A stretch of 64,000 nucleotides of DNA from Planctomycetota bacterium (GCA_022574595.1 JACZRS010000005.1:1-64000); one strand, 5' to 3'; counted from the stretch's first letter, positions 1-64,000 are shown. The notes: generated by a model from the sequence alone, not told the origin. A program made the numbers and translations.

Positions 1-3000
1 AGATATCTCGATCAATCTGCCGAAGGCATCGTATTTATATATGTAGTTTTCACCATCATCGGTAAGTTCACCGAGATCATCGTAGGCGAGATTGTAAACG
101 ACCGAAGCATCATCATAGATATCGCGAGTAGTGAGTTCGTTGACGACGTTGTGGATTCGGTCATCTTTGTATTCACCAGTACCGGAGTCGTAAACATCAT
201 CATTATCCAGGTCTAGCTGAACCATATCCCAGTTGCCGGTTTGAGTTAGTGTCCAGATCTTTTCGCGCTGTTCGTTGGTAAATGTTGTGCCATCCCAATC
301 ACCCCACTGCGCATTGGTAAGACGATTTAAGTTGTCAAGCGTATAAACGGCGTCGTAGATGCCGACACTTGAGGCATCAACGTTTATGTTGTCTACTACG
401 GATGTGATGTTGGAGTTACGGTTATAGGAGGGATCTACATCGTAAATTTCTCTATCGGTGGAAAGATCCTTGTACCAGATGTTGCTGGTAACTCTGCGGA
501 AGTTATCCAGATTATCTGTGTATCCGCCTGTGGTGTAGAGATTAGAAAAAACATCCGGCTCTGGATAATCAGTTCCCACAACCTGGCCAACGCCGAGGTA
601 ATCGTAGTCTGCGACTAGAGTCGTATTAAGGCCCACGACGAGGCGTACTTGCGTGACTCTACTGACATCATTATCGTGCAAGCTACCAGTGGAAAGATAT
701 TGATAAGTGACGGTTTTCTTGAGTGTCGAAGCGTAGTAATGCCTCATCAAGATTCGGCGAATTGTGTTTCTGCCAGTCGTGGCCTTGGCGTAATCGTACC
801 GAATTTCGTAATCGTTTACGGTTGCTTCGCCTACTACTGAATCATTATCCTGCTCGAAGTTGGTGATGTTGGACCAGCCATCATAGGTGTATTTGACTTG
901 GTCGGTTGCGGAGCCAGCGGTTGCAGCATCATATTGTGTGACGGTGCTGACTCGACTTAACGAATCATAGACAGTACTAATGCGCAGTACATCATCATTG
1001 AATTGAGTGTTATCAATTTCTGTAACACGTCGATGTATTTCTCGACCCAGATCATCGTAATCGGTGGTGATTTCAATGTTTTCTTGATCTTCCACCCAGA
1101 TCTGCTGACCTTGTGCGTTATAAGCAAAGGTTACAGTGTTCGGCGATCCATCGGGGTATTGAATAGTGCGCAATAAGCGATTGGAAGCGAATTTGGAGGC
1201 TCCGGGATCGTCGTCGGTATCAACGCCGTAGGTATAAGTGGTTACTTGATCTTCCGCATCAGGTGTTCCATCTGTATCAACTGGATAAATATCCACCCAA
1301 AGCTTTGTGCGCTGACCATTATCGTAAACATATCGTGTTATGGCATCATCATCGCCATTAAGACCCGATGGTGTTCCATTTACATAGTTACTGGTGACAA
1401 CTGTCTGCCTTGCTGCAGCATCATATATGTAGCGCGTCTCTAGAGACATTGGATCACTAATTTCCAGCAATGTTCCATCTGCGTTATAAGTGTAGCTTGT
1501 TACTAACACAGTATCACTGCGAGTGGGTACAACTAGACCATCCCTGTCAAAATCGCTTCCACCATTATTGCCGTAATTTGCAACAGTTTCCAGGCGGTTG
1601 ATACTGTCATACCAGTATGAAGTAATCTGGATTTGACCGTTAATATCAGCAGCCGTGTATTTTAGGGGATCCGGCGTACCGTCATCACTATTATCATCCA
1701 GGGCGCCAGTGTTTTCACCACCACCGTAATCATCATGATCACGATCAATTGTTGCGGTCATCAAGGTGATGCCGCTGTTCACATCTATAACCGTTTGACT
1801 TTCCTGCAAGACGATATCACCAGTGACATCATCAGCATCTGCGTAGACAGAGTCATTATCGACGGCCAGTATGTAAGTATGTGTGCGCTGATCAAGTCGG
1901 TTGTAGCCGATCTTCATAAGCTGTGAACCATCTACCTTGATTAAATTCCCGCCATCATCAAACCAGTTCTGTGTGAGGATATTGTCATCATCAGAGCCAC
2001 CTGAGCCAATCTTGTGCGATTTGGTTTGCCAGACTTGCCCGCGCTCATCGTAAGAAGTTTGTGATAGGGCTAAACGGTTATCGGATTCCGTTGTGGGTAT
2101 ATCAGTACCAACTACGATTGACGTTACCGAGCTGTAAAGACCTGAAGCTAATTGCCGGCCGAGATTATCGTACATTGCAAGAACATGGGGCGCAGCAGGA
2201 TTGGTTGTTAGTAGAACGCGGCCGCGGAGATCGTGCTGGAAGGTTGTCTCGCGATCATCGGTGGCTGAATTTTCAACAAAGAGAGTTTGTTTTGTGAGAT
2301 AGCTGTTAGCTTCATCGCCTCCAGAGTCATAGACCATCTCCACAGTTTTAACCATATTGTCGGGGCCGGGTGATGAGCCACCATCAAAAGCGTTGTCGTT
2401 TGTACCCGTCCATTGCTGAGTTGTTCGGCCCAGCGAGTCAAAGACGGTGCGCTGAATCTGACCGGTTGGATCCTCAATGCGCACAGTGCGGCCTTGATCG
2501 TTATAGCCTATTAGTGTTGCATCAAAATCTGTGCCTTTTGTACCTCCTGGGAAGTTGTAAGATAATCCAACACTAGTAAAATAGAATCGCGATTCGTTCA
2601 ACTGAAGGCCGGTCTCATCATAGATCCTGGTGGAGATTTGATTAAGAGTGCCGATCGCAGTAGGATCTACGTACGTAATAGCATTAACCATGTTGTCCTG
2701 ATTTTCATCAACGAAGTCAGTCGGAGCTTCTGTTGTGTACTCACCGCCATTGGTATCTAAAGAGATTGTTCCCTGAGATTCAACTTTACCTGCTAGATTA
2801 ATTACGCTGCAGCCGACCGGCCCATAATATTCATCAGAGGTATCATTAACATAGTTCGGGAAGGAGAGTTGGATAAAGCGTCCATCCTTGAGGCGGGCGC
2901 TGTATGTTACTCTCGTGGGTCCAGTACCAGTGGTGATTGAATCTCCACCTGCACCAGAACTACAACCTCCATCGCCATCGAGCAATCCCGTACCTCCACC

Positions 3001-4869
3001 ACCAACGTAGCCAAAGCAAGAGACTATGTGCAGTTCATCATTGCCATCACTGGCAAATCCTGTGGGGATGTCGATGCCAGGATCAGTAAAATCGGTGTGA
3101 GTCGTATCCGCATCTTGAATTGATTTATCGAGTCTGCCGCCTTCATCGATGTACAGCCAATAATTGATTTTGGCATCGGTTGTTTTTTGCCACTCAGTTT
3201 GACCTGTCTCGTTCAGGAATATCTTGGAGGTGGTAGCAGAGCCAGAACCGTTGTTGCCCGTAGTAACAGTGGGGTACGTTGTGGTAACGACATTAGGAGT
3301 TATGTACAAGACATTCGTTGATGTAGATGAATGCCAGGTATAAGCAATAGATGTAAGGCGCGAATCCGTTGTTCCCGAGGTGATCTCAGTAGTATAAATG
3401 CGCTGACTCGCTATCATGGGCCTGACGACATCAAGGTCGCCAGTTTCTAGTGTACGCGTGGTATGTGTCAAAGTAAGATCAAGGTAGGCACTGCCAGATG
3501 TTCCCTTCTTGTGCTTAACATCTTCCAGGAAGCCCACTAGAACTCCAGTAGAAGCGCGCGAAAATTCAGTAACCAAACCTATAGATGTCGAGGTTGTAAA
3601 AGAACCATCGGGATCCCCGCCACCTTCGTTATGCGTGTAGGCAGTTACATTGGCGGGTGAGTGGATTGTGTCAATCCATCCATTTGTTACATCGCGAACA
3701 ACATGTGTTGCCCACAGGTTAGATGCCCCGGCTGGATCATCATCAGTAATAACTCTTGAAAGTGGTTGCCCTACTTCATCAAAGTATTGAGTAATGTACG
3801 ATTCAACAGCTCCATCAGCAGTCTTGTTTGTAATTTGAGGCTGCTCTACAACAGTGCGCGTAAACCATTCTTCATCGTAACCTGCTGCAGGCGAACCAGG
3901 AAAGTCATCGTTTTCGTGATAGGTGAACTTGTAGGTTCCGTTGGCAGCACCTGAACAACCACACTCGCCGTTAAACCAAGCTTCGGTAATGCGCTTGTGT
4001 TTGTTGTTACCCTCATCCTCATCTTCATATTCAAAATATGCAGATGCATAAGCTTTTAGATCAGTATCAGATGCTGTTAAGAATCCATCATTAAGTACAG
4101 GCGGATCCTCTGTGCCATTTTCACCCCAATCGAAGTTGCGTGTTCCTTCAAAGTCAACGATGTACTTTATCTGGTGTTTAAGCCCAGGACTACCGGAACT
4201 CCAAGTTTCATTTGTCCAATAACGGTAGTATTTCTTCTTTACCAGCCATTTATCTTCGTCGTAGCCATTTGTGTCTTCTGTAAGTGGCGTGGAGATTGTG
4301 ACGAGCTTCAGATCACCGTCATGGCCGTAGGCGTCTAATCCATCGTGATATGTATAAGTGACACGTGCAGTCTCATTTACTCCTGAACCGACTGTGACGC
4401 TGGCTAATCTACCGCTTGCATATTCATAATTATAAAGACGACCACTCGTATCACGCGCGTCTATTATATTTCCGTCCGAGTTGTAACCTGCCCAAGCGGC
4501 TGTTTCTGCATCAGTACTGTGTACATACGCAACATGATTACCACCTGGTTTAGGTATGACGAATTTCCAAAACTGTCCCTTGCCATTCAATGAATCGTTA
4601 TCGAATCCGAAGAAGTAAAATTGCCAGCCTCTCTGATCTGTGTACTTGTATAAATCTGGCTCACCATCATCGGGGATACCGCCTACGATGAACTCGACAA
4701 TTCCCGCTGCGCCATTCTTGGATTTGTATTCTGTGCTAGTTGAGTTGACTCGATTGAATTCAATATAACGGTCCGCACCATATACTAGGTACACAACATC
4801 CTTGGCATCATAAGTAGGGTGTTCATAAAGCATTATCTCAGGCTGAGAGAGTTGGAACCAGTTATTACC
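1..4869 (-). CDS. RHS/YD-repeat protein, main body; 3' end beyond window
   Basis: Reading the minus strand in the frame of the upstream signal-peptide ORF, there is no stop from 4869 to the window edge (about 1620 codons). I checked every codon and found no frameshift. The translation is full of RHS-type YD motifs, for example YDDLGR at 1042-1059 and YDAFGR at 16-33. Such proteins are large secreted or surface proteins that form beta-cage shells, often with a variable C-terminal toxin; that end lies outside the window. The text directly after the TAA at 4870-4872 (GNNWFQLSQPEI) continues the sentence of the upstream ORF, so this is one gene interrupted by a nonsense codon, not two genes. The first ATG after the stop is at 4836 and has no Shine-Dalgarno sequence. 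Confidence 0.8.
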
Positions 4870-5322
4870 TTAGGCACCTTCACTATTAACGTAGTTTGTG
4901 CCATTATGCTGTCGAGCGTTGTAGCTACGACCAATGACCCAAGGCGCACCTACACTGGGTAACGCTAAATCAACATCGTTAATCACATATGTTCCGGTAT
5001 CAAGGCGAATAGATGAGAGCATCTGGGTTGAATTCCATGACTCGCCGAATGGATTAGCTGCCATCGACATGGGAACTGCAGAACCCACGCGCAAAGAGCC
5101 GTCGATATTTACACCTCTCTGTTCTGCTAGCGGAAACACTTTCTGCACTGTTGTCACAGTTGTCGGCAGATAAGTTGTCAACGAATCGTTGTAGATATCA
5201 AGTGGATTGTTGCCTGTTGCAAGGAATGTAGCTGTACTGTGTACTAAGGAGATGTTTAATAGTGCAGCAGCAAGAATACATGCTGAATACGCATATAGAC
5301 GAGTCTTGGAATGTGCCATCAT
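4870..5322 (-). CDS. N-terminal part of the RHS protein, ended by an in-frame TAA
   Basis: A 150-residue ORF with a good start: ATG at 5322 preceded by GGAGGCC. It opens with a signal peptide (basic MMAHSKTRLY, then a hydrophobic stretch to about residue 30). It ends with the LPSVGAPWVIGRSYNARQ segment that normally leads into the RHS repeats. The stop is TAA at 4870-4872, after which the same frame continues with matching RHS sequence for the rest of the left end. TAA is used as a normal stop elsewhere in the window (for example sdhC and sdhA), so a reassigned code is unlikely. A recent nonsense mutation, a sequencing error or stop readthrough are the options. On its own the fragment would be exported but lack all repeats. 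Confidence 0.7.
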   Translation of the reverse strand: MMAHSKTRLYAYSACILAAALLNISLVHSTATFLATGNNPLDIYNDSLTTYLPTTVTTVQKVFPLAEQRGVNIDGSLRVGSAVPMSMAANPFGESWNSTQMLSSIRLDTGTYVINDVDLALPSVGAPWVIGRSYNARQHNGTNYVNSEGA

Positions 5323-5410
5323 CGGCCTCCGATCGAGTTTGTTTCACGCAACCTTCGCGTGGTTGATGTGATTAATCGCAGGCCCACTACCTTCTTGCAA
5401 GTGTAAAAGT

Positions 5411-5447
5411 CTCATTTGTAACTTATTAAAAGTTTCAAATGACGATT
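5411..5447. promoter_or_regulatory. Putative operator, copy 1 (AACTT-N5-AAGTT)
   Basis: This 37-bp stretch lies between the divergent RHS gene (start 5322) and the gene at 5535. By eye it matches 8430-8466 at about 30 of 37 positions, ungapped. The shared core is AACTTATTnnAAGTT, which contains the inverted repeat AACTT-N5-AAGTT, followed by an identical AAATGACGATT. The second copy sits upstream of a winged-helix regulator gene, so I infer a binding site for that regulator or a paralogue. Confidence 0.55.
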
Positions 5448-5534
5448 TGATGCTGGCAATCCACTTTCACTTAGCCATGATTGGCTGAAGTTAAACATGC
5501 GACAACTAAACCGCACATCAAAGGAGTCTAAACA

Positions 5535-6281
5535 ATGGCTAAAGCACTAAGAAATGCACGTTACCCGTTAATTATCATTCTCGTTCTTGCTTGTGTAACG
5601 CTCTTCATATGGAGTTCAAGCACACAGAAAAACCAAGCTCGCGCTGTCCTGCCACTAGTAACGCCTACTACTCTTGACCTGGAAGTAGCACTTCTGCGAT
5701 CAGGATTAGGGCCGGAAGCACTAACAGCTACAGGACTATCAAGTGCTAATGCAGTAACAGTGGTAGGTGATCTAATTACTTACATGACTACCAATCCAGG
5801 CGTTCTAGATTCAGCTGATGCTTCTTACTCCAGCGCCAAGAGCACTACAGATCAGCTAAAGCGGACCATTCAAAGCGGGTTAGCTACAACTCAAGATCTT
5901 ACTGCTTTTGCCTCTGCCAAAGCAAACCTTGCTTCTTGCACAATTGCATGTGATGGAGTAATCGATGATTTCTTCACAGCTGCAACTGCAGATCTCAGTC
6001 AAGCACAGAAAACCGCTTTAAGTACGATTAGAGGTAATGCGTATTGGGATAGACCAACAGAATTCCTCACAGTAGCTCACACAGAGGAGCAGTGGGTGGA
6101 ACTGCGCAATGCTCTAGCACATGAAAGAATCGCGACCGCAAACGGTGAGGCTGTTGATGCCGGTGTCCAGACAATTCTTAATGGCTACCGCGGTAATGGA
6201 ACAGTTGCAGCAGCTAAAGCTAATCTGGATTCAAACCTGGCGGTTGTTACATTTGCATGGGAGCAAGCGATCGAACAATAG
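5535..6281 (+). CDS. Membrane-anchored or secreted alpha-helical protein, unknown function
   Basis: 248 residues; ATG at 5535 preceded by AAAGGAG at 7-8 nt, a strong ribosome binding site. Residues about 10-27 (YPLIIILVLACVTLFIW) form one hydrophobic segment, so the protein is either anchored by a single N-terminal helix or secreted. The rest is Ala/Thr/Leu-rich and probably helical, with two cysteines close together (ASCTIACDG) that could form a disulfide outside the cell. I do not recognise a family. It is divergent from the RHS gene and shares its upstream region, including the putative operator at 5411-5447, so co-regulation with the RHS protein is plausible. Confidence 0.75.
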   Translation: MAKALRNARYPLIIILVLACVTLFIWSSSTQKNQARAVLPLVTPTTLDLEVALLRSGLGPEALTATGLSSANAVTVVGDLITYMTTNPGVLDSADASYSSAKSTTDQLKRTIQSGLATTQDLTAFASAKANLASCTIACDGVIDDFFTAATADLSQAQKTALSTIRGNAYWDRPTEFLTVAHTEEQWVELRNALAHERIATANGEAVDAGVQTILNGYRGNGTVAAAKANLDSNLAVVTFAWEQAIEQ

Positions 6282-6606
6282 AAAACTAATAAACAACTCC
6301 TGACTTTACTACTTGTGAATACTTTGTAAGCAAACAAGAGAGTCATTGAAAGTAGATTGCTCGTCTTTGGAGCAATGGCTTAGAACTTACATGCCCAGGA
6401 ACTAGTAGGAACAGTTTGCACTCAGAATGTAACACAACTGCTTGGTGAGATTCATACACAAAAACGTGTAACGAAAATTACCTAACAGTACACTCCCCAT
6501 TCAAGCAGCGGCTGGTGAGATTAATAGGCCTCCTCCATCACGAGCCGCTACTGTTTTTATACTCAATAGCCATGAGTCAGTTTACCCTTGAGTAACTAAC
6601 CTTTGA
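6282..6606. other. Non-coding stretch with terminator
   Basis: No convincing ORF. The phrase GGTGAGATTnAT occurs twice, near 6443 and 6513, the second time inside the terminator stem. The stretch separates the plus-strand gene at 5535 from the minus-strand regulators. Confidence 0.5.
6505..6557 (+). terminator. Rho-independent terminator
   Basis: AGCGGCTGGTGA (6507-6518) pairs with TCACGAGCCGCT (6538-6549) with a single mismatch, followed by ACTGTTTTTAT. It is about 220 nt downstream of the 5535-6281 gene. It could also insulate the convergent regulator gene ending at 6607. Confidence 0.65.
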
Positions 6607-6963
6607 TCAGCCGGGTTTGTGGAGAATGTTAAAAGAGATTGAGCTTCCCTTGGGTGTCTTGATTGTCATCTCCAGCATCTTGGGTCCATCATTTACTTTG
6701 ACGCTCTCTGACAGTCGATACACACTCTTAGGTTTAGTCTGAGATGCTTCAATTAAATTGCCTTTAACTAAACGATTGACGTTTGCTCGAACTGTTGATA
6801 CCGGACTATTGAGCGAATTAGCAAGTGTTTTTATGTCAGAAGGCTGCCTAGCAAGAGCTCTGACGATCTCGCGTGAAGTTTGCCGTGCTACCAGGCGAAG
6901 AATTGTGCGCAGTGCATCTGCCTCTGGAATAGGTGAACGCCAGCCCTTTGGCCTCTTTCTCAT
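6607..6963 (-). CDS. Small winged-helix regulator A (ArsR/MarR-like)
   Basis: 118 residues from ATG 6963; a TTG at 6972 extends the frame but is a less likely start. Residues about 25-90 read as a winged helix (TSREIVRALARQPSDIKTLA, then STVRANVNRLVKGNLIEA, then a VYRL wing). After the DNA-binding part comes LEMTIKTPKGSSISFNIL, a short strand-like tail that recurs in the next two genes (pattern L-x-I-x-I-x-x-x-x-G-x-S), so the three look like paralogues. There is no clear Shine-Dalgarno. The fixed CAGT element of this region has its C at 7002, exactly 39 nt before the ATG. Function inferred: transcription factor, ligand unknown. Confidence 0.75.
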   Translation of the reverse strand: MRKRPKGWRSPIPEADALRTILRLVARQTSREIVRALARQPSDIKTLANSLNSPVSTVRANVNRLVKGNLIEASQTKPKSVYRLSESVKVNDGPKMLEMTIKTPKGSSISFNILHKPG

Positions 6964-6998
6964 TAAATGCAATCCGATTTAGACCCCGGCTTACTTTT

Positions 6999-7004
6999 AC
7001 TGAT
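6999..7004 (-). promoter_or_regulatory. -39 CAGT promoter-like element upstream of regulator A
   Basis: On the minus strand the sequence reads ATCAGTAAAAG with the C of CAGT at 7002, 39 nt before ATG 6963. The same offset is seen for the starts at 10430, 14634, 17621 and 17276. Confidence 0.5.
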
Positions 7005-7178
7005 CATTACAATGCTATTTAAGCCGATTAGGCTAAGATCTATTGGCATTGGCTGCACTTAAAAAGTTCAACCCGCCACCTTTAGCGCAAATATAACTAC
7101 CTGATTGAAGTTAATCAAATTGAACTAAATGTGCTTCTCTTATCCCCAATTTAGAATTGCTGCTTTGTTAAATTGATT

Positions 7179-7559
7179 TCAAAATTGCCATGATTCTTTA
7201 TGTATAACTACATCGTTCCTTAGCAATCTAAACAAAGCCGATTCGCCAGTAGGTAAACTGATCTCTAAGTTAATGAATTGACCATTTGGTGAGCCTCTCA
7301 CCCTCTTGGTTAAGTAATAGACCCTACTACGCCTTATGCGCTGCACATCAACTAGTCCGTTGGCTTTGAGCACACTAAGGTTGTGACTTACATGAGAAAT
7401 CTCTAATTCAAGTTCATCTGCAAGCTGAGTGACACCTCGCGATGCTGTAACAAGGCTTTTTAGAATCTCTAAGCGCACGCTCCCAGATACAACTGCCGAA
7501 AGTTCTGCAAGCGATCTACATGGCTTTACCTGTCCGTTGTAACGCTCTCGACCATTCAC
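7179..7559 (-). CDS. Small winged-helix regulator B (ArsR-like)
   Basis: 126 residues. The start is GTG at 7559, chosen because GGGAGGTGGA lies just upstream, the best ribosome binding site of the three regulators. Residues about 20-85 are a typical ArsR fold: SGSVRLEILKSLV, GVTQLADELELEISHVSHNLSVLKANGLVDV as the recognition region, and RRSRVYYLT as the wing. The C-terminus (INLEISLPTGESALFRLL) matches the tails of regulators A and C. There are no cysteine pairs of a metal sensor beyond a single Cys near residue 14, so a metal ligand is not supported. Likely a homodimeric repressor; target unknown. Confidence 0.8.
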   Translation of the reverse strand: MNGRERYNGQVKPCRSLAELSAVVSGSVRLEILKSLVTASRGVTQLADELELEISHVSHNLSVLKANGLVDVQRIRRSRVYYLTKRVRGSPNGQFINLEISLPTGESALFRLLRNDVVIHKESWQF

Positions 7560-7805
7560 GGCTCCACCTCCCTGCCGTAAATCTACCTCTCTTAGTTACT
7601 GCCGCATTGCAATACGCGGTTATTGCATATCACTTTTTCCTTGCGACCCTGAGCGTACCAGCATCATGCAAGAACATGCCTTCTGGTGCACACGCCCCTG
7701 TACGCCCTACATTTTACTGACTATGCTTCGTCTCCTTTTTATCTATAGTTCCCATTATTATACAAGCACTTAGTAGTTGTCATTCACATTTTTAGAGAGA
7801 ACTGA

Positions 7806-8318
7806 TTAATTTAATTGATGCATTGATTGCGTCAGTTTTTGTGTCAGTTTTTGTGTCAGTTTTTGTGTCAGTTTTTGTGTCAGTTTTTGTGTCAGTTTTT
7901 GTGTCAGTTTTGTGTCAGTTTTACTGACAGTTTTACTGACGGTTTTACTGACAGTTTTACTATGACCACAACTGTCAAGAGATCTATCAATGGTGATACA
8001 GGAGCCGTCACACGCTTCAATGCTAATCCTCAGCGATTGATCCAACCTTTCAACTGCAATAGACCTACCCAAAGTGTATATACGCTGCTTGGCATCCTTC
8101 TCATAGCGCACCCAACCTACTTTTCGCAGCCGGTTGAGACTTAAACTAACTGCAGGTAGATGTAATTCCAATGTATTAGCAAGTGATGTAACATCGCTTT
8201 GAACTGCCTTTGCTAAATATGCAATGATGTCCAGGCACTCGCCGCACGAGAGAATACGCACTGTGTCTGCCGTAGTTGCTGGCCATTGACGAGTTCTTCT
8301 TCCACGCCAACTTCGCAT
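7806..8318 (-). CDS. Winged-helix regulator C with repetitive C-terminal tail
   Basis: 170 residues; ATG at 8318 preceded by TAGGAGTG. Residues about 20-85 form a winged helix (SCGECLDIIAYLAKA, then TSLANTLELHLPAVSLSLNRLRKVGWV, then KQRIYTL). The LRISIEACDGSCITI tail matches regulators A and B. The last 55 or so residues are unlike them: about four VSKT units, then D, then about seven KLTQ units, made of 12-bp tandem repeats. The tail is basic and hydrophilic, so it may be a flexible nucleic-acid-binding extension. An AACTT-N5-AAGTT inverted repeat about 120 nt upstream, also present at the RHS promoter, suggests autoregulation and control of that locus. Confidence 0.75.
   Translation of the reverse strand: MRSWRGRRTRQWPATTADTVRILSCGECLDIIAYLAKAVQSDVTSLANTLELHLPAVSLSLNRLRKVGWVRYEKDAKQRIYTLGRSIAVERLDQSLRISIEACDGSCITIDRSLDSCGHSKTVSKTVSKTVSKTDTKLTQKLTQKLTQKLTQKLTQKLTQKLTQSMHQLN
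7830..7968 (-). repeat. 12-bp tandem repeats within regulator C
   Basis: On the minus strand there are about four GTCAGTAAAACT-type units followed by about seven CTGACACAAAAA units (KLTQ). One unit at the junction is 11 bp, so the phase differs between the two blocks (VSKT, then D, then TKLT). The two unit types are diverged copies of each other. Units of 12 bp keep the frame when copies are gained or lost, and the A5 runs invite slippage that would break the frame. Confidence 0.9.
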
Positions 8319-8651
8319 GAGACACTCCTAAAGCGGTATTCGATCTACTAGAAACGTAAATCGCGCATACTGCTTGGTTAAACAACGCAGCAGTATCGCA
8401 GCTAACCGCAGTAGATTTGCGGGAATCTTCTTACTTGAAACTTATTTCAAGTTATAAATGACGATTCTGAATCACTGGAAAGGTTTTTGACAGCTACTAC
8501 TCAAGAATTTCGTTAATCAAACTGCCACTTTAGCACTTTTAATAGTCGCTGATGGCTTTATCAAGTAGGTCTAACTATGAGTTGCACTACTGTGCTACTG
8601 ATATGGATCAGATTCACTATTGCTCTTTACCATATTCACCACTGGTAGCTG
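8319..8651. other. Non-coding spacer with operator copy 2
   Basis: Lies between regulator C (divergent promoter side) and the end of the integrase gene. No ORF is supportable. It holds the 37-bp operator-like copy at 8430-8466 and little else that I can recognise. Confidence 0.5.
8430..8466. promoter_or_regulatory. Putative operator, copy 2 (AACTT-N5-AAGTT)
   Basis: Near-duplicate of 5411-5447. Here the inverted repeat is longer: ACTTGAAA (8433-8440), CTTA, TTTCAAGT (8445-8452), a perfect 8-bp palindrome arm with a 4-bp spacer, followed by the identical AAATGACGATT. It lies about 115 nt upstream of the regulator C start at 8318, as expected for an autoregulated repressor. Confidence 0.6.
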
Positions 8652-9764
8652 TTAACTTGATGTCTGTTTATCTGATATCCTCTCGCGCTGTTGATGCATC
8701 TGTGCAATAGCTTTAGCATTGAGCCCAGCTCTATCGATGTATTGCTTTGGTACATCACTCGTAAGATCCCAGCCGTATTTTTTACAAATGTCAAAATGCG
8801 AAGCACCATTAGCAGCATCATAAGTTGCGCCACTATGCCTTAGTAAGTGTGGATAGACACGCTGATTAAGTGCACGTGCGCCCACTGATCCCACAGTTAT
8901 ACGTGCAGAGTCGTATGACATAGGAAATAATGCTGCTTCCGGATATGCGGTAGCAAGCGTACCGTCCTGGCTGATTTCCGGCTTTGCAGGATGACACTCA
9001 AGCCATCTAATTAAGTCTTTAATTGAATGCTTCTTACCAAGCCACACTGGACGAATGACTGTCTTTGACTCTGTAATTTGAAGGACTACAAAATCCCATT
9101 TGTTTTGCACATGATTTTGTTCTTGATCTCTTTTAACAAACTGCACTCCTTCAAGACGAATGCTTAAGTGCTCAGTAATTCGTGTTCCTGCCTCAAAGAG
9201 AGTTTGGATCAATGCTCGATCTCTGGGCGTGCGACAATAATCGCGCATACAATTAACATCTTCTTCAGTTAATGGTTGAACATGCTTCTTTGAATAATAT
9301 GTATCTATCCATTCAACAATTGATGGGTACTGACGATTATTTCCCCAAAGCCATTTGTAGAACTTCTTGATGTTCTTCTTAATGTTGGTTTTGTATTGTT
9401 CGCTGAGAACATCATTACAGCGTACTTGTCTGCCATCTTTCGTGCGCGCAAACTTCCTCGATCTGATGACATCATCATCTAAAGCTTCAATAAAATGCTC
9501 CATATCATCTTGTGTAAGAGTATCTAGGTCTTTCTTGCAATAATGAATCAGATGTTGCAGGTGCAAGAGATAGCAATTAAGGGTTTCGTAACCGATTTTC
9601 TTCTTTCGCTTGTTGATTACAGTCTTGCCGAGTTTGGCATCCCGGATGTATTTGGTCATTAACTGCTTGTTGTGATCGTTGATACTCGAATCAGTGTCAA
9701 ATTTCTTCTTTGCGGTTTCAAAGACTCTTTGTGAGTCGCGTATTCTTATGCGTAGGGATTCCAT
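8652..9764 (-). CDS. Tyrosine recombinase/integrase with archaeal-like C-terminus
   Basis: 370 residues, ATG at 9764. Residues about 50-140 are a SAM-like core-binding domain. The catalytic domain (about 165-365) shows R195 (EAGTRITEHL), H306-x-x-R309 (PHLLRHSGAT), W332 (KKYGWDLTSD) and the nucleophile Y342 (KQYIDRAG). The GW...S..P..YI...G signature, rather than the usual LGH...T..Y, is what I associate with archaeal integrases. It probably moved the 6.6-24.4 kb region; the truncated tRNA-Gly at 24381 is a candidate attachment site, though it is far away and no matching left end is visible. No Shine-Dalgarno; the CAGT element is 42 nt upstream. Confidence 0.88.
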   Translation of the reverse strand: MESLRIRIRDSQRVFETAKKKFDTDSSINDHNKQLMTKYIRDAKLGKTVINKRKKKIGYETLNCYLLHLQHLIHYCKKDLDTLTQDDMEHFIEALDDDVIRSRKFARTKDGRQVRCNDVLSEQYKTNIKKNIKKFYKWLWGNNRQYPSIVEWIDTYYSKKHVQPLTEEDVNCMRDYCRTPRDRALIQTLFEAGTRITEHLSIRLEGVQFVKRDQEQNHVQNKWDFVVLQITESKTVIRPVWLGKKHSIKDLIRWLECHPAKPEISQDGTLATAYPEAALFPMSYDSARITVGSVGARALNQRVYPHLLRHSGATYDAANGASHFDICKKYGWDLTSDVPKQYIDRAGLNAKAIAQMHQQRERISDKQTSS

Positions 9765-9798
9765 TATGAATTGAGCACAACCGTAAGGTTTATTAGGG

Positions 9799-9809
9799 AT
9801 TCACTGATT
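9799..9809 (-). promoter_or_regulatory. CAGT promoter-like element upstream of the integrase
   Basis: The minus strand reads AATCAGTGAAT from 9809 to 9799, then CCCTAATAAACC. The C of CAGT is 42 nt before ATG 9764. This is close to the 39 nt seen for the sister genes. Confidence 0.5.
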
Positions 9810-9852
9810 TCTAGAGCATGGGCGCTTCAGTGAAATGGTCGTGTAGTACAAT

Positions 9853-9962
9853 GGGCCATTTACCCAACTGTTCCACTATCTTTAAGCTTTACGTTTAGCG
9901 ACGATAAAAGTACTGATTCGCGGAACACTGCAGGCACAAAGGCCCATTTATACAACTGGTCC
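9853..9962 (+). repeat. Pair of 22-bp direct repeats
   Basis: GGGCCATTTACCCAACTG at 9853-9870 (then TTCC) and GGCCCATTTATACAACTG at 9941-9958 (then GTCC) agree at about 18 of 22 positions, with starts 88 bp apart. They lie next to the integrase promoter, a usual place for arm-type integrase sites or replication iterons. Confidence 0.5.
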
Positions 9963-10119
9963 CGTAGGACGCCGTTGTGTAGAAGCCAATGTTTGCTATT
10001 CCTCGAATCGGCAGTTTATCTCTCGTCGATATCTTTGGATTGTGCTTGCGCTCTAAAAGAAACAATCACTATATAAAGATTGTGGTGATGCAGTTTCTAT
10101 CTTTGCATTTTGTATGCAA

Positions 10120-10308
10120 TCACGGAATCCGACGTGGCATTTTCGGCCTGTCTTCGCTGTGATTGCAGATGTAGTCTTCTAATTCATCAGAGCGAACAAA
10201 AACCATATCCTCTAGAGATACGAATCCGTTTAGTCCTCTCACTCCTTTTTCTATGCCTATCACTTCATCTCCGATGTTGATCTCACGACGGCTCTGGGCG
10301 CTCTTCAT
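10120..10308 (-). CDS. Small protein of 62 residues, unknown function
   Basis: ATG at 10308 with a near-perfect GGAGGTGA 7 nt upstream, which is why I accept this short ORF. The sequence is mixed and charged with a beta-rich middle (IGDEVIGIEKGVRGLNGFVSLEDMVFV) that could be a small SH3-like barrel, and a Pro/Arg-rich end. No family recognised. A TTCAGTGAAAT element followed by TTTTTATATG lies on its strand with the C of CAGT at 10369, that is 61 nt before the ATG. If transcription starts 39 nt after that C, as proposed for its neighbours, the leader would be about 22 nt and contain exactly the ribosome binding site. Confidence 0.65.
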   Translation of the reverse strand: MKSAQSRREINIGDEVIGIEKGVRGLNGFVSLEDMVFVRSDELEDYICNHSEDRPKMPRRIP

Positions 10309-10360
10309 TTTTTTTCACCTCCATGTTGTTGAGCCAATTTCGCAAATACATATAAAAAGC

Positions 10361-10371
10361 ATTTCACTGAA
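10361..10371 (-). promoter_or_regulatory. CAGTGAAAT element upstream of the 62-residue gene
   Basis: The minus strand reads TTCAGTGAAAT then GCTTTTTATATG. It has the same CAGTGAAA core as upstream of 14634 and 17621, here followed by a clear TATA-like stretch. Confidence 0.45.
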
Positions 10372-10387
10372 CTGAGTAAGTTTGGCG

Positions 10388-10398
10388 AATCAGTTGAA
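10388..10398 (+). promoter_or_regulatory. -39 CAGT promoter-like element upstream of the 10430 operon
   Basis: CGAATCAGTTGAAGTTATTTAAG; the AATCAGT starts at 10388, exactly 42 nt before the ATG, putting the C of CAGT at -39. There is no strong Shine-Dalgarno between it and the ATG. Confidence 0.55.
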
Positions 10399-10429
10399 GT
10401 TATTTAAGTAATGTCCTCGTGGAAATTAC

Positions 10430-11005
10430 ATGAATAAATCAGATGTGTTTGAGTGGATGAAAAACAGCCAAAGACGACAGTTACTTCTTAAGAAAATTAA
10501 GCAGCCAATGACGGTCTCGCAGCTAGCTAATCAAACAAAGCTGCAAAGAGAAGCCTGTACCTTTTTGCTTTGGCAACTATCCGTATATTGTTTGGTGAAA
10601 TGCCTCAACAAGGAAGCTCGTGCATGTCGCTTATATTGGCTCACTGATTCAGGTAAAGATTGCCAGCGGCGATTACTTAGAGAAGAGTGCCTTCCCGCAA
10701 TTGAATATAACTTCCCGAGAGTAGATTGGAAACTATATGGGTGGGTGTGCTACCGTCATCGTTCAACAGTACTAAAGACAATGGTCATGCCAATGCAGCC
10801 TGCTGAAATCAAAAGACGAGCATTAGCGCAGAATCCACTTCTGCGTATGAACGTCAACAACGTGCTAGATGTGCTGCGAGATTTTCTAAGCAATGGACTT
10901 GTTCGAGTACTTTCCTTTTCAAAACAAAAACGCAGAATCTATGAATTGACTGAAGTGGGAAAAGCATTTCAAGAGCTTCTAAATCGCGCAGAGGTGATGG
11001 CATGA
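10430..11005 (+). CDS. Tandem winged-helix DNA-binding protein
   Basis: 191 residues with two winged-helix-like units. The first (about 12-80) reads NSQRRQLLLKKIKQPMTVSQLANQTKL, then YCLVKCLNKEARACRLYWLTDSGK. The second (about 110-185) reads RSTVLKTMVMPMQPAEIKRRALAQN, then VLRDFLSNGLVRVLSFSKQKRRIYELTEVGK. Both end in the YxLTxxG wing typical of such folds. Linker cysteines are present but not in a metal pattern. It starts an operon with two DNA methyltransferases 47 nt downstream, so control of methylase expression is a reasonable inference. ATG chosen; there is no obvious ribosome binding site, and the upstream CAGT element suggests a leaderless message. Confidence 0.75.
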   Translation: MNKSDVFEWMKNSQRRQLLLKKIKQPMTVSQLANQTKLQREACTFLLWQLSVYCLVKCLNKEARACRLYWLTDSGKDCQRRLLREECLPAIEYNFPRVDWKLYGWVCYRHRSTVLKTMVMPMQPAEIKRRALAQNPLLRMNVNNVLDVLRDFLSNGLVRVLSFSKQKRRIYELTEVGKAFQELLNRAEVMA

Positions 11006-11052
11006 GCTCATTCAACATAGCCACGAAAAGGGGAGGAACTTGTTGAGAAAAG

Positions 11053-12126
11053 ATGTTGGCAATAAACAAAATACACCGCATCAATGCCCTGGAAGGGCTG
11101 AAACAACTACCTGATGAATCCATCGACTGCGTGATGACCTCTCCTCCCTACTGGTCGATGCGAGATTACGGCATTAAGCCAACAAAATGGAGCGATGGCT
11201 CGAAGTCAGTTCTTGGCCTAGAGCATGAGATCCGAGACTACGTCAATCATCTGCTTAGTATCTTTGAGCAAGTTAAGCGCGTGCTCAAGAAATCAGGAAC
11301 AGTATGGGTAAACCTCGGCGACGTTTATGCAGGCAGTTGGGGCAACTATGCGCCCAACGGCGTTGTATCAAATCGACGGGCAACAGGCAAACACAAGAAG
11401 TGGCTGAGGCAAGGTATAGTCAATCCTCAATTCAGACCGCCATCATCTCGAAAGCAATTGGTAAGGAATAAATCTTTAAGTCTGATTCCCGAACAGTTCG
11501 TTTTAGGAATGGCTCAGCAAGGCTGGATTCTGCGCAACCGCATAGTTTGGCACAAACCCAATCACATGCCTTCAAGCGTTAAAGACAGATTCACTAATTC
11601 ATGGGAGCACTTGTTCTTATTCTCTAAATCCAAGAAGTACTACTTTGATCTCGATTCTGTAAGGGAGCCTCATCTGAGTTTGAAGAAAAATATGATCAAT
11701 CTGACCAGTTCTCCCAAGATTAGAGTGAGTCATCATCCAACTGGTAAACGCCTTCCACCCAAGCCTGGAGATCCACAAGCTTTCCATCCTAAAGGTAAAA
11801 ACCCAGGCGATTGCTGGGACATATCAACAAGATCTTTTAAGAGTGTAATGAAGGGTAAGGGCAATGGGCAGGGGGATGGGAATGAAACGGGGGATGCGCA
11901 CTTTGCTGTCTATCCCGAACAGCTGTGTGAGCGACCGATCAAAGCAGGTTGTCCGCGAGGAGGCATAATCCTCGATCCGTTCATGGGTTCAGGAACTACA
12001 GCGGTCGTGGCCAAGAAGCTTGGCAGGAGTTTCATTGGCCTTGAGCTCAATCCAGAGTACGTGAAAATGGCAAGACAAAGACTCAGGCACCGGGCACCGT
12101 CGAGAGGTCAAAGTGCCGCAGCCTGA
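11053..12126 (+). CDS. DNA methyltransferase, beta class, probably N4-cytosine
   Basis: 357 residues. Catalytic motif IV TSPPYWSMRDYG at residues 29-40 comes before the AdoMet motif DPFMGSGTT at about 308-316, the beta-class order. S/T-SPPY is the form most often seen in N4-cytosine enzymes. Between them lies the target-recognition region (about 90-260) with QFRPPSSRKQLVRNKSLSLIPEQF and VWHKPNHMPSSVKDRFTNSWEHLFLFSKSKKYYFD, standard for this family. It is second in the operon begun at 10430, and the next methyltransferase overlaps its end by 14 nt. I see no restriction endonuclease beside it; a solitary methylase or protection of a mobile element are the simplest roles. Confidence 0.92.
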   Translation: MLAINKIHRINALEGLKQLPDESIDCVMTSPPYWSMRDYGIKPTKWSDGSKSVLGLEHEIRDYVNHLLSIFEQVKRVLKKSGTVWVNLGDVYAGSWGNYAPNGVVSNRRATGKHKKWLRQGIVNPQFRPPSSRKQLVRNKSLSLIPEQFVLGMAQQGWILRNRIVWHKPNHMPSSVKDRFTNSWEHLFLFSKSKKYYFDLDSVREPHLSLKKNMINLTSSPKIRVSHHPTGKRLPPKPGDPQAFHPKGKNPGDCWDISTRSFKSVMKGKGNGQGDGNETGDAHFAVYPEQLCERPIKAGCPRGGIILDPFMGSGTTAVVAKKLGRSFIGLELNPEYVKMARQRLRHRAPSRGQSAAA

Positions 12127-13684
12127 GTACGAAGATGCTCGCGTCCGCCTCTACTGCGGCGATTGTATTGAAGTGATGCGTACGATGCCCAAGTACAGCG
12201 TCGATACGGTCATTACCGATCCGCCATACGGCTTGGAGTTCATGGGTAAGGAGTGGGACCGGCTCACGTGGAACGATGCGACAATCCATCGGGGCAAAGA
12301 ACGGCAGCATGGTGCGAACAAGACAAGTAACTATAATGGAATGCGGAACTGTCAAGGCATCAACAGAATTATGAGAGGCAGCAATGCGCAGGAATGGCAC
12401 CAGGGTTGGGCCACAGCCGCGTTCCGTGTCGCCAAGCCTGGCGCGATGCTACTCGCCTTCGGCGGCACCCGCACATTTCACCGTATGACTTGTGCCCTTG
12501 AGAACTCAGGCTGGGAGATTCGTGATTGCCTGATGTGGCTGTACGGATCTGGATTCCCGAAGTCGCTGAACATCAGCAAGGCGATTGATAGAACAGCGGG
12601 AGTTGAGCGGCCGCGGTACAGCAAACATCAGGGAAGTGGTTACGCGAAAGCGAACATCTTACAGGGCGCGCATTGCCGCAATACACCGGGATGGAATCTC
12701 TACAACAATGAACCTGTCACCGATGCTGCAAAACTCTGGCACGGTTACGGCACTGCGTTGAAGCCTGCATGGGAGCCGATCATCGTGGCGATGAAGCCAC
12801 TGGAAGGCACGTTCGTACAGAATGCCATTAAGTATGAGGTCGCGGGTTTGAATATCGACGGAGCCAGGGTGCCGATCTCGAACAACGAACCTGACAGTGG
12901 CGCGATGTATTACGCCAAGCGTGGCATGCCGATGCCCGAGAACAGACTGAGCTACTTTGGTGGCAAAAATGGGAAGGTGAAATGCATACCAATTGATGGT
13001 GGACGCTGGCCGGCAAATGTCATAGTTTCACATCACGAAGATTGTAAACCGGATGGCAGAAAGTGCGTAAAGAGTAATGGCCACTATCCAGGAAAACGTG
13101 GTAGAGGCGGCCTCAGTACATCTGGCCACAAAGGTCAGTCTGAGCTTGCTGAACATATGACTTGTTGGAAGAACGTTGAGAAATGGGACTGTCATCCTGA
13201 CTGCCCAGTACGATTGTTGGATAAGCAGGCTGGTCCACTATCTAAATCAGGCGATCCCAGGCGAAAGGATGGAGTCTTGAATTCTGGAGGCATGTTTGGG
13301 GCTGGCAAAGCAAAGCGTATTGTGCAAGTCTTTGGAGACATCGGTGGCGCATCCCGATTCTTCTACTGCACCAAGGCCAGTAAGAGGGAGCGTAACGCAG
13401 GATTGCCTACAGGCATGGTAAACGATCACCCAACTGTCAAGCCTCTAAGGCTGATGGAATACCTTTGCAAGCTGACGGGTACGCCAACGGGCGGACTGAT
13501 CCTTGATCCGTTCGCTGGCTCCGGAACGACTTTGCTTGCGGCCCGTAATGTGGGGCGCGAATGCATCGGCATAGAGAAGAATCCCGATTATGTCACACTC
13601 GCTCAAGAGAGACTGAAAGGAGGACGATACGCGAAGCCCTGTAGCAAACACTGTACCCAGTTCTGTATTAAGCACTCGAAATGA
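12113..13684 (+). CDS. Second DNA methyltransferase, phage-type, with Cys/His insertion
   Basis: 523 residues from GTG 12113 (GAGAGGT just upstream), overlapping the previous gene. Catalytic DPPY is at 36-39 and the AdoMet motif DPFAGSGTT at about 465-473, beta-class order. The middle carries the phrases GSGFPKSLNISKAID, GTALKPAWEPIIVAMKPLEGT and AGLNIDGARVP that I associate with phage and prophage methylases; DPPY allows N6-adenine or N4-cytosine. An insertion (about 305-370) has several Cys and His residues (HHEDC, DGRKC, CHPDCPVRLLD) and may bind zinc; more Cys/His lie at the end (CSKHCTQFC). The gene is visibly more GC-rich than its neighbours, hinting at a different source. Confidence 0.9.
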   Translation: MPQPEYEDARVRLYCGDCIEVMRTMPKYSVDTVITDPPYGLEFMGKEWDRLTWNDATIHRGKERQHGANKTSNYNGMRNCQGINRIMRGSNAQEWHQGWATAAFRVAKPGAMLLAFGGTRTFHRMTCALENSGWEIRDCLMWLYGSGFPKSLNISKAIDRTAGVERPRYSKHQGSGYAKANILQGAHCRNTPGWNLYNNEPVTDAAKLWHGYGTALKPAWEPIIVAMKPLEGTFVQNAIKYEVAGLNIDGARVPISNNEPDSGAMYYAKRGMPMPENRLSYFGGKNGKVKCIPIDGGRWPANVIVSHHEDCKPDGRKCVKSNGHYPGKRGRGGLSTSGHKGQSELAEHMTCWKNVEKWDCHPDCPVRLLDKQAGPLSKSGDPRRKDGVLNSGGMFGAGKAKRIVQVFGDIGGASRFFYCTKASKRERNAGLPTGMVNDHPTVKPLRLMEYLCKLTGTPTGGLILDPFAGSGTTLLAARNVGRECIGIEKNPDYVTLAQERLKGGRYAKPCSKHCTQFCIKHSK

Positions 13685-13687
13685 CCT

Positions 13688-14131
13688 ATGGCAGAGAAAG
13701 CTGTTATAGATAATATTTCTGATGGGCTAAAACCTAAGAAGGAATTCAAATTCGCTAAATCGCTGGAAGCTAAAGCAAGAGAGATTGCTCAGCACTACCC
13801 AGAGGATTTGGAGAACCCATCTCCCGCTTTTAATATTCAACGTGAAATTTCTCTTACTCTCGAAGGGATTCACCGATGGCAGAATTTGCAGGATGATCTT
13901 CATCACAGACTGGTTAAGTCGGAGTGTTATGTCGAAACAGAGCGAATGCAAATGGAACAGCGCATGCCTAGTTACTCACACTATAGATTTGCGGAGAGAC
14001 ATAAGTTCCAAAGGCAGCTGTCAAGGCTTGGAGAAGAAAAAAGAAAGCTGGATGTTGATCATGAAGAACGAATGCAAACAATGCATCAGCGATTGCTATT
14101 GTTACTCAACAAACATGCACACATATCTTGA
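13688..14131 (+). CDS. Coiled-coil protein, unknown function
   Basis: 147 residues; ATG 3 nt after the methyltransferase stop with no separate ribosome binding site, so probably translationally coupled. Mostly helical and charged; residues about 60-140 (HRWQNLQDDLHHRLVKSE, then FQRQLSRLGEEKRKLDVDHEERMQTMHQRLLLLL) look like two heptad-rich helices. No catalytic motif seen and no family recognised. Fourth gene of the winged-helix/methyltransferase operon; it might be a structural partner of the methylases. Confidence 0.65.
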   Translation: MAEKAVIDNISDGLKPKKEFKFAKSLEAKAREIAQHYPEDLENPSPAFNIQREISLTLEGIHRWQNLQDDLHHRLVKSECYVETERMQMEQRMPSYSHYRFAERHKFQRQLSRLGEEKRKLDVDHEERMQTMHQRLLLLLNKHAHIS

Positions 14132-14156
14132 TATTATTAGTCAAGGGATCCGCTTC

Positions 14157-14504
14157 TCAGACAACATCCACTATCACGATCTTGCCATCAATATAGCTAT
14201 AGCAAGCGGCAAGACCAAATGGCATCTCAAGTTCCCATAGATCGGTAATACCGTTATCGTTCCTGATTAGAGGAGGTATCTTAGCAGTAGGTACTTGCTT
14301 GCCCTCTAAATGATGGTCTTGAAGAAAGCTTTGCATCTGACAGAAGATATCCTTAACAGTTTCATTGTCCTCGTTGCCATTCAATCTACTGCGAAGCTGT
14401 TTTCCTGCACTCAGCATGACGCTATCTGCGACGACAATTTGCGTCTTATTAGCAGCCGATTGACACTGCTCTTTCTCAAGGCAGGTCTGTTTACATATCC
14501 TCAT
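14157..14504 (-). CDS. Small protein, RelE-like C-terminal pattern (weak)
   Basis: 115 residues from ATG 14504; the frame extends to a TTG at 14546, but the only good Shine-Dalgarno (GGAGGTG near 14523) lies inside that extension, 16 nt before the ATG. The N-terminal third is Cys/Gln-rich (CKQTCLEKEQC). The C-terminal part, VPTAKIPPLIRNDNGITDLW then ELEMPFGLAACYSYIDGKIVIVDVV, has the strand pattern of RelE/HigB-type toxins (LWEL...CYSYIDGKIVIVDV), but the basic catalytic residues are not obvious and no antitoxin is adjacent. A TATA-like CTATATAAG lies on its strand near 14562. Treat the toxin idea as low confidence. Confidence 0.5.
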   Translation of the reverse strand: MRICKQTCLEKEQCQSAANKTQIVVADSVMLSAGKQLRSRLNGNEDNETVKDIFCQMQSFLQDHHLEGKQVPTAKIPPLIRNDNGITDLWELEMPFGLAACYSYIDGKIVIVDVV

Positions 14505-14591
14505 TGAATTAATACTGCAACACCTCCGAGTCAATAACTCTGACAACGCTTATATAGTTATCGCCTCTTACGCAGTGCTTGAAACAGGCCG

Positions 14592-14602
14592 AATCAGTGA
14601 AA
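14592..14602 (+). promoter_or_regulatory. -39 CAGT promoter-like element upstream of the DUF2958 gene
   Basis: CGAATCAGTGAAACC with AATCAGT starting 42 nt before ATG 14634 (C of CAGT at -39), followed by TATTTGAAG. No Shine-Dalgarno before the ATG. Confidence 0.55.
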
Positions 14603-14633
14603 CCTATTTGAAGCTCATGTACTCCTTGATTGC

Positions 14634-14972
14634 ATGTGGAACGAACCAACTGAAGAAAGATTGATGCAATTGCCTAAACTGTATGCGACTGAAGAGACTA
14701 CTTGGCAAGATAAGATCATTCATGAGCATTTTTTCATCTTTGATTGTGATTGGTACATGGCAGAATACTCTCCGCAAGAAAGGAACTTCTTCGGATATGC
14801 AATTTTAAATGGCGATCTTAATAATTCAGAGTGGGGTTATATCAACTTTGATGAGCTAAGAGACATAAGAGTAAATGGTATTGAAATTGATAGGGACTTG
14901 TATTGGCGGGTTCGCCGAGCAGGAGAGGTGGAGAAGATTGTGGAAGCGTATCAATGGCCAGAATCATCGTAA
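14634..14972 (+). CDS. DUF2958 family protein
   Basis: 112 residues, full length for the family. The opening MWNEPTEERLMQLPKLYATE and the core FFIFDCDWYMAEYSPQERNFFGYAILNGDLNNSEWGYINFDEL are the recognisable DUF2958 signature. The family is small, cytoplasmic, of unknown function, and usually met in plasmids, conjugative elements and phages. This supports the mobile nature of the region. Monocistronic, with the CAGT element at -39 and no ribosome binding site. Confidence 0.85.
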   Translation: MWNEPTEERLMQLPKLYATEETTWQDKIIHEHFFIFDCDWYMAEYSPQERNFFGYAILNGDLNNSEWGYINFDELRDIRVNGIEIDRDLYWRVRRAGEVEKIVEAYQWPESS

Positions 14973-15171
14973 CGGCCAGAATTTAGTGTTTGTGAGATCA
15001 CCTCACATGATACAACCTTTGCCACTCAAACCAGTCTATAAGGCCAAGCTCTTTGTCCCAGCGTCAGTCACTATGAAGTCACTTGGTAACCAGATTTCAA
15101 AACTACTTGGACTGGCTCTCGGCGTCTTCACGGCCAATGAATGCACAGGAGCTTGAGATGCTTTTGAAACA

Positions 15172-15684
15172 TCAAACGGTCAATAGACCCAGTCTCTCGC
15201 GCCAGTCATCCAGTTGGTCGATGGAGCACAGGCTGGGCATCTCATCACCCCCATAGAGCAACCATGGCTTCTTAGCCATGAAATCAGCGCCCAGCATGAT
15301 AGCAGGCCGCTCTTCAACTCCTTCCGGATCAGCTGGAACTGGCCACTGCATAATCTTCGCATCGTGAACGAGACAGTTTAACTCGAACACATATCGTGGA
15401 ACCCCTTTCAATAACATCTTAATCTTCACAATCTCGTCGCCCGGTCGCTTCACAACATCTTTTGTGGAAGAGTAACCAAGGTGGCTACAATACCAATTAC
15501 CAGACCCACCAGGCACTGCAAATGAATCAGGCACCATGGTGAGAGGACAGCTCATATTGACGTAGCCCCACAACTGCAGATCTTTGGTACTTAGTACTAG
15601 GTTGTCTGGTGCTAGCACCTCCAACGCGAGTGCGTACATCGTTCCTCCTGAAGATATCGGTACTGCCTGCAAATCGAGCTGCAT
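15172..15684 (-). CDS. Unknown protein, third gene of the 17276-15172 operon
   Basis: 170 residues, ATG at 15684 with GGGAGG upstream. No recognised family. Predicted beta-rich, with VPISSGGTMYALALEVLAP near the start and AIMLGADFMAKKPWLLYGG near the end. The LGADF phrase resembles the C-terminal part of retropepsin-like folds, but there is no DTG/DSG catalytic triplet, so protease activity is not supported. It follows the 15703 gene by 18 nt and is presumably made with it and the 16611 gene. Confidence 0.6.
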   Translation of the reverse strand: MQLDLQAVPISSGGTMYALALEVLAPDNLVLSTKDLQLWGYVNMSCPLTMVPDSFAVPGGSGNWYCSHLGYSSTKDVVKRPGDEIVKIKMLLKGVPRYVFELNCLVHDAKIMQWPVPADPEGVEERPAIMLGADFMAKKPWLLYGGDEMPSLCSIDQLDDWRERLGLLTV

Positions 15685-15702
15685 AGTCCCGCGCCTCCCA
15701 CG

Positions 15703-16614
15703 CTAGCGATTGCCTTGTAGGCCTCTTCGCGCGACTTCCAACATCGAAATCGCCACTCTTTGCTCGCTCATTGACGTCTTCGCCCGTGCCGCATCCGGTC
15801 CTTTGTATCGAAACGGTTCGTAGTATTCATTGTTGCACTCTGCGATTACTTCAAGCGCAGTAGTAAGCCACCCCGCTGGCTGTTCTTCTCCGCTAAGCGC
15901 GTCAGGATACGCTGACCGCAACATTTCCGCCAGTTCATCATCAGCAGCAATCTGGTAGTCGTCGCTTGATCGAACCGATGCTAGGTCTTCCCGCATTCGG
16001 GAGTATGCCAAGATTAAGCGTGTAACCTCACTCTCTTTCGACGTAGCTTCATAAACGGCTCTCTCTAGCGGTCCATGAAGATTTGGTCCTTGGACAATTG
16101 CAACTGTCGTGTCCGACACCGCAAAGTCCAGCCAAGGCATCCCGTGCGTCGTAACGTACACATCCACTCTTGGCAACGCAACCAACGCCGGAATCAATTT
16201 CCTGATGGCTTGAATTTGGCTTCGTTTCACAAAGTGCCCAGTAACGAGTACGAAACGCATACCGGCACAGCACCGATTCTCCAGAGTCGAAAGAAAATCT
16301 ACGCCCCCATATATCCGTGTATCGAGTACGCCGTCTACAACGATCATCAATCGTTCTGTCTGTCGTACCTGTTGTTCGATCTTCTGTGCTACCTTTTCGT
16401 AAGTACCTTCCCCCCGACCTGCCGGTCTCTTTTGTAGGAGATCAAAGTGAACTGAGCCTGTGGCCCGCTTTCTAATCAAGCTATCAAACTTTAAATATAT
16501 TGCCTTCGACTCAGATGGTTCGATCTCAATCTTTTCTTCAGCCGAGCTGCTCGGAGGCTTACTCCCATTCCATTCATGCTGCGAGTTACGGGATTGGCTG
16601 TCTGATTGGCTCAC
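15703..16614 (-). CDS. Unknown protein with possible degenerate PLD-like domain
   Basis: 303 residues from GTG 16614 (GGAG upstream; the GTGA overlaps the previous stop). Residues 1-35 are polar and likely disordered. Residues about 75-190 alternate strands and helices (ERLMIVVDGVLDTRIY, then MRFVLVTGHF, then VDVYVTTHGMPWL, then VSDTTVAIVQGPNLHGPLE). The stretch H157...D168...G176-P-N178...E184 resembles the H-x-K-x4-D-x6-G-S-x-N motif of phospholipase D-type nucleases, but the lysine is missing and the spacing is off, so if related it may be inactive. The rest is helical. Middle gene of a three-gene operon that is divergent from a HerA-like ATPase. Confidence 0.6.
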   Translation of the reverse strand: MSQSDSQSRNSQHEWNGSKPPSSSAEEKIEIEPSESKAIYLKFDSLIRKRATGSVHFDLLQKRPAGRGEGTYEKVAQKIEQQVRQTERLMIVVDGVLDTRIYGGVDFLSTLENRCCAGMRFVLVTGHFVKRSQIQAIRKLIPALVALPRVDVYVTTHGMPWLDFAVSDTTVAIVQGPNLHGPLERAVYEATSKESEVTRLILAYSRMREDLASVRSSDDYQIAADDELAEMLRSAYPDALSGEEQPAGWLTTALEVIAECNNEYYEPFRYKGPDAARAKTSMSEQRVAISMLEVARRGLQGNR

Positions 16615-17276
16615 TTCTTTTTCTCCACAGATCGTACAACAGACATCAATGTCTTTGCGACTTTTTCTATATGTGCGTCCAACTCAGCGAGCTGGAGATG
16701 GCGGCGAAAATCAGAAATATGAAGGTGGATCTTTCCTGCTGGTTCGAGTCGTAAGGGGGCGATCCTTAACCTTGTATCTCTATTATTATCACGAAGTTCA
16801 CCCAAACCCAAGCTGTAGCCAACCGAAGATGGTTTCTTTTTAAGCCCGCAGAGCTTCTGGAGCTTATCCAGATCGCATAGAGCACCTAGTTTGACAGCCA
16901 CATCAAAATCCTGTGGAGCGTCGGCATCAATCTGCAGATCTGCTTCAATCGCAAACGTCTCTCCCTGTATGTCCCACCTGAATATAGTGCAAAGCTTTTT
17001 CAAGAAATCAAGCAATAGGTTTTTCGCCTCACTAATGGCAACTTGTCGCAGCTTCAAGTCAACGGCACCTGCTTCATAAACTACAAGACGTCCACCTGAA
17101 AATCCGAAAATGACAGCTTCGACACGCTCTGCTACGTCGATCCCACTTCCGACATATGAAGAAATGGAGGAGCACAGATCACTTCTATTAGTTGATACAG
17201 TAACTAAAGGCAGTCTATGATTCTCAAACTCAACTACCAGGTCGGTCAGGCGAGGTACCGGCTGTCGTTTGCCCAT
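16611..17276 (-). CDS. Unknown protein, first gene of the operon divergent from HerA
   Basis: 221 residues, ATG at 17276 with AAGGAT about 9 nt upstream. No family recognised. Starts with a strand-rich region (VVEFENHRLPLVTV, then RVEAVIFGFSGGRLVVYEAG); a central part alternates helix and strand, and it ends in a basic helix with EKKK. No catalytic motif, signal peptide or membrane segment seen. Overlaps the next gene by 4 nt (GTGA). The CAGT element of the region is exactly 39 nt upstream, here as CAGTCGCGAAGACGATAAAAG. Confidence 0.6.
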   Translation of the reverse strand: MGKRQPVPRLTDLVVEFENHRLPLVTVSTNRSDLCSSISSYVGSGIDVAERVEAVIFGFSGGRLVVYEAGAVDLKLRQVAISEAKNLLLDFLKKLCTIFRWDIQGETFAIEADLQIDADAPQDFDVAVKLGALCDLDKLQKLCGLKKKPSSVGYSLGLGELRDNNRDTRLRIAPLRLEPAGKIHLHISDFRRHLQLAELDAHIEKVAKTLMSVVRSVEKKK

Positions 17277-17620
17277 AAGCGAGATCCTTACATACTTTTA
17301 TCGTCTTCGCGACTGTCCGAACTCTAGTTCCTTGGCATAAGGCACTCTTAGCAAGTGTATCAAATGCAGCCGTGGTTACCTCACCTCATCAAAACTCTTC
17401 CACTCGAACCAATCCCTGAGCACAATCTCCCCTGCCCCATCATCAATATCTCGAACGTCACCATAGCACCCAGGCTCCTCGATGGCGAGTATAAGCTGAC
17501 GGTAACTCTCATAGAGCAAGAGAGTTAGAAAAGATCGTTGAGGCATACGGGGATAGTGACTAAGCCAATTGATACCCGAATCAGTGAAATCCCTAAAGAT
17601 ATGTTGTCATTTTGCAAAGT
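17277..17620. promoter_or_regulatory. Divergent promoter region between the unknown operon and HerA
   Basis: 344 bp, no ORF. Minus strand: CAGT with its C at 17315, then GACGATAAAAGTA (17305-17293), serving the 17276 operon. Plus strand: CGAATCAGTGAAATCCC at 17577-17593, serving 17621. The same kind of element at the same distance on both sides suggests shared control. Confidence 0.5.
17579..17589 (+). promoter_or_regulatory. -39 CAGT promoter-like element upstream of HerA
   Basis: AATCAGTGAAA starting 42 nt before ATG 17621 (C of CAGT at -39), followed by TCCCTAAAGATATG. There is no ribosome binding site before the ATG. Confidence 0.55.
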
Positions 17621-19615
17621 ATGGACATTGAGAAAATCGCCCGAAAGCTAGAGCCTCTGATGCCAGAAAAAGTTCAAAGCTGGCTTCGAGCTAGAGACAC
17701 TGCTGATCCTGATCTCAAATCGCTAATCGATAAACAGATTATGTTTACCGCCCACAAAGTCTTTGGAGACTTCCGGCGGAAAATACTTCTGTCGTTGCCA
17801 ACTGAAAAGAAAGCCAAGGGATCAATTCATCTTGGCAATATTGTCTACGATCAAGAGAAATGGCCTTTGGGTATTTATCCTAGAGAGCTACTTCAAAACC
17901 TGGCAATCTTCGGTAGGTCTGGAGCAGGAAAGACCAATGTGACTTTTCACATTCTTGAGCAGCTAGTTGAGAAGAAGATTCCCTGGCTGTTCCTGGATTG
18001 GAAACGCACAGCTAGACATTTAATTCCTTTGCTCACTCATAAAGTCAACGTCTTCACTCCCGGTCGATCACTATCCCCCTTTCCATTTAATCCATTCATT
18101 GTGCCGCCAGGGTTAGAACCCAAGGTGTATATCAATCTCCTTGTCGATGTGTTAGCGACAGCATTCACACTTGGCGATGGAGCCAAGAGTATTCTGCAGA
18201 GAGCAATCAAGTCTTGTTATGACCAAGGTAATCACGCACCAATAGTATTAGATGTACTAGCTGAGGTGAATAAAATCCCTGACAAAGAAAGAGTTAGAGG
18301 GTGGAAGATATCCACGGTGAGAGCGCTTGAAAGTGTGGAATTCGCAGAGTTGACCTCTTGTGATAGAAAAACTCAGGAAACATTTACTAAATCACTTGTT
18401 AAGCGCAACACCATCGTTGAATTAGACGGATTATCCAGTGGATCCAAGAAGTTTCTAATTCCCATGCTCTGTCTTTGGCTTTATCAAGCAAAGTTAGGAG
18501 CACCCGAACGCGAGCAGCTTTCATTTGTCTGTGTAGTAGAAGAAGCTCACCATGTGCTTTACCGACATCAGAGCAGGTCGAGCGAATCAGTGATGGACAT
18601 GTTACTTCGTCAATGCCGTGAGATAGGTATTGGAATGATCGTCGTTGACCAACACCCGCATCTGACTTCCTCTGCAGCTCTTGGCAATACCTACACCTCA
18701 ATCTGCCTAAATCTTAAAGACCCTAGTGACATTAATCGGGCAGCCGGGCTGTCTCTGCTAACTGAAGACGAAAAACAGTACTTCAGTTTACTTCCTGTCG
18801 GTCAGGGAATAGTAAAACTCCAGGATAGATGGAGAAGACCAATACTTGTGAAATTTCCTCTTGTGAGAATTAAGAAAGGTCTTGTAACAGATGCAGTGCT
18901 AAAGGAGTATTTGGATGGTAATACGACGCTTTCGGGGCTTAGGAGTCTTCTAAGGCAAGAAATTGGGGGTTTGGGAGGGTTTCGGATGTCAGTTGGACCT
19001 CTTAATGAGGATGAAGTAGCGTTTATCAATGACACGCTACTTCATCAAGATGATGGGGTGAGCCGGAGGTACAAGAGGCTTGGGTGGAGTGCTGACAAAG
19101 GCAACAGGACCAAGAACGAACTCCTTAACGGTGGTGTGATTGAGGATACTCTTGTCACAGTCGGCAGAACGCGAAAGCTCGTCGTTAGAATCACCAAAGA
19201 GGCAAGAGGGCTTTTTGGAATCACGGGACAGCAAGTTGATCGAGCATCGCTTACACATACTTTCTGGCAGCAGTATTACAGCAAGAAGTTTGTAGAACTG
19301 GGTTACAAAGTTGCAATTGAGGCACCTAATCAACTCGGAAGAACGGATATATTGGCAACGAAAGCGTCCAAACGTATCGCTATTGAGATCGAAACCGGCA
19401 AGAGCGATGTCGTTAAGAATGTCAAGCAGAACTTGCTTGCCAAGCACTCGAAAATAATCGTGGTTGCAACGGATGAGGCTGCCTTGAGAAAAGTAGAGCG
19501 AGAGTTGGCTAGAGTTGGTTTGTTGATTCCGTCGAGAGTTGATGTGGTTTTGCGGGATGGGCTTGGACGCTACGGCTCACCTTGCAGTACGATTCTCAAA
19601 CACAGCGGCGAATAA
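17621..19615 (+). CDS. HerA-like ATPase with C-terminal nuclease-like domain
   Basis: 664 residues; ATG 17621 preferred over TTG 17612. Walker A GRSGAGKT is at 98-105, followed by LFLDWKRTARHLIPLL. Walker B-like SFVCVVEEAHHVL is near 300, followed by RQCREIGIGMIVVDQHPHLTSS. This is the HerA/VirB4/FtsK-type hexameric motor layout. The last 100 or so residues (KKFVELGYKVAIEAPNQLGR, then TDILATKASKRIAIEIETGKS) have D and E-x-E...K in a strand context like PD-(D/E)xK nucleases. Such a fusion suggests a DNA motor that also binds or cuts DNA. HerA relatives pair with SIR2 or DUF4297 proteins in known anti-phage systems. The divergent three-gene operon is the natural partner here. No ribosome binding site; CAGT element at -39. 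Confidence 0.82.
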   Translation: MDIEKIARKLEPLMPEKVQSWLRARDTADPDLKSLIDKQIMFTAHKVFGDFRRKILLSLPTEKKAKGSIHLGNIVYDQEKWPLGIYPRELLQNLAIFGRSGAGKTNVTFHILEQLVEKKIPWLFLDWKRTARHLIPLLTHKVNVFTPGRSLSPFPFNPFIVPPGLEPKVYINLLVDVLATAFTLGDGAKSILQRAIKSCYDQGNHAPIVLDVLAEVNKIPDKERVRGWKISTVRALESVEFAELTSCDRKTQETFTKSLVKRNTIVELDGLSSGSKKFLIPMLCLWLYQAKLGAPEREQLSFVCVVEEAHHVLYRHQSRSSESVMDMLLRQCREIGIGMIVVDQHPHLTSSAALGNTYTSICLNLKDPSDINRAAGLSLLTEDEKQYFSLLPVGQGIVKLQDRWRRPILVKFPLVRIKKGLVTDAVLKEYLDGNTTLSGLRSLLRQEIGGLGGFRMSVGPLNEDEVAFINDTLLHQDDGVSRRYKRLGWSADKGNRTKNELLNGGVIEDTLVTVGRTRKLVVRITKEARGLFGITGQQVDRASLTHTFWQQYYSKKFVELGYKVAIEAPNQLGRTDILATKASKRIAIEIETGKSDVVKNVKQNLLAKHSKIIVVATDEAALRKVERELARVGLLIPSRVDVVLRDGLGRYGSPCSTILKHSGE

Positions 19616-20188
19616 CCTCATAAATATACAAGCACCACCAAAAAGAACATAATGGGCCGCATCAGTATTGCTACGAGTGCGTTATGCTCGAATCCCTATC
19701 TGAATCAGACGATGATTTCTAACTATTTTATGACATAGCTTGACCAAAACACTCTCGTCGCCTTTTTTTCGCATCTCGATTCACCAGGGCTGTCTCCGGG
19801 TTGCCGGACCTAATCTATCCAACATATTTAAAAGCTAACTCCCGCCCCGCCAGCTTGCTAATTTATGGATCGTGTCTAACAATCCCATTTTTTCAGTCTT
19901 GGGACACAATACACCTACGACCCGCGATATGTGATTTGTGATCGTACATCACCCTCATAACGTCGAAAACGACTCCTTCCGCCGGTTCTTACCATTTTTC
20001 CTACCATCTTCTTACCTTATTTATTACACCTTTTCTTACCATTCTCATACCCGCCCCCTTTTCTTCTCTCCGATCCAAGTTGACTGAAGCTAGCTGTTAA
20101 GCTTAAGATGGCAGGCAACAAATGGTGTGAGAACGATTGCGTTGCGATCAACTCGCTATACCATCTAAGATACTACGGGAGTAAAAGT
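19616..20188. other. Long intergenic stretch with CTTACC repeats
   Basis: Between HerA and the EEP gene. No supportable ORF. Near 19985-20043 the plus strand is pyrimidine-rich, with about four copies of a TTCTTACCATT-like word (19985, 19998, 20009, 20033). A fifth TTCTTACC lies after the EEP gene at 21132. Function unknown; it could mark cassette boundaries or be a binding-site cluster. Confidence 0.45.
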
Positions 20189-21034
20189 ATGCCGAAATTC
20201 ACTTTCATGTCGTGGAATGTTCGGATGTACAAGGGCAGCAAGCCGCGCTTGGAGGAGGCTGACAGACTTATCAGCCGGCATTCTCCTGACGTACTGGGCC
20301 TGATTGAGTTCAAAGCCAAGCGGCAGGCAAGGGAACTTATGTTTGATAGATTCCCAGAATACGATTTCGCAGTAACAGATAGTAAGGGCGGCCTTGAGAT
20401 GATCGTTGGCTTCCGCCGCGGTAAGTTCAAGCAGGTGATCTGGACACAGCGATTTGACTTCAATAATGCCCCCAGGACGCTTCGACCCGGAGCCTTGGTG
20501 TCCGTGAATTATGCGGGCCAGTGGTACAGCCTACTGTACTTGCACACAGATTCTGGGACGGCCAAGAAGGACTACGATAATCGCTGGAAAGCATTCAATA
20601 AGATTTGGAAATTGGAGGAAGCTCTCAAGCGAAGCAGTACTAATGGAAAACCAAACCTCATTGTTCTCGGTGATCTGAACACCATGGGGAAAGGCTCAAC
20701 CCTAACCGGAGCGCAAGAAATCGATCAGCTTGAGCGAAAGGCCAGGCAGAATGGAATGTACATGCCTACGAAAGACGCAAGTGAAACGTGGCATCAATGG
20801 GGCAAGGGTCCACGAGGCAACCGACGGAAACTCAAAGTCAGTGAGCTAGCCACGGCCATGCGCTCCGATTTAGATCACGTAATCGCTAGCAAGGATCTTG
20901 ATTTTGTAGTGCACGGAGACGACGGGCAATCAGCCATCCATGTTCACGGATGGCAGCAAGTAAACGGATCAGATCGCGTGAACTTCCTTTGGTCACTATC
21001 AGATCATTCAGCACTGTTCGGCGAGGTGTGGTAA
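20189..21034 (+). CDS. Endonuclease/exonuclease/phosphatase (EEP) family protein
   Basis: 281 residues from ATG 20189, chosen because GGGAG is 8 nt upstream and the domain begins at once (KFTFMSWNVRM). An in-frame ATG at 20108 would add 27 unlikely residues. The EEP order is visible: the Asn of SWNVR, the Glu of LGLIEFK, the LHTD strand, the catalytic GDLN in LIVLGDLNTMG, the Asp of SDLDHVI and the terminal SDHS. These residues bind metal and cut phosphodiesters or phosphomonoesters in DNase I-like enzymes. No signal peptide, so cytoplasmic. It is convergent with the PHP-ATPase gene 105 nt away; the two may form a functional pair. Confidence 0.85.
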   Translation: MPKFTFMSWNVRMYKGSKPRLEEADRLISRHSPDVLGLIEFKAKRQARELMFDRFPEYDFAVTDSKGGLEMIVGFRRGKFKQVIWTQRFDFNNAPRTLRPGALVSVNYAGQWYSLLYLHTDSGTAKKDYDNRWKAFNKIWKLEEALKRSSTNGKPNLIVLGDLNTMGKGSTLTGAQEIDQLERKARQNGMYMPTKDASETWHQWGKGPRGNRRKLKVSELATAMRSDLDHVIASKDLDFVVHGDDGQSAIHVHGWQQVNGSDRVNFLWSLSDHSALFGEVW

Positions 21035-21139
21035 CAGTTTCGGAGGCGCCGCTTACTCGGCCCCTCCCCTCGGGCCGCTGCAACAAACTCCACCCAAGAA
21101 AAAACGACTCCTGTCTGCATTTCTAATCCTTTTCTTACC

Positions 21140-23836
21140 TTAGTGTCCATAAATCTGGCGCCGTCGATTGAAGGCCTCTTGTCCTCCTTCTAAAATATTT
21201 TGCACGCATTCCTTCGTCTCTTTAGAATCGATGGAACCTCTTGCAAATACTTTGCCACAATCTTTAACCCTTTGCATGGGGAGAATCAATTCGGAGTCCC
21301 CGAGAACAGCAATGTTACTATTATGAGTAACAAGTATAACCTGCCTTCTTTCTTTGATGGACCGAAGTGTCGCGACAAGGTTAGAGAAAATGAATGCATT
21401 GTCCAAGTCATCCTCAGGTTGATCAATTATTAGTGGAATATTAGACTCCGCTAACATTGCGATAGTTAATAGAATTGTGTGACGTTGTCCATCCGATAAC
21501 TGGATGACCGGAATAATCTTCGGTGGCTTTGATTTCATATGGACTGTAATGATCGGTTTTGGTTGCTTAGCGAGAATCTGCATTTCAAAAAGAATATTCC
21601 AATAACAAAGTTTAGCTTGCAGTGTCTCTGCCCACTTGAGTTCTATTCCTGTAGTACTTGCGATGAAATTCGTATCATTTGCAAGAACTCTTTCAGCGAG
21701 TTCACTTGGAGAGAGGCACTCACATATCTGCTTAACAATCTGATCCTGTAGGTATGTACCAATCATCTTAGTATGGATGTAATCGTAGAATTCATCTATT
21801 ATTCCAGCCTCATCGTATTTTACAAAGATTTTGTAATCGGGCATGGACTGATGCAAATTCTTGTTTATTTCATAGAGTTGCGATTTACGTCGCTTCGTCA
21901 TTTCCAAGCGAACATCTCGCAATTCTGCAAGTAATTTAGTACGTGTAGTGCGTGCCTCCTCCAACTCAGCCTTGCAATGTTCAATCCTCATAATTTCTGC
22001 ACTAAGGCTAGCCTTCTGACTAAGCAATTTATTCAATTCCGCAATATTCCCTGAAAGACCTTTTGCTTTCAGATCCGCTATCTGTCCGGCTAGATTTTGT
22101 TCTAATTCAGAGTAATTTGTCTTTAGTTTTGCGCAGTGCTTTTCAAGTTCAGAGGCTTTGGATATTAAAGCGCGATTGATCTCCTTAGCCGTATTCTCTA
22201 ATATCTCGTTAGTAGCACTAATTGTTAGTCCGATCGCCTGCAGGGCTGTGTCCGATTTTTCATCTCCCGTGACATCACCTGCAGTTTGTACAATCTGATC
22301 GAAATCCTTAACCAGTACACTGAGCGTAAGTCCAGTCGTATAAGCTTTCGAAACATTCTCTATTGCGAGATGTATAGTCTTCTCCGATGAGATACGATTC
22401 ATCTTTCTAACAATATCGCGAAGGTTACCTTCCTCAGCGATCTTCAGCTTCTTTTCGATGTCAGCGAGAGATTTCTTTTTACCAGCTAACTGAGCAAAGT
22501 TATTTTCCAGCGGGTTGAGCTGAGACGCGTTTTCACGAAGTTGGATAACAAGTGATATCTCATTGTCAGCCAGATCTTTGAGATTGATATGCCTATCTAG
22601 GAAATCTTGAAGTAATTGTGGGTTCTTTAGTGGATCTTTGGCGACTTCCGCTAACTCTCCTTGCCCAAAATACTCTACTCTAAATACATCTGTAGGTACA
22701 TCTGTTATTTCGCCACTTTCTTTCGCCTTAACTGTGACATCTCCTCCTTTAGCCCGCTCATACCGGTATATGATTTCATCAGCATCTTTGCAGTAGACCA
22801 CTGCTAAATCACAACAGTTACCAAAATTTTCAAAGTCGTTATCAATCCCAAAGCAGAATGCAAGCGATCGAATTGCAGTGGATTTGCCTGTGCCTCTTCC
22901 TCCTATAAAGCAATTGAGATTAGCGCTGAACTGAATCATTTCCCCATCTAGAAAACCCCCCGTTGTCGCTATGCCACAGATACGGGGAATAGCTCGGGGA
23001 ATGACGGCTTGGGCCCTCACGCGTGCGATCGGATCTACTAATGCAGTCCGAAAAGCATCGAAGCTCAGTTCTGTTAGCTTCATACGCGTCCATTGCTTGT
23101 CAGGATTCAAATTCTCAAAGTCAGTCAGGGAATGCGCATCTGATCCCTGAATATGCGCCAGTTCATGGCGTCCTGACCCTTTTAGAGCCATGGCGCGGGC
23201 TTGCAGTAGTTTGATCCGTTCAGCAGCGCCATCATTGACAGTATCATCGCGTAATGAATACCAATCCAGAGCTTCTAACGCAACACATTCTAGACCGTAC
23301 AATCCTTCACTTGTTATAATGTCGTGCTTCCAGCTTGGGAAGGCAGAGGTGAGCATTTCAAAGCCAGTCTTTAAGCGGTCAATATGTGCAGCGATACAAA
23401 TTCCGTCTAGACCAAAAGCTATCTCAATGACATCTGCCATAGATTTCTTGGTATGAGTTTTTTGTGCACCAGGTTTACCTACCAAATCTATGATAGCTAA
23501 GAAACGATTCAATTTGCTTACGCTCTCGGGAGAGAAATACACCAACAGATGACCATTAGCTGTCGTTACTTCGACAGCAGGAAGCATCAATACATCCTCT
23601 TTGTACTGATCTGCATGTTTAAGCGCCCCTTCAACATTCTCAACAGAATTGTGGTCAGTTATTGCGATTACTGCGATGCCTTGAGATACTGCAGAATCTA
23701 AGATAGCCTGCGGTGTCATGGTCACATCTTTTACATCATGCGATGCACCATAAGAGTGAATATGTAGATCAACATTCAAGAACTTCGCGCCGCTGTCAAT
23801 AGCTTCGATATCCCGAAGTAGCACTGCCTTTTCCAT
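21140..23836 (-). CDS. PHP-domain/ABC-type (SMC-like) ATPase, TrlF-like
   Basis: 898 residues, ATG at 23836. N-terminal PHP metallo-phosphoesterase: H25-x-H27 in NVDLHIHS, ITDHN at 59-63, E89 in LPAVEVTT, AHID near 150, GSDAHS near 235; most metal ligands are kept. Then a Walker A (FIGGRGTGKST, near 320), a long coiled coil of about 300 residues, and the ABC-type signature (IQLSDGQRHTILL) with Walker B (IPLIIDQPEDDLDN) and a switch His (VILVTHNSN). This fusion resembles the PHP-plus-AAA 'TrlF-like' family and the general plan of nuclease-SMC defence proteins; the target is unknown. The convergent EEP gene is its only close neighbour. Confidence 0.85.
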   Translation of the reverse strand: MEKAVLLRDIEAIDSGAKFLNVDLHIHSYGASHDVKDVTMTPQAILDSAVSQGIAVIAITDHNSVENVEGALKHADQYKEDVLMLPAVEVTTANGHLLVYFSPESVSKLNRFLAIIDLVGKPGAQKTHTKKSMADVIEIAFGLDGICIAAHIDRLKTGFEMLTSAFPSWKHDIITSEGLYGLECVALEALDWYSLRDDTVNDGAAERIKLLQARAMALKGSGRHELAHIQGSDAHSLTDFENLNPDKQWTRMKLTELSFDAFRTALVDPIARVRAQAVIPRAIPRICGIATTGGFLDGEMIQFSANLNCFIGGRGTGKSTAIRSLAFCFGIDNDFENFGNCCDLAVVYCKDADEIIYRYERAKGGDVTVKAKESGEITDVPTDVFRVEYFGQGELAEVAKDPLKNPQLLQDFLDRHINLKDLADNEISLVIQLRENASQLNPLENNFAQLAGKKKSLADIEKKLKIAEEGNLRDIVRKMNRISSEKTIHLAIENVSKAYTTGLTLSVLVKDFDQIVQTAGDVTGDEKSDTALQAIGLTISATNEILENTAKEINRALISKASELEKHCAKLKTNYSELEQNLAGQIADLKAKGLSGNIAELNKLLSQKASLSAEIMRIEHCKAELEEARTTRTKLLAELRDVRLEMTKRRKSQLYEINKNLHQSMPDYKIFVKYDEAGIIDEFYDYIHTKMIGTYLQDQIVKQICECLSPSELAERVLANDTNFIASTTGIELKWAETLQAKLCYWNILFEMQILAKQPKPIITVHMKSKPPKIIPVIQLSDGQRHTILLTIAMLAESNIPLIIDQPEDDLDNAFIFSNLVATLRSIKERRQVILVTHNSNIAVLGDSELILPMQRVKDCGKVFARGSIDSKETKECVQNILEGGQEAFNRRRQIYGH

Positions 23837-24014
23837 ACCATATATGCCTATCTTCTAGTCCTGCTTGCTCGCACCAAATGTTGGATAATCATACCCCAAT
23901 CAGCGCCTGACAGATGCACCCCTCCAAAACGCTGGAATACCAGGGTAATGCCTAGTTTTGAGTCCATGGAAGCGAACTCCTTAATCCTGACAGCTGATTC
24001 CTGACACCTATCCC

Positions 24015-24050
24015 TAATAAAAACGGCCCCGCGCGTTGACGCAGGGCCGT
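24015..24050 (-). terminator. Rho-independent terminator
   Basis: ACGGCCC (24023-24029) pairs with GGGCCGT (24044-24050). Inside it GCG pairs with CGC around a CGTTGA loop. On the minus strand the hairpin is followed by TTTTTATTA. It would stop transcripts entering from the right, possibly the original tRNA-Gly transcript. Confidence 0.7.
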
Positions 24051-24380
24051 CATATATCAAGAACAGTTGGGTTCGACATCATCGTGTACTGCTACACGAC
24101 TATCCGTTAATAAAAACGGGCGAGAGTGAGCTGACTAATCTCGGTTCGGATTTCTCCGGCCTTTCGGAAGTGGTTTAATCGATGGAAAATTCCATTGATG
24201 ATCTTCTAGTGGAATAAAGCTGTATAACAGCTTTTCTTGCGAAAATCTTTGCACTACAAATCGGGCCGATTCAGCACTACTTAGAGCGATAAATCGTCCA
24301 TTCCGCAAATTCAATAAGTGCCATAAACCCCTGTGTTTACTGAGTTTACAAGAAGCTAGACAAAGAGAATGTAGTGCTAT

Positions 24381-24423
24381 GTCAGCTTGGAAGGCTGACG
24401 CTCTACCATTGAGCTACGCCCGC
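24381..24423 (-). tRNA. Truncated tRNA-Gly(UCC), 5' half only
   Basis: Minus strand from 24423: GCGGGCG acceptor strand, TA, GCTCAATGGTAGAGC D-arm, G, then the anticodon arm TCAGC-CTTCCAA-GCTGA with anticodon TCC. After the anticodon arm no T-arm (no GGTTCGA) and no CGCCCGC acceptor strand follow, so the 3' half is gone. tRNA genes are usual integration targets of tyrosine recombinases and the accessory region lies on the missing side. I found no matching 3' half at the left end within the window. Confidence 0.6.
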
Positions 24424-24495
24424 AAAGTGGCTAAAGCGTATGCCAATGCTCGATTCACGTCCAATTGGGTTAAGCCCATGAATATCCCATGGCCT

Positions 24496-24975
24496 CTAGT
24501 TTGCCACTGCTACACTATCTAAGGCGGCTCTGACTTCATCAAATGGAACCTGCACACGTGGATCTTCGGTAACCCACTTGTAAGCGATTGTGCCATCTTG
24601 TGCGATTACGAATGCGGCTCGTTTTGCAACACCCTTGAGGCCGATGAGGTCATCGTGCAGTCCGCCGTATTGACTGCTTACTTCTTTGTTAAAGTCTGAC
24701 AGAATTTGAAATGGAATTTGCTGATCTTCGCGGAAGCGATCGACAACGAATGGGCTATCGATACTGATTGCGAAAATCTTGGCATCAAGTGATTCCCACT
24801 GCTTCCATGTATCACGAAAATGGCACATCTCTTCAGTACAAACAGGACTGAAAGCGAAAGGGAAAAACAAGAGAACGATCCTTTGTTTACCGATCAGATC
24901 GCCAACATTGACCATGTCCTTGGGCTTTTGGGGAAGTTCAAATTTAGGGGCTTGTTCACCTTCGTTAATGGGCAT
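24496..24975 (-). CDS. Peroxiredoxin (AhpE/BCP-like thiol peroxidase)
   Basis: 159 residues, ATG 24975 with GGAG upstream. Thioredoxin-fold peroxiredoxin. The peroxidatic cysteine is C46 in PFAFSPVCTEEMC, with Ser in place of the usual Thr of PxxxTxxC; C51 or none would resolve the disulfide. Later come the conserved IDSPFVVDRFREDQQIPFQILSD and the Arg/Phe strand KRAAFVIAQDGTIAYKW. Reduces hydrogen peroxide and organic hydroperoxides in the cytoplasm. First recognisable chromosomal gene right of the accessory region. Confidence 0.93.
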   Translation of the reverse strand: MPINEGEQAPKFELPQKPKDMVNVGDLIGKQRIVLLFFPFAFSPVCTEEMCHFRDTWKQWESLDAKIFAISIDSPFVVDRFREDQQIPFQILSDFNKEVSSQYGGLHDDLIGLKGVAKRAAFVIAQDGTIAYKWVTEDPRVQVPFDEVRAALDSVAVAN

Positions 24976-25078
24976 TTTGAGTCTCCTTTTCTCGACAGCC
25001 GTAGTTGTAGAAACACACTATGCACTAATGGCATTTCACGCCAGTTCAGCCAAAATTTACATGTGGAAAAGCTGGATT

Positions 25079-26206
25079 CTACATATGTAAGGACAAAGTT
25101 TTGTTAATAAGTTTCGAAAACTGCTCAGCTGCTGCAGTATGAGAATGGCGTTTCTCAGCTCGCCGCAAGGCTGCTTCGCCAAAGGTCTGGGCAAGGCCTG
25201 GCTGCGACCATAACCGGTCAATGGCATTTAAAAGCGATTTGGAATGGTTGTGTGGAGTTACGAATCCTGTTTCTCCATCAATTATGTGCTCAGAAACGCC
25301 AAGGCATTGTGTAGCAACTATTGGTGTACGCATAAACATTGCGTGCATTATCGTTGTAAATCCGCTTGCAACCGAATCATCAACAAAAGGCATAACAGCT
25401 AACTTGGCGTGCTTTAAGTATGTCAGCGCTTTGAGCTTATCCGCATTTGTAATGATCTTTGCGCCTAAGGATGCAAGTTGGCTAAGCGAATCTGTTGTGT
25501 GCCAAGGTCGAGTGATTATTACTAATGGTAACCCGAGCTTTTTACATATCTGCGCAGTCAGAGTAAAGCTTCGGTTGGGAGAACCAAGGGCTAAGATATA
25601 TTTCTTAGGTTCAGGCGCGTGATCTGAATACTCAGAGTAATTGTTGATTTCGTCGGTATGTATGGGGATCACCACAGCTTGCTGAGGCGATAGTGTAAAA
25701 CGATTAATGTAGACCTTTCTTTCCTGTTCGGAGAACATCGTCACTACCTCGCAGCGTTTAAGAGATCGTGCGATCTTTCGAACCTTCTTGGCTGGCCAAG
25801 ACCCATCTTGTGTAAAACCAACATATATAAGAGAAGTATTACTATTTTGCTTGGCTAATTTATACGCAAGCGCTACAGCAATATCCGTACTGAAAAGGAA
25901 AGTTAAATCACATGATTTTATCTGCTGGGCAATTTGGGAAAATTGTAATTTACGATAAAGCCAGGTTGCCTTTGGAAATGGAGCAAATACGTTATCAACG
26001 CTATAAGATTCAAATGCCCACTGACTCATGGGACCGATACGGGAGATCCATGGCCAATTCGAACCATCACCCCGTCGTGGATAGATCATGCCAATTCTAG
26101 CGTTATCCAGGCTAGATTTAGAATCGCACAGTTCACGCGGAAGTTGCTTTATAACTGGATTTTGAAGTGTGGCCGTCTTCATAGCTCTCATAGAGATGTC
26201 GGCCAT
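25079..26206 (-). CDS. Glycosyltransferase, GT-B fold (GT4-like)
   Basis: 375 residues, ATG 26206. The N-terminal half has the acceptor-domain pattern. The C-terminal half has KYILALGSPNRSFTLTAQICKKLG, LVIITRP, and SVASGFTTIMHAMFMRTPIVA followed by GVSEHIIDGETGFVTPHNHSK, which is the nucleotide-sugar binding part of GT4-type enzymes. The conserved E-x7-E is imperfect (the first Glu is replaced in SGFTT), so the exact family is uncertain. Cytoplasmic; probably works in polysaccharide or glycolipid synthesis, in keeping with the divergent rmlD gene. Confidence 0.8.
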   Translation of the reverse strand: MADISMRAMKTATLQNPVIKQLPRELCDSKSSLDNARIGMIYPRRGDGSNWPWISRIGPMSQWAFESYSVDNVFAPFPKATWLYRKLQFSQIAQQIKSCDLTFLFSTDIAVALAYKLAKQNSNTSLIYVGFTQDGSWPAKKVRKIARSLKRCEVVTMFSEQERKVYINRFTLSPQQAVVIPIHTDEINNYSEYSDHAPEPKKYILALGSPNRSFTLTAQICKKLGLPLVIITRPWHTTDSLSQLASLGAKIITNADKLKALTYLKHAKLAVMPFVDDSVASGFTTIMHAMFMRTPIVATQCLGVSEHIIDGETGFVTPHNHSKSLLNAIDRLWSQPGLAQTFGEAALRRAEKRHSHTAAAEQFSKLINKTLSLHM

Positions 26207-26396
26207 TGGGGTCGATGGTATATGTCCAGTAGCTTCTTGCTAACAAGATATAGACCGATATACGGAATGTTCCGGTTGATAAGGTCCTGTAAAACGCAAC
26301 ATTCACATAGGTCGATGCTCCGCTATTTAGGGTCGGCCCTAGATAGTCGAAAAATCAGCAGGCGATAGTTTTTTTCTGACTGAGAAAGTAGACCAG

Positions 26397-27323
26397 ATGC
26401 GAATTCTTCTTACAGGTCCTTCCGGCCAGGTCGGAAGCGAATTACTGCGAACCCTCGCTTTGTGCGGTGAGGTGATTGCTGTAGATCGCGCTCAACTGGA
26501 TCTGGAGGATCAATCAGCGATCGGGCGCATACTTCAAGAAATCAAACCCAACCTTGTTGTCAATGCTGCTGCTTATACAGATGTAGATGGCGCAGAGCAT
26601 GAATTTGAGCAGGCAGAATCGGTAAACGCAGTAGCACCCGGCATACTTGCCAAGGAAGCTAAAAAACTTGGCGCTGCATTTATTCATTACTCCACGGACT
26701 ATGTGTTTGATGGTTCAAAGGAAAGTCCTTATACCCCAGATGACCAGCCGAATCCGATCAACAACTACGGCCGATCCAAATTAGCGGGCGAAAAAGCGGT
26801 TGCTGCATCCAAGGCATCTTGGTTAATATTTCGCACAAGCTGGATTCATAGCTTGCAAGGCACGAACTTTGTCAGTTCTATATTAAGACAATCCAAGGTC
26901 AAGTCAGAAATTGAAGTAGCAGATGATCAAATCGGCAATCCAACTTGGAGCAGAGTTGTAGCAGAAACTACTGCGGAGATTATCAGGCATTCTCTAACAC
27001 AAACAAATGGCAATTGGAATTTCTCGTCAAACGAGGGCATCTACCACCTTGTGTGTGAAGGCTCTGCTAGCTGGTTTGATTTCGCTAAGCGGATTGTTGA
27101 GCTTGCAGGCCCACAGCCTGGACCAACAGTTATTCCAATTGATTCGCAAGAGCATTTTAATGTAGCGAACCGACCCAGGTACTCTGCACTGAGCTGCTAT
27201 AAAACTACAAGCACGTTTAATGTTGTTCTGCCTAACTGGGAAGTAGCCCTTGAAAAATCGCTAGAAGTTGGGCAACTGCTAACAGGTTCACCAACTGCAT
27301 ACCGAACAAGAGAAGCTTCATGA
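26397..27323 (+). CDS. rfbD: dTDP-4-dehydrorhamnose reductase
   Basis: 308 residues, usual length. N-terminal Rossmann GPSGQVGSELL, then LVVNAAAYTDVDGAE, STDYVFDGSKESPYTPDD and the catalytic YGRSKLAGE (Y-x3-K), all characteristic of RmlD/RfbD. It reduces dTDP-4-dehydro-L-rhamnose with NAD(P)H in the last step of dTDP-rhamnose synthesis. The other rml genes are not in the window. Ends in a basic tail. Confidence 0.93.
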   Translation: MRILLTGPSGQVGSELLRTLALCGEVIAVDRAQLDLEDQSAIGRILQEIKPNLVVNAAAYTDVDGAEHEFEQAESVNAVAPGILAKEAKKLGAAFIHYSTDYVFDGSKESPYTPDDQPNPINNYGRSKLAGEKAVAASKASWLIFRTSWIHSLQGTNFVSSILRQSKVKSEIEVADDQIGNPTWSRVVAETTAEIIRHSLTQTNGNWNFSSNEGIYHLVCEGSASWFDFAKRIVELAGPQPGPTVIPIDSQEHFNVANRPRYSALSCYKTTSTFNVVLPNWEVALEKSLEVGQLLTGSPTAYRTREAS

Positions 27324-27391
27324 TTCTCTTTGGATGCTCATAATAACGTCCATCTTCAAAGAACCAAGTCGTCGTGCACAACTAACATTAT

Positions 27392-27787
27392 TCAAAACGG
27401 CGAATCAAATGCAGCTTCATAATGCTTAATCTGTGGCTCTTCACCATCTGGCCACACAATTGCAATTGCATCAAAACGAAATGGTCGTCCACTAAATTCT
27501 TTGCGTTTACCTAGCCGTGAAGCAAAACGAGCAAGGTTGAATTGTTTTTTTCTATTGATACTGGATTCTGGCGCAGGTTCACTGCTGGATCTTGTTTTAA
27601 CTTCGACAATTACTATTGTTACTCTATCAGGATCGATTGCGATCAGATCCGCTTCATCTTTGCCGATTTTGTAATTTTGGTGCAGCAATTTGTAGCCCTG
27701 TTTTTTCAGCCACAGAGCCGCAAATCTCTCGCCTTTCTCGCCGAGAGATTCTTTATTGTTTGCAAAGAGTGCAAGTAGTCGTTTCAT
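27392..27787 (-). CDS. yraN: YraN/UPF0102 family endonuclease-like protein
   Basis: 131 residues. The core GEKGERFAALWLKKQGYKLL, HQNYKIGKDEADLIAID and IVIVEVKTRSS matches the UPF0102 pattern (N-x-R-x5-GE-x-DLI...VEVKxR), a Holliday-junction-resolvase-like PD-(D/E)xK fold. The usual G-E before DLI is replaced by E-A here. Its ATG overlaps the stop of the parvulin gene by 4 nt, so they are co-translated. Confidence 0.9.
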   Translation of the reverse strand: MKRLLALFANNKESLGEKGERFAALWLKKQGYKLLHQNYKIGKDEADLIAIDPDRVTIVIVEVKTRSSSEPAPESSINRKKQFNLARFASRLGKRKEFSGRPFRFDAIAIVWPDGEEPQIKHYEAAFDSPF

Positions 27788-29106
27788 TTGGCGTATCGTT
27801 GTAGAGCGATGGAAACTAATCGCCTTCTCATATCATCCAGCTCGTCAAAAATTCCATCTTCAAACAAAGAACGGATGTATTTTTCCGTTTCCGCATCAGT
27901 TCTGAACGTTTGAAGAGAATCGGCTATTTCTTGCTGCACATCATGGTCATAAAGGCTACGTCCCTTTGGTCGCAGCACTTTCTTTACATGAAGCCACATC
28001 GTTGTAGTTTCAAATTCTATTGGGTCAGTTGTATCTCCCTGACCAAGTCCCTTAAGTTTCTCTTTGTAGAGGTCTCCAACAGCTATTTCGGCAATGCCTC
28101 CCTCACCCATTTCAAAGGTATCCCAATCTCCATCTTTGAGTTCTTTTAGATCGTGCGCAATATCTGTAAAATCATCACCAGCTTCAAGCCGCTTCTTCAC
28201 CTGCTGAATCTTCTGAGCTTCATTCTCATTATTTAGGCGGATCTTAGAGAGTGTGACCCTGGCGGGCGGATTGAATTCATCGTAACGGGCTTTATATGCC
28301 TGCTCGATATCCCTCCAGGATACGATCACTCGGGGTTCAATTTTCTGGCGTTGCAATTGATAAAGGAGGATTTGATCTCGATCTAAATTAAAATGCCTTT
28401 CCAGGCTCTCTGCGCCACTTTCATTGTGTACTCTATCTTCTGCTGCATAGCGACCACTGGAGCTTGTTTGTCTATCAAACTCTTCTTCGCGATTTTTTAG
28501 AAAAGCAAGCAAGCCTAATTGTTGTTGCTCTGATAGTGATGATTCAGCATCTGCGAGAATTAACTCGTTTTTCACAACACGCCCAAGGCGAAGGCTTATG
28601 ATTTCTTCGAATTCTTTAATACGCGCCTGGCCGGTTTTCTTTGCTGCTACTTCTATAAGATGATCTTCAAGGTAACTGAGGAAATCATCTGCATAGATAG
28701 GCCGACCGTTTACCTGCCCAACAAAGCTATCAACTACAATTCGGTCCCCTGGTTTTTCCAGACGAAGAGCAGGCCTTTCTTGAAAATTTTCATCCGATTC
28801 TGGTGAAGCCTTTGTAACTTTTGATCCGGCAGTTGGTGATTTTGGCGAAGAGGAAGCTGGTTGTTCAGGATCAGGTGTAGTAGGTTCTACGTAACCCAGA
28901 GTATCCGCCTTCGGAGCAATGGTTTCTTGAGAAGTTCTTGCTTTTACCTGCTGCCTTTCACTAGCTTGCTCAGCGCTTGAGAATTCTGCCAAACTTACAA
29001 TGCGAACTGAGGAGCCGAAGTCTGAACCTTCAGAACATCCAATACTGCCCAATAAGAGGATCATTAGAGCTAAACAGGATTTGACTTGATATTGCCTATT
29101 GACCAT
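27784..29106 (-). CDS. Parvulin-type peptidyl-prolyl isomerase, probable lipoprotein
   Basis: 440 residues, ATG 29106 with GGAGGG upstream. N-terminus SCLALMILLLGSIGCSEGS fits a lipobox (Cys about 24), so probably exported and lipid-anchored. A Ser/Thr/Pro-rich linker follows (to about 110), then a helical SurA-N-like region with VGQVNGRPIYADDFL and a PpiC-type domain (about 270-375: RVTLSKIRLNNENEAQKIQQ...LEAGDDFTDIAHDL...GDWDTF...GLGQGDTTDPIEF). Such proteins help fold outer-membrane or periplasmic proteins. Upstream of yraN in one operon. Confidence 0.85.
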   Translation of the reverse strand: MVNRQYQVKSCLALMILLLGSIGCSEGSDFGSSVRIVSLAEFSSAEQASERQQVKARTSQETIAPKADTLGYVEPTTPDPEQPASSSPKSPTAGSKVTKASPESDENFQERPALRLEKPGDRIVVDSFVGQVNGRPIYADDFLSYLEDHLIEVAAKKTGQARIKEFEEIISLRLGRVVKNELILADAESSLSEQQQLGLLAFLKNREEEFDRQTSSSGRYAAEDRVHNESGAESLERHFNLDRDQILLYQLQRQKIEPRVIVSWRDIEQAYKARYDEFNPPARVTLSKIRLNNENEAQKIQQVKKRLEAGDDFTDIAHDLKELKDGDWDTFEMGEGGIAEIAVGDLYKEKLKGLGQGDTTDPIEFETTTMWLHVKKVLRPKGRSLYDHDVQQEIADSLQTFRTDAETEKYIRSLFEDGIFDELDDMRRRLVSIALQRYAK

Positions 29107-29212
29107 GGGTTTACCCTCCGCTGCGACTGAGTGAAAGATGCTGCCTCGATTGTATCATGCTAAGAGGTTATACTCCTAATTCAGTAAATATCGAATATAA
29201 AGCAGGAATACC

Positions 29213-29677
29213 ATGACCCAAGACGACTCTGCTCCAAAGCTGCAAATTGACTCTGATTGGAAGGCCCAGGCCCAGGCTGAGAAAGCTAAGCTCCTGGAGC
29301 AGGAAAAGGCCAAGGCTGAGCAGCAGTCAGGTGAGGATGCTCAAAAGCCCGGCAAGCTACCTCAGGCTGATTTTAAGAGCTTGATGGGCGTTCTAGCATC
29401 CCAAGCGATTATGGGCCTGGGAGCTATGAACGATCCCAAGACAGGAAGAGTCGTAATTGACCTGGATGGGGCACGATTCAGTATTGATTTGCTGGGCGTG
29501 CTGGAAGAGAAGACCAAAGGCAACCTGAGCGATGAGCAGTCAAAGGAAATAACCCAGATCCTGGCGGAACTGCGAAGCAGATTCGTACAAATCACTCAGC
29601 TAGTGGCACAGCAGCAAGCTGGAGGTATGTCTGCTGAAGAACCAATTGGCGGTCCGGAAATACCATTAGAAGGCTAG
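29213..29677 (+). CDS. DUF1844 family protein
   Basis: 154 residues, ATG 29213 with AGGA upstream. Charged, Glu/Lys/Gln-rich N-terminus (to about 45), then the DUF1844 core FKSLMGVLASQAIMGLGAM, LDGARFSIDLLGVLEEKTKGNLSDEQ and EITQILAELRSRFVQIT. Cytoplasmic, helical, function unknown; common in planctomycetes and relatives. Confidence 0.9.
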   Translation: MTQDDSAPKLQIDSDWKAQAQAEKAKLLEQEKAKAEQQSGEDAQKPGKLPQADFKSLMGVLASQAIMGLGAMNDPKTGRVVIDLDGARFSIDLLGVLEEKTKGNLSDEQSKEITQILAELRSRFVQITQLVAQQQAGGMSAEEPIGGPEIPLEG

Positions 29678-29794
29678 CTATATCACATCAGATTGTAGTA
29701 TCGTTTATACTTGCATCGCTTTTAGGAAATGTGAAAGCGTGCTGTGCGCAATCTATTAGTAATCATCAAAGGTAATAGAGATTGAGATATAGTT

Positions 29795-30577
29795 GTGACT
29801 GAATTCCATCAGGGCTTCGTTGAACGACATTATTTTCTGCTTAGGCGATTACATTCGCTGAGCGGTATATTTCCTATTGGATTGTTTTTGCTGCTTCACC
29901 TGACGACTAACTCGTCAATAGTGTGGGGTTCATGGTTAAACCAAGCTAAGCATGGACACGCTGGAGTGGAAACTTTTCAGCACGAGGTTGAATACATCAA
30001 CAATTTACCTGCGCTGATACTAATGGAATGGGGATTACTATTCTTACCATTGATATTCCACGCAGTTCTTGGCATGTACTTCGCTTCGACTGGCAAAACC
30101 AATGTGGAGCGATATCCATATCAAAAAAATTGGCGATACACACTCCAGAGAGTCAGTGGATATGTAGGTGTCATTTTTATCGTAATGCATATTCTCTCGC
30201 TAAGGTTCCAGATCAGCTTTGGCGGTTTAATGCCTTCGTTTGAACTTCATGCTGCTTCATCATCAACGGCTGAGCATTTTCAAAATGGTGCTTGGGGCGC
30301 ATTTGCATCAGTTTTTTACATGGTGTGTGTTCTTGGACTTGTCTTTCATTTTGCAAATGGTTTATGGACTGCGGGAATTACCTGGGGATTGACTGTATCA
30401 GTTCAAGCCCAGAAACGCTGGGGATATATATGTGCATCTCTTGGCTTCGGGCTTGCAGGAGCAACAGTCATGGCTGTCCTGGGGTTTTCCATGCTAGACA
30501 TTCAAGATGCACAAAAAGTTGAACAAGCAATTCACTCAGGCGAGGTTGCAAGCCAATTAGTGGATGGAGCAAACTAA
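29795..30577 (+). CDS. sdhC: Succinate dehydrogenase cytochrome b558 subunit
   Basis: 260 residues from GTG 29795. Five membrane segments and several membrane histidines suited to two b-type hemes: RLHSLSGIFPIGLFLLLHL, LIFHAVLGMYFA, IFIVMHILSL and GLVFHFANGLW. This is the single-subunit cytochrome b558 form of complex II (as in Bacillus and many anaerobes), which needs no SdhD. Its stop is immediately followed by the sdhA ATG. Confidence 0.93.
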   Translation: MTEFHQGFVERHYFLLRRLHSLSGIFPIGLFLLLHLTTNSSIVWGSWLNQAKHGHAGVETFQHEVEYINNLPALILMEWGLLFLPLIFHAVLGMYFASTGKTNVERYPYQKNWRYTLQRVSGYVGVIFIVMHILSLRFQISFGGLMPSFELHAASSSTAEHFQNGAWGAFASVFYMVCVLGLVFHFANGLWTAGITWGLTVSVQAQKRWGYICASLGFGLAGATVMAVLGFSMLDIQDAQKVEQAIHSGEVASQLVDGAN

Positions 30578-32479
30578 ATGCCCCAGAATCGTCGTGTTAT
30601 CGTTGTAGGAGGCGGACTTGCGGGATTGGCTGCTTCACTGCGCGTTGCAGAAGCAGGATTTGTAGTCGATTTATTCTCACTTGTGCCGGTAAAACGATCG
30701 CATAGCGTTTGCGCGCAAGGCGGTATTAACGCTTGCAATGAAGTTGCACGACAACAAGGCTATAGCGAATACGAGCATTTCGATGAAACAATTTATGGGG
30801 GGGATTTTCTGGCGCACCAACCTCCAGTATATGAGATGGCTCATTGGGCGCCTCGAATTATCGACTTGCTAGATAGAATGGGTGTTCCATTTAATAGAAC
30901 CGCTGAAGGACAGCGCGATCTTAGATTGTTTGGTGGATCTTTATATAAACGTACACATTTTGCAGGCGCAACCACCGGCCAACAACTTCTTTATGCACTT
31001 GATGAACAGGTTCGACGTTGGGAAACAGAGGACAAAGTTAATAAATACGAATACTGGGAATTCCTTGCGCCGGTTATTGACAATAATGGTTCTTGCAAAG
31101 GCATAGTTGCCCAGGATGTAAGAACCATGCAGATTCGTGCATTTAGAGCTGATGCGGTAGTGATGTGCACCGGCGGCTGCGGAATGATATTTGGCAAGAG
31201 CACAAATTCGGTTATGTGTACGGGCGCTGCTGCGAGTCGCTGCTATCAAGCTGGTGCTTGGTACGCAAACGGTGAGTTTATTCAAGTTCATCCGACTGCG
31301 ATACCGGGTGCGGATAAACTGCGCTTAATGTCTGAATCGGCGCGCGGCGAGGGTGGTCGCTTATGGGTGCCACGCACTAAAGCGGATAAGCGAAAGCCCG
31401 GCGACATACCCGAAGCGGAACGCCTTTACTTCTTAGAAGAAAAATACCCCAAGTATGGAAACATAGTTCCCCGTGATATCGCAACTCGCGAAATCTTTGA
31501 TATTTGCGTTAACCAGGGGCTAGGTGTTGGCGGGGGGAATATGGTTTATCTCGACTTGACTCACATGGGTAGAGAGTATCTTGAGATGAAACTCGGTGGC
31601 ATCTTGGAAATATACCGCAAGTTTGCCGGTGAAGATCCCATTGAGGTTCCAATGAAGATTTTCCCAGGTGTTCACTACACCATGGGAGGACTTTGGACTC
31701 AGTACACGCCTAAAGATGATTTGCACGGCATCGAATCAGGCGCACCCAATTCAATGATGACCAACATCAATGGTCTCTTTGCATTTGGGGAAGTCAACTA
31801 TCAATATCACGGGGCAAATCGTCTAGGCGCTAACGCTCTGCTTTCGTGCATTTTCGATGGCCTATTTTGCGGGGCGGGCGTTAATAGTTACGTATCCAGC
31901 CACTTGTATGAATCGGCGACTGATTTAGATCAGCGAATCTTCGATGAACCAGTTGCAATCGAACAAGCCAAGATCGATCGGCTTGTTAGTGCAAGCGGAG
32001 ATGAGAATCCTTACCAAATTGGTATAGAGCTTGGCGTTGTTATGACCAAAGGCAACACGGTCGTTAAATCTGCTGTACCATTAGAAGAAGCCCTTAATAA
32101 TGTGCAATCTCTTCAAGAGCGATATACCAACCTTGGCCTTGCGGACACGGCAATGTGGACAAATCAGAATCTTGCATACGCACGAGCATTAGGAGATATG
32201 CTCAAGCTTGCAGAAGTTCTCGTTCAAGGAAGTATCAATCGCAAAGAATCGCGCGGCGCGCATTATCGAACTGATTATCCCAAGCGAAATGATGACGATT
32301 ACTTAAAGACTACTGTTGCAAGTTTTGATATAGATTCGCAGCGACCTCAAATGCGCTTTGAAGCAGTTGAGATAGGTTTAGTCCCGCCGCGCGAAAGAAC
32401 CTACGGCATGGTTCAGCAAGAAAATAAGGGTGAAGATCAAAAGGCAAGTAATCCTAATGCCGCAACAGCTACATCGTAA
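30578..32479 (+). CDS. sdhA: Succinate dehydrogenase/fumarate reductase flavoprotein
   Basis: 633 residues. FAD Rossmann VVGGGLAGLAASLRVAEAG at the start; the covalent FAD His in RSHSVCAQGGINA; substrate residues in FIQVHPTAIPGADKLRLMSESARGEGG and RLGANALLSCIFDG. Oxidises succinate (or reduces fumarate) at the membrane together with SdhC and SdhB. Zero-nt spacing from sdhC. Unusually, sdhB does not follow: two minus-strand genes lie between. Confidence 0.96.
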   Translation: MPQNRRVIVVGGGLAGLAASLRVAEAGFVVDLFSLVPVKRSHSVCAQGGINACNEVARQQGYSEYEHFDETIYGGDFLAHQPPVYEMAHWAPRIIDLLDRMGVPFNRTAEGQRDLRLFGGSLYKRTHFAGATTGQQLLYALDEQVRRWETEDKVNKYEYWEFLAPVIDNNGSCKGIVAQDVRTMQIRAFRADAVVMCTGGCGMIFGKSTNSVMCTGAAASRCYQAGAWYANGEFIQVHPTAIPGADKLRLMSESARGEGGRLWVPRTKADKRKPGDIPEAERLYFLEEKYPKYGNIVPRDIATREIFDICVNQGLGVGGGNMVYLDLTHMGREYLEMKLGGILEIYRKFAGEDPIEVPMKIFPGVHYTMGGLWTQYTPKDDLHGIESGAPNSMMTNINGLFAFGEVNYQYHGANRLGANALLSCIFDGLFCGAGVNSYVSSHLYESATDLDQRIFDEPVAIEQAKIDRLVSASGDENPYQIGIELGVVMTKGNTVVKSAVPLEEALNNVQSLQERYTNLGLADTAMWTNQNLAYARALGDMLKLAEVLVQGSINRKESRGAHYRTDYPKRNDDDYLKTTVASFDIDSQRPQMRFEAVEIGLVPPRERTYGMVQQENKGEDQKASNPNAATATS

Positions 32480-32480
32480 A

Positions 32481-33878
32481 TTACGACTTAAATACAGGCA
32501 AATACAGCGTAGCAATACTTAAACCAAGCTGAATTGCACTTAGCAAAGCTGGACCAACCCACCAATTGCGATTTCTGATTGCTGTCTGCGTTTGGCTCTG
32601 CGTAGAAAAAGTCATCGCAGCCATCCATGCAAGTGATATTAAAATGATTGGTTCACAGTATCTCTGCCAAGCTTGTGAATTTGCGCTTTGAGCAATCGCC
32701 CAGCCAAGTAGTGCCAAAAGCAAAATTGCTGCCTGTCTTGATCTACCGCAATTTCGCAGGGCACGCCATGCACTTAGTAATACAAAGCAGCCAATTGCCG
32801 CTAATGGTGGAAAGACTATCGATCTACCTGCAACATCAGGCATGTATTCGACAAGAGTCCAGATTGAGCCCCCCCACCGACCAGCGTCAAAATCATGGCT
32901 CGTTGGGATAATTACCGCTATTACTATACCTAAACAAATTGCAATCCACCCCGATCTACCTATTAACAATTCTTTGCTGCCAGCTCCAATAAGAATCGGT
33001 AAGAAGAAAATTCCGAACGCGCCAAACAAAGACAAAATTAGCGGAAAAGTAGCAAGGTTAAATCCTGCGTTGTGTCTTTGAGCATAGTGTGAAGGCGTTA
33101 AGCCTCCCCATAAATAAACTAACACTCCAAGAATCGCCAAGGGGAGCATAAGCACAATTGCAGTAAAGGCGACTTGTGGCAAACGCCATTTTAATTGCTC
33201 AGCATCTTGCAGCACTTTAGGCGCAAATCTGTTTGCGCCACTTGTAAGTAATGCCACTAATACAACAGGCGCTATAACCCAAATATGGATCTGTCTTATG
33301 TACACAGCAACTGCTGAAAATAATCCCCACTTTACAATTCGATTTGCAGAAGCTCCTACAAATACACTACCTCCTAGCGCTAACACAACAAATAGCAATC
33401 CCGCATTGTCTGTAGTTAACCAAATTGCTGCCCCTAAAAAATAAGATGAGAAAAGTATTGGCAAGGTTAATAGCGCAGCTGGCCATGGACCAGTTAGTCT
33501 TGCTGAGTACCTCCATACAACCAGGATTAGCACCAGGCTGAAAATGCTGCTGGCAAACTGCAATATCACAAGGTCTTGCGATACAAAGCGCGCAACAAAT
33601 GACATGATCAAGTGATAACCCGGCGAAGTTGCTGATGAATAATCTACGATGTCAACATCGGGCCACTGCTCAGCCATTTTTGCAATTACATGTTCATGGT
33701 GCTTTCGCTGATCACCTAATTCACTTGTCGCGTAACCTGAATCAGCAATCGCTTCGCCGAGCTTGCCTTGGCTGTTAAATACAATCGGCCAAACTAGTAT
33801 TGCGAAAGCTATTGATAAGAAAGCAACTGCACCGATGGTACTTCTCTTTGATGATGTTGTTTGGTTACTACAGTTCAT
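32481..33878 (-). CDS. Polytopic membrane protein, GT-C glycosyltransferase-like
   Basis: 465 residues with about 10-12 hydrophobic segments. After the first helix comes a periplasmic loop with EHVIAKMAEQWPDVDIVDYSSATSPGYHLIMSF, then FLGAAIWLTTDNAGLLFV. An acidic first loop followed by membrane helices and a TTDN phrase recalls lipid-linked-sugar GT-C enzymes (ALG10/ArnT type), but I cannot fix the family. Convergent with sdhA, with a gap of one nt. Confidence 0.7.
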   Translation of the reverse strand: MNCSNQTTSSKRSTIGAVAFLSIAFAILVWPIVFNSQGKLGEAIADSGYATSELGDQRKHHEHVIAKMAEQWPDVDIVDYSSATSPGYHLIMSFVARFVSQDLVILQFASSIFSLVLILVVWRYSARLTGPWPAALLTLPILFSSYFLGAAIWLTTDNAGLLFVVLALGGSVFVGASANRIVKWGLFSAVAVYIRQIHIWVIAPVVLVALLTSGANRFAPKVLQDAEQLKWRLPQVAFTAIVLMLPLAILGVLVYLWGGLTPSHYAQRHNAGFNLATFPLILSLFGAFGIFFLPILIGAGSKELLIGRSGWIAICLGIVIAVIIPTSHDFDAGRWGGSIWTLVEYMPDVAGRSIVFPPLAAIGCFVLLSAWRALRNCGRSRQAAILLLALLGWAIAQSANSQAWQRYCEPIILISLAWMAAMTFSTQSQTQTAIRNRNWWVGPALLSAIQLGLSIATLYLPVFKS

Positions 33879-33891
33879 TTAGCTAAGCAGG

Positions 33892-34821
33892 TTAATCCAC
33901 ACCTGCTACGAAAAGTGTTTCTAAGATGCTTTGCACTGGCTGCACATATAGGGTCACGATTATCCCAACTATAAAAAGGATAATTGAAGCTATTACAGTC
34001 TTATCTTGTCTTAGCACAGATAAAGGATTATCCGATGTACCGGTATTTGCTCCACGATAAAAACGGTGAATCACAATTAACACCAAAGGCGTTAGTAGCG
34101 CAAAACCGATCGAACTGACTCCGAACAGGTCCCGTGCGTGTTCAGATAATGCGTACATCAAATAGGCTACCACGGCTAAGACTGCGCTCACACCTAGCAG
34201 CCAATTTAATTCGATTAGGCTGTCATAACCCGCTCTAGGTATCCAAGCGCTATTACTATCTTTCTTTGCGGAACTGATATCACATAACCGTTTAACAAAC
34301 CCGAGGTATAGGCACAAGAAAAACACGCAAGCAAGAAGCCAAATTGACATTTGAACTTTAATAGCTGCAGCACCTGCTGCTGAGCGTAAACCAAAACCAA
34401 TAGCAATGGTTACTACATCAACAAACAAGATGTGCTTTAGGAATACGTTATAGCAAGCTTGTAATAGACCATAGGAAATGAGAATCACAACTAAGTATTT
34501 ATTTACTAATAAGCCGATGGCGATCCCACTTGTCGCACACAATGCTGCAATAATCAGTGCCTGGTTGGATGAAATAACACCACTGGCAACGGGTCTATTT
34601 CGCTTGATCGGATGGGTGCGATCGCTAGCAGCATCGGCAACATCGTTTAATGCATAAAACCCCGAAGATAGCAAACAAAAAGCACAAAATGCTGCTGCGG
34701 TGTGGAGGATTGCATTGGGTTCACGCAGAGATTCGCTGAAAATGATTGCGGGCAAAACAAATATGTTTTTGACCCAATCACCGGGCCGCATCAAGCGGAT
34801 TGCATTTGCTAATAAACCCAT
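33892..34821 (-). CDS. UbiA-family prenyltransferase, DPPR synthase-like
   Basis: 309 residues from ATG 34821; a TTG at 34836 extends the frame but lacks support. The Mg-diphosphate motif N-D-x-x-D (FYALNDVADAASDRTHPIKRNRPVASG) and the second region (FLKHILFVDVVTIAIGFGLRSAAGA) match UbiA members that transfer phosphoribose to decaprenyl phosphate or make similar polyprenyl products. Eight to nine membrane helices. The opening LMRPGDWVKNIFVLPAIIFS is typical of that subgroup. Likely co-transcribed with the downstream GT-C-like gene, so both may build a lipid-linked sugar. Confidence 0.85.
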   Translation of the reverse strand: MGLLANAIRLMRPGDWVKNIFVLPAIIFSESLREPNAILHTAAAFCAFCLLSSGFYALNDVADAASDRTHPIKRNRPVASGVISSNQALIIAALCATSGIAIGLLVNKYLVVILISYGLLQACYNVFLKHILFVDVVTIAIGFGLRSAAGAAAIKVQMSIWLLACVFFLCLYLGFVKRLCDISSAKKDSNSAWIPRAGYDSLIELNWLLGVSAVLAVVAYLMYALSEHARDLFGVSSIGFALLTPLVLIVIHRFYRGANTGTSDNPLSVLRQDKTVIASIILFIVGIIVTLYVQPVQSILETLFVAGVD

Positions 34822-34972
34822 ATTTTTCGCTTCCAATTGGTCCGGCTGAGATTTGATTATCGGCTACTGTCATGCAGCTTGCCCAACAGGTTACTTCTGG
34901 AACTAATCACAACCTTAAAAAATGAGTATGATGGCGTGATATAAGCTATTAAGTCGATACCTCACCGTCCTT

Positions 34973-35770
34973 ATGGTCGCAGATACGTCAATTCGAACAG
35001 TCAGGTTCAGAATCCGTAGGCAGGATGCGCCCGATGGCCCACCACGCTGGGAGCTGTTTGACGTGCCTGTAGCAACGGGCGCCAATGTGATTTCATGCCT
35101 TCAGTGGATCGCAGCCAACCCTACAACAGTAGATGGCAAGAAGACCACACCGATCATCTTTGATGCTGGATGCCTTGAGGAAGTTTGTGGTGCCTGCACA
35201 ATGGTAATAAATGGGAAAGTAAGGCAAAGCTGTAGCTGTTTAGTTGATGCTTATGCTCCACATGATGGTAATATTCTCACGTTAGAACCAATGACGAAGT
35301 TTCCTGTGGTACGTGATCTTATGGTCGATCGCGCGCGACTCTTTTCATCTCTAACACAAATAAAAGCTTGGATACCAATTGATGGAACATACGATCTTGG
35401 CCCCGGCCCACAAGATACACCCATGGGTCAACAGGTTCGATATAAGCTCAGCGAATGTATGAGCTGTGGCTGCTGCCTGGAGGCATGCCCTCAATATAAC
35501 ATTGAGCATGATGAGTCCAAATGGGAGACTGCGTTCATTGGCGCTCATGCGATTAGCCAAGCTAGATTGTTTAATGATCACTCAACAGGTAAAGTTCTAA
35601 GCGATGATCGGCTTGAGGCATTAATGGGTAAAGGCGGGGTGAGCGACTGTGGAAATGCCCAGAATTGTGTGGAAGTTTGCCCTAAGGATATTCCTCTAAC
35701 CGAATCAATAGCAGCAATCGGCAGAGCAATAACTGTTCATTCCATAAAGCGCTTTTTTAGCGGCACTTAG
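34973..35770 (+). CDS. sdhB: Succinate dehydrogenase/fumarate reductase iron-sulfur subunit
   Basis: 265 residues. [2Fe-2S] ligands C67, C72, C75 and C87 (CLEEVCGACTMVINGKVRQSC). The ferredoxin part has CMSCGCCLEACP (C162, C165, C168, C172) and, further on, NCVEVCPKDIPL for the other clusters. Completes complex II with SdhC and SdhA, 2.5 kb upstream on the same strand. No Shine-Dalgarno is evident before the ATG. Confidence 0.95.
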   Translation: MVADTSIRTVRFRIRRQDAPDGPPRWELFDVPVATGANVISCLQWIAANPTTVDGKKTTPIIFDAGCLEEVCGACTMVINGKVRQSCSCLVDAYAPHDGNILTLEPMTKFPVVRDLMVDRARLFSSLTQIKAWIPIDGTYDLGPGPQDTPMGQQVRYKLSECMSCGCCLEACPQYNIEHDESKWETAFIGAHAISQARLFNDHSTGKVLSDDRLEALMGKGGVSDCGNAQNCVEVCPKDIPLTESIAAIGRAITVHSIKRFFSGT

Positions 35771-35830
35771 CGCGGTTGTAAATGTTGTCCCAAGGGTGAT
35801 CCTCCTACAGCTTAGAAGCTTGCAGCTTTT

Positions 35831-37066
35831 TTAAATAAGATCACTTAGAACAGAGTCTGCCAAGAGCTGTCCTTTAGCGGTGAATCTAATGCGATCTGCG
35901 GTCTTTTCTAAAAGACCAGATTGTGTATGTTGATCTATCACACATAATCGTTCTTTGCCTTGTTTTCCTTTTAATAGTAATGCGTCAAGATCAATGAGCT
36001 TTATGCCTTGTGTAAGACGTAATCCCAGCATTAGGGCTTCGCCTACTTGGCCATCTTCATCAAGTTTCTCTACATCGATAATTGAGGGCAAATCAGTTGC
36101 CTTAAGATACTCGCCCAGATGAGGAACATTTTTCCATCGTAGTCCATTTATATGACCTGATGCGCTGGGGCCAAACGCCCACCAGTTTTTATTATTCCAG
36201 TACATAAGGTTATGTTGACACTGATAATGGGGCTTGGCCCAATTGCTGATCTCATATTGCTCGTAACCCGCTTCAGTTAATTTCTTGCGAGTCGCTTCAT
36301 ACATTTCTGCTTCGAGATCCTCATCCACTCTTATAATTCGTCCTTGACGAAGCTTTTCTGTAAGTGGTGTATTAGGTTCATATGTCAATCCATAGCAACT
36401 TAAATGCGAAGGACTCAGAGAAATAGCTGTATCAAGATCGGTAAGCCAATCGTTTAGTGTCTGACCTGGTATTGCGAAAATCAGATCTATATTGATGTTA
36501 GTAATTCCGCTTTCTTGAGCCAGGACAATTGCGCGCTTTACATTTTCTGGATCATGCCAACGTTCGAGCGCCTTTAAGTGATCGGGTTGAAACGATTGTG
36601 CACCGATACTAATGCGATTTATCCCACCCTTTGCAAGTAGGTCCATTAGATCTGGACGAACCGTTTCAGGATTGGCTTCTACGGTGATTTCAGCATTTTG
36701 AGCGATAGGCAGATGCTGGTTTATTGCCCGCAGCAGATCCTGCCACAGGCTGGTCTCTAACAGGGTTGGTGTGCCCCCACCAAAGAATATTGTCCGCAAG
36801 GGCTGCTTTAAGTATCCCCCAATTATGCGCAATTCATCAACAAGGCGAGCCACAAACGCTGCCTCTCGACCACGATTTTCTACCAAGCTATAGAAATCGC
36901 AGTAATGGCATTTATGAAAACAAAATGGGATATGTATATATGCACCTGCTGGAGAGGCATCAGGGCTATATAACTCCCGAACAATACCCAAATCTGCCGT
37001 ACTTTTATAGGCAGATGACTGTTGGCCGTTGATACTAAGTGTGGTAAGGTGGGTAGGCATGGTCAT
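35831..37066 (-). CDS. hemW: HemW-like radical SAM protein
   Basis: 411 residues. YIHIPFCFHKCHYCDFYS holds C49-x3-C53-x2-C56 for the [4Fe-4S]-AdoMet cluster, followed by FFGGGTPTLLE, the ITVEANPET strand and RISIGAQSF; the C-terminal HemN-like domain follows. The CxxxCxxC form without a fourth downstream Cys matches HemW, a heme chaperone, rather than the true coproporphyrinogen dehydrogenase HemN. An N-terminal extension of about 40 residues precedes the core. Confidence 0.92.
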   Translation of the reverse strand: MTMPTHLTTLSINGQQSSAYKSTADLGIVRELYSPDASPAGAYIHIPFCFHKCHYCDFYSLVENRGREAAFVARLVDELRIIGGYLKQPLRTIFFGGGTPTLLETSLWQDLLRAINQHLPIAQNAEITVEANPETVRPDLMDLLAKGGINRISIGAQSFQPDHLKALERWHDPENVKRAIVLAQESGITNINIDLIFAIPGQTLNDWLTDLDTAISLSPSHLSCYGLTYEPNTPLTEKLRQGRIIRVDEDLEAEMYEATRKKLTEAGYEQYEISNWAKPHYQCQHNLMYWNNKNWWAFGPSASGHINGLRWKNVPHLGEYLKATDLPSIIDVEKLDEDGQVGEALMLGLRLTQGIKLIDLDALLLKGKQGKERLCVIDQHTQSGLLEKTADRIRFTAKGQLLADSVLSDLI

Positions 37067-37163
37067 CCCAATTGCGCCAAGGGTGATCGTAAGTCAAACG
37101 AAAGGTCTTTATCGCCTGGGTTTTCTGTAACATCATAGTCGCCTAACGGAGTAATTCGCACAA

Positions 37164-37541
37164 ATGCCTATTTGGCTGGCAATGAAAACAGCTGACGGGG
37201 GAGAGCGTTCGTTTCCGATCGTCAAACCACTCACTGTAATTGGGCGAGAGACATTATGTGATTTGCGTGTTGCTATTCCCAGCGTGGCTCCTCAACATTG
37301 CGAGATTCGCCTAGTGGACGATCACCATCTTGAGGTTCGAGATCTCGAATCTGAAACAGGCACATATCGCAATGGAAATCGAGTAGATCAGGCGATCCTG
37401 GATGTTGGTGACAGGCTGACGGTGGGCGCGGCTACATTCATCATGCGTCGCTTAGAGGCAACGATCATCGGCAAGGATAGTCCTGCAGATACTTCGCAGA
37501 TTCCAAAAGTAAAGGAAAGCCCAGTTGTTTCTGACCAGTAG
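37164..37541 (+). CDS. FHA-domain protein
   Basis: 125 residues, almost entirely one forkhead-associated domain: PLTVIGRETLCDLRV (the Gly-Arg), SVAPQHCEIRLVDDHHLEVRDLESETGTYRNGNRV (the H and N-G region). The usual Ser of S-x-x-H is replaced (APQH), so phosphothreonine binding may be weaker. Cytoplasmic. Role unknown; often linked to Ser/Thr kinase signalling. Confidence 0.88.
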   Translation: MPIWLAMKTADGGERSFPIVKPLTVIGRETLCDLRVAIPSVAPQHCEIRLVDDHHLEVRDLESETGTYRNGNRVDQAILDVGDRLTVGAATFIMRRLEATIIGKDSPADTSQIPKVKESPVVSDQ

Positions 37542-37606
37542 CTACTAATGCCAATTCCAAGGCGTAAAGATACCAATAGCACTATGCAAACTTCTTATTC
37601 GGATGA

Positions 37607-37810
37607 TTAGTTTTCTTGGCTTTGAGGAGGAGGTGGTGTTGCTTGCTCGCTGGTTTCTGCTGGCTTCGTGCTTTTTAACACTGGAATCTTTATGTTCACA
37701 CCACAGCCGCCACATCGCACAAGCTTGCCACGGGCACTATCTGGGACTGACAGAACACGCTGGCATACCAGATTAGGACACATTATTCTGATGACGTGTA
37801 CATCCCCCAC
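37607..37810 (-). CDS. Small zinc-ribbon protein
   Basis: 67 residues from GTG 37810 (GGAGG 8 nt upstream). Two cysteine pairs (CPNLVC and CGGC) around SVPDSARGKLVRC form a small MJ0042-type zinc ribbon. The tail is Pro/Gln/Glu-rich. Such short proteins are frequent in planctomycetes; a role in protein or nucleic-acid binding is only a guess. Confidence 0.75.
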   Translation of the reverse strand: MGDVHVIRIMCPNLVCQRVLSVPDSARGKLVRCGGCGVNIKIPVLKSTKPAETSEQATPPPPQSQEN

Positions 37811-37959
37811 GGGAATCCTCCATATATCGCTGCTATCGGCAGATGCTGTGGACCGCTTGATTGCCTATAGCAACCTGCTTGTCTTGACGGCCTGCCTAGG
37901 CTGCCCTAGCCTTGCTCTTGTGCGGAGATAGACCTGTTATTGAACCGGAATTGGCCATA

Positions 37960-39306
37960 ATGATTGATGTGATAAGTAGTCCCGATAAAAACAGCTCCCG
38001 GCATACTGCGGTTGTTGGCTTGCAATGGGGAGATGAAGGCAAGGGCAAGATCGTTGATCTACTTACTTCAAAGCACGATGTAATTGTTCGCTACAACGGC
38101 GGAGCCAATGCTGGTCATACATTAGTGGTAGGCGATGAAAAGTATGCTTTGCATCTAATACCTGCGGGCATCCTCTACCCCGATAAATGTTGCGTTATTG
38201 CAAACGGCGTGGTTGTGGACCCGCAAAAACTCGTGGAGGAGATGGATGCTCTACACGCACGAGGAATAGAAGTCGGCGACAATCTGTGTATTTCTGATCG
38301 TGCACACGTAGTGATGCCTTATCACAAGGAACATGATGCGGCCCTGGAAGATGTCCTTGCAAGCAAGGCATTTGAAGATGATGTTGATTTGTCTCTGGGA
38401 ACAACAAAACGTGGCATTGGTCCGGCATACGCAGACAAGGTTCACCGCTCAACCGCAATACGAATGGGTGATCTACTTGATGAAGCCAATCTACATCGTC
38501 GGCTAAGAGTTATCTGCTCTTTGCGAACCGCTGAGCTTGCAGCTTTAGGCGTTCAAGCACCACCACTTGATCCCGATGAATTAACTCAACGCTATAGCGC
38601 TCTGGGTCGTAGACTAAAGCCTCACATTACTGATACGACTTATCTTTTGCACGATTGCTTAAAAGACGGGCGATCTCTTCTCTTTGAAGGTGCCAACGCC
38701 TGCCTTTTGGATATTGATCACGGAACCTACCCCTACGTTACAAGCTCAAATTGCAGCGTCTTAGGAATTCCCGCGGGTACTGGAATTCCAGGGCGACACA
38801 TCCAAAATGTCATCGGAATAATGAAGGCATATACCACACGAGTTGGTGAAGGACCGATTCCTACTGAGCAGGTCAACGAGATCGGCGAACGAATCCGAGA
38901 ACGGGGTCATGAGTATGGCACAACAACCAACCGCCCGCGACGCTGTGGGTGGCTTGATCTTGTTGCGGTTCGTTATTCGGCCATGATTTGTGGTGTAACC
39001 AGTATTGCCTGTATGTTACTTGATGTGCTGTCAGGATTTGATGAGCTCAAAGTATGCACACATTACAAGCTAACAGACGGAACAATCACTGATCGGTTCA
39101 TTCCCGATGCGCGGCGTCTTGAGGGTGTGCAACCCATATATGAAACGATGCCTGGATGGAGCGAAGAGATTGACGAAACCACAGATCGGGCAGCTTTGCC
39201 GGAGAACGCGCGTGGCTACCTTGACCGAATAGAGCAAATCGTCGGCGTGCCAATTGGAATCATTAGTGTCGGGCCTGAACGAACACAAACTGTCGTAGAG
39301 GTATAG
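37960..39306 (+). CDS. purA: Adenylosuccinate synthetase
   Basis: 448 residues from ATG 37960, chosen over a TTG at 37912. GTP-binding VVGLQWGDEGKGKIVDLL, IMP/Asp-site NGGANAGHTLV, GTTKRGIGPAYADK and TTTNRPRRCGWLD are all present. Joins aspartate to IMP using GTP, the first committed step to AMP. Separate transcription unit followed by uppS 78 nt later on the same strand. Confidence 0.97.
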   Translation: MIDVISSPDKNSSRHTAVVGLQWGDEGKGKIVDLLTSKHDVIVRYNGGANAGHTLVVGDEKYALHLIPAGILYPDKCCVIANGVVVDPQKLVEEMDALHARGIEVGDNLCISDRAHVVMPYHKEHDAALEDVLASKAFEDDVDLSLGTTKRGIGPAYADKVHRSTAIRMGDLLDEANLHRRLRVICSLRTAELAALGVQAPPLDPDELTQRYSALGRRLKPHITDTTYLLHDCLKDGRSLLFEGANACLLDIDHGTYPYVTSSNCSVLGIPAGTGIPGRHIQNVIGIMKAYTTRVGEGPIPTEQVNEIGERIRERGHEYGTTTNRPRRCGWLDLVAVRYSAMICGVTSIACMLLDVLSGFDELKVCTHYKLTDGTITDRFIPDARRLEGVQPIYETMPGWSEEIDETTDRAALPENARGYLDRIEQIVGVPIGIISVGPERTQTVVEV

Positions 39307-39384
39307 GGCTAAAATAGCCGATTTTTATTGCGTTTTACATGCTCCGAACACCAAGTCAATTAAATGCGTACGATATCGCTGTAA

Positions 39385-40155
39385 ATGAGCCAGCTTTCAA
39401 CTACAACTTCAAATAGTGATGAAGCACTAAACGTGCCGCCAGAGAATCGCCCCAGGCATATTGCTGTAATTATGGATGGCAACGGCAGATGGGCACTAAA
39501 GCGCAATCAACCGCGTATTGCGGGCCATCGCGCAGGAGCCAAGGCAGTGCGTGACATCATTATCGAATGTGCTAATTTAAAAATCGAAGCACTAACACTG
39601 TATTCATTTTCAATGGAAAATTGGAAGCGCCCTGCGGATGAAGTTGGCGCACTAATGAACCTTTACCTTGAATATCTCGTCAAGGAACGTCAGGAACTTA
39701 TCCAGCATAACGTCCGTTTTGTGCAGCTTGGCCAGCGTGAAGGTCTGCCCGAATCTGTCCTTAAGGAAATGGATCAAACTACTCAAGCGACCAGTCAATG
39801 CACGGGCCTTACTCTATGTGTTGCTCTAAATTATAGTTCACGTGCAGAAATTACTGTAGCGGTGCGCAAGATCGCGGAGCAAGTTAAATCCGGCCAACTG
39901 GATATTAAAGATATAGAAGAGCAAACCATAAGCAACAATCTTTACACCGCCGGTATTCCTGATCCGGATCTACTTGTGCGCACGGCTGGGGAAATGCGCA
40001 TTTCAAACTACTTATTGTGGCAGATCAGTTACGCTGAGATATATGTTACTGATGTATATTGGCCGGATTTTCGTGTAGAAAATTTGCACCAGGCCATCCA
40101 GGAATACGCCAGACGCAATCGAAGATTCGGCGGATTGGATCAAACGGATAGTTAA
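39385..40155 (+). CDS. uppS: Polyprenyl diphosphate synthase (UppS family)
   Basis: 256 residues. PRHIAVIMDGNGRWALKRNQ contains the catalytic Asp and the phosphate-binding G-N-G-R-W; AGHRAGAKAVRDII, LTLYSFSMENWKRP and DLLVRTAGEMRISNYLLWQISYAEIYVTDVYWPDF complete the cis-prenyltransferase signature. In the last motif GGEMRISNFLLWQ the first Gly is Ala, a mild change. Makes the C55-type lipid carrier for cell-wall polymers. The first 20 residues are a non-conserved extension. Confidence 0.95.
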   Translation: MSQLSTTTSNSDEALNVPPENRPRHIAVIMDGNGRWALKRNQPRIAGHRAGAKAVRDIIIECANLKIEALTLYSFSMENWKRPADEVGALMNLYLEYLVKERQELIQHNVRFVQLGQREGLPESVLKEMDQTTQATSQCTGLTLCVALNYSSRAEITVAVRKIAEQVKSGQLDIKDIEEQTISNNLYTAGIPDPDLLVRTAGEMRISNYLLWQISYAEIYVTDVYWPDFRVENLHQAIQEYARRNRRFGGLDQTDS

Positions 40156-40186
40156 TCCCCCTCTCCCCACTACTATCTTGCCATTA

Positions 40187-40236
40187 CAAAAAAATCCGCG
40201 CCCCATACACAGCGGATGAGCGTGACGGGGCGCGGA
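40187..40236 (-). terminator. Rho-independent terminator after the pseudopilin operon
   Basis: TCCGCGCCCC (40195-40204) pairs perfectly with GGGGCGCGGA (40227-40236). On the minus strand seven T residues follow. It lies just downstream of the last gene of the minus-strand secretion operon. Confidence 0.85.
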
Positions 40237-40274
40237 CAAATTATATCCTTAATTGTCGATTAACAAATTCTTAC

Positions 40275-43200
40275 TTATTTGGCAAGTTTCTCCAGGTAAA
40301 GAATTTTGGGCTTATCCGTAGGCTTATTAACTTCACTACGATCTACTAACATCACGTAGCGACTGTCATCAACAATAAACTCAGGATCAGTCGCATCCCA
40401 TACAGGTCCGCCGTCGGGGCCAACTGGGTTCTGTCTAAAACTACGAATCCTAAAATAAACTGTAAAAACATCACTTCGCGTGGTTAATAAGTTGGACATT
40501 CCTGCAAACAGCAGGTTCAGTTCTTCAACATCTTTGGCAACATCATCAGGTTGAGTAATGCCCGAAACTCTGATGTCGTTAAGATCAATACTAATCTGTG
40601 TAGATTCAACTATGCCAACAGCTTGATATGGATCACGACCTGCGAAGCTGATTCGGTAATTGTCATCAGGCTCCAAGTTACCGGGAGTTCCCAACCCAAT
40701 AGTAACGGGACGCTCTAATAATAGAAGCTCGCCTATTGATGCAAAGCCACGCTCACCACGAAGATCATCCAGATCGGTGTTAGTGAAAATGTCTTCTAAG
40801 AAGTTATCTGCTCCACGATCGCCATAGGCAGGCAACTTGTCAATTAAATTTGCGGGATCGCCGACTCTATCTCGGTAGCGCACAATTGCTTCGGGGATAC
40901 GTACATGTGGATTATTAATTGGCAGATCCACCTCGTGAACCAAACGCGAGTTATGTGGGATGGCGCGCATCACTTCTTGTGCTGCGGTATTTACGTTAAT
41001 GAGTCCCGGCGTGAGCTTGCCCGAGAAACCATTGGCGCCGAGATAATCATCAGTACCAACTGTGCCGTTAATACCAGGCCCATCACATACAAACGCATCA
41101 AGCACTCTAGCACCCGCAGGAATTGCAGGAATGCTATGAAGTGGATCATTTATATTTGTAGGATCACCAACACCAATAACTTGACCTAGCGAATGTATAC
41201 CCGCTCCGCCTGCTCCACCCATTCCCGTTAATTTAATCGGCACAACCTGCAAACGATTGACGCGTTCTTTTTCGCCTGTAATTGTCTTATCGATCATGAA
41301 CTCAGAAAAAGTTTGTGTGGTTCCGGTATACGTCTTAATTCCACCAATTAATTCGAATTTCAGTTCATGGCCGAACATAAATACATTTAATAGTTCACCA
41401 ATCTGCTCAAAGTCATCATCCTTTTGCAGCATCTGAAGAGAGTACGGGAAGAAGTAGTCGTTCGTGGTCTTCACACCGTTGTCTGCGAAATGGACAGTGC
41501 CATTGGGAGGAATTGGATCATTGAAGGGTTGATACTTGGCCTGCCCAGCCTCGTCATAGACCGTCTTGGTGGGAAAGAACGTGGGTTTGCGCATGAGGTT
41601 AGTATTAGCATCACTGGGGTCGACGTAGCTGCGTTCGATCCATGGACTCGCATCGGGGTCTTGCCCTGCCGCGTAGGCGTTGCCCTTGTAAGTCTGAATG
41701 GAAAGACCATCCTGGCCATCGTAGGACTGCACCGGCAAGTCCGGGTCGGGTTTGCTTGAAAAGACATAGCGCGGGGCACGTTCGTTGGCGGTTATCTGCT
41801 GATTGTTGTCAAAGTCATATCCCCAGACGCGCCCGGTCCTGGCCCATACAACAAAGTAGTCATTGTTCCCGATTCGAATGCCGTTGAAGAAGTTGTCATC
41901 AACGGGTAAAGCACAGTTGAAATCGGCATCAGGTGGAAGGTAAGGAAACTGGTTCAGTTTTACTACCTGGGAGCGGAAGTTGTTCGATGGCATACCGTTT
42001 GGGTCGTCGATCCGATCTATAACAACTTGTACGCCGTCCACATCGCGCAGCAATTCCACCGCCTTGTCGCTGGAAGAGGCGAATTCTGCCACGTCATGAG
42101 TCCAGTCACCGGTGGCGTTGAGAAGAACCGTTCCAGCTTGCAGATCGTCGATCTCCAGGTCAAGAAAGTCCAGCCAGTTGGTCCTGAAACTAGCATCGCC
42201 TGCAAACTTGTCTGGAATGGAGTAGACGATGGTGGTTCGCGGCTCTTGCTCTGTTGATGGGCCTAACGATCCGGTGAGCAAGAAGAATGTCTGGCCGAAG
42301 ACACGGATAGAAAACTGGCTCATGTCGTCGATAGACGCGCCGTAGGGGTTGGCGATCTGCACCACGACGATATGCGTGCTTTCTTCAGCGTCTCTCGTGA
42401 CATAGTTTTCGCCGTTTCCAGGAACTCCTTCGCAGGCGATTGGCCCTTGGCTGTGATACACTTGCCCAATGAACGCTTCGAGAAGGAACGGCTGGCTTTC
42501 CATTCCCAGGAATCGCGTATCAGTTGCGTCGCCGATTGATACACCCAGCAGTGGCAGTGGAATGGCTGCGGTTTCAAGATCAATGTAATCCTTATCATCA
42601 TCGCTCCACTCCAATATGTTTGCAGCATACGCAGCCGCAGCACGGCGTGTATTTACATAGTCCGGATCGGTTACGGATGTATACGGCCCGAAGTAAGAAT
42701 TACCTTTTACGTTATCGCCATCGGTTAGAGCGTGCAATAAAGTATCCGGCAAACGACCGGCAAGATCAAACTCACCATCTAATAGTGTTGGATTTCGCAT
42801 CTCACGCAGATCCAGCTTTGTGCGACGTTGTGCCAGGAAACGATCTTCAGCATCCAGTCCCAGAGCGATGACGTCGGCTGGAACATCCACTCGCCACCAC
42901 AGCCAAGGCGGCATAATGTCGTTGCGAGCTCCATTATAAGTTGTCAGACGCTTTCGGTGATCGAAAAGAAGCTCACGAACATCAAGCTGATCCAGTAATT
43001 CACTTGTTTCATGACGACCAAGATTAGCGTGTAGGAATTGAAATCCTGAACTGCTGAAGGGGTTAGCCTGAATAGCCCTTTCCAGCCTACTTACTATCCA
43101 GGCTGAATTCTGGCCATGATAAGCGCGAAGTTCGAGTTCTTCAGTCAAGCCAAACGGTGTTACGGCGAAGCCAGGGTCAAAGGGCTTGCTTCCCGCAGCC

Positions 43201-44687
43201 TGCCAATAAAGTAGACGGTCAGGTGCGCTGGTAAATTGATCAGGAAAATTGTTGTTGTTCAGAACACCCAATTGAGCAAGAAAACTTGCATTAGTTCCAT
43301 CCCATGTATCCGCATCAATATCGTATCCGACTGTGGTATCGCCGTAGAGACGACCTGTTTCATGATGATCTGGATTATCAAAATACCCAAGCCTTAAATG
43401 AGGGAAGTACAAACCATCATTAATATCACCAACCAGCAGTAAATCTGCTGGCGTAACGCTTCGTGTTTTATCAGAATCTGTTGTTTGATCCGCATGTACA
43501 AATTGCGTTCCCACATTGACGTTTAGCATGGCACTATTATCAATGATGCGCACAGCTACAATTTGGCGAATACCACTTTCTGTCATGGTCGGTGCCAGCA
43601 TCCAGAATGAATCTGTAAATCCATCGCCATCTGTATCGGTAAGAACAGTACCTACAGCATGACGGTCAGTGTCTACAATAAATTCATCTTGCGGTAAACC
43701 CACATAGCTCAGATCATAAAAGTTTGGCGGGATGCGCGTTGGATCTTTATAGGCATTTTCATAATCAAAGAACCAGTCATACCAACGTGAGTAAAAGTCA
43801 TCCCTGAAAATTGCATTGCCGCTTCCCGTGTCATAAACCGCATCTGGCGGCTCACCCAGCAATGGTGCGGGTTTTACTGCAAGCCACTGCTCGAAAGGTA
43901 TACCCAGATAAGGCTTACCCAGATCATTAAGGCCAGCGATAATTGTGCCGATTCTAAAATCAATTCCATCGCTATTTCCATCATCAATATCAAAAATATT
44001 ATCGCCAATATCGTTAATACCAAAGACAATGCGAAAACCGTTATTGGCGGTGGCGATATTGCTCATGTGCCGCCAATGTGAGTAAGCATCATCTGAACCT
44101 GGGCCAAATGTTGTAGTCCAGCGCAATGGTTCATTATCTGCTAACGCGCGATTATCACCAAATCCTGGATTGCCCAAGGGATTGCCTTCATACGCCAGCT
44201 CCCCAGTTGTTGGGCCGGTAGGGTTACCCGGACCGGATGGCCAAAGTAAAATATCAGCAGGATTACCCGGATCAGGATCAGGCCAATTTGTAAATGGAAT
44301 CACATGATATGGCGGGAAGTTGTAGGGATTATCAAGAATTTCATCGCCATTAATATCAGTTTGATCGGCTTCATAGCGAAGCGCAAGTGGATGATATGAA
44401 AGTAAGTCATCGTCGGATAATGCGGGTTGTACTGTTCCATCATATTCTCGAACAAACAGTTGCAAAGCAATTATATCAGCCAGCATTTCAGCAATAGCTT
44501 TGCTCTTATCATCACGCAGCATGGTTTTGCGTACGGCCACGGAGGTTGTTCGCCCACTATTGGTGCGCACAATATAAGATGTGGCCACAATAACCAACAA
44601 AACCAGAATCCCCACAACCATAATCATGGCATTGCCGCGGCGAAGCATGTGGTTGGATGTTTGTCTATAGTTCTTCATACGTTTCAT
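40275..44687 (-). CDS. Giant GspK/PilX-like minor pseudopilin
   Basis: 1470 residues, ATG 44687 with GGAG upstream. The N-terminus RRGNAMIMVVGILVLLVIVATSYIV is a prepilin-like start and membrane helix. Near the C-terminus, FSGKLTPGLINVNTAAQEVMRAIP, IPEAIVRYRDRVGDPANL and FASIGELLLL are the marks of the GspK helix-hairpin repeats. Typical GspK has about 300-350 residues, so more than 1000 residues of Asp/Asn/Pro-rich, extracytoplasmic insert lie between. It probably caps the pilus-like rod and may act as a surface protein. Last gene of the cluster, 44 nt after the GspJ-like gene. Confidence 0.75.
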   Translation of the reverse strand: MKRMKNYRQTSNHMLRRGNAMIMVVGILVLLVIVATSYIVRTNSGRTTSVAVRKTMLRDDKSKAIAEMLADIIALQLFVREYDGTVQPALSDDDLLSYHPLALRYEADQTDINGDEILDNPYNFPPYHVIPFTNWPDPDPGNPADILLWPSGPGNPTGPTTGELAYEGNPLGNPGFGDNRALADNEPLRWTTTFGPGSDDAYSHWRHMSNIATANNGFRIVFGINDIGDNIFDIDDGNSDGIDFRIGTIIAGLNDLGKPYLGIPFEQWLAVKPAPLLGEPPDAVYDTGSGNAIFRDDFYSRWYDWFFDYENAYKDPTRIPPNFYDLSYVGLPQDEFIVDTDRHAVGTVLTDTDGDGFTDSFWMLAPTMTESGIRQIVAVRIIDNSAMLNVNVGTQFVHADQTTDSDKTRSVTPADLLLVGDINDGLYFPHLRLGYFDNPDHHETGRLYGDTTVGYDIDADTWDGTNASFLAQLGVLNNNNFPDQFTSAPDRLLYWQAAGSKPFDPGFAVTPFGLTEELELRAYHGQNSAWIVSRLERAIQANPFSSSGFQFLHANLGRHETSELLDQLDVRELLFDHRKRLTTYNGARNDIMPPWLWWRVDVPADVIALGLDAEDRFLAQRRTKLDLREMRNPTLLDGEFDLAGRLPDTLLHALTDGDNVKGNSYFGPYTSVTDPDYVNTRRAAAAYAANILEWSDDDKDYIDLETAAIPLPLLGVSIGDATDTRFLGMESQPFLLEAFIGQVYHSQGPIACEGVPGNGENYVTRDAEESTHIVVVQIANPYGASIDDMSQFSIRVFGQTFFLLTGSLGPSTEQEPRTTIVYSIPDKFAGDASFRTNWLDFLDLEIDDLQAGTVLLNATGDWTHDVAEFASSSDKAVELLRDVDGVQVVIDRIDDPNGMPSNNFRSQVVKLNQFPYLPPDADFNCALPVDDNFFNGIRIGNNDYFVVWARTGRVWGYDFDNNQQITANERAPRYVFSSKPDPDLPVQSYDGQDGLSIQTYKGNAYAAGQDPDASPWIERSYVDPSDANTNLMRKPTFFPTKTVYDEAGQAKYQPFNDPIPPNGTVHFADNGVKTTNDYFFPYSLQMLQKDDDFEQIGELLNVFMFGHELKFELIGGIKTYTGTTQTFSEFMIDKTITGEKERVNRLQVVPIKLTGMGGAGGAGIHSLGQVIGVGDPTNINDPLHSIPAIPAGARVLDAFVCDGPGINGTVGTDDYLGANGFSGKLTPGLINVNTAAQEVMRAIPHNSRLVHEVDLPINNPHVRIPEAIVRYRDRVGDPANLIDKLPAYGDRGADNFLEDIFTNTDLDDLRGERGFASIGELLLLERPVTIGLGTPGNLEPDDNYRISFAGRDPYQAVGIVESTQISIDLNDIRVSGITQPDDVAKDVEELNLLFAGMSNLLTTRSDVFTVYFRIRSFRQNPVGPDGGPVWDATDPEFIVDDSRYVMLVDRSEVNKPTDKPKILYLEKLAK

Positions 44688-44731
44688 ATCTTGGCGGCTC
44701 CTAAAAGGGAGACGGACGCTAAAGCTTTTTA

Positions 44732-46177
44732 TTATTGGGCGCGTTTGGGAAGATTAATTACAAACTGAACCACCCTGCCGTTTTCAAGTTTCGATTTGGG
44801 ATCATGCAATACCATGGTGATACGAATAGCAGATGGCCAGGGTGTATAGCCGAGTGTCGAATCAACAACTCCGATATTGTTTAGAGCTTGACTTTGGTTG
44901 TAGCCAAAGAAGGCTTCATAAACCTGCAAATCTTGATTATCAATAACCAGCTCTTCGACATTTTCAGGGTCAATCGTGGCTGCGGGAGTCCACCAACGAT
45001 CAGAAGGGTCTGCATCGTAAAATAAAACACCACGATCGAGATTGCCATCTCCATTAAAGTCTGCATCAAGACCGAACCAGGGTTGTTCGCGCGATGAATC
45101 TATTACGACGCCAAAAAGTGCTGGTGAAAGTGGATTGGTCTGCTCAACATAACCAACACCATCTTCGTACGTCCAATCCACAATGAAAGAACTGCATCCA
45201 CTTCCGAGAACATTGTTGGTCAAAGCTTGATCTATACGATGCATACCCGGTGCGACTCTCTCTGCACGGGGGTAGAACAAAACTTGATCAGCAATCACAG
45301 TTCGCTGATCCATAAAAAAGCTAGCACCTGATGCATACCATTCCCTGAAATTACCATTCGGCAGCAGAGTGATTTCGTTTCGAATATCGTTTAACTGCGA
45401 TGCTGCTGCATCGACTCGGCCGTTGCGTATGACTGCATCATCAATCCAATAAGCTGAAATATTATTGTTAAGGAATCTCGTCTTAGTAATACTATCAGGT
45501 GGGTCTCCATCATCATCAACCAATAAAATTGCTTGACGCGACAGTAGCCATTCTTGAGCGGTTGGTTGACTTACTATGAATCCGCCATCAATTTCTGGGT
45601 CGTAGGAATTAGTGCTACTAAAATCAGTCCGCACCATTTGATAACGATCTGTGGAGTAATACCAGGGGACAATGGGATTGTTTAAATCGACAATGGGATC
45701 TCGAGGTTTATTGTTGTCGTCTACTGCACCGGCACCGGGTATCTGGAACGCATGTCCGTAATAAATGCGAGCAGCAGTTCCCTGGCCCTTGTGATTGCTT
45801 CCAGCGCCTTGGCGGTAGGTTTGAATTCCTTGAATGCCATTAGTGAAAAACACCAACTGATCTGCGCGGATAATTGCATTCTCCGGCAATAGTGGGTTAA
45901 GTAACGGCCCGCCAGCTCCGAAATGAATACCATTGCGAACCGAAACGCATCGAATTGCAAATACGCCTTCACTTGAAAGTCGTTCGATATCTGCTCGAAT
46001 TTGTCTTTCAATCGCAGCTGCTTCCTGCAGAACGTCTGCAGTTGCTTCACCAAGAGCTGCCACTTTCCCGACCGTGCCGAAGATTTGTGAAGTTGCGATG
46101 ATAACCACAACCAATATCGCAACTGCAATCATCAATTCCAGGAGGGTAAAGCCCCGTCTTGATGCCATCTTCTTCAT
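44732..46177 (-). CDS. GspJ-like pseudopilin
   Basis: 481 residues from ATG 46177 (GGAG 9 nt upstream; a TTG at 46183 is less likely). Class III signal with SRRG|FTLLELMIAVAILVVVIIATSQIF, Glu at +5, then an ILGTVG/ADVLQEA helix as in GspJ/PilW. The remaining 440 residues are extracytoplasmic and much longer than the usual 200. Two nt after the GspI-like gene. Confidence 0.78.
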   Translation of the reverse strand: MKKMASRRGFTLLELMIAVAILVVVIIATSQIFGTVGKVAALGEATADVLQEAAAIERQIRADIERLSSEGVFAIRCVSVRNGIHFGAGGPLLNPLLPENAIIRADQLVFFTNGIQGIQTYRQGAGSNHKGQGTAARIYYGHAFQIPGAGAVDDNNKPRDPIVDLNNPIVPWYYSTDRYQMVRTDFSSTNSYDPEIDGGFIVSQPTAQEWLLSRQAILLVDDDGDPPDSITKTRFLNNNISAYWIDDAVIRNGRVDAAASQLNDIRNEITLLPNGNFREWYASGASFFMDQRTVIADQVLFYPRAERVAPGMHRIDQALTNNVLGSGCSSFIVDWTYEDGVGYVEQTNPLSPALFGVVIDSSREQPWFGLDADFNGDGNLDRGVLFYDADPSDRWWTPAATIDPENVEELVIDNQDLQVYEAFFGYNQSQALNNIGVVDSTLGYTPWPSAIRITMVLHDPKSKLENGRVVQFVINLPKRAQ

Positions 46178-46179
46178 AA

Positions 46180-47244
46180 TCAAAGCTCCTTCACCGTTAC
46201 ATAAACAGGCGTAAGTCGCACTGACACATTATTAATCTCTACTTCACGCGGTATGTAGAAGATGTTGCTGACGACATTTTCGCTTGTGGGATCTACCATG
46301 GACTGGTCCAACGAATACACATGCAGATTCGGCAGGGCAAGAACCGGACGAACCAATTCAACCACCATCTGATTATTGTCATTTCGATATCGTGCCATCA
46401 CTCTGTGCAAATTGTTGTTTTGGTCGAGAAGCCATTGTCCAGGCTCCTGCCAGGATTGCGCTTGGTTAGCGGTGTTGTATGGATCCGTAACAGCAATGTG
46501 CGCATCATCTGCATTGGTTGCAGGATCAATTCCATAGGTGTTCCAAGACGAAGACGTTATGCGGTTTATAGGCAATAGTGGAATATTGGGGGCAAACGTA
46601 TTAAACGAAACTGAATACGCAAAGGATCCCCCACCGACAATCGATGCTCTGTATACAAAGATTGCAACCATGATTTTGCCTTGAAAACGTCTGAACATGC
46701 AGTCCCAAACGTATTCCGGGCGAGGTTGTCGAATATCATCCGAAATAGTCGAACTCATCGGGTAATAGCGTTCTGTCTGTGGGATGCGTATATCCGGCGG
46801 TGTATTCCCGTAAATAAATGTATTCCACGGCAATTCGGAAATTGTGCCGTTACTCCCCAAAGTAAGATCCAAGAACAAATTAATAGTGCCTTTATCATCC
46901 CAATCTGTAACGACCAAATCAGAAGTATAAAATGCTGGCCTTCTCCATCCCCAATCCCCACGAGTTGTAGCGAGTAATGGATCAGGATCATAATCCGGCA
47001 AATTATTTACATCAAGAAATGTTCCAAAGTCCTCTGGGCGGACTCTTGTGCGAATTGTTGCGATGGCATTTTGTGCAACGATTGGGCCGATGATGTCATC
47101 TACGGATTGGCGCTGCTGGGCGATACCCGCAGGGAACAGTGACACGATGCTGATAATCCCAAGCCCCAGAATGAAGATTGCTAACAACACTTCAACTAAT
47201 GAAAAGCCAAGACGCTGTTGCTGATGGTGCTTTGATCTAATCAC
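46180..47244 (-). CDS. GspI/PilV-like pseudopilin
   Basis: 354 residues, GTG 47244 with GGAG 7-8 nt upstream, overlapping the previous stop. Prepilin start RLG|FSLVEVLLAIFILGLGIISIVSLFPAGIAQQRQSVDD. The short N-terminal helix followed by FPAG is what I see in PilV/GspI-like minor pilins of planctomycetes. The C-terminal domain is unlike known enzymes. Confidence 0.78.
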   Translation of the reverse strand: MIRSKHHQQQRLGFSLVEVLLAIFILGLGIISIVSLFPAGIAQQRQSVDDIIGPIVAQNAIATIRTRVRPEDFGTFLDVNNLPDYDPDPLLATTRGDWGWRRPAFYTSDLVVTDWDDKGTINLFLDLTLGSNGTISELPWNTFIYGNTPPDIRIPQTERYYPMSSTISDDIRQPRPEYVWDCMFRRFQGKIMVAIFVYRASIVGGGSFAYSVSFNTFAPNIPLLPINRITSSSWNTYGIDPATNADDAHIAVTDPYNTANQAQSWQEPGQWLLDQNNNLHRVMARYRNDNNQMVVELVRPVLALPNLHVYSLDQSMVDPTSENVVSNIFYIPREVEINNVSVRLTPVYVTVKEL

Positions 47245-48143
47245 TTCATCATCACTCCTGTATAGCGATTAAAATGAATGCGTTTAGCGAAATTCGTTAT
47301 GTAGGCATCCGAACCCGGGCCCGTTAGTTCTATTTCGTAGTTGGCTTGGCCTTGAGATGGATCGGACCAATCCAGCGTTTTATGTTCCCGCGCCTCGTCA
47401 TCACTGTATACCGCCAGAAATGGCGCAATCGAAACGAAGGTCTCATCATCCTCATACTTCTGATTAAAGAAATCTACGTAGATATCCTCTGGCAAGAAGT
47501 CCGTCCCACCGGCTCTCACAAGCGGCCCGTCAACTGGATTGTAATGGAAGTCCACCCATGTCCGGGTGGAATCGGACTGGGAATTACGCGATAGAGTTGT
47601 GCCATCCGGCCCGTACATGACTCCTATCATTACCCCAGGTACCTCGCCAATACCTGTTTCCTGATTGATCGCAAGCAGATGGCTCTGAGTGATCCAAAAA
47701 TAATCCTCATCGTCACCATAGCTAGGTGCAGCTACCTTGATGCCAACTGGCATGCTCCGAATAGCAACATCCGGAATTGGCACAAAACGATCAATGACAT
47801 CGTTACCAAAGCCGTTACTATTAAAATACGATTCGCCAGTCCATTTGGCTGTAATGACTTCAATCGATTGTTTGCGTTTATTCACCCCTTCAAACCGTGG
47901 GCGGAAGACAACCAGCACGATCTGGTTCTTTTTCATAGCCATGGCCCGTGCATTTTCCAGTGCCGCTTTTACGGTATTAACACCCGATGCCAGCCGCGCA
48001 TCTTTGGAAATTGCGCTCATCGACATCACTACCAGCACCGATAGAACCGCAATAACACCCATGGCCACTAATAGCTCAGTCAGTGTAAAGCCGAATGTGT
48101 GTCGCTTATGTCGCGAAGATCGAGATATGTTTGATCTATTCAT
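47241..48143 (-). CDS. GspH-like pseudopilin
   Basis: 300 residues from ATG 48143; the frame runs to 48221 but that would overlap the previous gene by 74 nt, so the later ATG, 5 nt after its stop, is preferred. Prepilin start HTFG|FTLTELLVAMGVIAVLSVLVVMSMSA with Glu at +5, followed by ARLASGVNTVKAALENARAMAMKKNQIVLVVF, the usual GspH/FimT helix and first strand. Confidence 0.8.
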   Translation of the reverse strand: MNRSNISRSSRHKRHTFGFTLTELLVAMGVIAVLSVLVVMSMSAISKDARLASGVNTVKAALENARAMAMKKNQIVLVVFRPRFEGVNKRKQSIEVITAKWTGESYFNSNGFGNDVIDRFVPIPDVAIRSMPVGIKVAAPSYGDDEDYFWITQSHLLAINQETGIGEVPGVMIGVMYGPDGTTLSRNSQSDSTRTWVDFHYNPVDGPLVRAGGTDFLPEDIYVDFFNQKYEDDETFVSIAPFLAVYSDDEAREHKTLDWSDPSQGQANYEIELTGPGSDAYITNFAKRIHFNRYTGVMMK

Positions 48144-48147
48144 AGAA

Positions 48148-48879
48148 CTACTCAATAGGTTCGGGGCGATAAGAATAAATATTGTCTGCTGCCTGCTTAT
48201 AAACTGGCGTATTCGGGTCAAGAGTTAGATCTCCAAACTCGCCATCAGGCCCAGATGAAACAAGCAATAGAGTTCGATTCACCGTCAGGCCATAGATTTT
48301 TTCGTTTGCAGTACGGATAGTCCCATCAGAATCTGCATCTAATGGATCATCATCAAACGGCAGATTTGGATTTGTGATTCTGCCAGGATGAATCAAAGAA
48401 ACTGCTTTGCCCCACGGATCAACAAGATGCAAGCCAGGTGGGTTGCTGCCATTATCAACTTGCAAGAAATCGCTATCAATATTTGCCAGAATGTTACCTA
48501 CAGAATCAACCCTTCTTATCCGTTTTAACGCTAAATCAAGCTGTTCCATAGGATTTATATCATCGTCAACAATTGAGGTATACCCTAGCAAGTCGTAGAA
48601 GATATCTGGTGGTATATCGTTTTCACCCCAGCTAAGTTTTCTTTCTGAAATTAATTCCCACTCTTTAATAGCAGTATCAACTAAGAGCAGAATGTTCTGC
48701 ATTTCGCGCGATTCAGCTTGCGATCTTGCGGAAAGACCGACTGCGAGGACCAAACTAAGAAGCAGCAAGATGATTGCGATCACGACTACAAGTTCGATCA
48801 ATGTGAAGCCGCGTACAGGTTTTCTTGCACAATAGCTTGTAGAAATAGTTCGTAAGTTTCGTTTGGTAGCTTTGATCAT
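48148..48879 (-). CDS. GspG-like pseudopilin
   Basis: 243 residues. Prepilin start VRG|FTLIELVVVIAIILLLLSLVLAVGLSARSQAESREMQNIL with Glu at +5. The globular part includes LVDPWGKAVSLIHPG, the D-x-W-G-x-P-like phrase seen in major pseudopilins, and a C-terminal SSGPDGEFGD. Its ATG overlaps the previous stop by one nt. Confidence 0.82.
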   Translation of the reverse strand: MIKATKRNLRTISTSYCARKPVRGFTLIELVVVIAIILLLLSLVLAVGLSARSQAESREMQNILLLVDTAIKEWELISERKLSWGENDIPPDIFYDLLGYTSIVDDDINPMEQLDLALKRIRRVDSVGNILANIDSDFLQVDNGSNPPGLHLVDPWGKAVSLIHPGRITNPNLPFDDDPLDADSDGTIRTANEKIYGLTVNRTLLLVSSGPDGEFGDLTLDPNTPVYKQAADNIYSYRPEPIE

Positions 48880-49907
48880 TACTGTCCAACCTCCACTACG
48901 TTGTCTTCATTTTCGCCAGAGATTCCATCTCTATCAAAATCGCCCTCATCGCCGCCATCAAAGCGAACGGTCTGATCTAAAAATCGATCCGGTCCCCTTG
49001 AAAACAGTGCAAAGGTCGCTGTCTTAAGTTCAAATGAAGTTGTTGTATCTTCATTATCATCAGCAAGTTCAGGACGGACATCAGTTGCCGAGCCTGGATC
49101 GAGATTATAGGGCCGAAGCACAAACACATCCGCTAGGGTTGGCACAGATTCTCCCAAATTTGGATCTGGGCGATAAGGATACTTAAGCCCACCTTGTCGA
49201 TAAACGCGCCTGTAATAGCGAATGGGTTTACCCCAATAGTCGAGGATAACCTTTGGATCATCAGGGCGATAACTACCTTCGCCTGGCAAGGAAACAGTCC
49301 CACTTTCATCAATACTTCCAATAAGGTGGTCATCTTTTAATTCAAGATATGGCCCATAAACTTTGCCTTCAGAAAGACCGCCCACAAGGTTGCGTTGGGA
49401 GATAGTTCCATCCGCCAACCCCTCAATTGTCGCACCCCACACACCATCAGGTCCCGGATCTCTAAGTCCTAATGCACCAATGTCAGGATTTGGATCACCA
49501 TAACCATCTTGCTTATCAGTTCCATAACCGAGAAGATATTCCGCAAGAGTTGTTACTGAATACCACTCCTGTATATCCCGTACATACTGACCAATGGTAC
49601 CAAAACCTGGACCAGGATCAGGCGGATAACTCAAATTACGATCTACATCCAGAACCGGCGGCAGATAACCTATATCACCTTGAAACCTGACAAGTGCCTG
49701 GCTTATTGATGTCATCAGCGCATGTGTATTTGTAGATTGAGCAGTTCTTGTACCCCGATTAAGGGCGACAATAAGAATACCCAACAGCAAGATGATCATG
49801 GCCGTCACGACCAGCAATTCCAGCAAAGTGAATCCGCTGCGCCTGGTTTGTTTTATCTTAAATACTCTTTGATCGATCATCTGAAACTCGCTGTTTCTTG
49901 GAAGCAT
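48879..49907 (-). CDS. GspG-like pseudopilin, first of the series
   Basis: 342 residues, ATG 49907. Prepilin start RRSG|FTLLELLVVTAMIILLLGILIVALNRGTRTAQSTNTHALMTSI. It has ILDYWGKPIRYYRRV and, near the end, FALFSRGPDRFLD, again the major-pseudopilin pattern. Five such genes in series on one operon suggest a full minor/major set for one rod. Confidence 0.82.
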   Translation of the reverse strand: MLPRNSEFQMIDQRVFKIKQTRRSGFTLLELLVVTAMIILLLGILIVALNRGTRTAQSTNTHALMTSISQALVRFQGDIGYLPPVLDVDRNLSYPPDPGPGFGTIGQYVRDIQEWYSVTTLAEYLLGYGTDKQDGYGDPNPDIGALGLRDPGPDGVWGATIEGLADGTISQRNLVGGLSEGKVYGPYLELKDDHLIGSIDESGTVSLPGEGSYRPDDPKVILDYWGKPIRYYRRVYRQGGLKYPYRPDPNLGESVPTLADVFVLRPYNLDPGSATDVRPELADDNEDTTTSFELKTATFALFSRGPDRFLDQTVRFDGGDEGDFDRDGISGENEDNVVEVGQ

Positions 49908-49956
49908 AATTATTTATGCGTATCGTTCTAAACAAGACCATACAGTGATAAACGCC

Positions 49957-51255
49957 TTACAAAGTAGTATTGGAAACTGATTCGATCATCTTAATTAGAG
50001 GAAGGAACAGTGCTAAAACGATGGTGCCGATGATGGTACCCAGGACAACTACCAGCAAAGGCTCGAGCAGGCTGAGCATACTTTGCACCGCCACATCCAC
50101 TTCTTCATCATAGTTGTCTGCAATTTTCATCAACATGGTATCGAGGTCACCGGTTTCTTCGCCGACGTCGATCATGTTCACAACCAGCGAATCGCACACT
50201 TTAGATTCACGCAGAGGCCCGGCAAAAGTTTCGCCTTCGCGAATTGAGTCGTGTACTTTGGTAAGGGCTTTTTCGTAAACGTAATTACCCGAAGTATCAC
50301 GAGTAATCATGATGGCTTCAAGGATTGGAACACCTGCTGAGATAAGCGTGCCAAGAGTTCTTGTGAATCTGGCTACCGCAGTTTTTTTAACTAATCCTCC
50401 AATAACCGGAATCCATATTCGCATGTAATCAGTTGCAGCGCGTCCCGGGCCTGTCTTTCTAATCAATTTGAAGAATAAGAACAGTAAAACCGGCGATCCA
50501 AGAATCCAAACTGCGCCCGCTACATTTTGGCCAGGCAGTGTCCCAGCCATCCAGTTACTGATATTAATAAGCCAAATGGTTAATCCGGGCAGTTCCACTT
50601 CGAAGTCGTTAAAGATGCTCTGGAATTTCGGGATAACGAAGATCATGATGCCGGTTACGATTAATACTGCAACTGAAATAACCACGGCTGGGTAGATCAA
50701 TGCGCCTATGATTCTGCGGCGTAATCGCTGGGCCTTTTCCATAAATATGGCAAGTCGTTGCAGGATTACATCCAACACACCACCAATTTCGCCTGCGTTT
50801 ACCATTTTGCAGTAAAGACGGTCAAACGCCTTAGGGTTCTTAGCCATGGCATCTGATAAAGTTGAGCCTGCTTCAACATCTTCGGTGACCTGAGCAAGAA
50901 TCGATTTCATCATTCCAGGTTTTTGCTGAGTTTCAAGAATCTGTAAAGAACGAAGCAATGGCAAACCCGCATCCTGAAGCGTGGAAAGCTGTCGCGTAAA
51001 TAGTGTCAGCTTTTTCTGACTGACTTTACCAATAGCAAAATTTATTGAAAACTCTCGTTTTTTCTTTTTCCCTTTAGCTGTTTTCTTGTCACCTCGTACG
51101 CCCGAATCGCCCTTAACCTTCTGTTCTCTTACCGAGGTGGGGAAAAAGCCTTGGCCTTTGATTTGCTGAATCGCTTCTTCACTAGAAACGGCTTCAATAG
51201 TTCCCTTTTGGGGTTTTCCCGCTGAATTTAGAGCTTCATATGCGTAGGTTGTCAT
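49957..51255 (-). CDS. Inner-membrane platform protein GspF/PilC
   Basis: 432 residues from ATG 51255. N-terminal YAYEALNSAGKPQKGTIEAVSSEEA, then two T2SSF domains (about 95-215 and 300-425): FTRQLSTLQDAGLPLLRSL...GSTLSDAMAKNPKAFDRLYCKMVNAGEIGG and FTRTLGTLISAGVPILEAI...ESKVCDSLVVNMIDVGEETGDLDTML, with three membrane helices. Anchors the assembly ATPase. Upstream of the pseudopilins, downstream of the ATPase. Confidence 0.93.
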   Translation of the reverse strand: MTTYAYEALNSAGKPQKGTIEAVSSEEAIQQIKGQGFFPTSVREQKVKGDSGVRGDKKTAKGKKKKREFSINFAIGKVSQKKLTLFTRQLSTLQDAGLPLLRSLQILETQQKPGMMKSILAQVTEDVEAGSTLSDAMAKNPKAFDRLYCKMVNAGEIGGVLDVILQRLAIFMEKAQRLRRRIIGALIYPAVVISVAVLIVTGIMIFVIPKFQSIFNDFEVELPGLTIWLINISNWMAGTLPGQNVAGAVWILGSPVLLFLFFKLIRKTGPGRAATDYMRIWIPVIGGLVKKTAVARFTRTLGTLISAGVPILEAIMITRDTSGNYVYEKALTKVHDSIREGETFAGPLRESKVCDSLVVNMIDVGEETGDLDTMLMKIADNYDEEVDVAVQSMLSLLEPLLVVVLGTIIGTIVLALFLPLIKMIESVSNTTL

Positions 51256-51295
51256 CAAACTGTCCTTACGTTTCTATTACTGTGTTACCGGCAAG

Positions 51296-53056
51296 TTAAT
51301 CGTCGGTGATGGTTTCGCGAACAACTTCATCGATCGTGGTTTGACCTTCATAAATGGCCATCAATCCTGTTTCACGCAAAGTGCGCATTCCACGCTTTCT
51401 AGCCTCATTACGAAGTATGTTGGTTGAGGCTTCCTGCATAATCATATCACGCAACCGATCATCTAAACCCATGATTTCAAAGAGCGCCATTCGCCCCTTG
51501 TAACCACTATGGTTGCATTTTTCACAGCCTCGACCACGGAACAACGTGCGCTCATCCACATCGCTGCGGCGAAGCTGTAATTCCATAAGCTGCTCATCTG
51601 TTGGCGTGTATTCTTCCTTACAATTAAGGCATATACGCCTCACCAGCCTTTGGGCAACGATAGCTTCTATTGTTGCAGTCAAAAGGAAAGGCTCCATGCC
51701 TAAATCAAGCAGTCGCAAGATAGATGAGGGAGCATCGTTTGTGTGCAAAGTAGAGAAAACCAAGTGGCCCGTGAGTGATGCCTGTACTGCAATCTGGGCC
51801 GTTTCATTGTCACGAATCTCACCAACTAGAATCACATCAGGGTCCTGACGCAGGAATGAACGAAGTAGTCGAGCGAAAGTTAATCCCTGATCAGTATTAA
51901 TCTGACATTGAATAAGCCCATCGATGTCATACTCCACAGGATCCTCCGCGGTAAGGATTTTTGTGGTTGGCTGGTTCAGCTCACTAAGTGCAGCATAAAG
52001 CGACGTCGTCTTACCGGAACCTGTTGGTCCGGTGACAATAATAATGCCGTTGGGTTTTTTAATTAGTTTGCGCACAACTTCAAGCTCATCCTTGCGCAGA
52101 CCTATTTTGTCCAAACTTAGCTGAACGTTTGATCTATCTAGAACACGCAACACTACAGATTCGCCAAAGATGGTTGGCAGAACTGACACGCGCAGATCGA
52201 TCGGGTTGTTTCTTACGGTTAATTCAATACGTCCGTCTTGAGGCAAGCGTCGTTCAGCAATATCCAAATTGGCCATAACCTTTATGCGCGAGATGATCGG
52301 TAAAGCCAAGTGCTTCGGTGGAGGGATCATCTCATAAAGAATGCCGTCGATACGGTAGCGCATCTTGAACTCTTCTTCGAAGGGTTCAAAATGGATGTCT
52401 GATGCCTTATCCTTAATAGCTTGTAAAAGCACAAGGTTTAACAAGCGAACAACCTTGTTGTCCTCAGCCGCTTGAGTTAGTTCTTCAAGATCGATCGAAT
52501 CACCGCGACCTGCAAGAGCTGCAAGTGTGTCGGAATCGCCTATCTCCGCCATGATTGTTGACATGGAAGTCTTGTCATCGCTATATCGTTTCTTTAAGAC
52601 CGCATCAATTTGGTCCGCTGGTGCGACGACCGCTTCAACTTTCAAACCCATCATCAAGCGAAGATCATCAACTGCTCTGTAGTTGTCTGGATTTTTAAGG
52701 GCAATAACAATCGTCTTGGTTACACTGTCATACATCAGCGGTACGATCTGATATGTATTAGCAGTTTCAGCAGGCAAAGCATCGATTGTTGAATCTTCGA
52801 TTGCATCTTGTTTGATGTCGACCATTCGCATACCGGCCCGGCCAGCAAGCGCTTCCATCACATCAGACTCGGTGATATGCCCAAGACCAACTAATAGCTG
52901 TCCAAGAGGTTCTTTTCGAGTCTTTTGCAATTGAAGTGCCTCTTGCACTTGATCGCGAGTGACTTTTTTCAGCTTGGTTAGTGCTCGTCCTAATCGACGG
53001 CCTTTAAGCTCAGCTGGGTCAATTGTATTCTTGGGTCTGAATGTGCGGCTCGCCAT
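51296..53056 (-). CDS. GspE/PilB-type assembly ATPase 1
   Basis: 586 residues from ATG 53056 (GGAAAG upstream); the frame opens at 53221 but the extra 55 residues look non-conserved. MshEN-type N-domain (LGRALTKLKKVTRDQVQEAL, LVGLGHITESDVMEAL), then ASDIHFEPFEEEFKMRYRIDG, Walker A GPTGSGKTTSLYAAL, Asp box EDPVEYDIDGLIQCQI, Walker B PDVILVGEIRDNETA and a four-cysteine zinc loop (RICLNCKEEY ... GCEKCNHSGYKG). Powers assembly of the rod. Confidence 0.93.
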   Translation of the reverse strand: MASRTFRPKNTIDPAELKGRRLGRALTKLKKVTRDQVQEALQLQKTRKEPLGQLLVGLGHITESDVMEALAGRAGMRMVDIKQDAIEDSTIDALPAETANTYQIVPLMYDSVTKTIVIALKNPDNYRAVDDLRLMMGLKVEAVVAPADQIDAVLKKRYSDDKTSMSTIMAEIGDSDTLAALAGRGDSIDLEELTQAAEDNKVVRLLNLVLLQAIKDKASDIHFEPFEEEFKMRYRIDGILYEMIPPPKHLALPIISRIKVMANLDIAERRLPQDGRIELTVRNNPIDLRVSVLPTIFGESVVLRVLDRSNVQLSLDKIGLRKDELEVVRKLIKKPNGIIIVTGPTGSGKTTSLYAALSELNQPTTKILTAEDPVEYDIDGLIQCQINTDQGLTFARLLRSFLRQDPDVILVGEIRDNETAQIAVQASLTGHLVFSTLHTNDAPSSILRLLDLGMEPFLLTATIEAIVAQRLVRRICLNCKEEYTPTDEQLMELQLRRSDVDERTLFRGRGCEKCNHSGYKGRMALFEIMGLDDRLRDMIMQEASTNILRNEARKRGMRTLRETGLMAIYEGQTTIDEVVRETITDD

Positions 53057-53323
53057 ATCGTTCTTTCCATAGTCAATCGCTCTTCGAAAAAGACTGCCGG
53101 GCTGAGTTCGAGTCCATTCGACGCGTAAAGCCCTATTAGTGCTTTCTAAAAGAACATGGTTAATAATAAGGCCATTTCTACGCAACGCAAACTCGGTTGG
53201 CCAAAAATATCTAATGGACATCTGGAATATGCCCCGCAGTACTGCTGAGAAAATCTATAATCTTCTAGCGCCCACTCTGGCTCTGTCCCTAAACGACCTC
53301 TAAAATGCCCCCTAAAGCTCCAG

Positions 53324-54433
53324 TTAATCGATCACCGCATCCAGCTCTGTTCTGCCGACCTCACCACCGGATCGGTGAACTTTTTCCGTCAGCTCGCCTG
53401 GATCCTTTCCCTTATCAATCATTTCATCCGCAGCGATAATTCCTTTTTGGTATAGGCTCCAGAGGTGGTCATCAAGCAATTGCATGCCAAATTTTCGCCC
53501 GGTTTGAATTGCCGAATCGATACGGAAGGTCTTATTTTCTCGGATAAGGTTGGATATCGCAGGTGTCACGACCAGGAACTCATAAGCTGCAACAAGTCCT
53601 TTCTTATCTGTTCTAGCAAGAAGCACTTGGCTTAATACGCAAATCAATGAAACAGAAAGCTGCACCCGCACCTGGGCCTGCTGATTAACTGGAAAAGCAT
53701 CAATAATTCGATTGATCGTGCCTGCAGCACCTGTGGTATGCAATGTTGCAAAAACCAAGTGACCAGTCTCCGCAGCTCGAATCGCAGACTCCATAGTCTC
53801 AAGGTCACGCATTTCTCCCACCAGTATCACATCGGGGTCAGCACGTAATCCACGTCTTAGCGCTTCTGAGAAGCTAGGCACATCTACTCCAACTTCACGC
53901 TGATTGATTATCGATTGCTTGTGGTAGTGATAGTATTCGATCGGATCTTCAACTGTGATAATGTGCCGATCAAGATTCGCATTAATATGATCAATCATTG
54001 TCGCCAATGATGTAGTCTTTCCCGATCCAGTAGGACCCGTGACAATAAACAATCCACGTGGCCTGCGAATCAATTCCCTGCAGATTTCGGGCAATCCAAT
54101 CTCTTCAAATGTCAATAGTTTGTTAGGAATCAGTCGTAAAGCTATCGCCACATCACCTCTCTGTCGGAAAACCGCAACACGAAAACGTGCTTCGGTTCCA
54201 TAGGCAAATCCAAAGTCCGAACTTCCTTCTTCCTGAAGTTCTTGTTGAGCTCTCTCAGGTGTGATCGCCTTCATAAGTGCAACCATATCATCTGCATCCA
54301 GAACTTTGGTTTCGAGATTACGCAACTTGCCATGAAGTCGAAGCGTTGGCTTGCGACCTGTGGTCAAATGCAAATCGGATGCGTTTTGTCGTATGACTGT
54401 GTCAAGTAATCGGTCAATTTGTATCGTAGACAT
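53324..54433 (-). CDS. pilT: Pilus retraction ATPase PilT
   Basis: 369 residues. Walker A GPTGSGKTTSLATMIDHIN, Asp box VEDPIEYYHYHKQSIINQREVGVDVPSF, Walker B PDVILVGEMRDLETMESAIRAAETGHLVFATLHT; the AIRAAETGHLVF phrase is PilT-specific and the zinc loop is missing, as expected. Its presence among GspE/F/pseudopilin genes points to a system that can retract. Confidence 0.94.
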   Translation of the reverse strand: MSTIQIDRLLDTVIRQNASDLHLTTGRKPTLRLHGKLRNLETKVLDADDMVALMKAITPERAQQELQEEGSSDFGFAYGTEARFRVAVFRQRGDVAIALRLIPNKLLTFEEIGLPEICRELIRRPRGLFIVTGPTGSGKTTSLATMIDHINANLDRHIITVEDPIEYYHYHKQSIINQREVGVDVPSFSEALRRGLRADPDVILVGEMRDLETMESAIRAAETGHLVFATLHTTGAAGTINRIIDAFPVNQQAQVRVQLSVSLICVLSQVLLARTDKKGLVAAYEFLVVTPAISNLIRENKTFRIDSAIQTGRKFGMQLLDDHLWSLYQKGIIAADEMIDKGKDPGELTEKVHRSGGEVGRTELDAVID

Positions 54434-54503
54434 GGTAAAACTCGTTTTGCTTGTTAAATACTACTTAATAGCTGAATTGATCTTGTTAAAAAAAATACTA
54501 GGC

Positions 54504-56213
54504 TTAGAACTCCTGCTCGGTTTGAGCGAATCTTGCTACTTCACTAGCAGTAGTTTCGCCACGGAGGATTTTACGTTTTCCATCGTGTAATAAACTTTTC
54601 ATTCCAGAGCGTATCGCTGCTTCTCTTAAAACACCTACTGTCGAACGCTTAAATGCAAGCTCTCTGATTTCCGTATTCATAGTCATCATTTCAAAGATAG
54701 CCTTGCGTCCACGGTACCCTATATTCCCGCACGCCCCACATCCAACCGGGTTATGCACGCCATGCTTTTGCAATTCCTCATCCGAAATCTCGATTAGTTT
54801 CATCAACTTTGGATCAGGATCAGGGTCTAACTCCTTGCATTTATCGCAAAGTATTCGAACCAGCCTCTGCGCCATAATTGCTTGTATCGCACTTGCAACA
54901 AGAAACGGCTTAACACCCATATCCAGCAATCTGGTAATTGCAGATGGGGCATCATTTGTATGCAAAGTCGAGAAGACTAAGTGGCCGGTAAGGGCTGCTT
55001 GAATGGCAATTTCCGCAACATCCTTATCACGGATCTCACCAATTAGCACAATATTGGGAGATTGACGTAACATCGCCCGCAAAATAGCCTGGAATGTCAA
55101 ACCAATAGATTCTCGAACTTGACACTGATTGATTCCAGTAAAATTGTACTCAACAGGATCCTCAGCAGTGATGATTTTCTTATCCGGCCGATTCAGAACA
55201 TCAAGCGCTGAATAAAGTGTTGTTGTCTTACCCGAACCAGTTGGCCCGGTAACCAGGAAGATGCCGTTAGGCCTTCGAATGATCTTGTTAAATTGATCAA
55301 GGTTGTCCTGTTCAAAACCTAGATTCCTTAAACCGATCTTCACAGAATCTGGCCGCAAAATTCGCAGCACAATCGACTCGCCGTGATAAGCCGGACAACA
55401 ACTAACACGAAAGTCGATTTGCTCCGCATCAACCGGCATTCTTAGGCGTCCATCCTGAGGAATTCTGCGCTCGGCGATGTTCATACCCGCCATTAACTTC
55501 AACCTGGCAATCAGGGATGGTTGCATTCGCTTAGGCAAATTATCACGAACGTGGCAAACACCATCAATGCGATAACGCAAAATCACACGATCTGACATCG
55601 GTTCAACATGGATATCCGATGCTCTAGTGCGAACTGCTTCGGTAATCATGCGATGGACTAGCCTAATGATCGGAGCATCATCGCCCGCTGTGATATCAAC
55701 CGATGCATCAACTGATCGATCCATCGTTACATCTACAGATTCAGTGACCAGCGACTCATCTGAGAACATTCCCCCCGTCTTGCCAGTTGCTCCGTCAATA
55801 AACAACTTGATCGCACTCTTTGAAGCGATTGCTGTATCAAGCTCTCGGTTCAATCGAAATCTTAATAGGTCCAACAATTCCAAATCCATGGGATCGTGAA
55901 TTACCAGCTTGAGCCGCCCGTTACTTGATCCCAACGGCAGCACCAGGTGCTTCTTGACTAAGTCCTCAGGTATCAAGGAGATATCCACCTTATTGCGCGC
56001 ATCCTCCTGTTCCAGATTGATATATTCCATATCAAACTGTGCAGCCAAAGCTTTTGCGACATCCTCTTCCTTACATAAGCCCGTCTCTATTAAGGACTCG
56101 CCAATGCGCTTGCCAGTTCCTGTCGCTACGCCAATAGCTTGCTCGACCTGCTGAGCGTTTATGGTTCCCCATTCCAGCAGGATTTCACCGAGTTTCTTGC
56201 GTTTTCGAGCCAT
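54504..56213 (-). CDS. GspE/PilB-type assembly ATPase 2
   Basis: 569 residues from ATG 56213 (GGAGA upstream; the GTG/TTG-style extension to 56258 is not needed). KKLGEILLEWGTINAQQVEQAI opens an MshEN domain; an insertion with a Ser/Thr/Asp stretch (VTESVDVTMDRSVDASVDI) precedes the ASDIHVEPMSDRVILRYRIDG box, Walker A GPTGSGKTTTLYSAL, Walker B PNIVLIGEIRDKDVA and a Cys-x2-Cys pair twice (LCDKC, GCGAC). A second, divergent paralogue of the ATPase at 51296 in the same cluster. Confidence 0.93.
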   Translation of the reverse strand: MARKRKKLGEILLEWGTINAQQVEQAIGVATGTGKRIGESLIETGLCKEEDVAKALAAQFDMEYINLEQEDARNKVDISLIPEDLVKKHLVLPLGSSNGRLKLVIHDPMDLELLDLLRFRLNRELDTAIASKSAIKLFIDGATGKTGGMFSDESLVTESVDVTMDRSVDASVDITAGDDAPIIRLVHRMITEAVRTRASDIHVEPMSDRVILRYRIDGVCHVRDNLPKRMQPSLIARLKLMAGMNIAERRIPQDGRLRMPVDAEQIDFRVSCCPAYHGESIVLRILRPDSVKIGLRNLGFEQDNLDQFNKIIRRPNGIFLVTGPTGSGKTTTLYSALDVLNRPDKKIITAEDPVEYNFTGINQCQVRESIGLTFQAILRAMLRQSPNIVLIGEIRDKDVAEIAIQAALTGHLVFSTLHTNDAPSAITRLLDMGVKPFLVASAIQAIMAQRLVRILCDKCKELDPDPDPKLMKLIEISDEELQKHGVHNPVGCGACGNIGYRGRKAIFEMMTMNTEIRELAFKRSTVGVLREAAIRSGMKSLLHDGKRKILRGETTASEVARFAQTEQEF

Positions 56214-56375
56214 GAAATCTCCAAAGCTTCTACCAGTTTGGCACGGACCAATTTCCACACACCCAAACGACTATCTTAGTATGAATCAAACAAACCCGAG
56301 CATCAAATCTGTTAACTCTCGATACTATTGCTACGCTTAACCAACTGCTACAAAATCCCCAATATCCTTATATAT

Positions 56376-57038
56376 ATGAAATATCAGCCCAACAACCTGC
56401 CAAAACTGCTAATTACTGCCGGGCCTACCTGGGAACCTATCGATGCAGTCCGATATCTTGCCAACCGTTCTTCAGGCTTAATGGGCCTTAAAATCGCTAA
56501 ATCTGCCTTAAATCGTGCATGGCCGACTACTTTGCTCTTAGGCCCGACGTCGCTCCCACTGCCTTATAATTCGCAGCTTACCCTAAAAAGGTTCCAGACC
56601 ACAAGCGACCTTCAAGGGTTATTAAATGACCATTTCCCCAGTTGCGACATCCTGATCATGGCCGCTGCGGTGGCCGATTTTCGCCCAAAAACCGCGGTTT
56701 TAGACGCCAAGCTTAAACGCACTAAAAATCCCTTAAATCTGGAATTAGAGCCTACCCCCGACTTAATTCAGCTTATTTCCTCTAACGCCAAGCCCCATCA
56801 AACGGTGATAGGTTTCGCCCTGGAAGCCGCTGAAAACCTCCTCGAATCCGCCCAGAAAAAGCTCGAATCCAAACAGCTGGACGCCATAGTCGCCAACAGT
56901 CTCGAGACTATGGGCAGCAACGAGATCGAAGCGACATTGATTCTAAAAGATGGAAAAACACTAAGGCCGGATAAAAAATTGTCCAAATCCGAGTTCGCAG
57001 ATTGGTTATTGGATGAGGTAGAGAATATGAGGCCATGA
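56376..57038 (+). CDS. coaB: Phosphopantothenate-cysteine ligase domain (CoaB), stand-alone
   Basis: 220 residues from ATG 56376; a TTG at 56328 adds 16 unlikely residues. KLLITAGPTWEPIDAVRYLANRSSGLMGLKIA is the CoaB nucleotide/substrate site, DILIMAAAVADFRPKT the active-site region, and DAIVANSLETMG the end. Makes 4'-phosphopantothenoylcysteine in CoA synthesis. Most bacteria have it fused after a CoaC decarboxylase; here only the CoaB half is present, so the CoaC part must be elsewhere. Confidence 0.9.
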   Translation: MKYQPNNLPKLLITAGPTWEPIDAVRYLANRSSGLMGLKIAKSALNRAWPTTLLLGPTSLPLPYNSQLTLKRFQTTSDLQGLLNDHFPSCDILIMAAAVADFRPKTAVLDAKLKRTKNPLNLELEPTPDLIQLISSNAKPHQTVIGFALEAAENLLESAQKKLESKQLDAIVANSLETMGSNEIEATLILKDGKTLRPDKKLSKSEFADWLLDEVENMRP

Positions 57039-57240
57039 GGGATTAAGATTTTTCAACACGGAGATCACGGAGAGCCACGGAGAATTTTTTTATTCTTATC
57101 CCCCCTGAAACCTGACTCCCGCCATAGGCGGATTCCGAGCAACCTGACTCCTGATGCCTTCTCAATATTTGAACCACAGAGACACAGAGGCACGGAGAAG
57201 ATTTTGAAACACGGAGTTCACGGAGGGCCACGGAGGTAAG
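57039..57240 (+). repeat. Dispersed 'CACGGAG' repeats
   Basis: Two blocks of CACGGAG-type repeats, 57057-57086 (ACACGGAGATCACGGAG then AGCCACGGAG) and 57172-57237 (ACCACAGAGACACAGAGGC then ACGGAG...CACGGAGG). Between them is a CCTGACTCC...CTGACTCCTGATGCC phrase. A related GAGCCACGGAGAGACGCGG lies near 58303 and further copies near 62150. No gene here. Confidence 0.6.
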
Positions 57241-57324
57241 ATGGAGTTATGATTTTGGTAAGAGAGATATAAAGCCGCAGTTTTGAATCGTCGAAAACAA
57301 ATCATCCTGACGGCTTTTCCTTCA

Positions 57325-58206
57325 TCACGATAAGGTCCCCGATACCCAGAACGTGAACAGAGCGATGATAAGCGCGATCACAAAACAAATCACGAACAAT
57401 CCGACCGCCGAACCCATGCAACCCCGCACGGGCCGACCGACCGCGTCTTCCTTGACGGCCTGCTCGACATATCCCATGCCGAACTTGCCGACATTGAAGT
57501 TGCGGACTCCTTCGGCCGGTCGCAACCACAGCACCGTTGAGGGAAACTCCTTGGCGAGTTCATCCTGAGCCTGTCCGACCCGCTCGGTTGCCTTGCCCCA
57601 ACGTGCCAAGAGCAATACCGGAATCAGGATCGCCCAGTATCCTCCGACCAATACACCAGCGACTTTCAGAGGCAACCAAGACTGCTCAAATAGCGACCAT
57701 AAGATAGAGCACAATCCGATTAATGTGCAAACAAAGCCGAAGCCAATAGAAACTCCGAGGACGTTTGCAATACGGATGTTCTTCACACCTACCATCGCTC
57801 GCAGTTTCTTATTAAGAACGACCCCATCCCATTCGATGTCGAAGGCATCGACGAGGTAGTCACCGGGTGGGATGGCCGCCTCGGTCGCGTGCTCGGTGTT
57901 GACTTCCGGCCAGACGTACTCAGCCCCCGCGGCCATAATTCGGCCGCTTGGAACGCGGAGCCGAGCACCTTCAATCCCACACTGACGCCTCTTTACCCAC
58001 TTGGGCGGCAACGGTTCATTCACGAGTACACGGAACGCTGCTTCGCCGTCACTTGCGTACGAATAGACGATCGCCGAGCCGGTCGAAGTCGCGGACTCGA
58101 TCATGTCCTCAAGGCGATCACGATCACCGGTCATCGAGTCTACGACCGTAGGGTCGAAGATCACGAACCTCGCAACATCGGTGAAGGCATCGAGATTCAT
58201 CTGCAT
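57325..58206 (-). CDS. Membrane protein, unknown function
   Basis: 293 residues, ATG 58206. N-terminal half (1-150) soluble and mixed, with GDYLVDAFDIEWDGVVLNKKL before the membrane part. Helices at about 150-172 (NVLGVSIGFGFVCTLIGLCSIL), 183-203 (VAGVLVGGYWAILIPVLLLA) and 265-290 (GLFVICFVIALIIALFTFW). I do not recognise a family. Flanked by repeat-rich spacers, monocistronic. Confidence 0.65.
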   Translation of the reverse strand: MQMNLDAFTDVARFVIFDPTVVDSMTGDRDRLEDMIESATSTGSAIVYSYASDGEAAFRVLVNEPLPPKWVKRRQCGIEGARLRVPSGRIMAAGAEYVWPEVNTEHATEAAIPPGDYLVDAFDIEWDGVVLNKKLRAMVGVKNIRIANVLGVSIGFGFVCTLIGLCSILWSLFEQSWLPLKVAGVLVGGYWAILIPVLLLARWGKATERVGQAQDELAKEFPSTVLWLRPAEGVRNFNVGKFGMGYVEQAVKEDAVGRPVRGCMGSAVGLFVICFVIALIIALFTFWVSGTLS

Positions 58207-58435
58207 GGATCAGCAGCTCCGCGAAACAAGGTTAACAAGTGTTTCATATAGAGTTTTATTGGAGAAATCAACTTAGCATATCATAGGGAAAAAGTCGTTA
58301 TTGAGCCACGGAGAGACGCGGTTTTTGTTTTATTATACCTGCCCCCCTCATAGCCAATCTCCAAGAACAAAACAAATCAACCTGACACCTTTTCCTGCTT
58401 TTCCTGCTGTAAGAATGCAGGTTATGCCTCATTGC

Positions 58436-60988
58436 TCATTCTTCTATTTCATCGGCACCAGAGGTATCTTCACCTTCTAACGAACTATCAATTACTTTAC
58501 TAGTTCGTGTGCGTATAGCTGGAAGTACGAATCTACTTACACGCTCTTTGAGACTCGAATATTTTAGGCGCCGATTCTTGATGTTTTTGTCAAGACCATC
58601 CCCAATAATTGGGTGAATCCCAAAGAGACCTATATCTTTGTTAATTCGTTCACGCTCGGAGCGTTCAACTACAGGGCTATGGGGCTTTTTGGGTTTTATG
58701 AGTAAATCCTCGTACTGATTCTGTTCTGTTGTACTTTTCTGATGTAAGAATTCTAGCCAAAACAACATAGCCATCCTCTGATTATCTGTATTCTCTTCGT
58801 GACGATCACTATCAAGTTGCGTCAACAATCGATAGGCATTTCGAAGTCGAATCAACTGTCTGGGATTGTTGAACTCAAAGTTGCCCGTCCAGAACTCAAA
58901 CCTCCTACAGTCTTCTGGGGATTCTGGCATAAGTTCTGGAATCAAATCACTATCCGGCTCAGAGATGTCTCTTTTATCGTCCGCAGGATAGCTTGACATC
59001 GAGGCGTCTATTGTATTCTCCTCTGCTTCTGCTGTTGTTTGTTCAGGTGATTCTGTTTTCCCCTCGTAGTCTTCTGGAAAATATGACTCAAGCTTTTCGC
59101 CCAAAGATTGCCAGTTCTTATCGCGTGAAAGCCGTTCAGTTTCTTCCTTATCTGCTGTTGAAAATAGTCGTTCGCGAATGAATTGGCACATACTCGTGGG
59201 TTCAGGTAATTCCACTGGAAGTTGTATGATTTTACCCAAATAATCACGTGCAATATCGCCGTCTGAACGAATGTCATCCGCAAGATCAGCATATCGATTA
59301 GCAACCGCAGCGAATGCGATTCTATAATCGATGGCAATCACAACGATTACGTTTGGAATGTCCATCACAAGGCGCACTGCATCAAGTGTATGCATTATGC
59401 ACTTATGTCCGCACCGATCGAGGTCATCTATAAACACTATAAGGCGTTTCGCCGGATCCTTCTCAGTCACACCACGTAATTGGCAAATCGTTTTAATGTG
59501 CTTTTTCATCACGGGAACAATACCGAGGAGCTTGCCGTAATCTGGCAATTTGAGATATGTTTGGAGCTCAGTTGTTAATGGGTGATCAAAAATAGGCTTG
59601 TATTTTTTCCATAAGTAAATAAACCCTCCCATCGAAGTAAGTGACCCAAGCAAGCTAGTTAATACAATATCGCCCTCCCAAAACATTAAGGAATATTGCC
59701 ATTCCAATATGGTAATTATGATCTTGAACAAGCACAATAATAATACAAAACTGGCGACATTGGCTGCAAAAACAATACCTATTAGAACTTTCAGGAAATC
59801 CCATGGGTGCTCTTTAATAGCAAACTGGATCTTAAGATCGAATTTTTTATAAAAACTCAAATCCCCGGATAATCCCTTCACAACTTCCTGGGCAAGGCCT
59901 GCTCTGATGTCATCTGTGTGTTCATACTCCCACGCATTAAACTTTGCGAAGAGAAAATCAAACTTGCGTGCATTGGATTTGTTAGATTCCAGCTTCTCTT
60001 GTAGCTGAGCCATAACACTGCTTTTCCCCGCTCCCCAATCGCCCAGTAAAGCTAATGTGAAGGGAGTCGCCTGCTTCGGTGCAGCAAACATTGCTGCCAG
60101 TGATCGCACTAAGGATTCGCGGCCAAGGAGATCTTCTTTTGTCTCTTTATCATGTATAGCGGTGGGAGGGCCCCCTCTATCAATTGCAGGTAATTCAATA
60201 GATTGTTCTACTGGATCATCTGATTGTTCATCTTGCTTCTCGCTATCAGAGGATTGTTCATGCCCTTCCTTAGGATCAACTTTGCCTATGACTAGATCGT
60301 TACGATCCAACCAACGATCTATCCGCTCTCGAGCATCATTGTAATCTACACCCATGCCTTCAATCATTTTCATATGGCGGTTGTAAATTCCATGCAATTC
60401 AGGGATTCGGGAATCAAGAAATTCAAGATCGTCTCCCCACTTATCTACTATCTTTAGCCAACTTGGAGTTTCACCCGAATGCCAAAGCGGTTGTGTATTG
60501 AACATCTTTAGATCATTAGCATTACTAGATTGAATAAGATACTCATAATCGACAATGGCGGCAGGAAGCTTGATACTAGCCTTTTGACCAATTGCATTGG
60601 TTGCATAATCGTACGCACTCATGGCATTTTTAGCGGCATCCACGGTATTGGTACTGTTAATAGTAAGGGCGGCAGAATTGGCTGCGCTTGCAGCGGCATA
60701 GGCGGGATTTTCTAAAGTGTCCTCAGTAGCATTAGTGGCCGCAGCGATTATAGTACCAGCTATATACGGGTCACTTGGGAATGTTACCAGCGCTAAAGTT
60801 GCTGCAATGTCAAGAGTTTCTATATGGCTAGCAGCCTCATGCAAAGGAGTAGGGCCAAATGAATCTGGTGTGATCAGAGGCTGGGCGCGCATAGCGCATC
60901 TTCCAGCCCAGGCAGCAATAGCCGCATGCGGAAGCTTGACAAGCATTTCCGCAGTAACTTCTTTCCAAGATTCAGGCTCTTTGCTCAT
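58436..60988 (-). CDS. KAP family P-loop NTPase
   Basis: 850 residues from ATG 60988 (AGAGGA upstream). Residues 1-280 are Ala-rich and helical, unlike the usual KAP start. The KAP part has Walker A ALLGDWGAGKSSVMAQL (near 318), a pair of membrane helices inserted at about 405-460 (LIGIVFAANVASFVLLLCLFK ... ILLTSLLG-like), Walker B RLIVFIDDLDRC (near 535) and NVIVVIAIDYRIAFAAV. Membrane insertion within the ATPase domain is the hallmark of KAP NTPases, several of which are linked to phage defence or toxin complexes. C-terminal part acidic and helical. Confidence 0.88.
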   Translation of the reverse strand: MSKEPESWKEVTAEMLVKLPHAAIAAWAGRCAMRAQPLITPDSFGPTPLHEAASHIETLDIAATLALVTFPSDPYIAGTIIAAATNATEDTLENPAYAAASAANSAALTINSTNTVDAAKNAMSAYDYATNAIGQKASIKLPAAIVDYEYLIQSSNANDLKMFNTQPLWHSGETPSWLKIVDKWGDDLEFLDSRIPELHGIYNRHMKMIEGMGVDYNDARERIDRWLDRNDLVIGKVDPKEGHEQSSDSEKQDEQSDDPVEQSIELPAIDRGGPPTAIHDKETKEDLLGRESLVRSLAAMFAAPKQATPFTLALLGDWGAGKSSVMAQLQEKLESNKSNARKFDFLFAKFNAWEYEHTDDIRAGLAQEVVKGLSGDLSFYKKFDLKIQFAIKEHPWDFLKVLIGIVFAANVASFVLLLCLFKIIITILEWQYSLMFWEGDIVLTSLLGSLTSMGGFIYLWKKYKPIFDHPLTTELQTYLKLPDYGKLLGIVPVMKKHIKTICQLRGVTEKDPAKRLIVFIDDLDRCGHKCIMHTLDAVRLVMDIPNVIVVIAIDYRIAFAAVANRYADLADDIRSDGDIARDYLGKIIQLPVELPEPTSMCQFIRERLFSTADKEETERLSRDKNWQSLGEKLESYFPEDYEGKTESPEQTTAEAEENTIDASMSSYPADDKRDISEPDSDLIPELMPESPEDCRRFEFWTGNFEFNNPRQLIRLRNAYRLLTQLDSDRHEENTDNQRMAMLFWLEFLHQKSTTEQNQYEDLLIKPKKPHSPVVERSERERINKDIGLFGIHPIIGDGLDKNIKNRRLKYSSLKERVSRFVLPAIRTRTSKVIDSSLEGEDTSGADEIEE

Positions 60989-61440
60989 TTGCAATCCTCT
61001 ACATCAAGAACAGCTTCTTTTCCGCAGTGCATCTAGCGATCTCCTAATCACCAATTTATGGCCCACATCATACCACTACTTGCGTTTGGCACAGCAATAT
61101 CCCAAACAAATTCTGCTCTGCATTCAGCTACACATTCTAAGATCCGTATAAATAGATACGAACCGGTAGCGCGAGTGAGTACTAAGCGACTTGTGAGGTA
61201 CGCCCGACATTCACGTTGGTAAAGTGACGATCTATGGTTAGGTAAACGTCAAAAAGTCGAAATTGGGATTTGAGACGCGGCCGGTCCCGATTCTTTCGGG
61301 ACGGCTTTACATAAGGCATGGTAGATATCCAACCCGATTGCCCTCGGCTTGACAACTCAAAGATTGTTATACTGAACGCGAACCCAGGTTCGGCATGAAT
61401 GGCGTATTACTGGCTACACTAGAAAGCGCAGGGTACTCAA
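60989..61440. other. Intergenic region with hairpin and promoter-like sites
   Basis: No ORF supported. A small perfect hairpin GTCCCGATTCTTTCGGGAC lies near 61287-61305. TTGACA (61349-61354) and TATACT (61368-61373) occur but only 13 bp apart, too close for a normal sigma-70 promoter. Downstream is the gene at 61441 with its AGGG ribosome binding site. Confidence 0.45.
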
Positions 61441-62091
61441 ATGGATAATACATCGGCAAGTGAAAAGACTTTGGCTTTTTCTTATTTAGAACTTAGAAAA
61501 ATAGTTGGGCTTCTGGGAATCGCGCTCCCATTCATCTTGGCGTTGGGCGCACTCTTGCTGTTTGATAAGGGTATTCAGAGTTCTATAAGCAGCTACTACC
61601 ATACAGGTATGGGGGATGTACTGGTTGGAACTGCTTGTGTGATTGGCGTGTTTCTATTTGTATATAAAGGCCACGAAAAATCTGATGACTTAGTTGGCGA
61701 TTTTGCTTGCTTTTTCGCTGTTGGCTTAGCGTTATTTCCCAACAATCCTGATGATGCGCTCGGAGATGTTTCGCGCGCTAGTGGGTACATTCATTTAGCC
61801 TGTGCTGGTGGATTCTTCGTGACGCTGATTATTTTCTCACTTTGCTTGTTCACGAAAACGGACCCGAATAAAACGCCTTCAAAGGAAAAACTGCAAAGAA
61901 ATAAAGTTTACAGAGCATGTGGCTACATCATGCTTATTTGCATATTGCTTGTAGCTATTTACAAGATTCTGCCAGAGTCATCGGTGTCGAGTCTTAAGGA
62001 ATATAAACCGGTATTCTGGTTGGAATCAATAGCGTTTATAGCCTTTGGTATTTCCTGGCTGACCAAGGGCGAGGCAATATTGGGGGATTAG
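61441..62091 (+). CDS. DUF998-like multi-pass membrane protein
   Basis: 216 residues with about six membrane helices. The phrase SSISSYYHTGMGDVLVGTACVIGVFLFVYKGHEKSDD followed by GLALFPNNPDD is a conserved signature I know from a widespread bacterial membrane family of unknown function, close to DUF998. ATG 61441, AGGG upstream. Confidence 0.75.
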   Translation: MDNTSASEKTLAFSYLELRKIVGLLGIALPFILALGALLLFDKGIQSSISSYYHTGMGDVLVGTACVIGVFLFVYKGHEKSDDLVGDFACFFAVGLALFPNNPDDALGDVSRASGYIHLACAGGFFVTLIIFSLCLFTKTDPNKTPSKEKLQRNKVYRACGYIMLICILLVAIYKILPESSVSSLKEYKPVFWLESIAFIAFGISWLTKGEAILGD

Positions 62092-62227
62092 TCTTGAGGC
62101 ATGGAGATTTAAAAGTTAAAACGTCGGAATTGGGAATGAAGAAGGAATCAGGTGTCAGGAGTCGCGGGAAGAGAATAGGTTGCAGGTATCAGGAGTCAGC
62201 TAGAAAAAAGATAAGAAGAAACCCACC

Positions 62228-62390
62228 CCCTGGCCCCCTCCCTTAAAGCGGAGGGGGATAAAAAGAGAAGACCGCGACCGGTGGTCGTGGTTTTATAGTG
62301 TAGGAAACCCAACGGATTGCTGATACTAAGAACCCAACGGATTGCTATCCGTTGGCGTCTGGGGGTTTTGACGTCTGGGGGTTTTTATTT
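62228..62390 (+). repeat. Structured repeat, copy 1 (possible terminator)
   Basis: Contains the hairpins CCCCCTCC-N8-GGAGGGGG (62234-62257) and CCAACGGAT-TGCT-ATCCGTTGG (62334-62355), then CGTCTGGGGGTTTT twice. A second copy, about 130 bp long, lies at 63379-63512, and in its hairpin both strands have changed together (CCAATGGAT with ATCCATTGG). The trailing T runs could stop transcripts on the plus strand. Confidence 0.65.
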
Positions 62391-63209
62391 ACACGGCCCC
62401 CAGTTGGCGAAGAGGATTAATAGGTCGTTGGTGCCTACTGCTCCGCTTTCGTCGAAGTCGGCTGGGCCTGCTGTACCCCATTGAGCAAAGAGTTCTAATA
62501 GATCACCTGTACCGACGGCGCCGCTTCCATCGAGGTCCCAGGGGCAGGGATTTGCTTCGACGAGCGTACCACTGTTGTTGGCATTGTTGGTCCAGGTTGA
62601 TGCGCCTTTGGTGAGCAAGTAGTCAGCCTGGTTGTTGGTGCTCAGAGCGGTCGCTGTGCCCGGAAACAGCAGCGCTTGCAAGCTGGCGGATGGGTGTGGT
62701 CCCTGGTAGTTAGGGCTGAACTCTCCATCGGCATCGTTGTCAAGTGTCCCGGTTGTATCGCCGGTGTAGGCATTCCCGCCCCAAGAGAGCCGCCAATACA
62801 CGATGCCTCCGAAATCCTCGAACGTCAACGAGCCTGCGGCAAGATAACTTGGGGGAATCAGATTCGTCAAGGTGAAGTCCGGCGTGATGGGGTTATCGAG
62901 CAGGCTCGTAAAGCTGGGGCTGGTGATGAGTATTCGGTCGCCGGTCATGCAGCCGGGAACGTCGCCGGGGAATTGGATCAAAAGAATGGGGTTATTGCCG
63001 GCAGCATCGCGAACCAAGAGCCTCGAGCTGGTGATGAAACACTCAAAGGCGCCTCGCATTCGTAGCTGAATCGCCTGGGCAGAAGTGTCGCCGTTGACGC
63101 CTCCGATAACTTGCTCGATCTGCATGAGGTGGAAAAAGTTATTAGCAGGTGTCGCCGGCCATGCGATTAAACCACAGGCCACGAGAATTAAGATGTACTT
63201 TCGAATCAT
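62385..63209 (-). CDS. Secreted protein with planctomycete dockerin-like tail
   Basis: 274 residues, ATG 63209 with GGAGG 10 nt upstream. Signal peptide MIRKYILILVACGLIAWPATPA. A middle domain of about 190 residues, beta-rich, no known catalytic motif. The C-terminus NPCPWDLDGSGAVGTGDLLE ... GPADFDESGAVGTNDLLILFANWG is a pair of D-x-D/N-x-S-G calcium-loop motifs of dockerin type I kind that in Phycisphaerae ends many secreted proteins. Sits between the two copies of the structured repeat. Confidence 0.8.
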   Translation of the reverse strand: MIRKYILILVACGLIAWPATPANNFFHLMQIEQVIGGVNGDTSAQAIQLRMRGAFECFITSSRLLVRDAAGNNPILLIQFPGDVPGCMTGDRILITSPSFTSLLDNPITPDFTLTNLIPPSYLAAGSLTFEDFGGIVYWRLSWGGNAYTGDTTGTLDNDADGEFSPNYQGPHPSASLQALLFPGTATALSTNNQADYLLTKGASTWTNNANNSGTLVEANPCPWDLDGSGAVGTGDLLELFAQWGTAGPADFDESGAVGTNDLLILFANWGPCK

Positions 63210-63378
63210 CGTTCAATACCTCCAAGCCGTTTTCGATGCACTGCCCATCAGTTGTTTTAGACCAAGGGGGCGTGTGACAGTGCATTACCGAATGGCTCAA
63301 GTCAACAGACTACCATGTCATAGCTATATTGGCCAGAGTTTTTTGTGAGATAAATCGGCGTTTAACACTAGATATACG

Positions 63379-63512
63379 CGCCCCTTCGCTCCCGTAAAGG
63401 TAGAGGGGGTAAGAACACGTGCGGCGGTCAAGGCTTTATATTGGAAGAAACCCATGGATTGGTGATGTAAAGAACCCAATGGATTGCTATCCATTGGCGT
63501 CTGGGTTGTTAT
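63379..63512 (+). repeat. Structured repeat, copy 2
   Basis: Homologous to 62228-62390: CCCGTAAAGGTAGAGGGGG part, GGCTTTATATTGG..AGAAACCC part, then CCAATGGAT-TGCT-ATCCATTGG (63476-63497) followed by CGTCTGGG. The stem change is compensatory relative to copy 1. It overlaps the last nt of the dehydrogenase gene that ends at 63509. Confidence 0.65.
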
Positions 63513-64000
63513 TTCAATCGCGTGATTACTGCTTGAGCGAACTCTTTGGTGCCCAGGTTTCCGCCTAGATCCTGGGTTTTTTCACCTGCTAGTAGACATG
63601 CGTTGTAGGCGTCGCGTATTCGATATGCTGATGCTTTTGCATCTTGGTCATCACGACTTTCCGCGATGTAATTCAGCATCATTACGCCGCTCATTATTAG
63701 GGCTAAGGGGTTTGCTATGTTTTTTCCTGCGATATCTGGGGCTGAGCCGTGTACTGCTTCGAAGACTGCTATTGTTTCGCCGAAGTTTGCTCCGGGTGTT
63801 ACGCCCAACCCCCCTACTAGGCCTGCGCAGAGATCTGACATTACATCGCCGTATAGGTTTTCACATAAAATAATATCAAACTGGCTAGGGTCTTGGACCA
63901 TTCTCATGCAGCCGGCATCAATGATTTGTTCGCCATAATCAAAGTTCGGATAATCTTCTTCATGCACTTTGCGGGCACAGCGGATAAACATTCCATCACT
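63509..64000 (-). CDS. Isocitrate/isopropylmalate dehydrogenase family, C-terminal part
   Basis: The frame is open to the right edge of the window, so the N-terminal half is missing. The visible part has SDGMFIRCARKV, IIDAGCMRMVQDPSQFDIILCENLYGDVMSDLCAGLVGGLGVTPGANFG, and EAVHGSAPDIAGKNIANPLALIMSGVMML, the family signature. The ENLYGD-x-x-SD and HGSAPDIAGK forms fit NAD-type isocitrate dehydrogenases, but I cannot rule out isopropylmalate dehydrogenase. A TCA-cycle role would suit sdh nearby. Confidence 0.92.
   Translation of the reverse strand, partial: SDGMFIRCARKVHEEDYPNFDYGEQIIDAGCMRMVQDPSQFDIILCENLYGDVMSDLCAGLVGGLGVTPGANFGETIAVFEAVHGSAPDIAGKNIANPLALIMSGVMMLNYIAESRDDQDAKASAYRIRDAYNACLLAGEKTQDLGGNLGTKEFAQAVITRLK

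Follow-up and report, generated by a model that had tools for sequence, protein, structure and literature searches.

A putative leaderless-type promoter with archaeal-like geometry conserved in a family of planctomycete mobile elements

An integrative element of a Planctomycetota bacterium was found to carry a two-box sequence element at a fixed distance before several of its start codons. Comparative sequence analysis suggested that this is most likely a real promoter of the leaderless type, conserved in a family of planctomycete mobile elements, archaeal-like in its geometry but not in its machinery. It is highly probable that the element acts as a promoter with the transcription start at or beside the ATG. 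A somewhat better than even chance is given to the fuller explanation, in which the start of this family promoter is fixed by box 1 and box 2 together and the site is probably read by HTH4, a protein of the mobile element, recruiting the host RNA polymerase.

The window analyzed in this study is the whole 64-kb stretch at positions 1 to 64000 of contig C21 in a 4.09-Mb Phycisphaerae-type (Planctomycetota) genome. The region of interest is an integrative element with an integrase, p62, HTH4, two DNA methyltransferases, p147 and a HerA/DUF87 ATPase, and the following genes were assigned:

8652 to 9764, minus strand: tyrosine recombinase (integrase)
10120 to 10308, minus strand: p62, small protein linked to HTH4
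10430 to 11005, plus strand: HTH4, 191 aa, winged-helix domains in tandem, candidate reader of the two-box element, with homologues across the class
11053 to 12126, plus strand: MT1, DNA methyltransferase (N6_N4_Mtase)
12113 to 13684, plus strand: MT2, DNA methyltransferase (N6_N4_Mtase)
13688 to 14131, plus strand: p147, conserved core gene, function unassigned, adjoining the HerA-like gene in relatives
14634 to 14972, plus strand: DUF2958-like protein (accessory; match below the Pfam cut-off)
17621 to 19615, plus strand: HerA/DUF87-like ATPase, core gene of the element family

In related genomes, the order HTH4-MT1-MT2-p147-HerA is preserved as an operon. In the window, p147 and HerA are separated by five other genes, and a separate copy of the two-box element stands before HerA. 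A compact version of approximately 4.5 kb (locus L213 of genome G847) consists of integrase, p62, HTH4, p147 and HerA, and the operon of genome G560 has no adjacent HTH4, which lies approximately 4 kb away. The p62 homologues have zinc-ribbon-like cysteines (CxxC/CxxxC), which the window copy has lost. Relatives occur across the class, and the named ones among the matches listed were Phycisphaerae and Planctomycetota MAGs. One relative was labelled 'Actinomycetes', but its contig is identical to one from a genome assigned to the same class as that of the window. No relatives were found in a viral contig collection, and HTH4 had no match among plasmids and phages. The bacterial contigs that hold the elements are long (5.7 Mb in G397 and 3.9 Mb in G127), and the GC content of the elements follows that of the host; contamination is therefore no explanation for them.

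The preliminary description of this DNA had reported CAGT 39 nt before the ATG of five genes. In positions 8400 to 19700, CGAATCAGT was the 9-mer with the strongest over-representation (six copies versus 0.13 expected), and the remainder of the 64-kb window held one copy. Three of the six copies lie away from gene starts, at 9687 (plus strand), 9920 (minus strand) and 18583 (plus strand). CAGT stands exactly at -39 in 5 of the 15 starts of the region, a count that shuffled upstream regions reached in 1 of 2000 trials. When a matrix trained on relatives alone, with every window sequence left out, was applied to 8400 to 19700, just four sites scored at least 10. These are listed first below, followed by a weaker site; d is the distance from the C of CAGT to the ATG:

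10386 to 10408, plus strand: two-box element of gene 10430 (box 1 at 10386-10398, CGAATCAGTTGAA; box 2 at 10403-10408, TTTAAG; C of CAGT at 10391; d=39; matrix score 21.7)
14590 to 14612, plus strand: two-box element of gene 14634 (box 1 at 14590-14602; box 2 at 14607-14612, TTTGAA; C at 14595; d=39; score 14.5)
17577 to 17599, plus strand: two-box element of gene 17621 (box 1 at 17577-17589; box 2 at 17594-17599, TAAAGA; C at 17582; d=39; score 10.6)
9789 to 9811, minus strand: two-box element of the integrase gene with ATG at 9764, in the CAGTGAA form (box 1 at 9811-9799; box 2 at 9794-9789, AATAAA; C at 9806; d=42; score 10.0)
10352 to 10374, minus strand: probable weak element of gene 10308 (CAGTGAAATGCTTTTTATATG; C at 10369; d=61; score 6.8, the best upstream of this gene)

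The -39 position was thus upheld for the ATGs at 10430, 14634 and 17621, as was the distance of 42 nt described for the integrase. The copies before 6963 (score -25.2) and 17276 (score -16.5) have only the letters CAGT in common with the element and were set aside as chance occurrences. For gene 10308, the described spacing of 61 nt was correct and the copy itself is marginal; the start is predicted near 10330, probably followed by a leader with a Shine-Dalgarno sequence. A repeat or recombination site was also considered as the source of the six CGAATCAGT copies and was dismissed, because what relatives conserve is the two-box block in its entirety, at a fixed distance from starts.

The wider consensus was recognized from the regions upstream of HTH4 homologues, in which (C)AAATCRGTTSAA is followed by an AT-rich box in many genomes of the class. 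The exact CGAATCAGTGAAA form was not found in the searched relatives and is peculiar to this window. In a first, partly selected set of 29 leaderless cases, the distance from C to ATG was 39 in 20, 40 in 8 and 42 in 1. Since this promoter set had been partly chosen for an ATG at 39/40, two selection-free tests were made. In one, 735 kb of related regions were scanned with a matrix of box 1 and box 2 that contained no column near the ATG, and untrained matches scoring at least 14 were counted. An ATG lay exactly at +39 in 25 of the 54 matches, whereas positions apart from 39 and 40 had 1.2 on average and never more than 4; the genes behind the matches include HTH4, p62, p147, integrases, MT1, MT2, HerA and ArdC-like genes. 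In the other, a matrix from 31 promoters, from which HTH4 genes and window genes had been excluded, matched 28 of the 33 HTH4 genes, 15 at d=39/40 and the others mostly at d=96-112. In the leadered class, conservation picks up again at C+39/40 with ACCAATTGG, which puts the predicted start at the same position as in the leaderless genes. The p62 homologues carry the element at d=39 or 63-65. The spacing of the element has been kept among proteins that are only 35-47% identical and in hosts that range from 45 to 65% GC. Three further genes, all copies of one 130-aa gene, and one methyltransferase gene have a short reading frame before the main start, and it begins with the ATG at 39/40.

The restriction of the element to these mobile elements was seen within the genome and across the class. 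The specificity sample of the window's own genome comprised 400 kb plus pattern searches. The 400 kb held 19 sites scoring at least 10, versus 30 in shuffled sequence, and none of them preceded an ORF of at least 50 codons by 39-40 nt. The element was also absent from 185 ordinary genes (top score 11.3, at d=81), in agreement with its reported absence from the housekeeping starts that had been compared. A genome-wide search by motif and start distance had been suggested; it returned 15 exact copies of AATCAGTGAA and 47 of CGAATCAGT, and the inspected ones outside the mobile element were intragenic or at other distances. In the same-family set, for which 101 genomes were searched with the window's own genome and G560 left out, the 97-99 genomes gave 21 matches of box 1 plus ATG, and box 2 was present in none. 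In 30 genomes picked for cassette genes, box 2 was present in 16 of 36 such matches, and the scores were bimodal. Furthermore, in a class-wide count of 397 genomes with a strict two-box pattern, leaving aside two-box matches outside the cassette, a match was found in 8 of 19 HTH4 genomes versus 8 of 378 others (Fisher 6e-8); the window's genome is counted among the 11 HTH4 genomes without a strict match, its single strict match lying outside the mobile element (C7). A number of the strict two-box matches from genomes lacking HTH4 are unrelated or unexplained.

In 44 non-redundant cases with d=39, the consensus is formed by box 1, CAAATCRGTTSAA, at -44 to -32 and box 2, TWTWAA, at -27 to -22. 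Downstream of these, C-12 (27 of 44), T-10 (32 of 44) and C-1 (25 of 44) precede A+1 of the ATG, giving a weak CnT at -12 to -10. The information content is approximately 16 bits in box 1, a value inflated by selection, 5 bits in box 2 and 1 bit in the -10 part. A host alternative sigma factor of the ECF-like type might use box 1 as an unusual -35 and CnT as the -10, with the start at the ATG and box 2 as a helper tract in the spacer, and C-12, T-10 and C-1/A+1 do match the places of a bacterial -10 and start. However, the low information of the -10 part relative to the two boxes, the long spacing, and the near limitation of the two-box site to genomes with the mobile element, together with its absence before the 185 ordinary genes, make this unlikely. 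Regarding other bacterial signals, TANNNT at -12, the bacterial leaderless mark, is absent from the logo, where only C-12 and T-10 are weakly conserved. A sigma54 promoter has GG at -25/-24 and GC at -13/-12, and both are absent here, -25/-24 being A/T and G-13 unconserved. In addition, 185 upstream regions of the window's own genome showed no excess of TTGACA/TATAAT over shuffles, and only the Shine-Dalgarno sequence was in excess.

An operator of a local regulator had been named at the outset as the alternative to a promoter. In its narrow form, the site would be no more than a place for an HTH4 repressor over an ordinary sigma70 promoter, with box 2 as the -10 and a leader of 15 nt. The site precedes a winged-helix gene, stands beside two methyltransferase genes and is used by the same operon, and box 2 is AT-rich, all of which suit an operator. 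The sigma70 -10, however, requires T at its last position, and the final position of box 2 is A in 38 of the 44 cases; no conserved -35 was found upstream in the logo of these cases; and a start at -15 leaves both the exact 39-nt distance to the ATG and the conservation at C+39 unexplained. The narrow form is hence quite improbable. The data are compatible with the broader suggestion that a local regulator binds here, and this was taken into the preferred explanation, with HTH4 as the probable reader.

Previous studies have documented that archaeal leaderless genes have a TA signal approximately 30 bp upstream of the start and bacterial ones TANNNT approximately 12 bp upstream (PMC3160421), and that haloarchaeal promoters have CGAAA as BRE and TTWT as TATA (PMC4983044). 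In the present study, the TATA-like TWTWAA, which spans -27 to -22 relative to the predicted start, agrees with the archaeal position of approximately 30 to 23 nt. SAA at -34 to -32 would fit a purine-rich BRE adjoining the TATA box on its 5' side, but it lies inside the longer CAAATCRGTTSAA block, 4 nt apart from box 2. The position of the two boxes together, approximately 22 to 44 bases before a start codon that is probably the first transcribed base, looks archaeal rather than bacterial. These positions and contents would suit a genuine leaderless archaeal promoter (BRE plus TATA) that came from an archaeal mobile element and is either read by TBP/TFB or a non-functional relic. The top viral matches of MT1 are archaeal viruses, and the best NCBIfam matches of the integrase (XerA_Arch) and HerA (CedD) are archaeal models, both below cut-offs; such matches are hints of archaeal ancestry rather than proof. 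However, neither TFIIB/TFB (PF00382) nor TBP (PF00352) was present in the window's genome, while the control genomes were positive, so the archaeal machinery cannot be the reader there, and TBP and TFB are refuted as readers in this host. TFB was absent from 29 of 30 genomes searched; that of the remaining genome, G895, was rejected as a reader, its contig having 34% GC and archaeal-looking genes and likely being contamination. Moreover, the conserved CRGT part is not archaeal, and in a relic the spacing would not persist among proteins of 35-47% identity in hosts of 45-65% GC. A genuine archaeal promoter, or a relic of one, is consequently very unlikely. From the initial proposal of an archaeal-type leaderless promoter, the conserved spacing, the restriction to the mobile element and the predicted +1 at the ATG were retained, and archaeal function was abandoned.

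Compared with known systems, archaeal leaderless promoters likewise have two adjacent boxes with an AT-rich second one near -25, the start codon as first transcribed base (here predicted) and no Shine-Dalgarno sequence, whereas the planctomycete element has a bacterial host without TBP/TFB, the extra CRGT, a box 2 centre at approximately -24.5 and the weak CnT. Bacterial leaderless promoters with TANNNT (Actinobacteria, Deinococcus) are alike in being leaderless, which is predicted here, and in lacking a Shine-Dalgarno sequence, but the planctomycete element lacks TANNNT at -12 and has conserved blocks at -44 to -32 and -27 to -22. In C-protein restriction-modification systems, in which leaderless regulator transcripts are known, a small regulator gene is also preceded by a site and adjoined by methyltransferase genes. 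Unlike these, HTH4 has two winged helices and matches winged-helix families only, not the C-protein HTH; inverted C-boxes are absent; and the site also precedes integrase, HerA and ArdC-like genes. Phage/ICE activator-dependent promoters share an element-specific site in place of the -35 region, at a fixed distance, which coordinates element genes, but the planctomycete element has a fixed leaderless geometry without a recognizable sigma70 -10, and the two-box type is known only from these planctomycete elements.

HTH4 was considered as the reader of the two-box element and is given an even chance. It has two dissimilar winged-helix domains in a structure model of medium confidence (pLDDT 63), and the gene content of the compact version in G847 leaves HTH4 as its only evident DNA-binding regulator. 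Two observations speak against this role. The HTH4 model, at that confidence, resembles ordinary PadR/F-93-type winged helices, with no E below 0.001, and G919, an incomplete MAG among the 378 genomes counted as others, has a HerA gene that belongs to the family, together with an ArdC-like gene, the element standing at d=39, while HTH4 was not found.

In the preferred explanation, box 1 and box 2 would fix the first transcribed base at 39-40 nt beyond the C of CRGT. This base would be the A of the ATG in most genes of the mobile element, whose mRNA would therefore be leaderless, and other genes would have a leader with a Shine-Dalgarno sequence from the same start. The reader would most likely be encoded by the mobile element itself, with HTH4 as the best candidate, and its two different winged-helix domains may each recognize one box of the asymmetric site. 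We infer that HTH4 binds and activates in this manner, recruiting the host RNA polymerase to weak core signals, namely CnT at -12 to -10 and C-1/A+1; participation of a host sigma factor is possible because of the weak CnT. One regulon under HTH4 would thereby comprise its own gene, p62, the integrase, HerA and cargo genes. A bolder version, doubtful though conceivable, is a self-contained and in effect non-sigma initiation, in which a winged-helix factor encoded by the mobile element, perhaps together with the zinc-ribbon-like p62, positions the bacterial RNA polymerase at the ATG of a TATA-like two-box promoter; such a system may be archaeal-derived and adapted to bacteria.

In conclusion, if transcription starts as predicted, the two-box element represents a conserved class of bacterial promoters that has archaeal geometry and lacks a recognized -10, belonging to one mobile-element family in Planctomycetota, a phylum with poorly known promoters. 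Leaderless expression would here be an element-specific trait, and the element may be a compact case of a mobile element taking over or bypassing sigma-dependent initiation. The two-box site could also serve as a simple signature for finding these mobile elements.

In the window, the two-box promoter element was not found at any of three small winged-helix genes when their upstream regions were scored. These genes and the other features considered here are as follows:

6607-8318, a run of three small winged-helix genes that match archaeal and ArsR-type families weakly
7806-7970, tandem 12-nt repeat GTGTCAGTTTTT, coding for a tail of TQKL/TVSK repeats in a winged-helix protein
10057-10083, + strand, first 27-nt copy of AAGARRCRATMACTATATAARGMTTGT, an ACAATC...GATTGT dyad around TATATA
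14543-14569, - strand, second 27-nt copy of AAGARRCRATMACTATATAARGMTTGT, upstream of the gene at 14157-14504
21140-23836, TrlF-family ATPase, with an NCBIfam match above cut-off

CAGT is abundant in the tandem repeat, which is unrelated to the element. The two AAGARRCRATMACTATATAARGMTTGT copies are 74% alike. The TrlF gene, which belongs to a defence-associated family, lies just outside the mobile element.

Among the related genomes, three loci of G889 and G936 (L233, L234 and L240) carry a different repeated block, gcaaatCRGTTCAATYGTTTAATARmAACnTTTTCTCG, which matches both boxes and in which conservation runs on beyond them; no start codon lies 39 nt from the C of CRGT. Contig C213 of the planctomycete MAG G895 (L206), with 34% GC, carries TFB and archaeal-looking genes and is likely contamination.

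Where the main start lies 74-98 nt from the element (L189, L190, L191 and L201), an ATG at 39/40 begins a short reading frame, whose stop in L191 and L201 overlaps the main start (ATGA); the overlap suggests a leaderless uORF coupled to the main gene.

The homologues of the tandem winged-helix gene HTH4 (10430-11005, +) whose main start lies beyond the predicted transcription start (L142, L146, L148-L152 and L170) share a structured leader, in which ACCAATTGG is followed by a hairpin (GGATC..GATCC), AGGAGG and a TTAGCCGGCTAA hairpin directly 5' of the GTG, TTG or ATG start. Two-sided changes occur in 7 of the 16 predicted pairs. As judged from these leader sequences, translational autoregulation of these genes is possible.
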